Positions 1 to 64,000 of a stretch of DNA of 64,000 bases are shown piece by piece. A program made the translations under genes and the position numbers. Under the pieces are notes generated by a model. The model saw nothing but the letters and a program-made list of their open reading frames with translations, did not search any database and was not told the origin of the DNA. Within the stretch, counting starts at the first letter, position 1. Every line of letters begins with the position of its first letter. Location of the stretch: contig NC_087074.1 of the NCBI RefSeq assembly GCF_026151205.1, positions 12,443,182 to 12,507,181 on the forward strand, written 5' to 3'. This DNA comes from Bolinopsis microptera (Eukaryota > Ctenophora > Tentaculata > Lobata > Bolinopsidae).

Positions 1-2780
1 CCGAACTTTCTACTCCACCAGCTGCTCATTTTCCCGTTTTACCTACCCTCTAGCATCCGAAAGTTCAAGAATGTTTTTAAACGAGCTGTAGAAAGTTCGG
101 GAAGAAGCAGGCAACCTGATGAAGTATACATCACCAGCTAGTACTCGCCTAACAAATGCAGCCAGCAGCGTGTACATTACTTTAACACTTCTAATTAACG
201 CTATGTTCCTGTTGCTGCTGCTCGCTGTGCAATGCTATAACTCTCCCGTGTGGGTTGCGTTTCTTATATCCGTCTACTTTTATACAAGCAAATAATACTT
301 AGTTTGGACGTTGGTTGTTTGACTGAAGTGGCGTTGTACCACATTGCCCTTGGCACACACATTATTCGCAAATTACCCACAATTACCTTTCAATTCACGT
401 TAACAGTATATTATTATAATTATCAGCAGCCCTTATCAATAGACAGTTAACAGTATTGACGTCTTGAATTCTTGATTGACATCTTGATCAATCAATACAA
501 CATCTTTAATATAATATGTATATTGTATAATTGTATAAAGGTACCGATAGTCATGTATGTAATTGCTTATCGATTGCCTCAGATGTTTGACTGAATTGAC
601 ACAGTTCCATCAGGAGTAGTTTACGAACAGCAGTAACCCTCGTCCCTCTATTATATATACATTATACTAGCAGGAACCCGTCTAACCCTAAAATGGTGTC
701 AAGACTCAAGAGACTAAAACAATTATTACCTATTTAATTCGCGTTTTTGACACCACTTGGGGTACCAATTTTTGGGCTCTAAAACTCCTATTTCTTGGCC
801 AATTTTTTATTTTTTCATGCTACTAGCTTTATCAATATACTCTATAATACCTTATCTTATCTTATCTTATCTTATGAGGATTCGTTGCGACGCAACAAGG
901 CCATCGAATGAGTCGACCACCTTTGTTATTTTACTTCGGCATTACCTGCATTACAATGTAAACCAGCACTTTCAAGGAAGAGCTTTACAAGAAGCCGAAG
1001 GATCGTTCCTAAGGCCAGCAACGGTTACCGCATAATACTATTTCCGATAGAGGCTATAAACGACTATAATTACGTAGTCTTTGACCAGTATGTAATTCGA
1101 GAAGGTAATATATATAGAAATAAAATATATACCTACTATATTATAGCTTTATAGGTATATTTCTTTCTATAGCCTGCCTTACATTCTTATAACCATGCAT
1201 CATACCCTTTTTTAGATAAGATATGACGTAGTTTTGCATTTTTATGAAATTAGAAAACTGGCAACAACAGAATAGGAGTTTAAATATATTGTATGACAGT
1301 TTTCTACATAGCCTTGTCCCTCGTTTGTGTGACAACATATTTTGAATAGTCGATTTAGCCTATTAACTTATTTTCAAAGAAATGTTGTTCTGAAATTTAC
1401 ATAATCAAGAGTGGGGCTAAGTGTCAGTACGAGATCTGCGATATGAGAATCACAGTCTTGGTGTGTGAATTCCGCGTTTAAGAGATGCTTCCAAATTTTG
1501 AATAGTTAAAATTGCTATACAGTTTCGTTAACTTGGTAGAATTTATCCTGTTCGATTTTGAAGCGTATTCGTCGGAATTAGTGGGATTGTGAGCAGAACA
1601 GATTTGATGGAATTTTCGTGAACTAATCATGAAAAAGTCAAAATCTTACCTTACAATTCATATCTCCTCTGCAGCTTATCGTTTTAGCGCCGGTTTTAAA
1701 GCCGTGCATTTTAAGATGGAATTTTACTGTGTAAAATGTGTAAAATGTGTAAAATGTGTAAAATGTGTAAAATGTGTAAATGTCTCATTCAATAAAGAAT
1801 AAACCTAATATGAACTGTTGGAATTTCGGGCTGCAGAATGTACGTATAAATCAATTTTATTATAAGTAGATGCAACTTGCGCATTGCGCTCCATGACATG
1901 ATCAGGCATTTATCTGTGTGTTCAATGATTCGGCATTTTTCTATGATTGCATTGATCATTGAGTTTTCCGGCAAATATCCTAACACAAATGGACTATGAT
2001 CACTGTCATTGTCAGACTGTGAACTTTGTTTTATCGATATAATGCATTAAATTGTCTGGTGATAGAGAATTCAAGTTACCCAAAGAAAGTCTAGCTGCTG
2101 CATGTTGAGTCTGTCGCCAATACCAATCTCTAATCATTGTTGTGATATTTGATCAGCCTAAACGAGCTGTTTTTTATTGAGGTTGTAAATGAGGGATCGT
2201 TTGTCTTGTTATAAAGAAAAATTCTTAGAGATTAAAAAACGTACGGCTCATGTTAGCACGTGCTTTTATTTTCTCTTATCACATACTGCACGCTGTATTA
2301 TGATCGTATAAGATTTGTTTTTTCCGTGTTGCTGTGCGTGGGCTCCGAATTTGCACCTATGGTAGAGTTTATTGTTTACTGTTTTCGTGGGTTAACAATA
2401 TTTTCTCTTCATCGACTGCTGTGTTGCGGCATTTTAATGATGTCATCGATTTGGTATTTTCATTTTGAAGAAATGTGACAAGTTTTCCAAAAGACACGTT
2501 TGCCGACCGTTTACACTGATATCAGTACAGATCTTAAGTTTGTTTACCATTTACATAATCATATAATCTATATATTTGTCTCGATCAGAACAAGTTTAAA
2601 GTTATCGTGAGCTATTCCTGAAACTTTTTGTGCTATTTAAAACCAACCTCCAACCCTTCTAAACCCTGCGTTGTTGACAATCTACACAAAAATACTGATA
2701 AAATCTATCAATTACTAGTTAAATGTGAGAAACTAAAGATAATAATTGACTGACATTAACATTCAGACAAATCTGTCACC
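1..2780. other. Upstream intergenic DNA, no gene seen
   Basis: I see no coding exon here. The stretch is AT-rich and holds a TATCT pentamer run near 855-875 and a 9-bp tandem repeat (TAAAATGTG) at about 1729-1780. A TGGGGTACCA-type sequence near 757-775 resembles one near 13835-13850, which suggests dispersed repeat fragments. The promoter and 5' UTR of the MYND gene that starts at 2781 should lie in the last few hundred bases, but no motif stands out. Confidence 0.5.
1729..1780. repeat. 9-bp microsatellite (TAAAATGTG)n
   Basis: About five to six near-perfect head-to-tail copies of TAAAATGTG in otherwise unremarkable intergenic DNA. Confidence 0.85.
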
Positions 2781-5700
2781 ATGGCAACAAGTGCTTTGCA
2801 CGTCACCTTCCTGTGGGAAGCCAGTAAGCCCAGCGAACGAATGATTGAACAGTACCACGAAATAGAGGTTAGATTCGATATCAGACCGACCCTTTCATTT
2901 GTATAGTCCTTTTACTTGTGTAGTCACTTGTGTAGTCACTTATACCAATCGTGGACTCAATACTACTGATTTTGGACACTGGACAGGCAAACAAATTCTA
3001 AACTGATGATTTGTATTCTCTAGACGGAGTTATCCCTGGCGGTAGACGATGCAGACCTTTTTAACTCCGAGGTTGGAGAGGATATCCTGAACGCTATGAC
3101 CATGTACGACTTATTGGTGAGTAGTTCACATTTCATCAGATTGTTAATTAATTTTAACGCTCGTTTACGACTCTGTCATCAGTGACATTCAAGTGTGAGG
3201 TTCGGAAACAACATTCATGAATCTGGGTCACTTCTCGGATTACATCAGTAATTAGGAGCCTCGATTATCAGGGTTAACACACCAAATAGCACAATATATT
3301 TTCTGTCATACTGAAGTACGACTGTCCTACTGTTATACTGTAGTACTAATACTACTATTTCAGCCGCAAGCAGACGGAAGTATGACGAAGAATCGAATGG
3401 AGAATGCGATATGTTTCTGTGATGCGATGGCAGAGGTTTATCTGACTGTACCGGTTGAGAGACAGCCAACTCTCACTGATACCCTCTATAAAACCGGTTA
3501 GTTAAACGGGCAGATATTTTGTATTTTTAGTCGTCTGCATTTGAAGAAACTGACAGGCATACTGATAGGCGTTTGCGAAGGGTTATAGGGCGGAGTATGA
3601 TCGGTGGCGTTATCATATTACGTCTTCGCAATTAAGAGAAGTCGGAAACTTACGGCAGTCCGACATCTTTGCATTGTAAATTCTTTTTGTACAATAAAAA
3701 TGGAACTCATGACAAACTTGGAACCGAGCCAATTAACTTCCGGCATTTCTCGCATATTGATAGATTATCCACTTACAAGACCGTTCAATCTGAACACGTA
3801 CAGGGTTAACAATGTCTCTTTTTAACACCTCTACCTCTACTCTATTTCTACCTACTTCTACCTCCCCCACACAGGTGTAACGGACGCTATTCTCTCCATT
3901 ATGAGAGCTGACTACCCGACTCTAAAACCTGACGATATGTACCTCTTCTCAGCCTTACAGATGTGCAGTGCTACCCTCATAGTGTCCCTAGGAACCAAGA
4001 GAGCAGAGAACGACATCACCCGAACAGATTACTCTCACCAGAGGCTGTGCAGGCAGATCATCCCTGTTCTCCAACATATCGTGTATAACAGTCCTTGTCT
4101 TGCTACCGTTCTGGTGAGGATTCGTGTTTTATCGTTGGGTCTTAAATCAAGTTTTGAGTATAACAGCTGTGAATTGTGATCTCTCAAGCTTCTGGCTTGT
4201 TTGAACGTGGTAGCTGTATTAATATCACGACAGCCTTCGATCTATCTGATCTAAATTTCTCTGACTGATCTCTTCTTCAGGTGATGTTGAAGTATCTACT
4301 GGTGTTGGGTTCTACTCACAAGCCCTTTTTCAACGAGATCCTGGGGGAGTTCCACGGAGTTTTAGAAGAGTTTCTAAAACCAGGTGTGCCCCTTACTAAC
4401 AAAAACCAAGCCTTTTTATTTTCTTGTATTTTGGTTTCTTTTTTAGATATGGAGACGTTATCATAAGATAAACATCGCTCCCCTCAGGAGTGCTGATAAC
4501 ACATTGGAACTCTAGGATCCCAGCCCGTCAGATCGAGCTGCTCAAGTCTCTAACCCCCTACATGCCTGGGGAGGTCAACTGTTTTGTCAACATCCTATCT
4601 TGGTTCATCTACGAGGTAGGAAATTAAGTCTCGCCTTAATTCAACTAAATAATCGATACTGCTGTCGCCCATGAGATATCATTAGTTGACGTTCGAAAAG
4701 ATTTGTAAACGGGACATTTTGTTGGCGAATGCTGCACTGATAACATGTTGTCTTAAAATATTTCTCTATTTACAGATCCCATCTAGAGGAATGATCGAAT
4801 CAGATTTGGACAAGATAATGGAAAAGGAAAGTTTGCTAGAAATTTACTGGAAGATCCTGAACGAGCCAATCCCGAGCACTTATTTCAGATACGCCAAGAG
4901 CAAGGTATGATCCTGTCGAGATATCTCGGGACAAATCATGTAAAAAATACTGGGAACTTGCCAACTAGTAATTTTATCGGTTTTCTAGCCTTGTGTCATG
5001 ATTGAACAATGATATTCGTTTAATTTCTATAAAATCTCTTTAATATCATCATCACTAATTAATGATGTCCCACGACCCACATTCTTATATCTGCTTTATT
5101 CCAGGTGATGCTATTCTACAGCTCCCTTTGTGAAGAAGGGCCCCAGTACAGCAACAAGCTGATCGAGAAATTTGGTGTTTGCGGTTTTCTAGATAAGATT
5201 CTCCAAGATGTGCAGATCGACCAGAGATGCTACTTCCCACTATCCTGTCTGGTATGTTAAAAACTAAAATTATAGAATTTGTAATTCCCATCTCAAATTC
5301 ATGAAAACTTGTCATGTTTGATAGTAGCCTATATACTTTACCATCATTGTTGATTCTGTCGTTAAACCCATACTTCACCAGGCCAAGAACATGATTATCT
5401 GCATGAACCCTCTCCACAAAGACAACTTGTACCCAATGGACAAAGCAGTGGAACTTATTTACGAGGACTATGGTAAAGATGACGGACTAGTACAGACAGA
5501 GGTTCTTCAGTACATGCCTGGTGAGTGTCATCGTCCGTTATCCACATATTCAGATATATTGAGCGCCCAATTTGACGATCGTTCTTCTAACCGTTAAAAA
5601 TACTTTCCAACTTATTCAAATCACAGGTATGAAGAAAAGTATGCAGATTAAGGTTGGAAAACTTCTAACGGAGTTTGCTTTTGAGTTGAGAAACGCATTC

Positions 5701-6819
5701 ATGTCAGAGTTCGCTATTACAGTAAGTTACTTAACAAGTTGTTATTTAATCAATACAAATGGAGAAGCTCATAATAAAGATAAACATATTGTAAAGCCGT
5801 TGAGGAAATTAATTTTATCGATAACATGAAAGTCACTAAAACTAAAATATCATTCACTAGACAGTCATTTATATTACTTCTTATCAGAACGAGAGAAAGA
5901 AAGTTAAGAAAACAAAGAGCTTCAAAGCAGTGCGATTCAGTGGAAGCGATCAGATAGATGATGTAATGGACCTTAAACCGGAAGATGAGAAGTCAACAAA
6001 GTCGCCAAAGAAAAGTAAGAAACAGAAACGGAAACAGAAACTGAAAGAAGAGCAGGAGTTAGAGAAAGCGAATGCAGAAGCTGAGATAGAAAAAGTTGAA
6101 GCAGAAAAAGAGAAGGCAGCACTTGAGAAACAACATAGTGAGGGAATCTTGACAAATGCTGTGGAAATCAAGCATACTACCTTACAGGTATTTAATCTTT
6201 ATACTTAGTTTAGTTCGTTAATCCAGTTATATTAAATTACTAAATGGTCAATCGCAGGAATCTGATAAAAAGGTGCTGTTAAATATTGATTGAAAGCTAA
6301 CCGCATATTAGTCACAAATCAGTTCTTGCAAATTATTGATCAATATATTGATCTCAGTTCGATTTTCTATATTCTTTAAACCCTTTAACTTTGCAGGGAT
6401 ATCTAGAGAATTTATATGGAGAAGAATACACCTTGTACCTACCCACTTTCGCTCAAAACGGTCTTTATCTCACCACGAAAAGAAAGGTTGGTACATTTTA
6501 TAGGCTTTGCATTCTGCAATATTTACATCATTAACGTGAAGAACTTAATTTTCATCCCCCGCAAATATTTCTAAGATCATGTTCCTTACCCCATACCACC
6601 CAATTTCAGATATTCTACAACTGTTTGGAGGAGGTAGACAGAGAGCTAATGTCAGCTGTGTGTACAGTGTGCAACGCCGCCCTCAACAAGATCCAATGTA
6701 AAGCTTGTTCCTTCAAATACTGTTCCCCAGAGTGTCTCAACAAAGACACTAATGACCATACCACCTACTGTGACCTTAAAATCCTGGAGAGGTCGTTGCA
6801 TGAAGCGGTTGTAAGCTAG
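2781..6819 (+). CDS. MYND-type zinc finger protein, 13 exons
   Basis: The phase-consistent exons are 2781-2867, 3024-3116, 3364-3496, 3875-4113, 4281-4383, 4488-4615, 4776-4904, 5105-5251, 5382-5520, 5627-5721, 5888-6187, 6397-6486 and 6610-6819. They give 630 residues. Exon 6 is read from the acceptor at 4487, because the nearer AG at 4515 would break the frame. The first ~435 residues look helical and repeat-like, as in ARM/HEAT-type folds, though no family signature is certain. Exon 11 encodes a very charged Lys/Glu-rich segment that is probably coiled coil with basic, possibly nuclear, signals. The last exon holds a MYND finger with the spaced ligands CTVC, CKAC, YCSPEC, H and C. MYND fingers usually bind proline-rich partners, so a scaffold or regulatory role is an inference. 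The orthologue is not recognised. Confidence 0.85.
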
Positions 6820-8111
6820 TTTTAGTGGGATTTGTTTCTTTTTGTTGTTGCTATATTTAAACATTAAGTTAATTATGGTATGATGGTATGATCATGTACA
6901 GTTGATATATATATACACGGGATTGTCTATTTGGAAGAACCTCGGCTGTTGGAGGACACGTGAATATTTTGGAATACGCTAAATATCAACATTGAACAAG
7001 GATGAGGTGATAAACAGCTAATACTGGAGACAATGCCCAGTTCGAGAACAAGAACACAATCAGTGTAACAGTGTACAGGAGAGTTGTAATGTAGTTATGA
7101 AGATCTGTTAAGAGTAAATCATCATTAGTAATTAGTATTTTCTACTTATTTCAACTTTAATTGGTTGATATTGGTTAATTGGAGACGTAATTAAGGTTTG
7201 GATTAAGATTCCCGCAAGTATTGCTCGCATCACTGTTTACAATACGTATCACTTATTGTGTTGATCAATTCCGGTAACAATCTGCGTCCCCATCCGAATT
7301 AACCTTTATTATACATAGGATTTTTCATTTTATATTTGGTTTTGTAAAATTTTATGCTGGATGTAATCTGTATTTAAACTTTATTTGTTGACAAATTTAT
7401 TTTATCAATCAAAATTTAATCTCGGATATTAAAAATTGGAATAAAGTGATTTTTGAGAAGGTATAGAAAAGCATGAACTCTTTCAGACAATAATACAAAG
7501 CAGGGAAAATAAAAACTGCCGATGGCCAGTACCCCCAATATCAATCTTAAAATCTAAAATAATTTACTAGAATTTTATGGTGATTTTACCGACATTTACT
7601 AAATAACCCTTCGGCCCATTCATATGATGTCCCATTTTAGACATTAAATCATCGCATCATTCAAATTCATGTTAAACCATAGTTATAAAATAACATAAAA
7701 TGTTAAAGATAAAAAAATTACGATATATCAAAAATAAATTGGACCAAGTCCAAAACAATATTCAATGTTTATCTTGATGTATAATACACTGCCTCTGGCG
7801 ATAACGCATCCTACACGTTAAGTTTGCTTGCTTTAAAAATAGTCCTCCTAATGAACAACAAGCAGAACTACAGACTGTAAATTTAAGCGAGTCAATCCAG
7901 AATCATTGTGGTTAGTGCAAATAGACGTCAGACCGCAAACAGGTTAAATAATTTTTATCAAAAAGTCACAGTAAGACACAAATAAAAATGATAATCTCTT
8001 AAATTTTTAAAGGTTGTGAGCGGAACCTCAAATCAAAATTATCAACGGGTGGAGTCTTAATTAGTCACAATATTATCAGTCACATCTCTCAATAGCGGTA
8101 AGCTTTAGATT
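6820..8111. other. Convergent intergenic region
   Basis: This lies between the end of the plus-strand MYND gene and the end of the minus-strand gene at 8112. An AATAAA at about 7440 could serve the MYND gene. I find no ORF or structured repeat. Confidence 0.5.
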
Positions 8112-10177
8112 TTAGACCTTGGTGAGCTCGACGTCCTCTGTTTCTTGATTCAAATATTCCCTCAAATCAGTGATTTTCTCGTCTATATCTCGTAGAGAAT
8201 CCTGTAGGTTAAAGGTCAATACAATCTGAAATCTTGAACGAAAAAACGTAACGCTCCAAAATAGGAACAACTTAAAACACATCGAAGATAATACGGCGTG
8301 TTCTCGATAGATTGACAAACCTGGAGCCACTGGCAGCCGGTAAGGATGCTGCTGGTAACAAGAACAAGGTTGTCCAGAGCCAAAGACATGGCAACCAGTC
8401 GGGCATCACAGAGATCAGGGTCAGTAGGAGGTGATATTGAACCGAGATACTGGTTCATGGTCAGGTTCACCTGTAAAAATGTAATTACATAATCACCTGA
8501 TAATCGATTAATTAAATCATGCATATATATTTATTATATTATGCAATGTCGAGCTAACGCGCCGCGCACTACTGTCTAGCGCTGAGAAAATAACAAAGAT
8601 GTCTTCGCGCGTTCCGTTAAAGTAAGAATTTGACAGATCTGTCGAATAGTGACCGTTAATTTGCCAACATTTGTTAAATCATCATAAGTGAGATCATTTT
8701 GTTTATTAGTTTGGAGGTGTAAGTATCTAATCAGTATCTACCTTTCTGGCACTCATTACAACACCCCCCAATTCTTCATCGCAGTCGTAGTTTTCAACAT
8801 TACACTTTATCTCGACCAGTAAATTTTTAATGTTCTGAAAATGTGATTAGGCGATTAGTAATTGTTCAGTGTAGATCGATATCAATCGAATGTAATTTGT
8901 CAAACAAATTAAATCCATTGCTATGGTTGGTTTATAAATGTCTAATTAAGTTATAATCACAAACTATACACAAAACAAAAAAAAGAGTCTAATGAGAAGC
9001 TGAGGATGGTCTTCTGAGAGGGGCTACTGGAATTGGAGACAGCTGATACTTTGCCAGAGCTTCAAACAAGAGCTCCTTGCTGCTCTTTCGCTGTGTTGAT
9101 GAATGAAGTTCCAAGATATGAGAGGTGCTGTGCAAGACAGTACTTCTTCTGTGACTTGTAGTGAGACGTCTTCTTAAGAGAGAAGAAGTTCTGTTATCAG
9201 ACATAGAACTGTTATCAGGCATAGGAGCTGGTTCCGTGGTTAATCTCCTCCTTTTGTCGGGAGGTGCAGAGTCAGAGCCCGAGGAAGGTCTCTTGTTGGG
9301 CTGCATGATGTCTACTATCAGTGAGAGAGGAACAGCAACGTAGATATCCTGTGTAAATGTAGGGAGAGGAGCATGGACTCTGAGTTTAGGGGATAGGTGT
9401 GGGGAGGCTGGAGGAGAATATACAGTAGTAGTGGTGAAGGGAGGGGTAGTGTTGCGGATGAGCCAGCTTTGTGGGGGCTGCTTGGTGGTGTAGGACGGGA
9501 AGCTGGTGTAGGCGGCAGGAGTTTTGAAGTAGGACATATTATCAGAGGATTGTGATTACAAGTGAGTAGGTAAAGAAGTGATGGTGATATTGGAGCCTTG
9601 AGGGGTTTAAGTAGGTAGGCTTGTCATGTGATACCATGTGATGTTTGTCAAGGAGTCAGACACAGTTTCATGTGCAAAGTGTGCAGGATAGATTGGGGAC
9701 CATGTGATAAATCACATGGTACAGTTAGCCAGACCACGTGACAGATCAAGTTTCAGTAGATCACGTGATTAGTCACGTGACCATGACAAGCTGAGGTATT
9801 TAGAAGAATTCAGCACGTCATACTCAGTGAAATAGGAAACGATAATCACACGTATTTTACGAGACATTTTGGCTATGGTGAAAACATGAAAAACTAAAAT
9901 ATGTTCAGGCAAGAAATTACCAAAAAACAAGCCATCATAAATATCACTTCCAATAACTGTCTAAAAACTTAAACCTAATAAAAACCTCAACAACCTCGAG
10001 AAATAAACCACCAACGTTACACACCTTGAGGATGACAGTGCTTTTGTTGATGACTGGGAGGGGGTCTATCTGGTGTTCCATGGCAAACTCTTCAAGAACA
10101 TCTGTCAACTCTTCTCCCTTTATTGACTGCAGCTCAACCGTGCTGTCCTCCCGTTGCAAGATGTTCCACCCTTTCAT
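8112..10177 (-). CDS. Uncharacterised 161-residue protein, 4 exons
   Basis: The exons on the minus strand are 10177-10025, 8834-8742, 8470-8321 and 8201-8112. All are in phase 0 with GT-AG borders, and the stop lies at 8112-8114. The ATG at 10177 is the first in frame. The product is small, soluble and acidic. It has helical stretches, a short heptad-like C-terminal segment (DSLRDIDEKITDLREYL) and no signal peptide or membrane segment. Its size and helicity recall small subunits of coiled-coil complexes, but I cannot place it in a family. The 1.2-kb first intron contains an independent same-strand ORF at 8989-9537 and an E-box cluster. Either that ORF is a nested gene or the two share alternative first exons. 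Confidence 0.7.
8989..9537 (-). CDS. Low-complexity 182-residue ORF nested in an intron
   Basis: An uninterrupted ORF of 182 residues starts with ATG at 9537. It lies within intron 1 of the surrounding minus-strand gene. The first 70 residues are rich in Pro, Thr and Ser. A basic cluster follows (KRPSSGSDSAPPDKRRRL, roughly residues 81-98) that looks like a bipartite nuclear signal. The C-terminal half is Ser/Arg-rich (SLLRRRLTTSHRRS) and a short helical stretch KELLFEALAKYQ lies near the end. No family is recognised. Four CACATG/CACGTG palindromes 160-245 bases upstream of the ATG look like a promoter. It could be a real intronless gene, or an alternative exon of the host gene. Confidence 0.5.
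   Translation of the reverse strand: MSYFKTPAAYTSFPSYTTKQPPQSWLIRNTTPPFTTTTVYSPPASPHLSPKLRVHAPLPTFTQDIYVAVPLSLIVDIMQPNKRPSSGSDSAPPDKRRRLTTEPAPMPDNSSMSDNRTSSLLRRRLTTSHRRSTVLHSTSHILELHSSTQRKSSKELLFEALAKYQLSPIPVAPLRRPSSASH
9699..9781. promoter_or_regulatory. E-box palindrome cluster (CLEAR-like)
   Basis: Four palindromic bHLH-zip sites fall in 83 bases: an inverted repeat of ACCATGTGAT at 9699-9720, ACCACGTGAC at 9733, ATCACGTGAT at 9760 and GTCACGTGAC at 9772. The last equals the CLEAR consensus bound by the TFEB/MITF family; USF and MYC/MAX also bind CACGTG. The cluster sits just upstream of the ORF starting at 9537, so it is probably that ORF's promoter. Confidence 0.55.
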
Positions 10178-10204
10178 CCTTGATCTAGCAGATTGGAATT
10201 TATT

Positions 10205-10246
10205 ATTATTTAACTATTCGCATATAAATACGAATAGTTAAATAAT
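10205..10246. repeat. Perfect 16-bp hairpin
   Basis: ATTATTTAACTATTCG at 10205-10220 is followed by a 10-base spacer and its exact reverse complement at 10231-10246. It lies 28 bases upstream of the ATG at 10177 (minus strand), so in the promoter or 5' UTR of that gene. It could be a cruciform or an mRNA hairpin. Confidence 0.85.
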
Positions 10247-10773
10247 GATAAATTATGGATATCAAAATAATATAAATTTCAGTAGTTTCTTTACTATCGT
10301 GGACGAAAATGACGAGACTTGTTATAGAAACGTATAAAACAATAATAAATAATATGATCTCTGGCTCCATCCAATATATCATTTACACAAGATTTTATTT
10401 GTATTATTTACACTGCACATATTATGTATATTATATAGCACTCGTCTCTTAATCGCCAATAATTTGAACCTACAAATAAATAATTAAATTACGGCTTTTA
10501 ACATGTAAATTACTGAAGAGTAAAAAATGTTCTGCTACTTACATACTATAATAATACATATCATAACATTTTTCTGTATGACAAAAATAAATGTTTCTGA
10601 GATAAATTAAACGTCTGAATTTACGTTAAGACGAAAGTGACCACGTGATCGGTGATAAGTAACGAGCTTCGTATTCAAATTATATAAACTTAATCAACCT
10701 ATAGCTATCTGAAACAAAGTTAGACAAACGAAAATACCATGTCACATGTTTAATGTCTACAAGTTATCCATCC

Positions 10774-11383
10774 CTACAGAGAAGAAGTTACAGTTTTACT
10801 TTTGATATCTAAATCATACACAGCAACAAAGTTGCTGAAACCCGCTCCTATCACTATTTTGAGATAAGTAGCTGTTACGGCTTGTAAATCCAGGGAGTTA
10901 CGTTGCATCTGTACACAGTCATCATCGAACATGTACGTTTTCATTGGTTCCCAAGAGTTGGGTTTGTCTTTAACTGACTTGAAGAGGGAGATGGTTTTGA
11001 TGTAGGAGGAGGAGATGTGGAGGGTGAGGAGGTTCAAGACATGTCCCTTGAAGTGTAGGACTATTTCTTGTGGGAACGAGCCTGAGGTTAGGTGAGGTTA
11101 AGTTGGGTTAAGTGAGGTTAGGTGAGGTTACATTTCAGAATGACGTCTAGAAAGAAACGTGTCACAAGCATTTTCAGAAACTAGCACAACAGATAACATT
11201 ACAACTATTCACGAAAGCAAATTATATGCACGACAAAAACCAGCTTAAAATTGTTAAGCACGTGACGTCACCTGTAGAAGAGAAGAGCTTGTTTTGTCGT
11301 GATTTGAGGAGGCAAAAAGCGGGAAAATGTGAACTGAGGGAGGTTGCGTACACGATGTTAGCAGTGTCACCCAGACATACCAT
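10774..11383 (-). CDS. IFT25: Intraflagellar transport protein 25 (HSPB11)
   Basis: Two exons, 11383-11272 and 11081-10774, join in phase 1 to give 139 residues; the human protein has 144. IFT25 is a galactose-binding-like jelly-roll protein. It pairs with IFT27 in the IFT-B train and is needed for export of Hedgehog and BBSome cargo from cilia. Visible matches to the family are VYATS near the N-terminus, STGSFPQE across the exon junction (human TTGMFPQE), an aromatic YIKTISLFKS strand, and TYLKIVIGAGF followed by F.AVY near the end. The start at 11383 places the N-terminus level with the human one. The intron holds short AGGTGAGGTTA-type repeats. It is co-oriented with the gene at 10177, about 0.6 kb away. 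Confidence 0.9.
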
Positions 11384-12834
11384 ACCACTAAGAGAACGTT
11401 ATAGTTGAGATTACTGAGCGTACAGTTATGAGATTTAGTTGTTTCTCAATAAATACCTTTGAAGTGTCAATATATTTTATTAGTATTATTGCTCAGTGTT
11501 GACATGTTATCTACAAATTCTACATATACAGCTACTGTAGCTGACTAGTAACTATAGTCTAGACTTAGCAGTCTAGTCAAGACTATGTACAACTCAGTAT
11601 ACATAATATTAGCATTTTATACTAGGATATTATCACAATATTCTATAATTAGGGTGTTTGTCAACCTATTGTGGATTTTCCTTGGCAGGATGTCGTCGAA
11701 CTTTTGTCAAAATTTCAAAAATCCACGTTGAGATAGCAGTATTTCAGTACTATCATAATTAAGCATTAATAAAACACTAAAAAGAGGTAAGACTTGTGCA
11801 ATAAACTAGACTAAAGTATTGGAATTAGGATTATATAACTGGAATAAAACATTTTCCTTGGTAATATATTATTTAGGAAACAATTAAACAACAAAATGAC
11901 TATATATTGTTATGCAAATCAATTGACAAATCAAAATATCCAAACCTATATTATTAACAATTACAAAACTACAACAAAAACTAACCACACTCTGAATAAC
12001 AAACTTTAACTTTTCCGGATCTCAGATTTTCATATTTAAATATTGTACAGTGTTCTGAAATTGCCTGACTTTCTTAACCAAAAACAACGTAAAATGCGTC
12101 AAGAATTTCCCGCATCGAAATTACTGGAAAACAATCAGTCGAATCGAATTGTGCGAAAAAAATTCTATAAAAAAGGTGACCCTATATGTTTGTAACAGGT
12201 CTTTTTCCAGACGAAAACAGAATTGTTCGATGATCTCAATTGCAAAAAAAGCCATAATTTCAGCTCTTATTTAAAACTTAAGTAATGTTATACATAAACT
12301 TCACACCTTCAACCACAGCAGTTCATTCCGTTAATTAACACTTCATATAAGCGAGTATTATTTATTTAATATTATAACTACTGATATACACTATAACGCA
12401 TTGACTACAAAATTGCTAAATCAACCGCATTAAATTACATAATCATTATTTAAAGTAAAGAAAGGAAATACATAATACTAACACGACAATAACAATCCCC
12501 TTTTTTATGCAACTTTTTGTTTCAGAGATAAAGAAAGAAAAGAAATGAGGTCAAGAGAGGATATGAACCGTGTACAAATTATTAGATGTTTTGCAGATCA
12601 ACGCAAGAGGAAATAAACATTGCATGTCCTATAGGATCCTATAACATGTAACAGTAACTTTTCTCGAATAAATTTTGACTAAAAAGGGGCTGACTAAAAA
12701 AGGGCTGGGAGGATTAGGCCCATCCCAACCACATAATTGTCTAATTAAAGTAACCAAAAAGCCCATGAAAGTTGTGTTGTCCCATAATATGCTTCACTTG
12801 CCCAAAGAGAAAGAGAAAGAGAAAGAGAAAGCTC
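11384..12834. other. Intergenic DNA, no gene seen
   Basis: AT-rich sequence upstream of IFT25 and downstream of the beta-trefoil gene that ends at 12835. I see no exon, structured RNA or repeat of note. A short GAAAGA-type run lies at about 12805-12830. Confidence 0.45.
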
Positions 12835-13617
12835 TCATGATGCCATCTCCAGATACATCTCCGGATCCTTGATCCCAATAAACATATTGCTGACAGTTGA
12901 CTGGAAACTCACCGAACCGTTAGGATTAAACTTAACTTCAAACATCGTATCGTTACCTGGAGGACCCTGGACAACGTATGGGTTATTTGATTGGTACTGA
13001 TGCATGTGACAACTATATCTAGTGAAACTAAAAGTCGAGCAACATGTTCTATGGAAGTTAAACATATCGATGGGAAGCATAATTGCCCAGTTACCCAATT
13101 AAGACGGAAGTTGATGTCTTTAAATAATGAGTTCATTATGGACCGCACTGCCAGTTCGGTTAACTTACAATTACAACGTTAGAATCTGTCGCCTTCATAA
13201 AGCCACCGTTTTTAGCATTTTCAAAGGAAAACATCATGAATCCAGTGGAAGTCACTTTCCAACCACAATCTTGTGTTACAGCCGCTGAAAATATTCAATC
13301 GTTTAACATGAGTGTAATATTTACGGCCAAAAGACGGACCACGAGGCATTATTCACAAAATTATCTAATATTTTACCGTCTTCTAAAAGCATTACTAGAC
13401 GATTTGCTAAACGGTTTTTGTGGAAAGTAAAGAAACCGATCAACAATTTATTGAGTTATTCAGTATTTTCTAATTTCTACAGACGTAGACCGACAAAGAA
13501 ATGCCAATAATAACATTTAAACAGGTCTCATAATTATACACAAACTTACGGGAAGTTTCGAGTTGGCCGCCGGAGGAACACATATACCCAATATTATTCT
13601 TCATCACCACAACTGAT
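12835..13617 (-). CDS. Small beta-trefoil (fascin-like) protein, perhaps 5'-incomplete
   Basis: Three exons are supported: 13617-13550, 13284-13169 and 12996-12835. The last acceptor was chosen as CATCAG at 12997 because it is the one that keeps phase 0 without a stop. The product is about 115 residues. It shows beta-trefoil strand-turn patterns: VVMKNNIGYMCSSGGQLETS, GGFMKATDSNVVIYQSNNPY, then MFEVKFNPNGSVSFQS and MFIGIKDPEM. The rhythm 'NGxYMxxxxxGxL' is that of fascin and related actin-bundling or ligand-binding trefoils. No upstream exon with a start was found; an in-frame ATG in the first exon could serve. It lies next to a larger trefoil gene on the same strand, so the two may be diverged paralogues, or this may be extra exons of a longer gene. 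Confidence 0.6.
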
Positions 13618-14884
13618 CTGAGAGAATGGTTTTTATCTATACTAATAATCCCAAAATGTGTATGTGTGTGTGTGTGTCTGTTTGTGTGTAATTTTCGAAC
13701 GGCTTACGGGAAAACGGTAAGAGTTATGGGACTGGTTTTTTTGGTATAGTTTAGACAAAACTCTGACGAAGCCAATAAGCAAAGCTTTTCTAAATCGGCC
13801 GGTGGTAAGTGGTTTAATTGATGGTTTTGTACCCCAAAAATGGTACCCCATTTGCAGCTCCCCTAATTACAGCTCTGGTATATAATTAGGTAATTTGGCA
13901 GTAGAGCCAGGAGCCGCAATATTGCCTATTAAGGTTTACTATTGAATACGTGTTGGGCGCTCAGAATTAAATTGACTATAAGTATAATGCGGCCGATTTC
14001 GACTGGGCGAGTTCATGCTTTTGCACTGTTTATACTTTTGCAATTCAACTGCGAAAGTGAAGTCCCGGCCGAAGGCACGGGTTACAATAGTAATATAATA
14101 TTGTCACCATTGCTTTAATTTAAAACTCTTAAATAACTGAGTTATAAAACAGATAAGATATTAAACACTCAGTCTAAGTTATTAAACAACAAATTTAAGT
14201 GTCAGAGTAAAACATCTCCCCGTCCTGCCTCTTCTTTCGCATAGCATAATTATACGAACTGGCATGGGTTATGATAACACATAATTGATACGACAAGTTG
14301 TTATTTGTTCTTTTTTGATTAACCTATGCGATTTTTAATCTCAGTTAGCAGGCTCAAAACGTCTCCTGGCAAACGCCGTACATCTATTAATTGTTAAACA
14401 TAACGTTTGAATTAGAAATTATCATCTGTTTCCCGACTGCCTTAGTTAAGAAAGTAAATTATAAATATATTTAATAGCGTCAATACATTGATAAGGATGT
14501 CGTGTCAAATGTACGTTAATCTCATGCAGTGATGTGTAATGATGAGTGTTACACAAGAGAATACAGATCTCAATGAGTGCATGTGTTTTGTAAATTTGTT
14601 ACCGTGCTCTCTTTGGGGGGCCGGGGGGGGGCCGGGGGCCGGGCTCGTTTACTAGTTAATATTCATCCTATACTACTTCTTTACTGCTATAAAACAAGTT
14701 AATATAATATTCACTGCACCACGACTAGGATGTACATTATAGAAATGTAAAAACATGTACTAGAGCGGTATTAGTACGGGAGTCACATCAATAAATTGCT
14801 AATTCACAGACAATCTGCTGATTACAAGATAACTAATCACTAAACGAATCATTAAATAACTAATATATAACTAATAATAACTAA
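13618..14884. other. Intergenic spacer with dispersed-repeat fragment and G-run
   Basis: At about 13650-13855 a (TG)n run, a CGAACGGCTTACGG-type segment and a TGGTACCCCA end look like the terminus of a non-autonomous mobile element; its class is not settled. A G-rich tract lies at 14615-14643. No coding exon seen. Confidence 0.4.
14615..14643 (+). other. G-quadruplex-capable tract
   Basis: Four runs of three to nine G are separated only by CC. It lies about 240 bases past the stop codon of the tandem trefoil gene. On that gene's transcript it would be C-rich, so the quadruplex would be on the non-transcript strand. A role is not shown. Confidence 0.6.
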
Positions 14885-17800
14885 CTAATTAATAACTACT
14901 CCACTAATAACTGACCCCTCGTAAAGTAGAGCACCAGGAGGTATAGCGTACAGGCCCCCAGGTGAGGTGTCCATCGGTGGAGGAGGAGGAGGAGCGGAGT
15001 TGTAGTTAACATGAACAGCACCTGGCAGGAGGAGGGGGGTCAGTAAATCATCTTACTACTTTGGCAATCCCCGGTTCGAAATGAAGGGCACAGATTTAAG
15101 CGGTAAACAAAGTAATTTAGTATTATATTGCATCATATTACTTCTAGAGAGATAAATCTAGACTAATCTACGCTTTGGGCAAAAATAACAAAAGTTGTGT
15201 CACGGTGTCGCTACTGAGACATTAAAATCACATTACATAATATTATATATGCTAGGGTCCTATTCTCGAAGGAAAAATCTGGATCAATCACTTTGGGTAT
15301 ATATAACAAATAACAACATGAAACTACTATATATACCCAATAGTACTATAAAACTACTATACACCCAATAGTATATTTACCTGCAGCTGCACCAATAGTA
15401 TATTTACCTGCAGCTGCACCAATAGTATATTTACCTGCAGCTGCACCAACAGTATATTTACCTGCAGCTGCACCAATAGTATATTTACCTGCAGCTGCAC
15501 CAACAGTATATTTACCTGCAGCTGCACCAATAGTATATTTACCTGCAGCTGCACCAATAGTATATTTACCTGCAGCTGCACCAATAGTATATTTACCTGC
15601 AGCTGCACCAATAGTATATTTACCTGCAGCTGCACCAATAGTATATTTACCTGCAGCTGCACCAATAGTATATTTACCTGCAGCTGCACCAATAGTATAT
15701 TTACCTGCAGCTGCACCAATAGTATATTTACCTGCAGCTGCACCAATAGGGGGAGGGCGAGGAGGTCCCGCGCTGTACCCGGGAGGTGCAGACGGTGCGC
15801 CAGGAATAGGGGCTGGTGCGTTGATCTGAGCGTGCAGTGTTACTGGAGCGTTGTTCACTGCGTGTAGCGGTGCTGATGTCTGGGAAAGTAGGCAGGGTAA
15901 TTACTAATTGTTACTGGAGCGTTGTTCACTGCGTGTAGCGGCGCTGATGTCTGGGAAAGTAGGCAGGGTAATTACTAATTGTTACTGGAGCGTTGTCCAC
16001 TGCGTGTAGCGGTGCTGATGTCTGGGAAAGTAGGCAGGGTAATTACTAATTGTTACTGGAGCGTTGTTCACTGCGTGTAGCGGTGCTGATGTCTGGGAAA
16101 GTGGACAGGGTAATTACTAATTGTTACTGGAGCGTTGTTCACTGCGTGCAGCGGTGCTGATGTCTGGGAAAGTAGGCAGGGTAATTACTAATTGTTACTG
16201 GAGCGTTGTTCACTGCGTGCAGCGGTGCTGATGTCTGGGAAAGTAGGCAGGGTAATTACTAATTGTTACTGGAGCGTTGTTCACTGCGCAGCGGTGCTGA
16301 TGTCTGGGAAAGTAGGCAGGGTAATTACTAATTGTTACTGGAGCGTTGTTCACTGCGTGTAGCGGTGCTGATGTCTGGAAAAGTAGGCAGGGTAATTACT
16401 AATTGTGCGATTGTGTTCCAAGGGTTTTGAGATGTATCTTCTGTTTTTATCCTATTTCATTTTTAGAGATAATGAGAATACTATAATTGTACATACTACA
16501 TATGATTTTATCGCAGTACAGTCTTTATCAAAACTGCTAAGAAACCTCGCTTCTTTATTAGGTGTAAATTTGTAAGCGTGAAGAAGTTCTAGGTATCATA
16601 TTTCATCTCTATGGAATTCTATTTCTGGTTCTATAGAGAGCAGTTAGTATTAAAACTATAATGCTTTTGGACACGAAGGGAAACACACAACGTAATGCTA
16701 GTATTGAAACTATTTTCTTAATACAAGTCACGATGTAAACTGTTTTTAAAGAATATCACTGTTATAACTGAATACAATACACACACACAAGGCGTGTTTG
16801 CTGTATTGTTTACAATAGTGGCTGACTGAGGGTGTAACTATACATTGAGATACACTCGACTTAGAATTAGCTGATACAGTCATAATGCATAGTCATTTTC
16901 TCAACAAGGTAAAGTAACATAAAGTTAGGTATACTATAATATGTATCATATATGTAATTATATGTCATTATATGTCCAGTAAACCTAAGTGTTACTCTGC
17001 AGTGTCGCCTGAGACTTGTGTATCTCGGCTTCTGATAGGGTTTTGGAGGTCAACAACCCCAATTACATTGAGGGAGAAGAATGATGGTTTGTAGTCGGTC
17101 AATTCTTAGCTTATTGAGTTATTGAGCTACTTCAAGTCACAAGTAACGATATTATGAAATTTCTTTTCTCGACAGTAGTTTTGATCATCATCATCCCCAC
17201 AATAATAACCACGATCATTGCATCTCATGCATGGAGATTGTGGGTGAATGATGGTCTATGACTCTATAACCCATCCTTCATTTTTTAGTTATTCAGGCTG
17301 TTGAGAGAACATTTAGAATCGTGTACAGCTTTCAATGAAATTTGTTAGACCTAGCCCCCAAGTCTGACAAAATTTAAGAACGAAAGTAAAAGTGAAAGCG
17401 AAACCAACCTTCTCCACAATAATCTCCCCCATTTCTTCAGGATGTATAAGAGTGGGAGTAGGTTTACCAGTCGGAGCAAATCCCAGGAACTGGTGAATTA
17501 TCCCGTTAGAGATCTGGGTGTTTCTACGCAGCAGGATCCGACCGTCAGATTTACACTTGTCAACTTCCCACACCATCGAGGGGTTCTCAGTTTTACCTTG
17601 TTTCATCGTGTGGTTCACCTGAGAGAGGGGAAATCATAACAAAACTAATTTATCGAAAGTGAAACTGATCTATCTAATTCTAAAGTGTAACTGATCTATC
17701 TAAAGTGTAACTGTATTTCTATATAATCTTCTCTTTTGTCACTACTGTGCACGGTTACGAGAAAGGGTTATTCACGTCTCAAAGTATAATTCCTGTTATA

Positions 17801-20800
17801 GAGAATATCACGCTCTAAAAGAAGGTATTGCGAACAAAACTGGATTTATAATAACATTTCTTAATGTCACGAACAAAACTTGACGGGGTAGTCCGTGTCG
17901 ACACAAATGTAATTATAAAACTTTCGGAATTTACAGCCAACAATATCATTCGATAAGCAAACATTATACTGATAATACGAAAACTTACCATGGCCCAAGT
18001 AATGTTATCCAAGGTAACACACAGCCATAGATTAGGGTACTTTGCCGACTGGAAAGCGTATCTCATGACTCCAAAACAGTGGTGAACTATCAGTTCGTCT
18101 GAAGGATCCCCGTTACCGTGGACTATACCGTTAGCCATTATAGCTAGGTATTTGCCTGTCACAGTACTTCGTAATCTGACTCTAGCTCGGTTCAGTAGTG
18201 CACCCTGAGAAGCGGAAAGTGACAGGTATTAGAGTATTAGAGGTATTAGAGGTATTAAGGTATTAGAGGTATTAGAGTATTAGAGGTATAAGATGTATTA
18301 GAGTGTGTATGTGATAGATTACACTTTACAAAGCATGGAAAATGGAAATAACCAATAAATTCTTCCACTTGTCAAATTTGAGATCAAAGTGTCTGGGTTT
18401 AACTGACAGCATGACGGAGCTGCTAGAGCTACTGGTGATTGTTACAGAGACGGTGAAAGTGAAAGTGAAATATTGTTTCGTACTCTAAGATTGTTTCTCT
18501 CAAAGTTCAGCTGAACTTCACCCTCTCCGACTGCTTTAGTGACAGCTTTCATTCCCATGTTCAACATGCCTGACAGCGAGCTCTTCGGTGCTTCTTGTTT
18601 TGCTACTTTTTCAACCTGAAATAGTGTAAGTAGTGTAAATTACAGTGTAAAATAACTCACTGATAAGAGCTGAAACATTCCTGAAATTGCTGTAGTTATT
18701 AGACTAGGTAATTATATTGAAATGAGTGTTTCCGTCTTAACACAGTGAGAATATTTCACCATCAAAACGTTAACAAATTTAGAATGTTAAAACTGGTTAT
18801 CATAGTTTCAAAAGTGGGCGATGTTTTGCCTATCACTGCTTTCCCAACAATAACTCCCATATTATCAACTGGTTTTTGCGGCGTTTACTATAATATGTGA
18901 AATATGTAAAATATGTATAATATATGTGAACCAACCCTTATTATTACAGATCTTCAATTCCATGAAAGTAACAAAGTAATAGCAAACACTGGCCCGAAGT
19001 GGCCCGTATCAAACTGAACTACAATCCACGGTCGCGTCATATATATTATGGAAGAGGCGATTTTAAAATTGACCCTTCTAGACATGACGTTATACTGGCT
19101 GGTTGCCATCACCATACAAATTATGGGATGAAATTTGATACAGCATTGCCAAATATCTAAAAATGGAAACTTCTGGAAGGTGACATATTCTTGCTGAAAG
19201 TATAACTTGGCACTGGATAGTACAATTAGTAAATAATATGGGCTGTCCTTGTTAAACTGTGAAGTGGGGGGAAGAAGAATCACTTCGCCTCCGATATTCG
19301 ACCCATATTATGGTGGTTCAGATAACTGTGGTTACCCCTAGTAACCCCCTGGTAACCCCCTTGTGAGTCAGGCCTGATAACGTCTGTGTACAGCTATACC
19401 AAGTAACAACCTATGCTCGCTACATTATAACATACATTATGATTTATAAAATTGCAAATCAGGTATTATCAACACAGTTTGTCAGTTCAATCTCATTTAT
19501 TTTATTCCCAATGACACTTTCGAACTGTGTGTCAAGAATTTTGAGCAAGTCGATGAAGACGATCGCGATGACTGCACCAACACAAATAAAGAAAGTTCCC
19601 TCCCATGATGGTGTTTGGAGTTGTGACAGTAGTTGTACCCCCCCCCCCCCCCACAGTAGTCGTACCTGTCATTCCATTGAAACATACCGTAGAGGATTAC
19701 TTTGTGCAAAGAATGTATTATGACCCGGATTATAATGACGTTTTATAGGTTTCCCTAGCAGAGCTAGACAGCTTTTATAGCAGAATTAGATATATCAAAA
19801 TTATTAATGCTTTTTACACAAACAATTCGACAAATATTTTGACTAGCATGACTTGAATGGACTTATGATAAAAAGGAGACTTTATGTTCAGTCAGTAGTT
19901 CGGACATTGGAGTAGAAGGGTTGTCTAATTTTTATGGAATTTTTAATTTGTTCATGGAAATGATTGCATGTTCGTAGCTGTAAAAATCAGAAATTTTGGG
20001 AAAAGCAAAAATATTCAATTCACAATATTTGAACTTACAACTCTGACAGCGAACATTCTCTGTAACGGCGTAGAGTTCCCATTTAGAGGTATGATATTGC
20101 CAACTCTGTCAAAAGCAAGGAATTTGCCAGGATCAGCGCAAGCCTCGAACTCTATAGCACCGCTATCCTCGTGATAGTATACTCTTAGTGCTGCCTGCTG
20201 CTCACTCGCTCTGTACTGGGAAGGAAGAGTGTTACAGATCCTGCTGAGGTATAAAATGTGTAAATTTATATTGCTTTAAGAAATGCGAATGAGTTGAGTT
20301 AGCTAGAATCCTAGGCATTTATAAGAATCAAATATGTAAGATTTAAGGTCCGGTTAGTAAATGGTATAAGAGATTTTCTAATTTTGGTATATAATGACCG
20401 ATATCAAGAATAAACAATAAAAATTAAACGCAAGTAATTATTCAGTATACATAACCATCATATCACTGAATTGACCACATTCATTAGTACCATTTAACCA
20501 TTCAGTATTTGATTTCATGAACATAAATAACGTGGCCACATGAAATCGAGAAAATATAAAACTTTGTTCTATTGCTCTGTTATCTTGTCATTTTTCTTCT
20601 GCGTTATTCTTTAATACGTTACTTTAGCAATGAGACTGTTAGCTTTTCTTGTAGTCCTAGTAGTGTGCTACGGCGGGAGAGCCGAGGAAGAATGCAGAGC
20701 CGAAGAAATTGAAAAAAAGAATGCAGTGGAGCTGATTCACTATCTAAAACGGTGTGTATCAGACGGGAGACTCGCCAAAAGAAGCAGTCTAGACTACCAG

Positions 20801-23800
20801 AAGAGATGTGGATCAAGTATCCAGGAGCTGATCGAGGAGAGAAGTGCTGACGAAGTCATCACCTTCGTGACACGTTGTGGGTCTGGTTTACTGGAGAAGA
20901 GAGAGGAGATTGCGATGGAAATTGTAAAGAGATGTGGTACAGGCTTAGAAGAGCTCCAAAGACGTAGCACAGACGAAGTGGTAGAAGTAATGAAGAGGTG
21001 TGGCAGTAGCTTGTTGGAGGAGAGGAGTGATGTGGAGGAGGAGCTGCAGAGACGATGTGGGACAGGGATCCAGGACCTGCTAAACAAGAGGAACCTGGGA
21101 GAGGCTCTAAATGTGCTGAAACGGTGCGGTGGGATCCAGAACAGGGTAGGAAGAGAGTAGGAGGAGGAGGAGCAATGGCGGAGTAGTTCTGGCGGGGAGA
21201 ACTGGGAAACAAACACTGGGTCTATGAACATTGTTTCTGATAACTCTCCAAGTTTAAAGATATATTCATTGTACATGAACTATCGAAGATGTTATTGATT
21301 AAACTTTTGTCGAAATTCTTTTCTTGTTACCGTGACCCTATTAATCAAGAGAAAAGATATTAAAGTACGATTAAGATTTACAATAACTGTGACACTGTTA
21401 ATTGAATTAAAATGTATTTATCTAATATGTTGTGGGCAAAAATATCAATTTAAGTTTGTTTAGGCGATTCAATATTATCCTTTCATCAATAAAATACAGT
21501 GATTTTATTTTGTTGGTCCTACCGAATTAACAGTATGTTGAAAGGGCAAAAGTGATGATTCTATATTATATATAATGTATATAATGAGTCGGGAAGATTA
21601 TGGTTTTAAACTTCAACTACCCATATTTAGTGTATATCCATCAGCGCACTGGTTTATTCTATGTGTCACATGACCACATGAAATAGAGGTGGTGTAAAAT
21701 GATAAACTCAACTCCACAGTACACCCCTGCTATTGCACATAATTGCTGTTTACTGTATTACACTTTGTCAATGAAGTACTGTATTTTGTTTGTTGCTGTA
21801 TTATCAGTATTTCACGGGCTGGTAGCTGCTGAGGAGGACTTGGAAAAAAGAGAAACCGAAGCGGAGATAGAAAAGAGATGCCATGGAGAATGGCACGGAG
21901 CACTGCTCAAGAAGCGGAGTTTGGGGGATATAGCTGAACTGAGTGTGATGCTGAAGAGATGCTTGATAGGGGGAGGTAGTGGTAAGCTTGAAAAGAGGGA
22001 CGATGTTAAAGTAAAGAAAAGGTGCGCTGGTTGGATCGAGACTCACATTCAAGGGGGAAAACCATGTTACGAGTAAGATGAGAAAGTATATTATAATTAA
22101 TATAGAGTCGGACAAACACAGGGTCAATGTTAATCTGCTAACTCCTTTAAAGAGATTCAAAATATCTTAGAATTATAATTATAATACATTATACATTATA
22201 CATTATACATTATACATTATACATTATACATTATACATTATACATTATACATTATACATTATACATTATATATATACTACAACTTATATACTACAACTTC
22301 GCAAGATTCCATTGATTAAGATTGTTTTCGAGTCCTTACCTTTAGTTGCCGTGACCTCATCAATCAACAGGAAAGACAATATACGATCAACATTAATTGC
22401 AAGAAGTATGGAATACGAATTGAAACTCTTGAATGTTGGATCGAAATTTTATCAATTCAAGTATATATAAGATGTAAGCATTTCAATTTGATCATTTTCG
22501 TCAAAAATATTATGATTCTATTTTGTTGGTTCTACCGTACTATGTTAAAAGGAAAGTTCAGTGATAATTCAAAATGGAATGGTTAAATAATGGCTGAATA
22601 AAACAGGACTAGTATATTACCCATCCCAATTGTGAGATTACTGAAAATGGAGCAGATTCTATCCAGATACATGAACTATAGAGTAATTTTCGTTTAAACA
22701 TTAAATTAACACTCTATGTGAATTAGGTTATGAGCTGCAGTGGCAAGCTTGTCTCTAACTAACATAATGATATCACTGTTTAGCAGTGTGATTAAATTAA
22801 TATCAACATTTTTAGTAAATTTGAGAGCTCTTTGATGAATCTTCTGTACGATTGAATTGATAGGCCTTTTGAAAGTCATCAGCAGTAAAAAAGCTTAAGT
22901 GTATACATTGTACATCAAAATAAAACGTACAATCAAATCTTGATAAAGTTATACCGACAAGCACAGATGTGTAGTGTATACAAATTTCAATGTGTCACAT
23001 GACCACATGAAAAATGAATGGTTGGAATGTAAAATGATAGATCACACTTAACCCGACCCCTGCTAGTGCAGTGCACATAATTGCTGTTTACTGTAGTACA
23101 CTTTGGACCGATGAAATACTGTATTTTGCTTGTTGCTGTATTATCAGTATTTCACGGGCTGGTAGTTGCTGAGGACTTGGAAAAAAGAGAAACTGAAGCG
23201 GAGATAGAAAAGAGATGCCATGGAGAATGGCACGGAGCGCTGCTCAAGAAGCGGAGTTTGGGGGATATAGCTGAACTGAGTGTGATGCTGAAGAGATGCT
23301 TGATAGGGGGAGGTAGTGGTAAGCTTGAAAAGAGGGACGATGTTAAAGTAAAGAAAAGGTGTCATGGAGCATTTGATGTTAAATGTGTGATCGGAGGGAC
23401 CCACGAGCAGTGATTTGATATTGAACTTTTAGAGGACCCCGACCCAGTGATAACTGATAAAAACGACCCTGTGAAAACTATGTACAGAATATCTAGTAAA
23501 TAGCAGAATAGCTGAAATTTCTGTGACCATTCTTTTAAAATTTTTCGGAATTTCGCTGAATTGCACAACTTTCGTCTTGGTAGATTCCAAACACAAGGAA
23601 ATTTTCCTTTTTGGTTGCTAATATATTCAAAGATGGGAGTACAATGTATTGGTTATGCCCCGCTTACTAGTTTAGCTCTATCTGGTCCCCTGCTACACGG
23701 CATGTAAACAAGGATTGGACAGTTAGAGGCGGTCAGTGTAGGCCATATACACTGTGCTTTCAGCTATACCTATTTATATAAATCTAAGACTATTATTTGG

Positions 23801-25560
23801 GAAATGCATTTTATCTTTTGTACCACATGTCATCATTTTGTTCCTTACAAACCCGATAGTGAAACCCTACGTGGAATCGTTTTGATAAAAGTACGATTAA
23901 CCTTTAAACACTTATTTTTTCGGAAATTGTAGAATATTGTACTAGTTGACTGAAGTAAATGAGTAATAAACAGACAGTATGTCTTTTAACCCATCTTCTT
24001 GTGCTTCAGAATCATTATTTCACTCAGAAATACAGAAATGTTATACGGTTACGTTTCAATATCTTAATTATTTAACAGATATTGTATTGAGGTTCTATAT
24101 TAGAAGTTCTAATGCGTAGTAAACAACATATCAATCACGGCATAATATAAGAATAATATAAGAATCATGTTCCATAGATCACCTATGTTTACGGCACCAC
24201 AAAAGGTTGCATGAAGGCCTGAAATGATTAACCTTACCCATTAACGAGTTATTTCAAGAGCTTAAACCATGGCCATTACCCAATCTGAAAAGATATTTAA
24301 CGGCTGATTCTGGCAGAATACTTACTAAGCACTGAAATATAGCCAAACTTTACTAAACTGACAATTGGTAATTCAAATAAACTTACCCCGTACAGATAGC
24401 CAGCATTAGCGCCAATAATATGTCCGGTTAGAGGACACTGTAACATCACTGCTGATCCCAACTGAAGATGAAAGATGTATCTTCAACCTTTTCATATCAG
24501 CATGTATAGTTTAATCAAATGGATAGTTTTTTTGAAGTCCGAGATACAGTCCATGATAATAAGTAGGCGCAGTTTATATCTCCGCCAAAAGCACATGAAA
24601 TCGAGATAAATTATTTTGCAATGTATACAGAGTTAATATATGCACTTATACAAATCACTTGGAATAATTTTGAAAGAGAATAACAAGCTCAAAAACGCTA
24701 CTGACGTATTTCTCCATAAAAAGCACAATAGCGTAGGAAGCTTTTGTCGAGGTGCCTCGAAAGTGATCTTAAATGATTCCCCGTTCAATTTTGGTCGAGG
24801 AACGCCAACTTAGTGCATAATCAAGCAAGTTATAGACATATTTCATACGTATCAAATTGGATGTGCTTTTGGCGGAGATATAACGTGTGCCTAATAAGTA
24901 ACACCATAACAGTATGCAAAACTGATTATGTTAAGAACACATTAAAAAGTGAAAATCAATACCTGAGAAACAACGAATTTATCTCCACAGTTGTAATTAT
25001 TTGCAGCATTTGCTCTGAGAGCACCTGTCGGCTCCATTAGTACAGCCTGATAGAAAATAAATAGAAAATAATAACAATAGGACATGTTCATACACAACTG
25101 CATTGGAGCCTGTAGAATCCCCTAATGACTAATTATTTCCAAATTAACTTTTTAATTGTTTACTTTACATCTGTTAGCTATGGGTAGGTATTATATATCT
25201 ATTGAATATTCAAATTATTCATGATAACATAAATATTTCAATTAAGCAAAACTTCAACACTAATATTGAGACAATCAAAAATGTTCTATTCTAGCATTGA
25301 ACCAACCTTAGAGGAGCCAAGGCTAACAATTTCCACTTTAGCACCATGTTTTAGAGGTGTTTTTCCGAATGGGGGAGTAGCAGTCTGAAACAAAAATGTG
25401 GTTATTCTTGACAAATAACATAATAAAATCATGCCAACATTACATTGAATATCCAATTGAGTTAATATATTATCAACAATACGAAGTTCATTCTATAAAG
25501 CGTTATACACAGCAATATTTCAACAGCATTACTTACTGGCACTTTCACAACTCTTGCCAT
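14885..25560 (-). CDS. Tandem beta-trefoil protein with Pro-rich tail, 10 exons
   Basis: The minus-strand exons are 25560-25537, 25384-25307, 25046-24963, 24461-24387, 20215-20039, 18615-18484, 18204-17989, 17618-17409, 15879-15732 and 15021-14885. The joined frame gives 426 residues. Residues ~20-146 form a first beta-trefoil-like module (VLMEPTGALRANAANNYN; KFLAFDRVGNIIPLNG). Residues 147-190 are a Lys/Ser/Gly linker. Residues ~191-332 form a second module (GKYLAIMANGIVHGNGD; DGRILLRRNTQISNG). Residues 333-426 are Pro/Ala-rich. There is no signal peptide, so it is probably cytosolic; actin or ligand binding would be inference from the fold. Exon 6 uses a weak donor (GTACGA), so that junction is the least sure. 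Exon 9 has about eight acceptor copies upstream and fourteen in-phase donors downstream. Intron 4 (~4.2 kb) hosts three opposite-strand peptide genes. Confidence 0.75.
15359..15747 (-). repeat. 27-bp minisatellite carrying 14 copies of a splice donor
   Basis: Fourteen near-identical 27-bp units. Read on the minus strand each contains GCTGCAG followed by GTAAATATAC, a good 5' splice site, in the same phase. Each unit encodes nine residues (GAAAGKYTI or GAAAGKYTV). The first unit supplies the end of exon 9 of the trefoil gene. Use of later donors would lengthen the protein by nine residues per unit without changing frame. Confidence 0.9.
15836..16406 (-). repeat. 71-bp minisatellite carrying 8 copies of a splice acceptor
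   Basis: Eight units of 69-72 bp. On the minus strand each ends an intron-like pyrimidine tract in CTACTTTCCCAG (CTTTTCCAG in one copy), followed by the first 42 bases of exon 9. Because the unit is not a multiple of three, starting the exon at a copy further upstream would run into a stop. The acceptor nearest the exon (15880) is therefore the productive one. Confidence 0.9.
18222..18300. repeat. Short tandem repeat (GTATTAGAG)n
   Basis: About eight imperfect copies of GTATTAGAG in the intron upstream of exon 7 of the tandem trefoil gene. Confidence 0.75.
20630..21160 (+). CDS. Secreted multi-peptide precursor with RCG repeats (copy 1)
   Basis: A single-exon ORF of 176 residues begins with a clear signal peptide (MRLLAFLVVLVVCYGGRA). 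The rest is an acidic spacer cut by many dibasic sites (KR, RR, KK). Each repeat starts Arg-Cys-Gly: six RCG starts occur, with alternating spacings of about 23 and 19 residues, e.g. KRCGSSIQEL, KRCGTGLEELQ, RRCGTGIQDLLN, KRCGGIQN. Between them lie Cys-free segments such as STDEVVEVM and NLGEALNVL. Cleavage at the dibasic sites would free short peptides with one N-terminal Cys, able to form disulphide dimers. This design is that of neuropeptide or other secreted peptide precursors; no known family is recognised. The gene lies opposite to, and inside intron 4 of, the trefoil gene. A TTTAG just before the ATG could be the acceptor of a 5' UTR intron. Confidence 0.75.
   Translation: MRLLAFLVVLVVCYGGRAEEECRAEEIEKKNAVELIHYLKRCVSDGRLAKRSSLDYQKRCGSSIQELIEERSADEVITFVTRCGSGLLEKREEIAMEIVKRCGTGLEELQRRSTDEVVEVMKRCGSSLLEERSDVEEELQRRCGTGIQDLLNKRNLGEALNVLKRCGGIQNRVGRE
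21771..22076 (+). CDS. Secreted Cys-peptide precursor (copy 2)
   Basis: The ATG at 21771 is preferred over upstream in-frame codons because it places a signal peptide (MKYCILFVAVLSVFHGLVAA) at the very N-terminus and matches copy 3. The product is 101 residues. After the signal come KR/KKR-delimited segments: an acidic spacer (ETEAEIEKR), CHGEWHGALL, SLGDIAELSVML, CLIGGGSGKLE, DDVKVK and a C-terminal segment beginning CAGWIETH. The LKRC junction after an 'SLG...ML' segment recalls the 'NLG...VL' segment of copy 1, so the three genes form one family. It is nearly identical to copy 3 until the last 20 residues. The function is unknown: hormone, neuropeptide or other secreted peptide. Confidence 0.75.
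   Translation: MKYCILFVAVLSVFHGLVAAEEDLEKRETEAEIEKRCHGEWHGALLKKRSLGDIAELSVMLKRCLIGGGSGKLEKRDDVKVKKRCAGWIETHIQGGKPCYE
22183..22272. repeat. 7-bp microsatellite (CATTATA)n
   Basis: About eleven to twelve perfect units of CATTATA, between peptide-precursor copies 2 and 3. Confidence 0.9.
23111..23413 (+). CDS. Secreted Cys-peptide precursor (copy 3)
   Basis: The ATG at 23111 gives 100 residues with the same signal peptide as copy 2 apart from a few changes. The spacer and the first two Cys segments (CHGEWHGALL, CLIGGGSGKLE) are the same as in copy 2. After the last KKR the sequence departs: CHGAFDVKCVIGGTHEQ here, against a Trp- and Pro-containing tail in copy 2. The end thus carries a second Cys not in the same place. 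The 5' flank repeats that of copy 2, including TGTCACATGACCACATGAAA at about 22992 and CACATAATTGCTGTTTACTG just before the ATG. It is a recent tandem duplicate, intact and probably expressed. Confidence 0.75.
   Translation: MKYCILLVAVLSVFHGLVVAEDLEKRETEAEIEKRCHGEWHGALLKKRSLGDIAELSVMLKRCLIGGGSGKLEKRDDVKVKKRCHGAFDVKCVIGGTHEQ
24566..24892. mobile_element. MITE with 8-bp target duplication
   Basis: A 327-bp element whose ends are inverted repeats of about 35 bases sharing TATATCTCCGCCAAAAGCAC. AATAAGTA flanks both sides (24558-24565 and 24893-24900). The 8-bp duplication suggests a hAT-type source. It fills most of the intron between exons 3 and 4 of the tandem trefoil gene. No ORF. Confidence 0.85.
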
Positions 25561-25958
25561 CCCTAGCAAAGATTTAACATTCATTAATCATAAATATATC
25601 ATAAAATATCAATAGGTATAGGTGTGACCATTAAAACTGATTGCATGGACAACATTCTGTCATTGACGCTTATCTAGCATATTGAAAATAAAGCGAAATT
25701 ATTAATATATAAGGGCTATGTAGCTAGTGGGTTGGTTAGAGCATCGCCTAGCTGAGGATCTGTTGGATCTATGCAAAATTACGCATTTGTGTTATGAATT
25801 CTCCTTCGAGTGTTTGTTGACTCGGCAAATTTTGCAAAAAATGAATGCAGAATGAAAAAGATAAAACTGTATCAAGTGGATATTTCTCAGAAAAGAAAAA
25901 TTGAGATGTGTACGATACGAATATTTTTAGGTTGATTGAATACATCTGCAAAATTTTA
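25561..25958. other. Region upstream of the tandem trefoil gene
   Basis: Presumed promoter or 5' UTR of the gene starting at 25560 (minus strand). A weak tRNA-like stretch lies at about 25715-25780. No clear core-promoter motif seen. Confidence 0.35.
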
Positions 25959-27066
25959 GGCAGTATCTAGATAGCCCGACCCCTGTCCACGGACAACTGT
26001 CCCCGGACAACTGTCCACGAAAAACTGTCCACAAACAACTGTCCATGAACAACTGTCCACGAACAACTGTCCACGAACAACTGTCCACGAACAACTGTCC
26101 ACGAACATCTGTCTACCAGATCATATGATCGCAAATGTTATGAAATTGAATGGTATGTATGGTATCTTGGATGCAATTAGTTACGACTAGCATAATTAAT
26201 TGTAGCGTAGTCAATTACTGGATTAAACTATTGATTACGATTCAAATGTGGTCTCTTGGATATAACTAGTTACGAATAATATTGATTGTAGCGTATTATA
26301 TGGCTCAATGAAATAAATGATTACGATTTAAATGTGGTATATAAGCCGTTTTTTTTGTGAAGTATTATCAGTATCATCAACAACAACAACTCCTGACATG
26401 GTACTCTTTTGTCTAATGGACGAAATTAATGGACCCACGGCCTCCCTAGAGAATGCTCGAGACTTCCTATTCCAGAAAAACCTCCTAAAGAGCTCCATGT
26501 CCTGTCCTGGGTGTAACGCATCTATGTCCCTGGTTCCCTGCTCGTCCTCGAAGTCTCCAGATGGACTGATATGGCGCTGCTCCCCCTGCAAGAAGAACAA
26601 AAATATCAGAACAGACAGCATCCTCTCTGGACAGAAGCTCGCTCTCAAGACCTTTTTACAGCTTGTATCACGTTGCGACCCCCACGGTCGTTTCACTATG
26701 GTCCTATGGTCCTATCGTCCTGACGATACAGGGGGAGCCGCGCACTTCGTGTCCCTGGTTCGTGCGCGGCGGGTCATACAACGTATGACAATTTACAGCT
26801 GCTGTTCTGTTTGAGTATAAAAGGACTAGCTGGCATTACGATATCACAGATGACGTTTTACCAGCTTGAGTCCACTTTTCGAGAGGCGAGATAGGTTTGC
26901 AGATAGGGTCGCAGGGTAGGGCTGAGTTCATCCGTTTCGTTTTCTCTGAGACCATAGTTGTAGTTGTTCAAGATACTGTTATTATGCAGTAATATGATCT
27001 GGTAGACAGTTGTCCGTGGACAGTTGTCCGCGGACAGAGGTCGGGCTATCTATACTAGATACTGCC
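25959..27066 (+). mobile_element. Merlin/ISXO2-like DNA transposon, partly decayed
   Basis: The ends are inverted: GGCAGTATCTAG followed by ATAGCCCGACC and CTGTCC motifs at the left, and the mirror image at the right (27005-27066, with a 5-base insertion). Left subterminal DNA is a run of about eight CTGTCCACGAACAA-type units. The element encodes one ORF (26332-26814). Length about 1.1 kb. No convincing target duplication was found, so the exact limits are uncertain. Confidence 0.65.
26332..26814 (+). pseudogene. Truncated ISXO2-like transposase, zinc-ribbon part
   Basis: This 160-residue ORF has the N-terminal region of IS1595/ISXO2-type (Merlin) transposases. An acidic 'MDEINGPTASLENARDFL' stretch is followed by a zinc ribbon CPGC....MSLVPC....WRCSPC and then a helix (KLALKTFLQLV). 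In intact relatives a DDE catalytic domain of about 150-200 residues follows. Here the frame passes into unrelated sequence after about residue 110 and stops, so no catalytic domain remains. It is therefore a decayed or non-autonomous copy. Confidence 0.55.
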
Positions 27067-27847
27067 AAATTTTATGCACAGAAATATACAAGTATGCAGG
27101 CAAAATTGTCATATTCAAAATTCTAAAAAACCAATTAGGCTTATTCTAGCAGTTTTGACACGACAATTTACTCTAAATCGCTGGAGACTACTTTTAATCG
27201 ATTCAATGGTCAAAATTACGTCAAAATAAGATGATTTTTACGATTCTAAGGTATTGAACAGATAATCCCTTACTTTAACGGGGGCCACCTAACAGCTAAT
27301 TAGGGCCAAACAAACTGTGATGGACCGATAGTAGTACAAGTAAATTCTGTAGAAGTATCGGTAGAGTTAACAGTGGCATAACGTTGCCTGTTGGCACCCC
27401 TCAAAATAACACTTAAATAACTATTTTCAAAATCAATCAATAACAATCCAGTATCAATCGATTAGGTTTTAATATAAAAGTGGAGTGAGTTTTGATAGTT
27501 CACTATTGACTATGAATATTGAATATTAAGAAAAAAATGAGATTTTGAAGACTCTGAACTTTTTTTGGTGGATTTATGAAAACATTGCAACAAAAATACG
27601 ATTAGATTCACGCTTAAAGTACTTAAAAATTAAACACTGAGAAATTAAAACGTCAGGCGTTACACTGAAATTATGAATCAAGACGCTCAATTTTTGTTGT
27701 ACGGTGCAAGACATTCAATATACGCGCGGCGCGCATCAAATTTCCAAATAAAATTATTTTACTTCGCCATTTGTGCATTGTGTGTCGTTTCCTCCATGTG
27801 CATGAATTTTATTTTTCCTCTACGCGAAAAGTGAGCACTAGTTTAGC
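27067..27847. other. Intergenic, nothing recognised
   Basis: AT-rich sequence with no ORF or repeat that I can identify. Confidence 0.4.
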
Positions 27848-28646
27848 TTGATTCACGATGTCAATCCTTCGCATCTCGCCGATCTGCATCAGCATTATTG
27901 GATGCGCGCGCGCGACCCAGTAGCGCATCGCGCTACAATAGTTTAGCAAATAAAATAAAAATTGTTTAGCTCCATGTTGACCATTGTTAATGGTCTGGCC
28001 CGGCGCGCGCTACTTCGAAGAAATTTAAACGAGAAACATCCGTCAAAGCTCCATGCTTTGAAGGACTTCGCCGCTTCGACGCGCCGCGCAAACTAGCATT
28101 CTTGCTTCGCAGAGCAACGATCTCGATGGGTTGACACCGTCAATCAACTCCATGCTTAACTTACTTATTTCATGATTTATGTTTTGTGTTTCAATATTTT
28201 GGGAGAAGTGAAATTAATGCGCGCGGAGGAAATTCCGCGCTGGGTAAGTAATAAAACCAAAATAGTTTAAACAATTACTTTTATGATTCTTCATTTAATG
28301 ATATAATTAACTCTTTTTGTGAACATGTTGGACTATTTAGTAAAATTAATACGAAACGGAAATTTGAGTTATTTAAAAAACAACAAGTGGCCGTAGAAAT
28401 ATAATTTTTGTATTGTTATGTGTTTGGTGTGACTAATTTATAAATCATGATGTTCCTCATTCAATTATTTTCAAACGTAGGTCGAATTCACAATATCACA
28501 AAGTTTTAATTCCATTAATTGTAGCGCGATGCACTACTGGGTCGCGCGCGCATCCAATAATGCTTCTCGCAACCACAGTAGCATCGGCGGGATACACCAC
28601 TGGGCCTCGCTGAGCTAGGAAGGATTGACATCGTGAATCAATTCCA
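27848..28646. repeat. GC-rich fold-back element
   Basis: The sequence GATTCACGATGTCAATCCTT at the left recurs in reverse complement at the right end (28622-28646). A second inverted pair flanks CG-alternating sequence: GCATTATTGGATGCGCGC at about 27891, mirrored at about 28545-28565. The interior holds further GCGCGC runs and shorter repeats of the same words. No target duplication or ORF was found. It is probably a non-autonomous DNA element. Confidence 0.65.
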
Positions 28647-29987
28647 TTAATTACCATTAATTAAATTGAATTAATTATATAATGAGTACGTGTCTTATCT
28701 CATGGTTAAAATTACCATTACCGAATTTATTCGTGTGATTATAAAGTAAGAAAATTCATTCAAACATGAATAACATATACAAATAAATTTAGCAATGGTA
28801 ATTCTTTAACTGTACAGATTAAAAACCTTAAAGTATAAATGCATTCCTCTCATCAGCTATATTGTCTTTTGGCAGCACGCTTGAATCATGAGTTGTCCTG
28901 TTTGCCGTGTTTTATTTTGTATTATCATCCCCTTTATTAGCGTATTCATTTAGGTTATAAATAGGTTGTAACACACACCACTAATTGTTAAGGGAAACTC
29001 ATGAGCTTAATTGTTTTATTTTGAGTATGCACCTTAGCTTTCTGTAAACAAATTTCGAATTGTTTTTTGTTATGGTGTCAACTTTCTAGCGCTTGCAGCC
29101 GAAAGTTCGTGAAATTCCTACTTACTGCCTGTAGGCATGAAGTGGTAATAATACTTATGATACTTGTTTCCTTGGGAGCAGAAGAGTAACCCCATGTGAC
29201 ATGATTTACGATAATCAGACTGTGTTTGTCTTAAGACAGTAGTGGTGTTGAGGAATGGTCATCAGAGAACTTAACATCGGATTTGTATTATCCATGTCAT
29301 TTCATCATGACACATTTTTGGAATGTTTCAAATGAAGTTCAATTAATTGCAAGTTCAATACCCGCTGTCTACCTAGTCGTGGGGTGAGCGTCGTCGACGT
29401 TCTGCTAAGGATCCCACAGGATTTATGCAGCCTCCCGGTCCACCCAGCCGAATGCTCGAGAAATCGTGTGTGCGGGTTAAATGGGGAGCTGTGCAATATA
29501 GTACAGCGAAAAAGCAAAAACTCAATGGATGGTTACCGTAATGGGTGCCACATGCCTAGCATGAAATATTTACCTACTTACTTGCACTTGTGTAGGTCTG
29601 TAGAAGTAAGGTTTTTTTTTTCTGGGTGCCACAGACCCACCCAATGGTGCTGACTTTTTTGGTTTAAAGACCCACTTTTCCATTGAATTTGGCTCGCTGG
29701 CTGAGCTGCGCTTGCAGTAACAGTTCACCACCAAATTTTTTAATCCAATTTTTTGAACTTTCCCTATCAACAATCTTAGAGATTGGACTAAATATTACAT
29801 TCCATAATTTAGGACTTGAAGTTGATGACCTTCTTCCGTCAGAATAATTATATGTACTATTCATATATATGCAATATTCCACCACATTTTGGTTGATAAT
29901 CGGATTTCCAAAGTCCACTCATAACTTACAAATACCCCTTAAAATGCTGGCTTTATACTTATAGTATAAAGATGTAGGTATAGGTCA
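28647..29987. other. Intergenic, nothing recognised
   Basis: AT-rich sequence with short chance ORFs only. A segment near 29610-29670 mentions 'ACAGACCCACCC', akin to the 124-bp satellite further right, so scattered satellite-related words are present. Confidence 0.35.
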
Positions 29988-30430
29988 GGGACGTAGCCAG
30001 GATTTTTATTTGAGGGGGGCTGTCGGCGAGCGAAGCGAGCCGATGCGTCTAATCCAGCTGCGCAGCGAGCGAAGCGAGCAAGCTGTGGCAGGGGTCTGGG
30101 GACGCAGCCCCCCGGAAAATTTTGGCGAAACAGGGTGTTTTAGACGACATTTGGCATTAAAGAAATTTGTAGGACAGCAATAAACTGAGATTGAAAAGAA
30201 TCAAGTACTCACGTACAGGGAAGTAGCCAGGATTTTTCTTAGAGGGGGGCTGTCGGCTCGCTTCGCTCGCCGACGTGTCCAATCCAGCTGTGCAGCGAGC
30301 GAAGCGAGCAAGCTGTGGCAGGGGTCTGGGGGCGCAGCCCCCTGCAGGGTCCAGGGGCGGAGCCCCTTGGCGGGGGCTAGGGGGGCGCAGCCCCCCGGAA
30401 AATTTTTGCGAAACAGGGTGTTTTAGAGGG
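29988..30430. repeat. Two GC-rich dispersed repeat copies
   Basis: Two tandem copies (about 29988-30150 and 30218-30425) begin with a GTAGCCAGGATTTTT motif. They carry GCGAGCGAAGCGAGC palindromes and a GGGGGCGCAGCCCCC-type core. The unit after the core (TTTAGACGACATTTGG to ACTCACGTA, about 30139-30216) recurs in the same orientation at 33682-33757, beyond the satellite. This looks like a family of mobile-element ends. Confidence 0.7.
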
Positions 30431-30483
30431 GGGGGGGGTGACATGTCTCCAATGTCTCCAATGTCTTTTGTCTTTTTTGAAAA

Positions 30484-30615
30484 GATAGGGTGCAGAGACA
30501 TGTCCTGGAGACATTGGAGACATTGGAGACACAGCTTTTGGAGACATTGGAGACATTGGGGACATTGGAGACATTGGAGACAAAGCTTTTGGAGACATTG
30601 GAGACATTGGAGACA
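30484..30615 (+). repeat. 9-bp array GACATTGGA (left)
   Basis: Tandem GACATTGGA units with interspersed ACAGCTTTT. Its mirror image stands at the right end of the purine-rich satellite (33447-33665). Confidence 0.85.
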
Positions 30616-33440
30616 CTGGAGACGTAGATGTATGATTGGAGAAGGAGGAGGATCTAGGAGGAGGATGACCCAGGAGGAGGACTCAGGAGGAGAAGGAGGA
30701 GGATGAGGACTCAGGAAGAGGACTGAGGAGGACTGAGAAGGAGGAGGACTGAGGAGTACTGAGGAGGATGGCTGAGGAGGATGGCTGAGGAGGATGACTG
30801 AGAGGGAGGAGGAGGAGGAGGAAGAGGAAAAGGACTGAGGAGGAGGAGTAGGACTGAGGAGGAGAAGGAGGAGGACCTAGGAGGAGGACCCAGAAGGAGG
30901 ACTCAGGAGGAGGAGGAGGAGAACTCAGGAAAAGGACTGAGAAGGAGGAGGACTCAGGAGTACTGAAGAGGATGACTGAGGAGGAGGAGGAGAAGGACTG
31001 AGGAGGAGAAGGAGAAGGTGGAGGAACTAGGAGGAGGATGAACCAGGAGGAGGACTCAGGAGGAAGAGGAGGAGGACTCAGGAGGAGGACTTAGGAGGAA
31101 TGAAAAGGAGGAGGACTGAGGAGAACTGAGGAGGAGGAGGAGGACTGAATAGGAGTAGGGGGACTGGGGAGGACTGAGGAGGAGGAGGACTGACGAGAAG
31201 GATGAGGAGGAGGACTGAGGACTGAGGACTGAGGAGGAAGAGGAGGAGGATGAAGAGGAGGAAGAGGACCCAGGAAGAGGAGGACTGAAGAGGACGATGA
31301 GGATGAGGACTGAGGAGGAGGAGGAGGACTGAGGAGGATGGCTGAGGAGGATGACTGAGAGGGAGGAGGAGGAGGACTGAGGAGGAGGAGGAGAAGGACT
31401 GAGGAGGAGAAGGAGGAGGACCTAGGAGGAGAAGGACCCAGGAGGAGGACCCAGGAGGAGGACTCAGGAGAAGGACTCAGGAAAACTGAAGAGTGAATAG
31501 GAGGAGGAGGGGGAGGACCTAGGAGGAGGAGGATCGAGAAGGAGGACTGAGGAGGAGGAGGAGGAGGAGAACTCAGGAAGAGGACTGAGGAGGACTGAGA
31601 AGGAGGAGGACTGAGAAGGAGGAGGACTGAGGAGCACTGAAGAGGATGACTGAGGAGGAGAGGAGAAGAAGGACTGAGGAGGAGAAGGATAAGGTGGAGG
31701 AACTAGGAGGAGGATGAACCAGGAGGAGGACTCAGGAGGAAGAGGGGGAGGACTCAGGAGGAGGACTTAGGAGGAATGAGAAGGAGGAGGACTGAGGAGA
31801 ACTGGGGAGGAGGAGGAGGACTGAATAGGAGGAGGAGGGGGACTGGGGAGGACTGAGGAGGAGGAGGACTGACGAGAAGGATGAGGAGGAGGACTGAGAA
31901 CTGAGGACTGAGGAGGAAGAGGAGGATGAAGAGGAGGAAGAGGACCCAGGAGGAGGAGGACTGAAGAGGACGATGAGGATGAGGACTGAGGAGGAGGAGG
32001 ACTGAGGAGGATGGCTGAGGAGGATGACTGAGAGGGAGGAGGAGGAGGACTGAGGAGGAGGAGGAGAAGGACTGAGGAGGAAAAGGAGGAGGACCTAGGA
32101 GGAGGAGGACCCAGGAGGAGGACTCAGGAGGAGGACTCATGAGAAGGACTCAGGAAAACTGAGGAGTGAATAGGAGGAGGAGGGGGAGGACCTAGGAGGA
32201 GGAGGACCCAGAAGGAGGACTGAGGAGGAGGAGAACTCAGGAAGAGGACTGAGGAGGACTGAGAAGGAGGAGGACTGAGGAGCACTGAAGAGGATGACTG
32301 AGGAGGAGGAGGAGGAGAATGACTGAGGAGGAGAAGGAGAAGGTGGAGGAACTAGGAGGAGGATGAACCAGGAGGAGGACTCAGGAGGAAGAAGGGGAGG
32401 ACTCAGGAGGAGGACTTAGGAGGAATGAGCAGGAGGAGGACTGAGGAGAACTGAGGAGGAGGAGGAGGAGGACTGAATAGGAGGAGGAGGACTGACGAGA
32501 AGGATGAGGAGGAGGACTGAGGACTGAGGAGGAAGAGGAGGAGGATGAAGAGGAGGAAGAGGACCCAGGAGGAGAAGGACTGAAGAGGAGGATGAGGATG
32601 AGGACTGAGGAGGAGGAGAAGGACTGAGGAGGACTGATGAGTATGGCTGAGGAGGATGACTGAGAGGGAGGAGGAGGACTGAGGAGGAGGAGGAGAAGGA
32701 CTGAGGAGGAGAAGGAGGAGGACCTAGGAGGAGGAGGACCCAGGAGGAGGACTCAGGAGGAAGACTCAGGAGGAGGAGGAGGACTCAGGAGGAAGACTCA
32801 GGAAAACTGAGGAGGAGGAGGAGGAGTGAATGGGAGGAGGAGGGGGACTGGGGAGGACTGAGGAAGAGGAGGACTAAGGAAAAGGATGAGGAGGAGGACT
32901 GAGGAGGAGGATGAGGACTGAGGAGGAGGACTGAGGAGTACTGATGAGGAAGGCTGAGGAGGACGGCTGAGGAGGATGGCTGAGGAGGATGACTGAGGAG
33001 GATGACTGAGAGGGAGGAGGAGGAGGAGGAGGAGGACTGAGGAGGAGGAGGAGGAGGAGAAGGAGGAGGACCTAGGAGGAGGAGGACTCAGGAAGAGGAG
33101 GACTCAGGAGGAGGACTCAGGAAGAGGACTCAGGAGGAGGACTGAGAAGGAGGAGGACTGAGGAGAACTGAGGAGGAGGAGGATGAGGACTGAATAGGAG
33201 GGGGGACTGGGGGAGGACTGAGGAGGAGGGGGACTTGGGGAGGACTGAGGAGGAGGAGGAAGACTGACGAGAAAGATGAGGAGGAGGACTGATGATTGAG
33301 GAGGAAGAGGAGGAGGATGAAGAGGAGTAGGAGGACTCAGGAGGAGGAGGACTCAGGAGGAGGAGGACTCAGGAGGAGGAGGAGAACAACTGAGGAGGAC
33401 TGAGGAGGAAGAGGAGGAGGAGGAGGAGGAGGAGGAGGAG
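30616..33440 (+). repeat. 2.8-kb purine-rich satellite
   Basis: Almost pure A/G on the plus strand, built from GAGGAGGACTGAGGAGGAGG-type words, with higher-order units of several hundred bases repeated (for example around 31020-31500 and 31690-32170). The only frequent pyrimidines are the CT of ACTGAGG and ACTCAGG. Long ORFs within it are low-complexity artefacts. Such a tract can adopt triplex (H-DNA) structure. Confidence 0.95.
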
Positions 33441-33446
33441 GAGGAG

Positions 33447-33665
33447 GCTGTGTCTCCAATGTCTCCAAAAGCGGTGTCTCTAATGTCCCCAATGTCCCAA
33501 ATGTCCCGAATGTCTCCAATGTCTCCAAAAGCTGTGTCTCCAATGTCTCCAAAAGCTGTGTCTCTAATGTCCCAAATGTCTCCAATGTCTCCAAAAGCTG
33601 TGTCTCCAATGTCTCCAATGTCTTTGTCTTTTTCGAAAAGATAAGGTGCGGGAGACATTGGAGAC
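33447..33665 (-). repeat. 9-bp array TCTCCAATG (right, inverted)
   Basis: Same array as at 30484 but in reverse orientation, with AAAAGCTGTG spacers, closing the purine-rich satellite. Confidence 0.85.
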
Positions 33666-33989
33666 ATGTCACCCCCCCCTTTAGACGACATTTGGCATTT
33701 AAGAAATTTGTAGGACAGCAATAAACTGGGATTGAAAAGAATCAAGTACTCACGTAAATTTGGTAACTTCACAACAGCAATCTGCATTCTCCAATCAGAA
33801 TTTAAGACTTACTCAGGCCTCATCGTCTTAAGATTTTTACATTTCCTACGGTCTAGGGGACACTATTGACTATTTATAGAAGTCTTCTAGAATGTTTGCT
33901 TGGATGTTATGACAGATATTTACTAATCCACTCTTCAAATCTTTGACTGACTGCAGTCATAAACACAGCCCAGTTACCAGGCGACCATG

Positions 33990-34945
33990 GGGGAGTAGAC
34001 ACACAGTTGATAACAACAGACCCACTATCAATATCAACAGACCCACTATTTCATCTTACAGACCCACAAGTCAATCCACAGACCCATTTCAGAGTAGCAA
34101 AAACTCACTATTAAGCGAGTAGACACACACTTAATAACAATAGGCCCACTATTTGACCTTACAGACCCACTGCCAATAACAACAGACCCACTTTGTAACC
34201 TTACAGACCCACAAATAAATCTACAGACCCATTTCAGAGTAGCAAAGGCCCACTATTAAGCGAGTAGACACACACTTAATAACAACAGACCCACTATCGA
34301 TATCAACAGGCCCACTATTTCATCTTACAGACCCACAAGTCAACCTACAGACCCATTTCAGAGTAGCAAAGGCCCACTATTAAGCGAGTAGACACACACT
34401 TAATAACAACAGACCCACTATCAATATCAACAGGCCCACTATTTCATCTTACAAACCCATTTCAGAGTAGCAAAGACCCACTATTAAGCGAGTAGACACA
34501 CACTTAATAACAACAGACCCACTATCAATATCAACAGGCCCACTATTTCATCTTACAGACCCACAAGTCAACCTACAGACCCATTTCAGAGTAGCAAATA
34601 CCCACTATTAAGCGAGTAGACACACACTTAATAACAACAGACCCACTATCAATATCAACAGGCCCACTATTTCATCTTACAAACCCACAAGTCAATCTAC
34701 AGACCCATTTCAGAGTAGCAAAGACCCACTATTAAGCGAGTAGACACACACTTAATAACAACAGACCCACTATCAATATCAACAGGCCCACTATTTCATC
34801 TTACAGACCCACAAGTCAATCTACAGACCCATTTCAGAGTAGCAAAGACCCACTATTAAGCGAGTAGACACACACTTAATAACAACAGACCCACTATCAA
34901 TATCAACAGACCCACTATTCCACCTTATAGACCCATATAAGTAAG
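33990..34945. repeat. 124-bp satellite (ACAGACCCAC-rich)
   Basis: About seven tandem copies of a 124-bp unit; one copy is shortened to about 105 bp. Each contains AGCGAGTAGACACACACTTA, ACAGACCCACTATCAATATC and CATTTCAGAGTAGCAAA. Copies are very alike, suggesting recent amplification. No coding sense. Confidence 0.9.
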
Positions 34946-35725
34946 TCTACACTGTAATAAAACACATCCAAGCTATCAACAGGCCCACTAGAAGCATTAG
35001 AATCGAGCGTTGCCTGCTACAGGCTATCCCGAATTTAGAAGCTTGCTTTCATCATTCAAATGAAGTATTAGGGAGAATTGAAGGACCTAGCTATGTTAGT
35101 AATAAAGAGAAGCATAACGATTATCTTTATTTCCACCCTTTCGTGGCAAAAAAGCGATTTATAAATCTTTATTCCACTGGGAAGTATGAATAGGGTTCTC
35201 TTTTGGGGATGCTTTTTGAATTTATTTGAGATTTTTTAATAAAGTTGTAGTTAATAATTTATTAATTTTGGTGGTAAGGTATTTATATTTTTCCATATAG
35301 TGATTTGATAATTTGTAGACATGTGTGATGATGTTATTTCATAATTTTTACTTTACTTTACTCAACTTTATCATGGGAACCATACGATAGCAGCACATTA
35401 TCTTTGTTCTGTCACCCGCTCGAATGTTTTAATAAGATACTCAGCCAGAGACGAATCTAGTGGCGATAATTCATTTTTCTTTGACTATAGTTTTGACTGT
35501 TGTGTTCAGTTTCAGAGACTTTTTAATTCTTTTATCTAAATATTTTTAATAGCGTACATCCAGCAAATATTTGCATTAATTCTTTCTTGGCTGTGTAGTG
35601 TGTATTTGTATTTGGTTTTTATACTTGATTGAATAATAATTCAAATCATGTGTTAGTAAAATCACTCACTTTTCTAAAACATACTTTTATAAGTAATTTT
35701 ACCAAGAACCTTCTAAAAGCTAGAT
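34946..35725. other. SRSF1 upstream region
   Basis: AT-rich promoter and 5' UTR region of the gene starting at 35726. No distinctive motif recognised. Confidence 0.4.
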
Positions 35726-38058
35726 ATGGGTGGTGATCGAGACGACTGTAAAGTCTATGTTGGAAATCTGCCAGACTATGTGAGGAGCAGAGATTTGGAG
35801 GACGTGTTCTACAAGTACGGGAAGATTGTTGATGTTGATATTCATAGTACTCGTGGTGGTGGTGCTCCTTTTGCATTCGTTCTCTTTGATGACGACAGAG
35901 GTGAGATATTTTCTACTCTTCTTCTGATTAAGTAAGTGATCAAATTTAAACTAGGAGGGCTGGGAGTGTCATTGACGGTGCCCACTTGATTTTATTGTTT
36001 CGGGTTTCAACGGTGGAGAAGGCTTTTATTTGAAGGCTTTTATTTGAAAAATTTCGTTAAAAAAATGGTGATGACACTTTCCCCACGCTGTACTCAGTAC
36101 TACACATGTAAATCTAAATTCTAGTCTTTATTCTTACACAATTAATTAGCAGCCTCAGTGATGCCATAGAACTCTTAGAAAACAGTGTTTTCAAAATACC
36201 CATTCTCGATAAACTTCGTGAGCTTCAATATTAGATTCTCATGGTGCAATGTCAATATTGTAATTAGATAGTGATACGAATAGTGAATAGTGATCCTAAC
36301 AGTTGATACGATTCTTATAGAATTGTGCTATCGGGAATTTCTCAAACATATTGAAAAATTGTGTGGCTATAGGTGATGTGTATTGTGTAATCATTATGAA
36401 AATCTATTTCATTATGAAAATCTATTAGTTTTGAAATATCACAGAATATATGAGATGTATTTTCATTTTCTTGTGCTCACAAAGTTTCAACCTTCAGACG
36501 CAGACGATGCTATCCGAGCGAGGAACGGATACGATTTCGAAGGATACAGACTGAGAGTAGAACGCTGCAGAGGCGGACGTGACCGAGACAGATCACCTCC
36601 CCGGTCAGGAGGAGGATCATCTTACTACAGAGGTCGAGGACGTGGTGGTGGTGGTGGTGGTGGTGGAGATCGAGGTGGCAGACACCCCAACATCCCCAGA
36701 CGCTCTGAGTATCGCGTCAAAGTCGGAGGACTGCCACCCACTGGCAGCTGGCAGGTATTGTAGTTCTCAGAATTTTAGAATGGAATGTGTTCGCTAAGTT
36801 ATTGTGACAATAGGTTGGGGAACAAAGTTTTAAACACCGCGCCTAGTAACTGTTTTTAAACATTCTTTTGTCACCCGTACACTACATTTTCATGGCCAAA
36901 GTCATAGTTCTGACCACAAAATGTACTATCAGTTTTGCTATGACAATTAGAAGCGCTACTTTTAAAACTCAGCTAACCCAAGTGGTTGTTTTGTTGTTGA
37001 TAGAAAGTTAACGTCTGAAACATAGGACTTACCCTACTCGAACTTAAAAGATTCATAATACCGAGAAATTAAACAAGCCAGAAAATTTAATATGGTACTT
37101 GGTTAAGCATTCCAACTAACTGTTTTTAGAACTTACACTGATCATCTCGTCTTGGCAAGGCAAAGCATACATATCTGAACAAGAGTTAGCATCATTTGAA
37201 GGGCACTAACTCTATGTACTAATTGTACTTCCGGTTAATGGCCAAACAAACATAGCCAGAGGCCCCCAAACTACACAACTAAGGGATGTGACGCAAGTTT
37301 AATGTTTGTTTTGACGTGTCACTGCGATTCACGTACTTGATTTATCAAGTTGGCTGGTGAATCTCTCGTATGTCAAAACGAACTTGTATCACTTAGATGT
37401 TATACGTCTTCATCCGTGACATGGGCGTACGGCGTATGTGGAATAGTGAACACTAAGCCAATTTATTCCTCTGCAATCTAAATGTTGTTTTGTTACCGAA
37501 TATCCGGTTTTATAAACTAATTTCCGAATTCCAGGACATCAAGGACCATCTCCGTGAGGCTGGTGACGTGTATTACGCTGAAGTGTACGGTGACGGATCA
37601 GGAATTGTCGAGTTCGCTCGACAGAAAGACGTGGATACAGCCGTTGAGAAACTCGACAACACCAAGTTCAAGTCTCACGAGGTTTTTATGGTTTTTTAAA
37701 TTCAACACGATGTAATATATAGATGTTGCTATTGGAGTTACATACTCTTCTATTCTAATATTATAGATCGGTATCTCGACTTATCGGTGTGATAAGTGTA
37801 TACTCATATTATTATCAATCCAAATTTCATCATCCTCGTTTAATCGAGTTATGAACCTCATTCCTCTTTCAGGGAGAAACTACCTACATCACAGTGACAG
37901 AAGACACATCTGGAGGCGGTGGAGGAGGCGGTAGTTCCCGCAGATCCCGCTCCCGTTCACCCCGCAAATCCTACAGTCGCAGTCCCAAACGTGGTCGCTC
38001 CTACTCCCGCTCCCGCAGCCGATCTCGAGGTCGCTCTCGCAGCCGAACACCTTACTAA
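35726..38058 (+). CDS. SRSF1: Serine/arginine-rich splicing factor 1
   Basis: Exons 35726-35900, 36498-36754, 37535-37681 and 37873-38058 join in frame to 254 residues (human 248). SRSF1 is a nuclear SR protein that binds exonic enhancers and recruits U1 snRNP and U2AF. RRM1 (residues ~8-85) shows RNP2 KVYVGNLP and RNP1 PFAFVLF. A Gly/Arg hinge with a run of Gly follows (RGRGRGGGG). The second, pseudo-RRM carries the diagnostic SWQDIKDH across the exon 2/3 junction (human SWQDLKD). Exon 4 encodes the RS domain ([14 protein letters not shown]...), ending TPY. The start ATG gives MGGDRDD ahead of RRM1. An AATAAA follows at about 38455. A regulated cassette exon in the introns, common in SR genes, was not identified. 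Confidence 0.95.
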
Positions 38059-41000
38059 ACACCAGGAACTTTTTATTCGGGGAAAACTGTTTTCAGGGGA
38101 ATTTCTCAGCAAGGAACACTTTTTGGAGTTAAGGAAGGAACGGATCTAGGTGGGTTTAGTTGTCCTGCTCTTATGTTGCTACTACTGATTAATTAATTAA
38201 TTAGTTAATCAGTATATTAAAATGTTACCATTATATACAATAGCTATTAGGTATTATGTTTGCGCAAATGTCAAATCGCAGTAGCTATCTTATACATTCG
38301 CTAGCCCATATATAATGTGCGATTTTGTCCTAGATACCCCTGCTTTGCTGGCGTGCTATGATTGTAGCACGCATGTTCAGGAAAATGGAAATTCAACATT
38401 TAAAATATCCCAACGCACACTTTTGTTTTTGGAGTGTAGTTGTTGCTGATACATAATAAATTGTAATTCTTTTCGCATGTCTTCGTAGTGTTCAACGGGC
38501 TCAATCGGTTGCATAATATCAAAAAAAGGCGGTCTTAGTTAGGTTAAAAAAGCGGCGTGGTCTGTACTTTTCGTATCGAAAAGTTTGCCTTCAGGCTTCA
38601 AGAGGTGGTAAATTCTTCAAATATTGCAAAATTGCTAATAGGGTATTTTTTGTTTACCTTTTTGGAGGTCTTGCGGCATCAATTTAAGTGTGGCCATTTA
38701 TGCGAATTTTGGGCATATTTCGTAACTACCATTCCACCCCGTTTGCGTTGCAAATATCCTTTTTCTCGAATCTAATACTAATATTTGTAGCCGGCTCGAG
38801 GACATCGAAGGATGGACCCCCTTGATCTTGATGTCCTTTGAGGAACTTTAAAGCCGCCCTAGGAGCCCATAATTGATGTCCAAATGATGTCCCCAAAGGA
38901 GCCTAAAATGATGCTCAATTCTAGGATTCCGTTTAGATGTTCGATGCCCTGCATTCAAACCCGTGATAGGATAAGGATTCGGGATAGGATATCTCCTCTC
39001 TCCGGAGAGGAAGGGGCTAACCAACCATCTTCAGGAAGTATTTTGTGTTCTGTATGAGGCTGACAAATGTTTCACTTTACATACGATCTAAGCACATTTT
39101 ATCTTGATTAGTGTTATATTTTCAATATTGAAGTTAAGTGATGTTTTATTTCTTGAACTTAAAAACGTGTTACAATACTGTTAAAAAGTCACCGGGACCA
39201 TCAATAAATGAACAATGGACCAAACAAAGAAAGTTCGAATTCTTGAACAGTCTTGAGTGTGGTCAGTCTCTCAGTGAACTTTGATGCGGTGGACAGTGGG
39301 AACTTCCACCGCCAATCCGTCGGGATGTAGCTTAACAATATGTGGCGCGAAACTTAATTTCGTGTACGGAACACGTTGTAGCTACCGAAATTCAGCGCGC
39401 ACGTACGGATAATATACGAAAACAGCTGATATTGGAGAAGAAGTTTGGATAGGCGGGAAACGTTTTCCAGTCAAATGTCCGAGTACGTCGTGGGGTGTTA
39501 GATCAATTCCACTTTGAAGATGTTACCTCCTACAAGCGCAGGACAAGCAAGATTTGGGAAGTATTAATCTGCTGCCCAATTGCTTGATCTCAAGTTAACC
39601 AGCAGGCTGAATTTTTACAGTCGTTCTCATGGCCTCCAAAACACATACCAAATCAGGAACGTGTTTTATTTACATCCTAAATCAATCTCGTAACGGTTGA
39701 TATTCCCATTCTTTAAAAAAATTTATGTTCTGATGTTTGCAATCGACCTCATAACGTTGCAGGAGTCTCTAGTCTAGCTTAGTCGAGGGTTAACAGGGAT
39801 GGCCTGTTACCTATTAGTGTGGTAGGTTGATATTAGGCGGAGTCTCTTTATAGAATCTTCCCCAACTCCGCTTGAATGACTGGAGATAACCCAGAGTGGA
39901 TAACATGCCTGACATGACTTTCAGAAACCCAACACAAGACTCCAGTGCAGTGTAGCAACAAATCCTGCACGTGTAGCGTGCAAACACATCGACTCCGTTT
40001 TGGGCTTCCCGTTGGACACCTTACGTATTCACATAGCGATGATGCATGAGTCTTCGCGTACTGCAACTGCGAGGGCTCTGGTAGTACAGCAACATTGCGT
40101 ACCCTGTGAGTCAACTGTACAGATCACGGGTGTATCCGAGAAGCCTGTCCAATAAGAGCAGACTTTCTGATTCTAGTCTTAGAGTATAACCGAGTTGGTC
40201 GGGCTTCGTGGGTGCTGACTACCGTGGTGTCTGCAGTTAATATATAATATAAGTTCAATTCAAATGAGGGATCGATCGGAAGTTGTTAGGCCATATCGGA
40301 TCAAGGGTGCAGTGTCCATGATATATAGGAACTCGCGTCCGTCAGCAGGCATACATGTCACGCGCGTTACGTTCAAGAGACTGGCACACAATTGTTGCAA
40401 TGCGCGTTACAATTCCGCGATACAAACTCTGTGACCGACCCGCCTGCAGTGACTTCAACAACGGTTTGCACTTAATAACAACTTGTAAAACTATTCTTTT
40501 CACGGCGGCGGCGGGTATTTAAACATTTGGATGGTTTTTGGTTTCCGGTTACATCATCGTTCTGGTTCCTTTTTCATGCAATCTAGCTAGATTAACCGAT
40601 TGAGTACTCTTGACGATCATGTTACCTTTTATTTCGATTGACCCCTCAATTTTACGGTACCGGCAACCTTGCAAAGAATTGAGAATTTAAGCATTTTGTA
40701 AATAATCGAAAAACACTTATTTTCTGAAATAGTTACTTGAATTGTCTAAACGTTACGATATACAAAAATACATTCTAATTAAACAATCAATACCAGATTG
40801 GTCTTATCAATCCTTGAACAATTTACAATAAGTTTAACAATTATTCATCAAAACGCCCTCTTATCTTGAACAACTTATAAATGTATTTTCTAACGGGAAT
40901 ATATCTGCGCGTTTTGAATACATCTGCGTTTTAAATAGTTCAACCTTCAATTAAATTCTTAAAAACATGCTTATGAGTTATTATGATAACATATCACTGA

Positions 41001-41164
41001 TAAATAAAATATCGTGTATTATCCTCACAGGATACGATGAGTTATTTCATGACAATACAATGAGGTTGGCAATTCAATGTTCTGTGTCGTGACGCTAATG
41101 AATAAATCGCGGCAGATTCTACATCAAGTCTTTCAATTCCAGACTTAACTCGAAAAGTCTGATA
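38059..41164. other. Convergent intergenic region, SRSF1 to KDSR
   Basis: No intact gene. Around 39210-39700 ORF fragments such as MDQTKKVRILEQS and SWPPKHIPN are broken by stops and may be remains of a DNA transposon, though I cannot assign it. The rest is unremarkable. Confidence 0.4.
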
Positions 41165-44100
41165 TTAGGCGTTGTCTTTGCATATCTTAGCAAACTGTCG
41201 CTGATTAAATAATATTATGATACGTCCCAGAGGAGCTATCAGAGCCTGAAAATAAAATAAATTTGTTAAAAATAAAATAAATTTCTGACGTAAAGTAAGT
41301 AAGGTTGTAAAAATAACTTACTTTGTGGGATCAATAACTTACTTTGTGGGATCAATAACTTACTTTGTGAGGACCGTTACGTTGTTCAAATCTCAGATAT
41401 TTGAGCGTATTAGCCAGCGGTAGACACGATACAAGATGTGAATACAAAATGTCAACATATTTGCATCTGTTGCAATGTATTATATTCGCCAACTCCCTAA
41501 TAAACTAGTACAGTTGATGATTTCATTAGGATAAAATATAAAATTGCAGAAAAGTAACGGTTATTTGTCATGGTGGTCTGTTTTTCAACAGACTACGCCC
41601 AGCTAATATTTCAACCAGACAAAAGTTTTGTTTGAGCAAGGGCTGTTCATTGTACAGGAATGTTAACAAATCATGTAGTTTGTCATTAATGTTTGTCTCC
41701 ATATGTTCATCGCCAGATGGTGGCATACCATATTACTATCATACATTTAGTATTGGTAGTAAGCAATTAGCAATCATTGAGAGAAATATACAACTTTGTA
41801 ACTTGGTAACGCTAAGTATTGTGCGGCACAATATTTACAGTAGTGGTCACTTGGGGGGTACCAATGGCATAAATGGCATAATGGAGAATTGGCCAAACAA
41901 AATTTCCATTTATGCCATGAAATTTCTATGCCATTTGATGAATTTTATGCCATTTGTCTCCATTCTATGCCATTCGAAATATGAAATTTTAAAACTTTGA
42001 ACTGAGAATTTAATTTAACGAATTGTCTGCACCCCACTAGTACTGTCCACCTTTATCTCTATTTATTGTACTACAACATCTATTTTCACCCATTAAATTC
42101 CTCAAAATATCCCTAGCAATGGGCATTATTGATTATAATTACGTTCAATGTATATCAATATGATATGATGATTTGGTTGATTGTGGACAAGTGACCGGGC
42201 AGTATGGCATAGTACACGCTACACACCGTATAACAGAGAGGACAGTCGACTGAATGCTCCCAGTCAATCGGATATCCAAATTAACAGTGGAAAACTGTAA
42301 CATTACCAACTCGATTAAAATATTATTTGTTAATGATGTGTACAGATGTATCGTGTCGGGACCGTGTTCATGTAGAATGTTTTGAAATTTAAACATTTTC
42401 ACAAGATTGATAATGATCTGTGTTTCGAATGGGTAGCCTCTTAAAAGTAATATTCATTGATATCTCGATGAACCTGTATATTAGTATTACATAACAGTTC
42501 ACCAAATGACCTGAAATACTTGCTTCCTATTATACAAAATTATGATGACATAATATATTGCTTAAATATCTTCATATTCACTGCTGCATGGCAACATAGC
42601 ACTCCTTAATTATTTTTCTATAATAACGTTAATCTAGTATAATCATTGTAGGATTTTGAACATCTCACAATTTGGGCTGTAGGACTGTAGAGCGGGGGAC
42701 TGTATGGCGTACTTGGTCAAAAGTAGGACCCTAGAGCGGAGTCAAATCGCCAGGGTAGGAATCTAGAGCGGAACCCCCTTACCGGAACCATACTATAAGG
42801 ACCCTAGAGTGGAGTCAAATCGCCAGGATAGGACTCTAGAGCGGAACTCCCTTACCGAAACCATACTATGAGGACTCTAGAGCGGTACCCACATGTAAAT
42901 TTTGGAGCGGTTAGAAATTTGAGATCGGACTGTAGAGTGGACTTGGTCGGAAGATTGAAATCAGATTAGATACAACTCGTGATTGATTATTATAATAGTG
43001 AGATTAGAATAATTCATGGAGTTGTTGAAGCAGAAAATTGTCCTAGATTATTTATATTATACATCATATCATATTGTAATTTTTAGATACGTTAGACAAT
43101 TGTTCGGTATAAACTTCTTCCATTTGACTGAAATATCCTGATGCTACTCTAAAATGCAAAAAGATTCTTTGATAAAGAGGTATAATTATGAACTGGTCGA
43201 TGTGATTTCGCTAAGCGAAATACCGACCAAGTACGTGCACTCAAGCAGATCATTTAGGAATGAGGATCTCATCGCGTGACACTTTAGCACCTACTAAGGG
43301 TATCTCATGTTCAGTCTAGTGACAGGGTATGTTCCAGATCAGATCCCATCGCATAGCGGTTCTTGTTAGTGATTTCGATAGTGCAGTATAAATGTCACAG
43401 AGAATTTAGTTTAGTATATCACATTCGATTCCTACTCCTCTTCACAACTATCTACAATATGCTGAGTAACAGTTATTACTTAACTCTTCCTGAGAAGGCC
43501 GTCTTCATCCGGGGACGAACAGCTGAGATGGGTACGGGAGAACGGACTGAAGAAGGACTACGACGAAGGAATTAACGACCCCCTTACCAATTCCTGGACT
43601 TCAGGTCCTGTTCGAGTGTGGATACGTAGACTTATGCACTATGCAGCTTGCCTTTCTCCCAGTGGACGATGTTCTCCCTTCTTTCATGGAGCTCCTAGAT
43701 CTTATACCCTCCCACCTTGGCCTCGACGACTTCCTTAACTACTTCATGACGAATTGGGTACAGGGAGTTTCCACCGCTCGTAGCACCAAACCTGCCCGCT
43801 TTCCTCCGCAATCCTGGAACCTCGTCGACCGGACTACCTGCAACTTCAACTACGCAGAGGCCTTTAACAGAAAGTTTGCAGCAATGTTGGGACACTCTTA
43901 CCCAACTATCTGGACCTTTCTTCAAGCCGTCTACATAGAACAGTCCACTACAGATGAGATGATGCTCAAGGAGAGTTACGGGGATGCTCCTCCTGCAAAA
44001 CGAGCCCGTCAGCGTACCAAGGATAGCCGACTGGCACATTTAGTAAAAGTCTACGACGATCATGACATTGTCTCACTCTCCCACCTTGACATGTTGAGGA

Positions 44101-47100
44101 ACGTGATGGTCGAGGAACTGAGTGAACTATTTTAAGATATTTGATTCGCAGTATTAATGTATAATAAGTTGTATCAATTCTATCATCATTATGTGACGAC
44201 TATTATTAATCATTGATTAAAAAACATAGCTCAATCTTCAAAACTAACTTTACTCTCAAATTTCTAACCGCTCTAAAATTTGCATGTGGGTACCGCTCTA
44301 GAGTCTTCATAGTATGGGTCCGGTAAGGGAGTTCCGCTCTAGAATCCTACCTTGGCGATTTGACTCCGCTCTAGGGTCCTCATAGTATGGGTCCGGTAAG
44401 GGGGTTCCGCTCTAGAGTCCTACCCTGGCGATTTGACTCCGCTCTAGGGTCCTACTTTCGAATTTGCTTTTCTTGAATAGTCAAATGTTTGGTATATGTT
44501 TGATATAATACATTTCTATTTTCTTTATTTGTCATATGAATCTTTAAAGATCATTCCAAGCGTTATAAAGCATGAAACATGTCTCTTATTCAAGTACTAA
44601 TAATATTTGCGAATTTAAAGTCATCCTAAAGGTCAAATATGAAGACCTAAATTCATGGCATAAATTGGCATAAATGGAGAATTGGCCAAACAAAATTTCC
44701 ATTTATGCCATGAAATTTCTATGCCATTTGATGAATTTTATGCCATTTGTCTCCATTCTATGCCATTGGTACCCCCCCGGTCACTTATAATGACTTTAGT
44801 GATAGTGGAGAGGTAGTCACGTGTAAGACTACACGTGTTCCTCAAATTACTTAAAGTTTTAATACTTTCAACACTACTATATAACAAATAATTTGAGCTA
44901 GCAGAATGGTTTTAAGAGGGCATTAATGAAATGTACTATGAGCTGGTCCCAAGTCCATACGCCATTATATTCTTTGTAATTTTCAATAACCCTGTCTAGT
45001 CATTGACTACTGATTACACGTGACTTACATTCAAATATCACGTGACTAACATTTAAATATTACACGTGACTTACAAGTTTTTGGTACTTCGCAGGCCGTT
45101 AAAGAAAACATACGAGCGATGAGGTGACGTGTTGTGGCTACCATTGTTAAATTAGACAGCAGCTGATCAGTGTTATATTCTGTAATCTCATCACAGGAAT
45201 GCTGTATTACTCTTGATCTAGATGGAATGTATGTAGCTACCACCTCATTTAAGTGGACCTACGGCAGGCAGCACTGGATAGTGGATATGACTATACGGAT
45301 AGATTTAACTAAATGATTTGATAACTCTGAATACAGTAGGTGTCCTTAATGGAAGTCTTCATATCAATTTCATAATAGTGAAAATCAGGCTGCTAGAAAG
45401 TAGAAATTTTGTAAATATTTCGGTCGGTTCTTTTAATGTACATATATTGTATAGTGTATGATACATATAACATATTGATAAAGATGTTTTTAAAGACAGA
45501 TTTGATAACAGACCGCAAAGGATATTATTATACATGTATTTATATGGGTTTGCAACTGTAATCACCCACAAAGTTTGTCTAATTAAAATCTAACTAAAAT
45601 AAATATTTTATATAAGATTTGCTGGTACCTGTAAAATACCATGTATCATAGCGTGGACTGGCTCTGTGCCCGCACAGGTCTGAGACAACAACCACCCTTC
45701 AATACCCGTACTTATACTGTATTTACCTGGGGTAATTAGTAATTAGTTAATTAGCTCAATTAGATAAGAAAAACATTGTTGGTATTGAATATATAATTAC
45801 AACTCAAAAATATATGGAAATATGGACAAATAAAAGCCTTTATTTCTTTATCTGTGTATGTGATGTTTTATACCACAAACAAATGTAACCGAATTTGCCA
45901 TGCACAGAATTGTAAATCCTTTTCTGTCCTTTACTTCTACACGGTGAGATGGTTAATAAATCAGCTGTCCGAATGTGTAAACATTTGTCGGTACACTGAG
46001 GAGGAGTTCATTACGCTATTATATTCATAAGCTTTGAGTGGACTATTCAATCTTACGCTGAGAGGAATTGATGCTGAGAGGAATTAATGTTTAACAGCTT
46101 TATAAATTTGATTCACGGTTTGATGATTTCGAATTTTAAGACTAGTAGTGTAATACTAGCTCGTCTATTTAGAATTGTAATGTTGATTAGTTTAAGTGTA
46201 ATTAAAATTCCGCTGGTAAGTTAAAGTTAAACTCGACGTGTGAAAACAACTTATAAGAACTGTGATACATATAAACTTATAGGAACTGTGAAAATAAACA
46301 CTGATATTTCATAATTTAATAGGCTTGAAATTTCACGTTGCTCACTAAGCTTTCAATAAAATGTTCAGTGGAATTAATGTATAATAATGTATTCATAATG
46401 TACGAAGATATCCAGAGAAATTATATCATACATTTACGTGATTGTATTAATTAACTGTATTTCCTCCAACACTATCTAATAAATGTATTCAATAATCGAT
46501 TAATTTGTAATTTGAACAAAAACTGCTTTTTAATCAACTCCTTATTTGAAGTCATTTATTCCTTGCGTGAGATCACGTTAATCAACGGATGTAATATGTG
46601 GCAGTATTCAATAACGTTTGGGCGGAAGGGGGAGCCTTTTGACACGTGACTTTGTGCATCATCTCCCCACTAGTTTCGATTCCATTAATCCTATACTGAT
46701 AAGTCTTCAATACTTAATGTTGAAGAATTCTTGCCTTCTGGAAATATTGAACGTTCCTACACCAAGCTGGGAGTCGAGTTACAGCGACCGGAAGTTCAAT
46801 TTTCCGTCAAATTAAATTTGTACACGTAACCAAAAACACGAGATAAATTTCCACACTTATCTCGATGAATAAAGCATTAGAGTGGCTTCCTTATTATATG
46901 CTGACGTGAACAGAACCCTAGTCTACTAAGGATATAACTCAGCAGCCAAAAAGTGAAAGTGAAACAAAGGTGAAAGTGAAACAAAAGTGAAAGTGAAACA
47001 AAAGTGAAAGTGAAACAAAAGTGAAAGTCAACGAACCGTTTTCAACACCACAGATAAGATCTTCTGCAACTCTGTCCGGTGGAAATAATCCTGATGTCTC

Positions 47101-50100
47101 AGATATCAATATCGTTTCCTAAGAAAAATAATTGATGTTATAGCATACACACTCTTTAATTGTATACACCAAACAATTGGGAGAAATGCTTGCTATTATA
47201 ATTGCTGAAAAGTTATCGGTAATTGAATCATTGATATGAACAATTTCTTACTTCCTTGAGTATAATACACTAGATATAGCTAACTGTGTGTAAAATGTAA
47301 ATGTACTACATACTAATTTGATATGTAATAACTTAGTAATATGTACTATATGATTACTTTGTGCAACTTTATTCATTGCTTGGCGACACAAATATCTGTC
47401 ACCCTTCTAGGTATAATGGTTTAATGATTACAAACAACACAAAATACATTTCACTAAGTAACAATTATTCAATTCTGGTGCACTAAACTTGTGTTAAATG
47501 CAGAATTTTGGATTAATTGACTCTCACACTCAAGATATGAACCGATATAGAAGTGCATTATTTAGTTATTTCCATAATAATTAGATATTTCCATAATAAT
47601 TAGTTATTTCCATAATAATTAGTTATTTCCATACTAAGTCTCGCTTGACTGACTTAAATGTATCTTTTTGGTTATATCAGTGTATCTTTGAAGCGTACAC
47701 ACTCTTTAATTGTATACACCAAACAATTGGGAGAAATGCTTGCTATTATAATTGCTGAATATGTACTATATATGTACTATATGATAATATAGTACTATAT
47801 GATTACAAATCATCTAGCTTGATTGATTCAAAGGGAGAATTAAATTCCTCTATCTTTGAAGCGTGTAATAAATGGTAGAATTTATTTATTTATTCATAAA
47901 AGATCGAGACGTTTGATATTTAATTAATGTGTGATTAATGATCTGTTTAATTAATGTTAATATTGCACGACTATTAAAACAGCTCTACGTTAAAGGGTTG
48001 GTGTTTGCTTTCTTTGGGAAACGGTTCTCATAATTGGATATTCATTCAGTGATAACTGTAAATCAATAAACAATGGTTTTGATGAATCGTTGCGGCTGCT
48101 CATTGCTCATTGCTCACTGCTCATTGCTCTATAATTACATAATTACAAGGTTGATTTACAGAACTTAGCCTCAGTAATTCAAATTTTAAAACAATTATAA
48201 CACACGAAACATCAGCCACAGTTTATATTACAATCTTAACACGTTACATCTGTTGAATAAGGTGATGGTTAGACAGCTTATCGTATGCCTCACTTAGCAG
48301 TACGATCATATAAACTGCGCCTTTAACCAGGAGTTAAGTACTCCCACATAAAATACGAGATAATTGCCTAAAATGAGCATTTATCTGGTGAACCGTTTAC
48401 ATAATACTATGCGGTATGTAGCTATATTGTTATTGTATTGTATCAGATGCCATCGTGGAGTAGGTGGTCTCCTGCACCTTTTCCGCCTCGACATAAAAGA
48501 AAAAACCTAGAGTCTAGACACGCAACCTGCAATCCGAAGGTGGTTGCAGCCCTTACGGAAGACTATAAGGTCTTCATGCTTATATGATTAAATGATTAAA
48601 TGATACATAACGATAACTTGTAAATCCCAGAAGTTTCCAGTATCGTCATGAATCGATGTACTTACTGAGTTTGGTGTCACTCGGCCATGAGAAAAGCTGG
48701 CTATATTGCAGATGGTAACCACACCATATTACGACAAGGATTTTATGACAATGATATTACGAAAGGCTCGCAATATTGTCGTTATACTGTGCGGGAACCA
48801 ATATCATTACAATTACATTACTCTATCTTTTACAGAGGAAGTACTGAATAAGGTATCTAGGCAGATGTCATATATTATTACAATATACTATCTGTCACTA
48901 AAGCAATTGATAAGATCTCATTTAATTTTTTTTGCTGCTTTGATGACATCTCACACTACGGTCAAACAATTCATTACTATATATTATAATATACAGAATG
49001 TAACAAATAAACCGGATTATTACACCTCAAACCGCACGTGTTATCAATGGTAAATTATCTTCTAATTGGGTCCAATTACCAGTTAAGTTGGAATGATACA
49101 GTCTGCAGCAAATTCCTGCTGAAATCATCCACATTGTTACACCACAATATGGTGTATTGTTGTATCAGGGTGTATCACCACCCTGACCACGAGATGAAGA
49201 AGCTCAATTAGATAATTAACAAAACAATGCTCTAGTCTGCGTACCTTACAGTGACATTGTATTGTTAACACTGATTACCTAACACACTCTAATTAGTTGG
49301 AGTAACATTACCAGGGACTATCTACTAAACTCTTATCTTACTAACACATTGTCTGACACTACTGCAAAGTAACTCACACGGACAGTACGAGAGTTACACG
49401 TCTGAATTAATCAACAAGCTGCCTGCCATGTAACGGTTACATTGTAACGGTTACATTGTAACGGTTACATTGTAACGGTTACATTGTAACGGTTACATTG
49501 TAACGGTTACATTGTAACGGTTACATTGTAACCTATCATGTACACACTATGTAACGTCTAATTTACTTGTAGCTGCTTGCTCGGGCAATGTTTACATGCT
49601 ATTAATAGCAAGGTTATAATAAAACAACAATGTCTTCTTAACAATAAGAAGGGCTGTCTAATCTTCACGAAATAACTCAAGCGTAAAGGGCTAGAAACCC
49701 TCGTTATTTGAGGGGATACTGATTACTGAGGTCGTACAGCGTGTTTCAAAAGTCTTGCATGGGTGTACCTTTTGAATAATTTGTTATCCATTTGTCGAAA
49801 CTTCATTCTGTAAACAGTTACTGGTAGTTTAATGGCAACTTCTGAATTTTGTACGTTGCCATGGCCACCATAACAATCACAATTAGTCCCCTAGCAACCG
49901 AGGTAAATTTGGGTTATTTTGTAATTACAGATCTAAATTTCCACACCTTGTTCACTGAACTAAAGCTGAACTCACAGTATTAACTGTGGGGTGGCATTGC
50001 ACCTACCTTAGGTTTCCCGACCGCCATCTCCTCCTTATACCCCGGTGTATCTGTATCAGGAGGGTACGCTACGTGCAGGTAGATATTGTGAGGCCTCAAC

Positions 50101-52824
50101 TCCATCTGCAGAGCTTCACTGAACCCACGTAGTGCGAACTTACTGGCACTGTACGCTGTGTACCCGAATATACCTATCTGTCCTGCCTAAGGGGGTGTGT
50201 GTGATTTAGTTGTTAGTTAGAACATGTTGAGGAGAATAACTTGAAAACATACATAATTAGTTTGGACCAGTTGGATACACTTTTAATATACTTTGTATAT
50301 TTTGTTACTATTATATAAGAAGTTCAGGTTTCTACTCTTACAACAAGAAATATATCAAGGTTTGCTGTTTTTATTTGGTGTAAGAATTATTGTTGTACCT
50401 TGACCCCACCATGACATAGTATCGTGTAAGTTTAATAATTCGTCTATTCTAATGATCCTAAGTATTACAGGTCACCTGAACATGGTACGAACCATCAATC
50501 ATATCTTATTGCAACACATGACTGTCCTTTTAAAATAATGAATATTATAATATTCTGCGTATAATGAATCAAGTTATGTAAGTAGTTATAAAGACCTACT
50601 ACTTTAAGTTATGTGCCAACCTTATTACTTTACTATGAGACACACCCAGAGCAGAGGGTAAGCACGTATTATGTTGCGTATTGAAGCCCTATTAAGTAAA
50701 GTTAACAATTAGTGTGCTCACTGTGTAGTCGTTGTTAGTCGGTCAATTTGCAGAAGATCACTTGTTGAAGCTGCACTCAATTTTAACGCTAATGTATTAC
50801 AGCTCATCACATAACAACCAATCCTCCCTAGCTTAAACCAATTAACTAATTAACCAATGAAACAAATTACCTGAGACGAGCAGAATACAATGCGGCCACT
50901 TTTCTGCCTCTTCATATTAGCTACCACACACTGGGTAGGAATAACACTTCCCATGAAGTTCAGGTTCATCATGTCTTCAAACTGGGACGGCGGAATGTCT
51001 TCAAAACAACCACATATCGACGTTCCTGGGGGTTTAATTGTTTTATTGTTTTATTTATTTAAAGGGTTCTATATAATATAACATTATTGTATGATATTTC
51101 AATAAATAATACATCAATTAAAGCTTTATATTTAGTACAGTTTGGAACAGTGTCTTAATAAGAAGACTAATGCACCTGTAATATATAACATATAGTATTT
51201 AATTACTATTGTCAACCAAACTGCCGAGTCAGCTAGATTAAGATCAGGCATGCCAAAAATAGATAATATTATATATATTCAATTATTATATAGCACAGTT
51301 CGTTAGTATGGAATGCAATTTCGAATTAAATGCTACAATACAATTTTAAATTAGAATAGCCAATTCTCATCCTCAGACAAATCCGACACATCTTGATTAT
51401 ATATAAATACAATATTCGGACTTCTACATTTATGATTTTGTGTAGAAGTCAGAATGTTGTATTCATAATTGATACAAGAGAAACGCCATTTTCGGACGTG
51501 AGGAGAGTTAGGACTCCTCCAACTACATTAAATCAATTCCTTCTGTAACGTCCTGGATATTCATAAGATATATCAAGATCTGTCAGTTATAACCCCAACA
51601 TCATACTCTGTACATCATATTGCCGTTAACCCAAATTCACGTTCTAAAATTTCATAAAATTAGTTTTTACAGGACTAAAGAAAAATACTGTCACTGCTCT
51701 TGGTTTGACGAAACTGAGTACAATTTTCCAGTTCAAAATAGTTATTTATGTTTGGTGGTAGGTAGAGTAAGCTGTGTTGCAAGTAAGTGGTTCGTTTTGA
51801 ACTACATGGATAGCCACAACAGTACTCTACAAGATAAACACTTTAGAAACATTAGACTTTAGGTTTAAGTTTCATGCCGACCACGCCTACAAACAGTGGC
51901 GAGTGCGACATTTTCAAATTGTGCGTGAATACCTGCTCAGTGCTCCTGAATAGTGAATACCGGCTCATAATGGAGTGTTATCATATTATGAAACCTTCAT
52001 TGATCAGTGATCATGCAGTTTACATTAGAGGTTCAGAGAAATCTTTGTAGGCGTTATTATCATGTTGTAACCAAGATAGAAATTATTAAGACGGAACTTA
52101 AAAGAGGAGCATCATACCAGCACAGTTAACGAGGACATCTACACATTTCCCAATGTAATCCTCTGCTTCCTGGATACTAGACCGGACAACTTGGAACTCA
52201 TCCTTCACATTTAAACTGCAGACTGCAACCCTCTGTTCATCGTTAACAGTGTGATCCAGAACCTGTCAGATTCAATGTGATCAACGAGTGTAGTAGCTAC
52301 TGATATCAGTACATGTTTAACCTCCACAATTTCAGGGAGCAGTAATCTACCACACTACAAAAATCCAACGACCCAATATAATAGCATAAGTAAAAGTCTA
52401 AAGATATCATATTTCCAACCTGTTCTCGTGCCATTTCCAGTTTGTCTCTGTTTCTGGCTATCAGAGTGACGTGAGCACCTCTCTGTATGGCAGCTACAGC
52501 TACACTAAGTCCTATACCACTTGAACCACCTGGGGATCACGTGATAAGAGTGTGGGATCACGTGATTAGGTAAAAATTATTTTAAATTTTGTTTTAATAC
52601 CGAATTGGTTTTGAGGTTGATAAATTTTAATTGAGATCCAATGGTAACGGAGATTATAATGAAGTTGAGTATACATTTTAAAAAGGATCTTTACCTGTGA
52701 TAGCGACATGTTTTCCAGCAAAGGAATACTTAGGAATAGCAGTTACATAGGAATAGAGTAACAGGACAAATGCGAATAATACCAGAGGAAATAACCAATA
52801 GCTTTCCAATATAGAGTCTAACAT
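41165..52824 (-). CDS. KDSR: 3-ketodihydrosphingosine reductase
   Basis: Eight minus-strand exons were assembled: 52824-52695, 52529-52420, 52262-52118, 51025-50871, 50186-50007, 47118-47037, 45726-45629 and 41245-41165. The product is 326 residues (human 332). KDSR reduces 3-ketodihydrosphingosine to dihydrosphingosine with NADPH on the cytosolic face of the ER, the second step of sphingolipid synthesis. An N-terminal membrane segment ([14 protein letters not shown]) precedes the short-chain dehydrogenase fold: TGGSSGIG at 43-50, NCAG at 126-129, SSQ at 178-180 and catalytic YSASK at 192-196. The stretch [10 protein letters not shown] is characteristic of this enzyme. The last exon encodes a short hydrophobic stretch and ends KDNA. 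Intron 7 (~4.4 kb) holds a MULE transposon. Intron 1 holds two ATCACGTGAT palindromes near 52535-52570. Confidence 0.95.
41853..44778. mobile_element. MULE-type DNA transposon with compound inverted ends
   Basis: GGTCACTT flanks the element at 41845-41852 and 44779-44786; with one mismatch the duplication can be read as nine bases, the MULE norm. The outer ends are inverted, GGGGGGTACCAATGGCATA against its complement. Each end carries about 115 bp of ATGGCATA words, largely in direct orientation. Inner inverted repeats of about 210 bp (42723-42935 and 44258-44460) contain CTAGAGCGGA words repeated several times. A transposase fragment lies between them. Inner and outer repeats may be two nested insertions, but only the outer pair has a duplication. 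Confidence 0.7.
43641..44135 (+). pseudogene. MULE transposase, C-terminal fragment
   Basis: A 164-residue ORF matches the region after the catalytic domain of animal MULE transposases: [18 protein letters not shown], then a YFMTNWVQG segment, [19 protein letters not shown] (usual 'LWN....PRTNN..EGWH') and [13 protein letters not shown]. The DDE catalytic domain and the N-terminal zinc finger are absent, though fragments may lie in the short ORF at 43363-43575. The copy is therefore not able to transpose on its own. Function otherwise none expected. Confidence 0.75.
46948..47030. repeat. 17-bp repeat GTGAAAGTGAAACAAAA next to KDSR exon 6
   Basis: Five copies just inside intron 6. On the KDSR transcript they read TTTCACTTTCAC and follow the non-consensus donor GTTCGT of exon 6 at once. 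As DNA the GAAAGTGAAAC word also equals an interferon-regulatory-factor site. Confidence 0.85.
47143..47758. repeat. 67-bp direct duplication in KDSR intron 6 to 5 interval
   Basis: TACACACTCTTTAATTGTAT and the bases after it (to ATTATAATTGCTGA) occur at 47143-47210 and again at 47692-47758, without mismatch over about 67 bases. This is a recent local duplication. Confidence 0.85.
49428..49532. repeat. 14-bp repeat ATTGTAACGGTTAC
   Basis: About seven to eight perfect copies. Adjacent GTTAC and GTAAC make small hairpins. Lies in the KDSR intron between exons 5 and 6. Confidence 0.9.
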
Positions 52825-53385
52825 TTTCCTACGAAAATATGAACATTTTTATTATTAAAGTGAAAATCGTTGCCAGTTCGAATAAATTGAATTTAAATCA
52901 AGTTATAAATTGGAATAGAGTTGAACTATTTTGCAATCTATTATACACAATGAAACTAATCAATATTTTTTTTGAAGTTTCAATAGCTCAATAAATCGTA
53001 CATGATAATCTCAAATTATAAACTAATTTACAATAATAAACTAAAATAACTAATTATGTCTGCTTTCAAATGTAGTAGTAAAGTAAATATTACTAAAAAT
53101 AATAAACCATAAAAATATAATGCAAAACAATCTTACAATGTGAAAACTACAGCACTATACAATAAATTTCTGTTAAAAATGTAGCAAAAATTCGACAATT
53201 AAAAACTATTGATACAAAAATACACAATCTAAAATAGCTGAAATATATCCTCTAATATCCTCAAATGGATGGTAATTAAAAAGATCAATAATTATTCACT
53301 AGTAATTTGCCTATACAAAAACAGTCATGTTGAATGATCCTACATTGAAATGAAACTATAATAGTATCTTGCTAATTGGTCCTTC
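52825..53385. other. KDSR upstream region
   Basis: AT-rich gap between the KDSR start and the stop of the HET-like gene, both on the minus strand. It should hold the KDSR promoter and the 3' end of the upstream gene. No motif assigned. Confidence 0.4.
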
Positions 53386-55197
53386 TTAAAATTCAGTGTG
53401 TTCCCAGGAGTCTCCACCCCATTCCAGCTCTTCAGTTTCAACACTGTCCATCATATCCAACACTTCCTTTTCTCTGCCTTTGTATGTAGTGCCACTCAAT
53501 TTCTTGACCGTCAACAAATCTCCATCAATTGGATTAAAAGATGCGTATTCAGCAACTGCACCGAGGATAAACTGAGCAAATTGAAGGGCTCCAAAGATTG
53601 GTGTGAAATAATCACTTTCAGGTAGATTCTTATCTTCAGTTATGTCAGAAGGCCTTTGGTGGATAGAATGCTTCTCAGGACCCAGTTGGTATACGTAGTA
53701 GCTGGAGTTTAACAGAGCCACAGCTCTTGCTAACCAACCATTGGTATCACCTAACATACTCTTACTGACGAAAAATGACAAACTCTTGGCTACTGTGACA
53801 TTGATAAGTCCTAAAATAGGGTTTTTAGGCTGTTTTGTGTTTCTAATGCCCAAGAAAATCCCATAATCTGGAAGCATTGCAATTGACTCATCAATTTTCT
53901 TATATCCTGCAACATATTCATACTTTTCAAATGTTGAAACATCCACACCATGAATAACTGAAAACATCAAGTCAAGGTTAGCCTTTTTGCTTATGGATGG
54001 AAAATCACGGTAACCTTCTTTGGACGTGACAAATGGAAGAAACCTCTTTACAAGATCATCAACTTTAATGGTTTGGATACCAGCTTTAGGGTTAATACCG
54101 GAACACCATTTTCCAGGATTAGCAATGACAACATCGACTTTCTGACTCGGATAAGAATTAGGTAAGAAAGAATCAAGAGCATTCTTTATCTCAACTGGCC
54201 CTTTATTTAAGACATATTCAGCCAGGGAGAATGAAGCAACAATTCTATCTGAGTTGAACCTGAAGAAGCCTGTGCGATAGCTTGACAGCGCCCCCATAAG
54301 AACTTTATCCTCATCAACCTCTCTGGGGAGTTTGACTATGGGAGAAACCTTTTCAAGTAATTCATTAAACAATCTGTAAACATGAAGGCTTGACTTGGCA
54401 ATTTCCTTTTCCGATGCATCATCATCGCTTAGCCAGAATTCAATTCCGTCTATTTCAGAAATGATTTCCTCTAATGCATCACTCAAATCTTCATCATCTC
54501 TACCTTGAAGAACCCTTTGAATACCAAGCAAATATACAGCAACATCATCAAGCACTTTCAGGATAACTTTTTGGTTAGACAGCTTACCAGTAAATATATT
54601 TAAATCAACCATCTTTGAAGATCCTTTAAAACTTCTTTTATTTGTTTCAATAAAGGCCGTTTCAGCTCTACCACTTTCTGTTTTCAAGAAGTCATTTAAT
54701 GGTTTGATGACACAAATAACTTTTGTGAATGAAATTTCTTGTTGAACCCAGCCTCTGTAGCAATATTCAGGTCTTAGCCCAATACTCATCTCCGTGAAGA
54801 CTGTTCCATGATAGTACAATTTTCCCATAAATCCCATGTTAAGTTTTATATGTGCTGGCCATGCTTGAACCATGCAGAGACCATCTAACCACACCTGATC
54901 AAAAAATTCTAGAGCAGCTCGACATATTTCTTCTGCTCTGTTGCTTATCTTCCATGTCAGTTCTGTCTCACTGTCATACCAGTCAACTCTGTCATGACCC
55001 CATGTATAGGAGCAAATCCCAATTTTGGTAAAGTATTCATCTGTAAATTCATGCTTAACTGATTGAACAGAAAGGTCCCCATTGTCACTCAAAGAAACTA
55101 GTCTTAACGGCTTAATTTTACCACTAGTAATTGCATCGTCAAAACTCATGTCACAGGGGGCTACTGCTGCTGCTTGTTTAGTACATCGAGATCCCAT
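53386..55197 (-). CDS. HET-like domain protein, single exon, possible N-myristoylation
   Basis: One uninterrupted ORF of 603 residues. It begins MGSRCTKQ: Gly2 and Thr6 fit N-myristoylation and Cys5 could be palmitoylated, so membrane attachment is plausible. Residues ~60-160 carry the ordered motifs of the HET (heterokaryon-incompatibility) domain: SYTWGHD, VWLDGLCMVQ, a 'MGKLYYHGTVF' segment and YRGWVQQEIS. In fungi HET domains trigger cell death on non-self recognition. They are distantly TIR-like. The remaining ~440 residues are not recognised; they are mixed alpha/beta with an acidic segment near 240-280 and an acidic C-terminus. Neighbouring genes have 2-13 exons, so an intronless coding region suggests retroposition or gene transfer. 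A TTTTACTGCAG just before the ATG could be a 5' UTR acceptor. Confidence 0.65.
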   Translation of the reverse strand: MGSRCTKQAAAVAPCDMSFDDAITSGKIKPLRLVSLSDNGDLSVQSVKHEFTDEYFTKIGICSYTWGHDRVDWYDSETELTWKISNRAEEICRAALEFFDQVWLDGLCMVQAWPAHIKLNMGFMGKLYYHGTVFTEMSIGLRPEYCYRGWVQQEISFTKVICVIKPLNDFLKTESGRAETAFIETNKRSFKGSSKMVDLNIFTGKLSNQKVILKVLDDVAVYLLGIQRVLQGRDDEDLSDALEEIISEIDGIEFWLSDDDASEKEIAKSSLHVYRLFNELLEKVSPIVKLPREVDEDKVLMGALSSYRTGFFRFNSDRIVASFSLAEYVLNKGPVEIKNALDSFLPNSYPSQKVDVVIANPGKWCSGINPKAGIQTIKVDDLVKRFLPFVTSKEGYRDFPSISKKANLDLMFSVIHGVDVSTFEKYEYVAGYKKIDESIAMLPDYGIFLGIRNTKQPKNPILGLINVTVAKSLSFFVSKSMLGDTNGWLARAVALLNSSYYVYQLGPEKHSIHQRPSDITEDKNLPESDYFTPIFGALQFAQFILGAVAEYASFNPIDGDLLTVKKLSGTTYKGREKEVLDMMDSVETEELEWGGDSWEHTEF

Positions 55198-55317
55198 GAA
55201 GCTGCAGTAAAATTAAGTCAGTAAAACACAAACCACAATGCAAAATAATAAAATTAAAACTAAAAATAAAAGTTGGAAAGCAGTTCTTAAAGGTTTTTGA
55301 AGATTTAATATTAAATT

Positions 55318-55466
55318 AACACAACAACACAACAACACAACAACACAACAACACAACAACACAACAACACAACAACACAACAACACAACAACACAACAAC
55401 ACAACAACACAACAACACAACAGCACAACAACACAACAACACAACAACACAACAACACAACAACAC
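55318..55466. repeat. 8-bp microsatellite (AACAACAC)n
   Basis: About eighteen units, one with a substitution (CAGCAC). It lies just upstream of the HET-like gene. Confidence 0.95.
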
Positions 55467-55729
55467 AGTTCCACTTTGCCGACATTTAATAAACTAGATA
55501 CAGGGAAACCTCTATATACAGCGAAAAGTTTAAATACCAGGCTTCGTGTGGGAAACAAAATAAGCACAGTATAGGAAATAACTAAATTAAAGTGTAAAGA
55601 GATTCACGTGATCCCATTCCAAGGTAATCAGTATCTGAAGCTTCTCGAATAACCTGTCAAACTTCTAATATCATACAATATCACATTAGGCTTTGAGTAT
55701 TTATAAACAAGATACATAATGATATTCTA

Positions 55730-56074
55730 ATGATGATTGATAGCAAATCGAATGTTGTGCTTCTACTCTTAGATCTATCAGCTGCTTTTGACACCATAAA
55801 CCATAACCTCCTTCTTACGAAACTCAAGAATGCGTATGGTATTACAGAACTAGCACTCAGCTGGTTACAATGTTACCTTAATAATCGCACATTCAAGGTT
55901 AAAGTAAAAAAAAGTCACATCTTCTGAAGGCTATCTGGATATTGGTGTACCTCAAGGATCCATTTTAGGACCACTACTGTTCATATAATTGTATACCAGA
56001 GATCTTGAAGAAATTGTTTCTCGATACATTTGTATGCAGATGACACACAGGTGTATTTTACTTTTGATGTTCAC
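55730..56074 (+). pseudogene. LINE reverse transcriptase fragment, left part
   Basis: Conserved reverse-transcriptase blocks of a CR1/jockey-like non-LTR element appear in order: LLDLSAAFDTINH, then GVPQGSILGPLLF, then YADDTQVYF. They lie in different frames. A shift occurs near the A-run at about 55910, a stop at about 55988 and another shift before the YADD box, so the copy is dead. The endonuclease part is missing. At 56074 the sequence is cut by a hAT-like insertion and resumes at 62848. Confidence 0.85.
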
Positions 56075-56285
56075 CAGAGGCACATATTAGGTGCGATGGG
56101 TGCGGGATCGCACAATTTACCGTTTTCCGCACATGTCCGCATAATTTATTGTTTTCCGCACATGTCCGCACATTTTGTAATTTTCTGCATATTTCCGCAT
56201 AATCTAGCATTTTCTGCGTAATTTCGCATAATTTTGAAATTTTCGCGTTAAGATTTTCGAGTGTAAAAACCAAAATATGTTATAG

Positions 56286-56700
56286 TCGGGCCCTTTTAGG
56301 ACCGTGACTCAGGCCCTTTCGGGACCCTGACCCAGGCCCTTTTAGGACCGTGACTCAGGCCCTTTCGGGACCCTGACCCAGGCCCTTTTAGGACCGTGAT
56401 TCAGGCCCTTTCGGGACCGTGACCCAGGCCCTTTTGGAACTCATACCTAGGCCACGTGACCCAGTTACCACGTGACACAGGCCCTTTCGGGACCGTGACC
56501 CAGGCCCTTTTGGAACTCATGCCTAGGCCACGTGACCCAGTTACCACGTGACACAGGCCCTTTCGGGACCCTGACCCAGGCCCTTTCGGGACCGTGACCC
56601 AGGCCCTTTCGGGACCGTTACCCAGGCCCTTTTGGGACCGTGACCCAGGCCCTTTCGGGACCGTTACCCAGGCCCTTTCGGGACCGTGATCCAGGCCGTT
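56286..56700. repeat. ~27-bp tandem repeat (CAGGCCCTTTCGGGACCGTGAC)
   Basis: About fifteen units inside the hAT-like element, some interrupted by GGCCACGTGACCCAGTTACC inserts. GGCCC.....GGGACC gives each unit an internal dyad. Confidence 0.9.
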
Positions 56701-56843
56701 ATGAAACCCTCGTCGTTACCATACTTTGATTATAGTTTATCAGTTATCATTCGTAACTTCACCACATCATCTGATTACTCTAAGTCACTGTTCTCAGATA
56801 ACTGAATCTCAATATAGGTTCAATCATGGTCTTAGTAAAGAAC

Positions 56844-57677
56844 TGTTAGAATCTTAATTCTATTTGTAGCTTGTTTTTGTACTTACATATTACTAACCCT
56901 GTATCTCACTTTAGCAAAGGTTTAGTTCCAGTGATTGTATATACAGTGTTGGGGTAAAGGGACTCCAGAAGGCAGACAAGGCTCGACTCCAGACTCTAGT
57001 TGAAGTAACAGAAGAGAGAGGAGTGTCCAGTGTTTAGTTGACTCCAGACTCTAGCGAAGCAGAAGGGAGAGGAGTGACGTTGTCGACTCCAGACTCTAGC
57101 GTAGCAGAAGGGAGAGGAGTGACGTTGTTTTAGTGATCCCACAGATTCCAGTCGACAGATACTATCTGTGTTCTGTGACGTGGAAAGAGTGGTAAGTAGT
57201 TTATAGTTATAGTTTAGTAGTTTAGTCTAGGAGTTCCCGCTTCCTCTTTCACTTTCATTTATAGTTTCACGTGGATTACCTTTCACTTTACTCACGGTAG
57301 TTTTCCCCCAGGGTTTTGTTTTATAGTTATCAGTTCCAGTTTTACTTGAAGTCCTCATCATTCAGAAGTCCCTCATATAGTAAGAAGAACATCATCATCA
57401 GGAGTAGTAGTTTTAATTTAATAGTAGTTTAATCTAATAGTAAAAAAGACATTGTTTAGTTTAGTATTGAAATGTGTTTTAACTATTAGTCAGAGCAGAG
57501 TAGTGTGAGTTACTGAGTCACACCATATCAATCATTCACTATTTAAGAGAGTACATTGTAGAGTAACAAGGTTACTTTTGACACAAGATTTGTATAACCT
57601 CTTTATTCATCTAATTTGTATTTATAATAATTGAGTATTATTTGTTATTTAATTAACCCAAGAACAGGGTTCCAACA
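56844..57677 (+). repeat. 5' LTR
   Basis: 834 bases, TG...CA bounded, preceded by target duplication AGAAC and followed by the primer-binding site. Contains three ~46-bp tandem units at about 56990-57130. Confidence 0.95.
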
Positions 57678-57789
57678 GTGGTAGCAGGAAGAACTACGTT
57701 ACACCGGACCGCATTTATTTTTTGTATATTTTAACTAACACTTAACACCTAACACCCGATTTCAGCTTTCAGATTCTTCTACATCCATC

Positions 57790-59904
57790 ATGGGAAGTGA
57801 CAAAGTACCTGTTCTCGATGAGAAGTCCAACTATTCAGATTGGAAACGGAGAGTTCAGTGGTGGAAGAAGGTAACCACGGTCAAGCCTGAAGCAGGAGCA
57901 GCTGCATTAATCATGCATATGTCCGGAAAGCCAGAAGCTGTGGCTATACAGCTAGACGTGGATGAGTTATCCAAAGATGGAGGAATAGATGTTCTCATTA
58001 AGGAACTGGATAAGTTATATGAAAAAGACCAGACACAGTCAGTCTTTACATCCATTGACAGTTTCATGAACTACAGAAGACCCAAGGAAGTTACCATGGA
58101 AGAGTATGTGAGAGAATTTAGCCATCGTTACAAGAGCCTTGTGCAGAAGCGTGGTACTACTGTGGTATTTGAAGATGGAGTACTAGCGTACTTCCTTTTA
58201 CATCATGCTAATCTCTCGGACCATCAAAAGACGTTGATCAGGGCAACGGTCTCTAAGTTAAGCTACGAGAATATGGAATCCCAGCTTAAGAGAGCATACG
58301 GAGAAGATTATACTAATACATCTTCTTCTTCATCAAGCGCAAGCAGCGCAAGCGGTGAAACATATTCCATCGGAAAACCAAAGATTAAAGAAGAGCCTGT
58401 AAATACTTATTTTCAACAGTACGACATGAATAATTCAGAACATTTTGGTGATGACCAGAGCAACCAGGAGGAAGACCCTCAGAAAGTTTTTTATCAACAA
58501 AGACACCACCAACACAGGGATTTTTATTCATCTAAGAGACCTTTCGGACAAAGGCCCTTCGGACAAAGACCTGCGTTTCAAGGACAGAGTTCAGGAAACG
58601 TGTATCAACAAGCTCCATTTAGATCCAGACAAGGAGCACAAGCCCAACAATCAGGACCCTTACGTTGTCATATTTGTAAGGAAACAGACCATTTGATGAG
58701 AGACTGTAAGTACAACACATTTGGAGAGAAGAAGCTTACATTCTTTGAGTCTGACTTTAAACTAAAAGACGAAGACAAGTGTCTTATGGGAGAATCGACA
58801 AATAGAGCACTTTTAGATACAGGTGCTAGTTCCACAGTGTGTGGGAAGAAATGGCTGACAGCCTTCGAGGAATCTCTCACATCAGCTGAACATGAAGAGG
58901 TCAAAGTGACTCCTTGTGAGAAGAATTTTTGTTTCGGGGATGGAGATGCAGTTACAGCCAGGATACAAAAAGCACTCCCAGTAACAATATGTGGTCAGAA
59001 AGTAACTTTAAACGTGTTTATTGTGGAAAATGATATTCCTTTGTTACTGTCTAGAGAGTCCATGAAAAAGATGAAGATGAAGATCGATACTGAAACTGAC
59101 AAAGTTTATGCTTTCGGAGGAGAAGAGAATCTAGTGATCACTAAGTCAGGACACATGATGATACCCATAGGACGATGTGAAAGTTCTATCAGCCAAACAG
59201 ATTCTGGAAGAACTAATCATGCAACAGAAATTAAGGTCCGTCCTGTTTTAGAGGAGAAGATTACATCGCCATGGTCACTAAGTGACGATGAAAGTGATCA
59301 AGAGGAGGAGTTAGAAACATTCAGTGGAGGTGACCTTGAGATTGTGCAAGACAGGGAGTCAGAAAGTGATCTAGAAGGAGAGCCAGAGGATCATGGAACT
59401 GTGAGTTCAGTTTCAGGGAACGTGAATCAAGACAGTGATCTAGCAAGTGAGCTAGAGGACCATGGAGTTGTGAGCTCAGTTTCAGGTAATGTGGATCAAG
59501 ACAGTGAGCCAGAAAGTGAGCCAGAAATTGAGACAGAAATTGAGCCAGATGACCATGGAACTGTAAGTTCAGTTTCAGGGAGTGTGAATCTGTCAGATCT
59601 GTCAGTGAATCAGTCGGATTGGGAAAGTGTGTGTCAAACCAGAACAGGCGTGGGTGTAAAGAAGAATAACATTATCAGGTTCAGATCCTCGGAGAGTGAT
59701 GATTGGAATAATGCCTTGGTGATAGGTAGAGCCGGGAAACCTACAGGGAAGAACAAAAATCTTTACAATGTACGACTGGACGAGTCAAACGGTGAACCCG
59801 TATCAGTTGAGTTGGATAACTCTGTACAAGTGCAGAGGTTAAAGATTGTTCAGGATGTCTCACGAAGAGAGGTGCAGTTTTCAGCAAGCTCGCTTAAGTC
59901 ATAG
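57790..59904 (+). CDS. Gag-protease polyprotein of the LTR element
   Basis: An open 704-residue frame. Residues 1-175 are a copia-type Gag (YSDWKRRVQWW near the start; SDHQKTLIRATVSKLSY). A Ser-rich linker and a Gln/Arg-rich stretch follow. A CCHC zinc knuckle CHICKETDHLMRDC lies at about 293-306. A retropepsin active site LLDTGASSTVCG is near 342-353. Residues ~480-620 are acidic with three DHG(T/V)VSSVSG repeats. The last 60 residues (IRFRSSESDDWN, VIGRAGKPTGKNKNLYNV) resemble the segment that in full-length relatives lies between integrase and reverse transcriptase. An in-frame deletion of most of pol is therefore likely. The frame is intact, so the product may still assemble particles. 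Confidence 0.85.
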   Translation: MGSDKVPVLDEKSNYSDWKRRVQWWKKVTTVKPEAGAAALIMHMSGKPEAVAIQLDVDELSKDGGIDVLIKELDKLYEKDQTQSVFTSIDSFMNYRRPKEVTMEEYVREFSHRYKSLVQKRGTTVVFEDGVLAYFLLHHANLSDHQKTLIRATVSKLSYENMESQLKRAYGEDYTNTSSSSSSASSASGETYSIGKPKIKEEPVNTYFQQYDMNNSEHFGDDQSNQEEDPQKVFYQQRHHQHRDFYSSKRPFGQRPFGQRPAFQGQSSGNVYQQAPFRSRQGAQAQQSGPLRCHICKETDHLMRDCKYNTFGEKKLTFFESDFKLKDEDKCLMGESTNRALLDTGASSTVCGKKWLTAFEESLTSAEHEEVKVTPCEKNFCFGDGDAVTARIQKALPVTICGQKVTLNVFIVENDIPLLLSRESMKKMKMKIDTETDKVYAFGGEENLVITKSGHMMIPIGRCESSISQTDSGRTNHATEIKVRPVLEEKITSPWSLSDDESDQEEELETFSGGDLEIVQDRESESDLEGEPEDHGTVSSVSGNVNQDSDLASELEDHGVVSSVSGNVDQDSEPESEPEIETEIEPDDHGTVSSVSGSVNLSDLSVNQSDWESVCQTRTGVGVKKNNIIRFRSSESDDWNNALVIGRAGKPTGKNKNLYNVRLDESNGEPVSVELDNSVQVQRLKIVQDVSRREVQFSASSLKS

Positions 59905-61758
59905 ATCAAGGATACTGTGAATATGTCAGAGAGAGTATAACTGTTTTGGACTTTATGTTGTAGAAAGAGATTGAATATTTTTGCTCGGATTATTTGTTGT
60001 TTGAAATGTCAATTTGGTTAAACAATAACTTTTTAACGTCATTTGTAATAACTTTTAACTTTAAATGTGTGTGTATATATTAGTATTGTTAGAATTACCA
60101 ATTTGTAACGAGTCATTTTTACATTTTTCACCTTTCAGAGACTTTTAACCATGCACGAAGTGTTTGTATTTAACAGATTTTAATTTTGTTAAACATTTGT
60201 AACTCTTTACACGTATATTATTTTTGTGTTTTTATGTTCTAGAGAAGTTTCTCGAACAGAAGTTTTGGGAAGGATATTTTGACAATTTTTTGTCGTTAAG
60301 TTCATATTTTTTACTGAAGAATGTAGTAAGTTGGGAATGTTTGATGAAAAGTTAGTGAATCCCATTTTTAGGAACCAGTCTATCCTTTCTTTTCTTTTCT
60401 CTTAGTCTGGTAACTGAACTTTGGTTGTATTTGCTAAATTTTCAACAATTTTGGGAGAAAGATAGATTAGTTAGCGAATTTAGACGTGTCTACCAGCTTT
60501 AGCGCTCCTTTTCTTTGTGTTGTAGCGCTCGGTCACATTTGTCAGTTGATTTGCTAAATTTTCTATTACATGGTGTAGAGATAATAAGGATTAATAGATA
60601 CAATTTAAAGTATATTTTGTACGTGACATGTGTAATAAAATTACCGCTAACAGAATATTTCAGATTCCTACTTCTAAAAGTCTAACATTTCAGTTTCAAA
60701 CTTACTTTTCAGAAAGACGAGCCTTTCTTCTCAAAGACATGAAAGTGTTTACCTGATATTACTTTATTAACTTGCATCTTCTGTAGGAAGTGTTAACAGG
60801 GGATGTTTGGTATTTTCTGTTGGGATGAGCTAGGAGCAGATTGCTCAGCGTGAGTTTTTGGTTTTATAAGAATGCTGTCGTTTCGATCAACATGCTATTA
60901 CATGTTCTTCACTGATCCCGAGCCTTTAGGGACTCAGTTTGAACCTGTTTTTAAACGACAGAATTCATGTATTTTACGTTTTAGAACTGTTTAGTACAGT
61001 GGTGTGTGTCAATGATTTGTTAGTGACTCATTATTGACTTGAGGTTGTGTTTAAAGCTTGAATAGCTCCTAATATTTAGTTTTAGTACGCAGTTTTCTGT
61101 CATTATGATAACTCAATACAGAAATCTCTAAAGATCACACTTGTTTACAGTGTTGGACGGGTATTTTTTTGTGCACCTGTCAGTCCTAGAACGATGCTTT
61201 AATTCCGTTCATAGAAAAGAGATTTTCGTATTAAGAACTTTGATAGTTAATTAGCTAATAGTTAGACTGTATTAATTCTATCGGACGTTTTGTACAAGTA
61301 TTATATCTCTCAGATCTCACGCTCAGCGTGGAAGGCAGTCATTTTAGCCACTAGCCTGTTTTACAGCGGATGTTTTTCCCGCGTTAACAGAGATTTAATC
61401 CACTTGTACCACGTGACTCGCCGAATATGGAATAATCGTTAACTGCTTTTTTAGTTATCTGCTTTTATGACAGTGGACATGACACGTATTAAATTAGAAA
61501 TATTTCGGATTGAGCCGCGCAATTTTTCTCAAAACTCATAGAAAGTATTTTTAGCGCGCACGACACGTTTTTGTGCAGCGTGCGGGACTAGAATATTTTT
61601 AACTTAACATTTTTTCTAGAGTTTATCTCCTAATTTAACTCGGATAGTCGGATATCTATTTTTTAACAAAGAAAGTATAGGGAGCTATGACTTTAAGATT
61701 GTAAAAGTCATGAGTTAAATTATTAGTAAGTACTTTTTCTTTTTTAAAGTAGGGGGAA
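59905..61758. other. Non-coding interior of the LTR element
   Basis: No ORF longer than chance. This occupies the place of pol in full-length relatives. It may carry packaging signals or simply be filler. Confidence 0.6.
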
Positions 61759-62592
61759 TGTTAGAATCTTAATTCTATTTGTAGCTTGTTTTTGTACTTA
61801 CATATTACTAACCCTGTATCTCACTTTAGCAAAGGTTTAGTTCCAGTGATTGTATATACAGTGTTGGGGTAAAGGGACTCCAGAAGGCAGACAAGGCTCG
61901 ACTCCAGACTCTAGTTGAAGTAACAGAAGAGAGAGGAGTGTCCAGTGTTTAGTTGACTCCAGACTCTAGCGAAGCAGAAGGGAGAGGAGTGACGTTGTCG
62001 ACTCCAGACTCTAGCGTAGCAGAAGGGAGAGGAGTGACGTTGTTTTAGTGATCCCACAGATTCCAGTCGACAGATACTATCTGTGTTCTGTGACGTGGAA
62101 AGAGTGGTAAGTAGTTTATAGTTATAGTTTAGTAGTTTAGTCTAGGAGTTCCCGCTTCCTCTTTCACTTTCATTTATAGTTTCACGTGGATTACCTTTCA
62201 CTTTACTCACGGTAGTTTTCCCCCAGGGTTTTGTTTTATAGTTATCAGTTCCAGTTTTACTTGAAGTCCTCATCATTCAGAAGTCCCTCATATAGTAAGA
62301 AGAACATCATCATCAGGAGTAGTAGTTTTAATTTAATAGTAGTTTAATCTAATAGTAAAAAAGACATTGTTTAGTTTAGTATTGAAATGTGTTTTAACTA
62401 TTAGTCAGAGCAGAGTAGTGTGAGTTACTGAGTCACACCATATCAATCATTCACTATTTAAGAGAGTACATTGTAGAGTAACAAGGTTACTTTTGACACA
62501 AGATTTGTATAACCTCTTTATTCATCTAATTTGTATTTATAATAATTGAGTATTATTTGTTATTTAATTAACCCAAGAACAGGGTTCCAACA
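61759..62592 (+). repeat. 3' LTR
   Basis: 834 bases, apparently identical to the 5' LTR, preceded by a polypurine tract and followed by AGAAC. Confidence 0.95.
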
Positions 62593-62847
62593 AGAACTAC
62601 ACCCTCAGTAACACATAAACAGACCTATTTTTGATAAGAGCGGCGGTTATACCTTTAGAATTTCCAAAGTCCTTGAGAAAATGCAAAAGAAAACCGCACA
62701 ATTCCCGCACAAATTTCGAAAAAATCGCTGCACATTTGCCGCATAATTGGTAAAAATTTACCGCAACTTACCGCACATTTTACCTTTATAGTCGGGTGCG
62801 GTACCGCATAATTTCGATTTTTTTACCGCACCTAATATGTGCCTCTG

Positions 62848-63494
62848 ATGTTCACAGTTCTAATCCTTATTTAACTGCTGTGAAAAATTGCTTTCTGGAG
62901 ATAAAGCAATGGATGACAGTTAACTTCCTAAAACTGAATGATGAAAAAACAGAGTTCATTGATATAGGACCATATTTCAGCCCAATCCAGACAATGGATT
63001 TAAGAGACCTCTCAATCCGCCCTGTTAGCAAGGCCAAGAACCTGGGATTCCTTTTCGATCACCAAATGAATCTGGACTCTCAAATAAATGCTGTCTCCAA
63101 AGTATGTTATTTGAATCAAAGGGACTTAGCAAGAATCGGTTCGAAGCTTTCCCATGACCTAAAAGTTCAGTTAGTTCACTCCAATATCCTCTGTTTCATA
63201 GACTACTGCAACTCAGTCTTTTATGGAATAACAGAAAAGAATCTTCATAAGCTACAAAAGATACAGAACAATGCTGCTAGATTTATCTTTGGTCTTTACG
63301 GAAAAAAGATACATGAACCTATCATGCCTTACCTCAAAAAGCTCCACTTTCTGCCTGTTCGGTTCAGAATTAAGTTCAAAATATCACTTCTGGTCTTCAA
63401 GTGTCTTAATAACATAGCCCCTCAGTACTTACAAGGACATGTCAATCTAAGGGAAGTGCGAAGACGAAGTTCGAGACTAGATGATGACTTTTAG
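62848..63494 (+). pseudogene. LINE reverse transcriptase fragment, right part
   Basis: The continuation of the LINE broken at 56074, starting within the 8-bp duplication. It keeps one frame of about 210 residues: the thumb and post-RT region with WMTVNFLKLNDEKTEF, AKNLGFLFDHQM, LVHSNILCFIDYCNSV and LHKLQKIQNNAARFIFG, all typical of CR1/jockey-like elements. It ends at the stop near 63494. The 3' tail has GGAAAACAAATTT twice. The left part has frame breaks, so the element as a whole is inactive. Confidence 0.85.
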
Positions 63495-64000
63495 GAAAAC
63501 AAATTTTAGGAAAACAAATTTAAATTTTGGTATTTATTAATAACAATCAAAACATATCATATCATAAAAATAAAGCCGCGCGTTGGTTGACTGCCTCAGT
63601 AAGGTGAATAATATAAGCTCGAAGGTGCCCTGCGCATTTACAGAACCTCATGCGGCGATCACATGATCATGAGGACCTGTGAGCGCCAAGTTTAATTTAA
63701 AGTTTTTAGAAATCATACATCACTACGAGTTACTCATTTTTTTTTTAATTTTTATAGGAGTGTAGATTGTCAGGTATTTCATTCATTCATACTTAGTCGG
63801 TTTAAAGCTGTTATATTTATGTTTAGAACTCACTATTGTTTAAACTATGAAAGCAGAACGTAGGTAATGACAATATACCGACGACAATACCAAGGACCCG
63901 AGTGCCACAATGACTTTTCCGGATCCGTCATTTAATTGTTGAAAGTTCCTCCTGCTCCTCATTTCAGACGAACAGATGCTGCATTTATGTTTTCTGGACC
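63495..64000. other. Right-end flank, nothing recognised
   Basis: LINE tail followed by AT-rich sequence to the end of the window. A GATCACATGATC palindrome lies near 63657. No exon seen. Confidence 0.4.

What the first reader, a model, noticed from the sequence alone, without database searches (positions are those of the whole stretch)
20630..23413. Three secreted-peptide precursor genes nested antisense in one intron
Seen: three intact plus-strand ORFs with signal peptides and many dibasic sites lie in intron 4 of a minus-strand trefoil gene. Copies 2 and 3 are near-identical. Copy 1 shares the LKRC junction and similar 3' flank words (for example TGTTGGTCCTACCG at about 21512 and TGTTGGTTCTACCG at about 22524). 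Inference: a local, expanding family of peptide hormones, neuropeptides or other secreted peptides, of a type I do not recognise.
Basis: partly seen in the sequence, partly recalled or inferred. Interest (0 to 1): 0.8.

Follow-up and report, generated by a model that had tools for sequence, protein, structure and literature searches.

The report
Comb-jelly family of secreted peptide precursors
A comb-jelly genome carries a small family of genes for secreted proteins that look built to be cut into many short peptides, about half of them beginning with a cysteine; three of these genes sit together, on the opposite strand, inside one intron of another gene.

Summary
Three single-exon plus-strand genes (20630-21160, 21771-22076, 23111-23413) lie in a 4171-nt intron (20216-24386) of a minus-strand gene with beta-trefoil (not P-type trefoil) similarity. 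The genome is a ctenophore and fits Bolinopsis microptera. A fourth family member lies on another chromosome. Evidence that they are genes: the mature parts of copy 3 and the fourth member show strong purifying selection (24 synonymous changes on 33 sites, 24 nonsynonymous on 126), and a 13-nt box (one position A or G) lies 97-131 nt before all four start codons. Each protein has a signal-like start, then alternating segments divided by basic pairs; 14 of 18 mature cysteines directly follow a dibasic pair. Best reading: precursors cut at dibasic sites into short, mostly acidic peptides, about half of them cysteine-first, that pair through disulfides. Expression, processing and function are untested; signalling, defence and an uncut helical protein all remain open. 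No Gly precedes a dibasic site, unlike the amidated ctenophore neuropeptides found by mass spectrometry. An odd detail: copies 2 and 3 differ at 2 of 191 positions up to the last KKR-C site, then have unrelated 17-residue, two-cysteine tails.

The parts
20630..21160 (+). gene copy 1, 176 aa: signal-like start MRLLAFLVVLVVCYGGRA, then alternating Cys-first and Cys-free segments divided by KR/RR/ER
21771..22076 (+). gene copy 2, 101 aa; last peptide CAGWIETHIQGGKPCYE
23111..23413 (+). gene copy 3, 100 aa; last peptide CHGAFDVKCVIGGTHEQ
20533..20545 (+). shared box TGGCCACATGAAA, 97 nt before the ATG of copy 1
   Evidence: 3 in the window, 0.01 expected
21671..21683 (+). shared box TGACCACATGAAA, 100 nt before the ATG of copy 2
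23000..23012 (+). shared box TGACCACATGAAA, 111 nt before the ATG of copy 3
21657..22024 (+). block shared with 22986-23361; similarity stops at the last KKR-C site
22986..23361 (+). block shared with 21657-22024
21286..21524 (+). 3' flank of copy 1 with two matches collinear to 22303-22537 (3' flank of copy 2)
22303..22537 (+). 3' flank of copy 2 collinear with 21286-21524
20216..24386 (-). intron (4171 nt) of the minus-strand beta-trefoil-like gene that holds all three genes
   Evidence: read by eye
24387..24461 (-). host exon 4 (LGSAVMLQCPLTGHIIGANAGYLYG)
   Evidence: by eye
20039..20215 (-). host exon 5 (YRASEQQAALRVYYHEDSG...MFAVRV)

Best explanation
The three ORFs and a fourth on another chromosome are real single-exon genes for secreted precursors. 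SHOWN from sequence: a hydrophobic signal-like start, no second strongly hydrophobic stretch, alternating segments divided by basic pairs, a cysteine placed directly after many of them, an even number of mature cysteines in each of the four proteins (8, 4, 4, 2), purifying selection between copy 3 and the fourth member, and a common upstream box. INFERRED: the precursor enters the secretory route, proprotein convertases cut at KR/RR, a carboxypeptidase trims the basic ends, and short peptides result: cysteine-first ones (e.g. CHGEWHGALL, CGTGLEELQ) and cysteine-free ones (e.g. SLGDIAELSVML, NLGEALNVL). Peptides with one N-terminal cysteine would pair through disulfides with one another; the two-cysteine tails of copies 2 and 3 could close as rings. 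Most likely role: extracellular peptide signalling (about two to one over a defence or prey-directed role), with the tandem genes giving a shared core and different last peptides.
For:: copy 3 vs member 4, mature part, pS 0.72 (24 of 33.3 sites), pN 0.19 (24 of 125.7); Fisher P 1.2e-8; five of copy 1's six internal units differ mainly at synonymous sites (pS 0.87, pN 0.36; pairs pooled, not independent); 14 of 18 mature Cys (copies 2 and 3 not independent) directly follow [KR][KR]; permutation P at most 3.5e-4 in each gene; in nine Cys-to-Cys units (tails and N-terminal segments left out; the units that copies 2 and 3 share counted once) the site before Cys is dibasic in 8 of 9, the mid-unit site in 7 of 9, and its Arg is there in 9 of 9; box TGRCCACATGAAA three times in the window, one before each ORF, 0.01 expected (pattern chosen after seeing the copies); member 4 has it 131 nt before its ATG; of 28 box matches in the genome 4 are this family, and 0 of the other 24 (all fetched) has a [KR][KR]C ORF of 30 aa or more starting 40-260 nt downstream; hydropathy peak 3.1-3.6 in the first 25 residues, at most 1.4 after residue 22, in 4 of 4; proprotein-convertase P domain, 8 matches over the cut-off. 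PMC9525235 section 6: basic sites are used for peptide processing in Bolinopsis mikado.
Against: No transcript, peptide or expression data. Two of nine mid-unit sites (EER) and one of nine Cys sites (VTRC) are not dibasic. No Gly before any dibasic site, so no amidation of the usual kind. The codon score of the four ORFs (0.16-0.25) is above the non-coding windows (maximum 0.12; the same stretches made the background), but known genes used for training score 0.07-0.28, and it does not single out the right frame: copies 1 and 3 and member 4 score higher in another frame. The signal part of copy 3 vs member 4 shows little constraint (pS 0.27, pN 0.18), and copies 2 and 3 alone are not decisive (3 synonymous, 2 nonsynonymous; P 0.06). 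Selection on copy 1 rests only on its internal units. A helix-like hydrophobic pattern with Gly after Cys would also suit an uncut helical protein. AlphaFold gave mean pLDDT 46-48, which does not discriminate.
Confidence: 0.58

Rival explanations
1. Secreted but uncut structural or adhesive protein: helices of about 17-20 residues, each ending in Cys-Gly, cross-linked through disulfides (for example part of a mucus, egg coat or colloblast secretion). The basic pairs are then only charged helix surface.
For: Periodic hydrophobic residues and Gly after Cys in copy 1 units; even cysteine counts; weak matches to designed helical repeat proteins (best E=0.009); AlphaFold draws long helices, at low confidence. 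PMC6278862 (passages): colloblast and tentacle candidate genes are enriched for signal peptides, and ctenophore-specific genes are over-represented among the colloblast candidates.
Against: Cys-to-Cys length varies from 19 to 28, unusual for a repeat solenoid; a basic pair is kept while K and R are swapped (EKR in copy 3, ERR in member 4); no confident fold.
Confidence: 0.2
2. Processed peptides used in defence or against prey rather than for signalling.
For: Tandem duplication and complete replacement of the last peptide between near-identical copies is a pattern often linked with defence or venom genes (recalled). PMC6278862 (passages) proposes toxin-secreting tentacle cells in ctenophores.
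Against: 27 of 31 predicted peptides have a net negative charge, range -5 to +1, unlike classical cationic antimicrobial peptides; the conserved core is under purifying, not diversifying, selection; no Pfam family above its cut-off for the three window proteins.
Confidence: 0.2
3. Not genes: chance open frames or decayed repeats in an intron.
For: ORFs of 100 aa appear in 67 of 500 shuffles of the intron; codon score is not frame-specific; the fourth copy ends early, at a TAG where copy 3 has the Lys of its EKR site.
Against: Selection between copy 3 and member 4, shared upstream box in 4 of 4, motif permutation tests.
Confidence: 0.04

Closest known systems
Ctenophore amidated neuropeptide precursors (NPWa, VWYa, FGLa, WTGa and others; Hayakawa et al. 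2022, PMC9525235)
   Same: Secreted precursors with basic cleavage sites, in the same group of animals; an NPWa-like exon is present in this genome (weak tblastn hit, E=0.068; read).
   Different: Those were identified with a focus on amidated C-termini; here no Gly precedes a dibasic site and Cys-first segments recur. Their precursor sequences could not be compared, apart from one NPWa peptide.
Cys-first cyclic peptide hormones (calcitonin/CGRP, endothelin, sarafotoxins) (recalled)
   Same: Dibasic cut directly before an N-terminal Cys; two-Cys last peptides of copies 2 and 3.
   Different: Most Cys-first segments here have one Cys and cannot form a ring alone; no Pfam match to these families.
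Dimeric one-cysteine secreted peptides such as halocidin or dimeric ant-venom peptides (recalled)
   Same: Short peptides with a single Cys that could form disulfide dimers.
   Different: Those are cationic (recalled); these are mostly acidic, and several come from one precursor.
Designed or natural helical repeat proteins
   Same: Leu/Glu/Arg-rich helix-like units; weak phmmer hits of copy 1.
   Different: Variable unit length, no confident fold, and no hit at E<=1 with the four-member profile.

Membership tests
secreted multi-peptide (prohormone-type) precursor | N-terminal signal peptide and no other membrane span | tested here: met
   Hydropathy only, no trained predictor: peak 3.1-3.6 in residues 1-25, at most 1.4 after residue 22, in 4 of 4 proteins
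secreted multi-peptide (prohormone-type) precursor | repeated related segments divided by dibasic sites | tested here: met
   Nine Cys-to-Cys units, site before Cys dibasic in 8 of 9, mid-unit site in 7 of 9; permutation tests
secreted multi-peptide (prohormone-type) precursor | actual cleavage and release of the peptides | not testable with these tools
   No peptidome reachable; supplementary files not available
ctenophore amidated neuropeptides | Gly directly before the basic cleavage site (C-terminal amidation) | tested here: not met
   No Gly directly precedes a [KR][KR] pair in the four proteins (sequences, read by eye); Gly precedes a single Arg only at DGRL and VGRE in mature copy 1
ctenophore amidated neuropeptides | expression in neurons | not testable with these tools
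   No expression data
calcitonin/endothelin-like cyclic peptide hormones | family sequence similarity | tested here: not met
   No Pfam family above its cut-off for copies 1-3 (member 4 not scanned against Pfam); best was Baculo_LEF5_C at 20.8 bits against 24, E=3e-4, taken as compositional
cationic antimicrobial peptides | net positive charge of the mature peptide | tested here: not met
   Net -5 to +1 over 31 predicted peptides, 27 negative
folded helical repeat protein | regular repeat and confident fold | tested here: inconclusive
   Unit length 19-28; pLDDT 46-48 with 1 or 4 sequences, too shallow to decide

The most novel reading that the evidence does not exclude
A ctenophore-specific, non-amidated peptide system in which one precursor yields many one-cysteine peptides that assemble into combinatorial disulfide-linked dimers, and in which duplicated genes keep a common core but exchange the last, two-cysteine peptide as a cassette exactly at a cleavage site.
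Probability: 0.15. Interest if true: 0.75.

Novelty: new member of a known kind. Interest (0 to 1): 0.47.

Why it matters
Ctenophores are central to the question of whether nervous systems arose once or more than once, and their peptide repertoire is a main line of evidence. The one mass-spectrometric survey I could read had a special focus on short amidated peptides (PMC9525235 section 6) and could pass over non-amidated, disulfide-linked ones such as these. If they are processed and expressed in neurons, they add a second chemical class to the comb-jelly repertoire; if in gland cells, they give entry to ctenophore defence or prey-capture chemistry. Either way the prediction is directly checkable against existing transcript and peptide data.

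Tried and rejected
Other family members. tblastn of copy 1 gave itself (2e-107) and 11 further rows at E 0.006-0.95; all 11 lie in six loci that I fetched, and by eye all are tandem-repeat arrays, open in two or more frames in five of six. Copy 3 and member 4 as queries found only copies 2, 3 and member 4; DNA searches with copies 1 and 3 and flanks added nothing. These counts are lower bounds. A 17-base form of the box with one mismatch gave 7 places: copies 2 and 3, member 4 and four others, reversed control 2. The 13-base box led to no further member (0 of 24 other sites).

Foreign origin. One pattern-and-tblastn scan each: copy 3 in the prokaryote genome collection (71 pattern matches, none confirmed) and copy 1 in viral contigs (8 pattern matches, none confirmed). 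Pfam (copies 1-3), NCBIfam (all four) and PDB gave only sub-threshold or no matches.

Organism. Sponge and cnidarian were considered first and dropped: 18 innexin matches, four of them full-length in one open frame; an iGluR whose best PDB match is Mnemiopsis ML032222a, although two other iGluRs matched kainate receptors named as the vertebrate types best; an NPWa-like exon (E=0.068 by search); and assembly figures. The 13 contig lengths seen sum by hand to 258.1 of 264.65 Mb (97.5%), largest 26.2 Mb, N50 20.8 Mb if these are the longest; printed for B. microptera are 265 Mb, 26.2 Mb and 20.8 Mb (PMC11797021 Table 1) and 97.23% in 13 scaffolds (PMC10232365). The number of pieces differs (232 here, 346 there). 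No COX1 match in the assembly.

Literature. Ten searches of the held library showed no paper on such a family in their listings, but the two main lists of predicted ctenophore precursors that I know of (Sachkova 2021, Moroz 2014) are not held and supplements could not be opened, so prior prediction of these genes cannot be excluded. Seen: PMC9525235 outline, passages and section 6; passages only of PMC10232365, PMC11797021, PMC6278862; the rest as listings.
Full report
WHAT IS THERE. The three ORFs are present as described, each with its own ATG and stop in one exon, all on the plus strand, within a 4171-nt intron (20216-24386) of a minus-strand gene whose exons I read by eye. The host exons show beta-trefoil similarity: FGF for 17818-18228 and HA-17 for 20018-20275, both below Pfam's cut-offs. 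Exons 4 and 5 join in phase 0 with GT and AG at the intron ends.

WHICH ORGANISM. The genome holds 264,652,675 bases in 232 contigs. One ionotropic glutamate receptor has the Mnemiopsis receptor ML032222a as its best PDB match, while two others I tried match kainate receptors named as the vertebrate types best. Innexin gives 18 matches, four of them full-length in one open frame. An exon encodes SSPGSDIKLAPGGGNPWGRK (weak search hit, E=0.068; read), close to the Bolinopsis mikado NPWamide peptide IGSDIKLVPGAGGNPWa. The 13 contig lengths seen give, by hand, a largest piece of 26.2 Mb and, if they are the longest, N50 20.8 Mb, equal to the figures printed for Bolinopsis microptera (PMC11797021 Table 1); the number of pieces differs (232 against 346). 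I take it as that species or a very close one.

FAMILY. A fourth member lies on contig C2 (L003:1501-1731). It matches the first 74 residues of copy 3 at 66% and ends at a TAG where copy 3 has the Lys of its EKR site. Copy 1 is more distant: BLASTP E=2e-5 and collinear 3' flank matches with copy 2. No further members were found by protein, DNA or box searches, each of which is a lower bound.

ARE THEY GENES? The best evidence is the comparison of copy 3 with member 4 over the mature part: 24 synonymous changes on 33.3 sites and 24 nonsynonymous on 125.7 (Fisher P 1.2e-8). The signal part shows little difference (pS 0.27, pN 0.18). Copies 2 and 3 are too alike for a firm answer (3 synonymous, 2 nonsynonymous up to the last KKR; P 0.06). 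In copy 1, five of its six internal units, compared pairwise and pooled (not independent), give pS 0.87 and pN 0.36. The word TGRCCACATGAAA occurs three times in the 64-kb window, once before each ORF at 97, 100 and 111 nt, with 0.01 expected (the word was chosen after seeing the copies); member 4 has it 131 nt before its ATG. Genome-wide it occurs 28 times against 11 for the reversed control, so by itself it is not specific to this family. Against: ORF length alone is weak (67 of 500 shuffles reach 100 aa; 1 of 500 reaches 176 aa), and the codon score, though above the non-coding windows, does not favour the right frame in three of the four.

ARCHITECTURE. After the signal-like start, segments alternate: a cysteine-first one (CGSS..., CGTG..., CHGEWHGALL..., CLIGG...) and a cysteine-free one (STDEVVEVM, NLGEALNVL, SLGDIAELSVML), closed by a basic pair in most cases. 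NLGEALNVLKRC in copy 1 and SLGDIAELSVMLKRC in copies 2 and 3 occupy the same place in this scheme (sequences). Of 18 mature cysteines in four proteins, 14 directly follow [KR][KR] (copies 2 and 3 are near-identical and not independent). Cutting at every basic pair gives 31 predicted peptides in all, 14 of them Cys-first and 27 with net negative charge (counted). Each mature protein has an even number of cysteines (8, 4, 4, 2).

TAIL EXCHANGE. Copies 2 and 3 differ at 2 of 191 positions (21834-22024 / 23171-23361). From the last base of the next Cys codon to the stop they agree at 18 of 52 positions, and the 100 nt from that point align no better than shuffles (278 of 300 shuffles score as high or higher). 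Both tails are 17 residues long with two cysteines. A recombination or gene-conversion edge explains the sharp boundary most simply; that it falls exactly at the KKR-C site may be chance or may reflect what selection tolerates.

MECHANISM. I favour secreted precursors cut at basic pairs into short peptides that pair through disulfides (0.58). The genome has convertase P domains (8 matches), and a relative is reported to use basic sites in peptide processing (PMC9525235 section 6). An uncut helical secreted protein (0.2) and a defence or prey-directed role of the cut peptides (0.2) are the serious rivals; the latter shares the processing step, so these odds are not strictly exclusive. AlphaFold did not discriminate (mean pLDDT 47.5 with four sequences for copy 3, 45.9 with one for copy 1).

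NOVELTY. No Pfam (copies 1-3), NCBIfam (all four) or PDB family fits, and ten searches of the held papers showed none in their listings. Two key lists of predicted ctenophore precursors could not be read, so these genes may already sit unnamed in one. I file the family as a new member of a known kind (secreted multi-peptide precursors), with unusual Cys-first units. Nested genes in introns are themselves common: an abstract listed (PMC3786989) gives about 6% of Drosophila genes as intronic.

Noticed in passing
22024/23361 (boundary between copies 2 and 3): Near-identity stops abruptly at the last KKR-C site; the two tails are unrelated in sequence but equal in length (17 aa) and cysteine count (2).
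   Followed up: partly
L003:1501-1731 (G000 C2:12698357): Fourth family member, closed by a TAG at the place of the EKR Lys of copy 3; later sequence resembling the third unit lies out of frame behind it, by eye.
   Followed up: yes
30506-33623: 2.8-kb GGA-rich array flanked by TGGAGACAT repeats on one side and TGTCTCCAA repeats, nearly their reverse complement, on the other; possibly a mobile element or satellite.
   Followed up: no
57040-57128 and 61955-62043: Tandem repeats with the same consensus about 4.9 kb apart, in stretches with the same translation, around a 721-codon open frame (57739-59901): looks like an LTR retroelement.
   Followed up: no
42725-42885 and 44293-44453: 73-nt tandem repeats that look like each other's reverse complement (by eye) around an open frame at 43551-44132, possibly a transposon.
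   Followed up: no
53389-55212 (minus): Long open frame (608 codons) with a weak HET-domain match (E=0.014, below Pfam's cut-off).
   Followed up: no
L017 and L026 (G000 C2:15172312, C5:11395982): The box lies in the same context at both places, ahead of the same zinc-finger-like frame: a duplicated or mobile sequence.
   Followed up: no
G000 C1:4254005 and 4378223; C7:6754013 and 6935049: Innexin frames in pairs with equal scores, recent duplicates or uncollapsed haplotypes.
   Followed up: no
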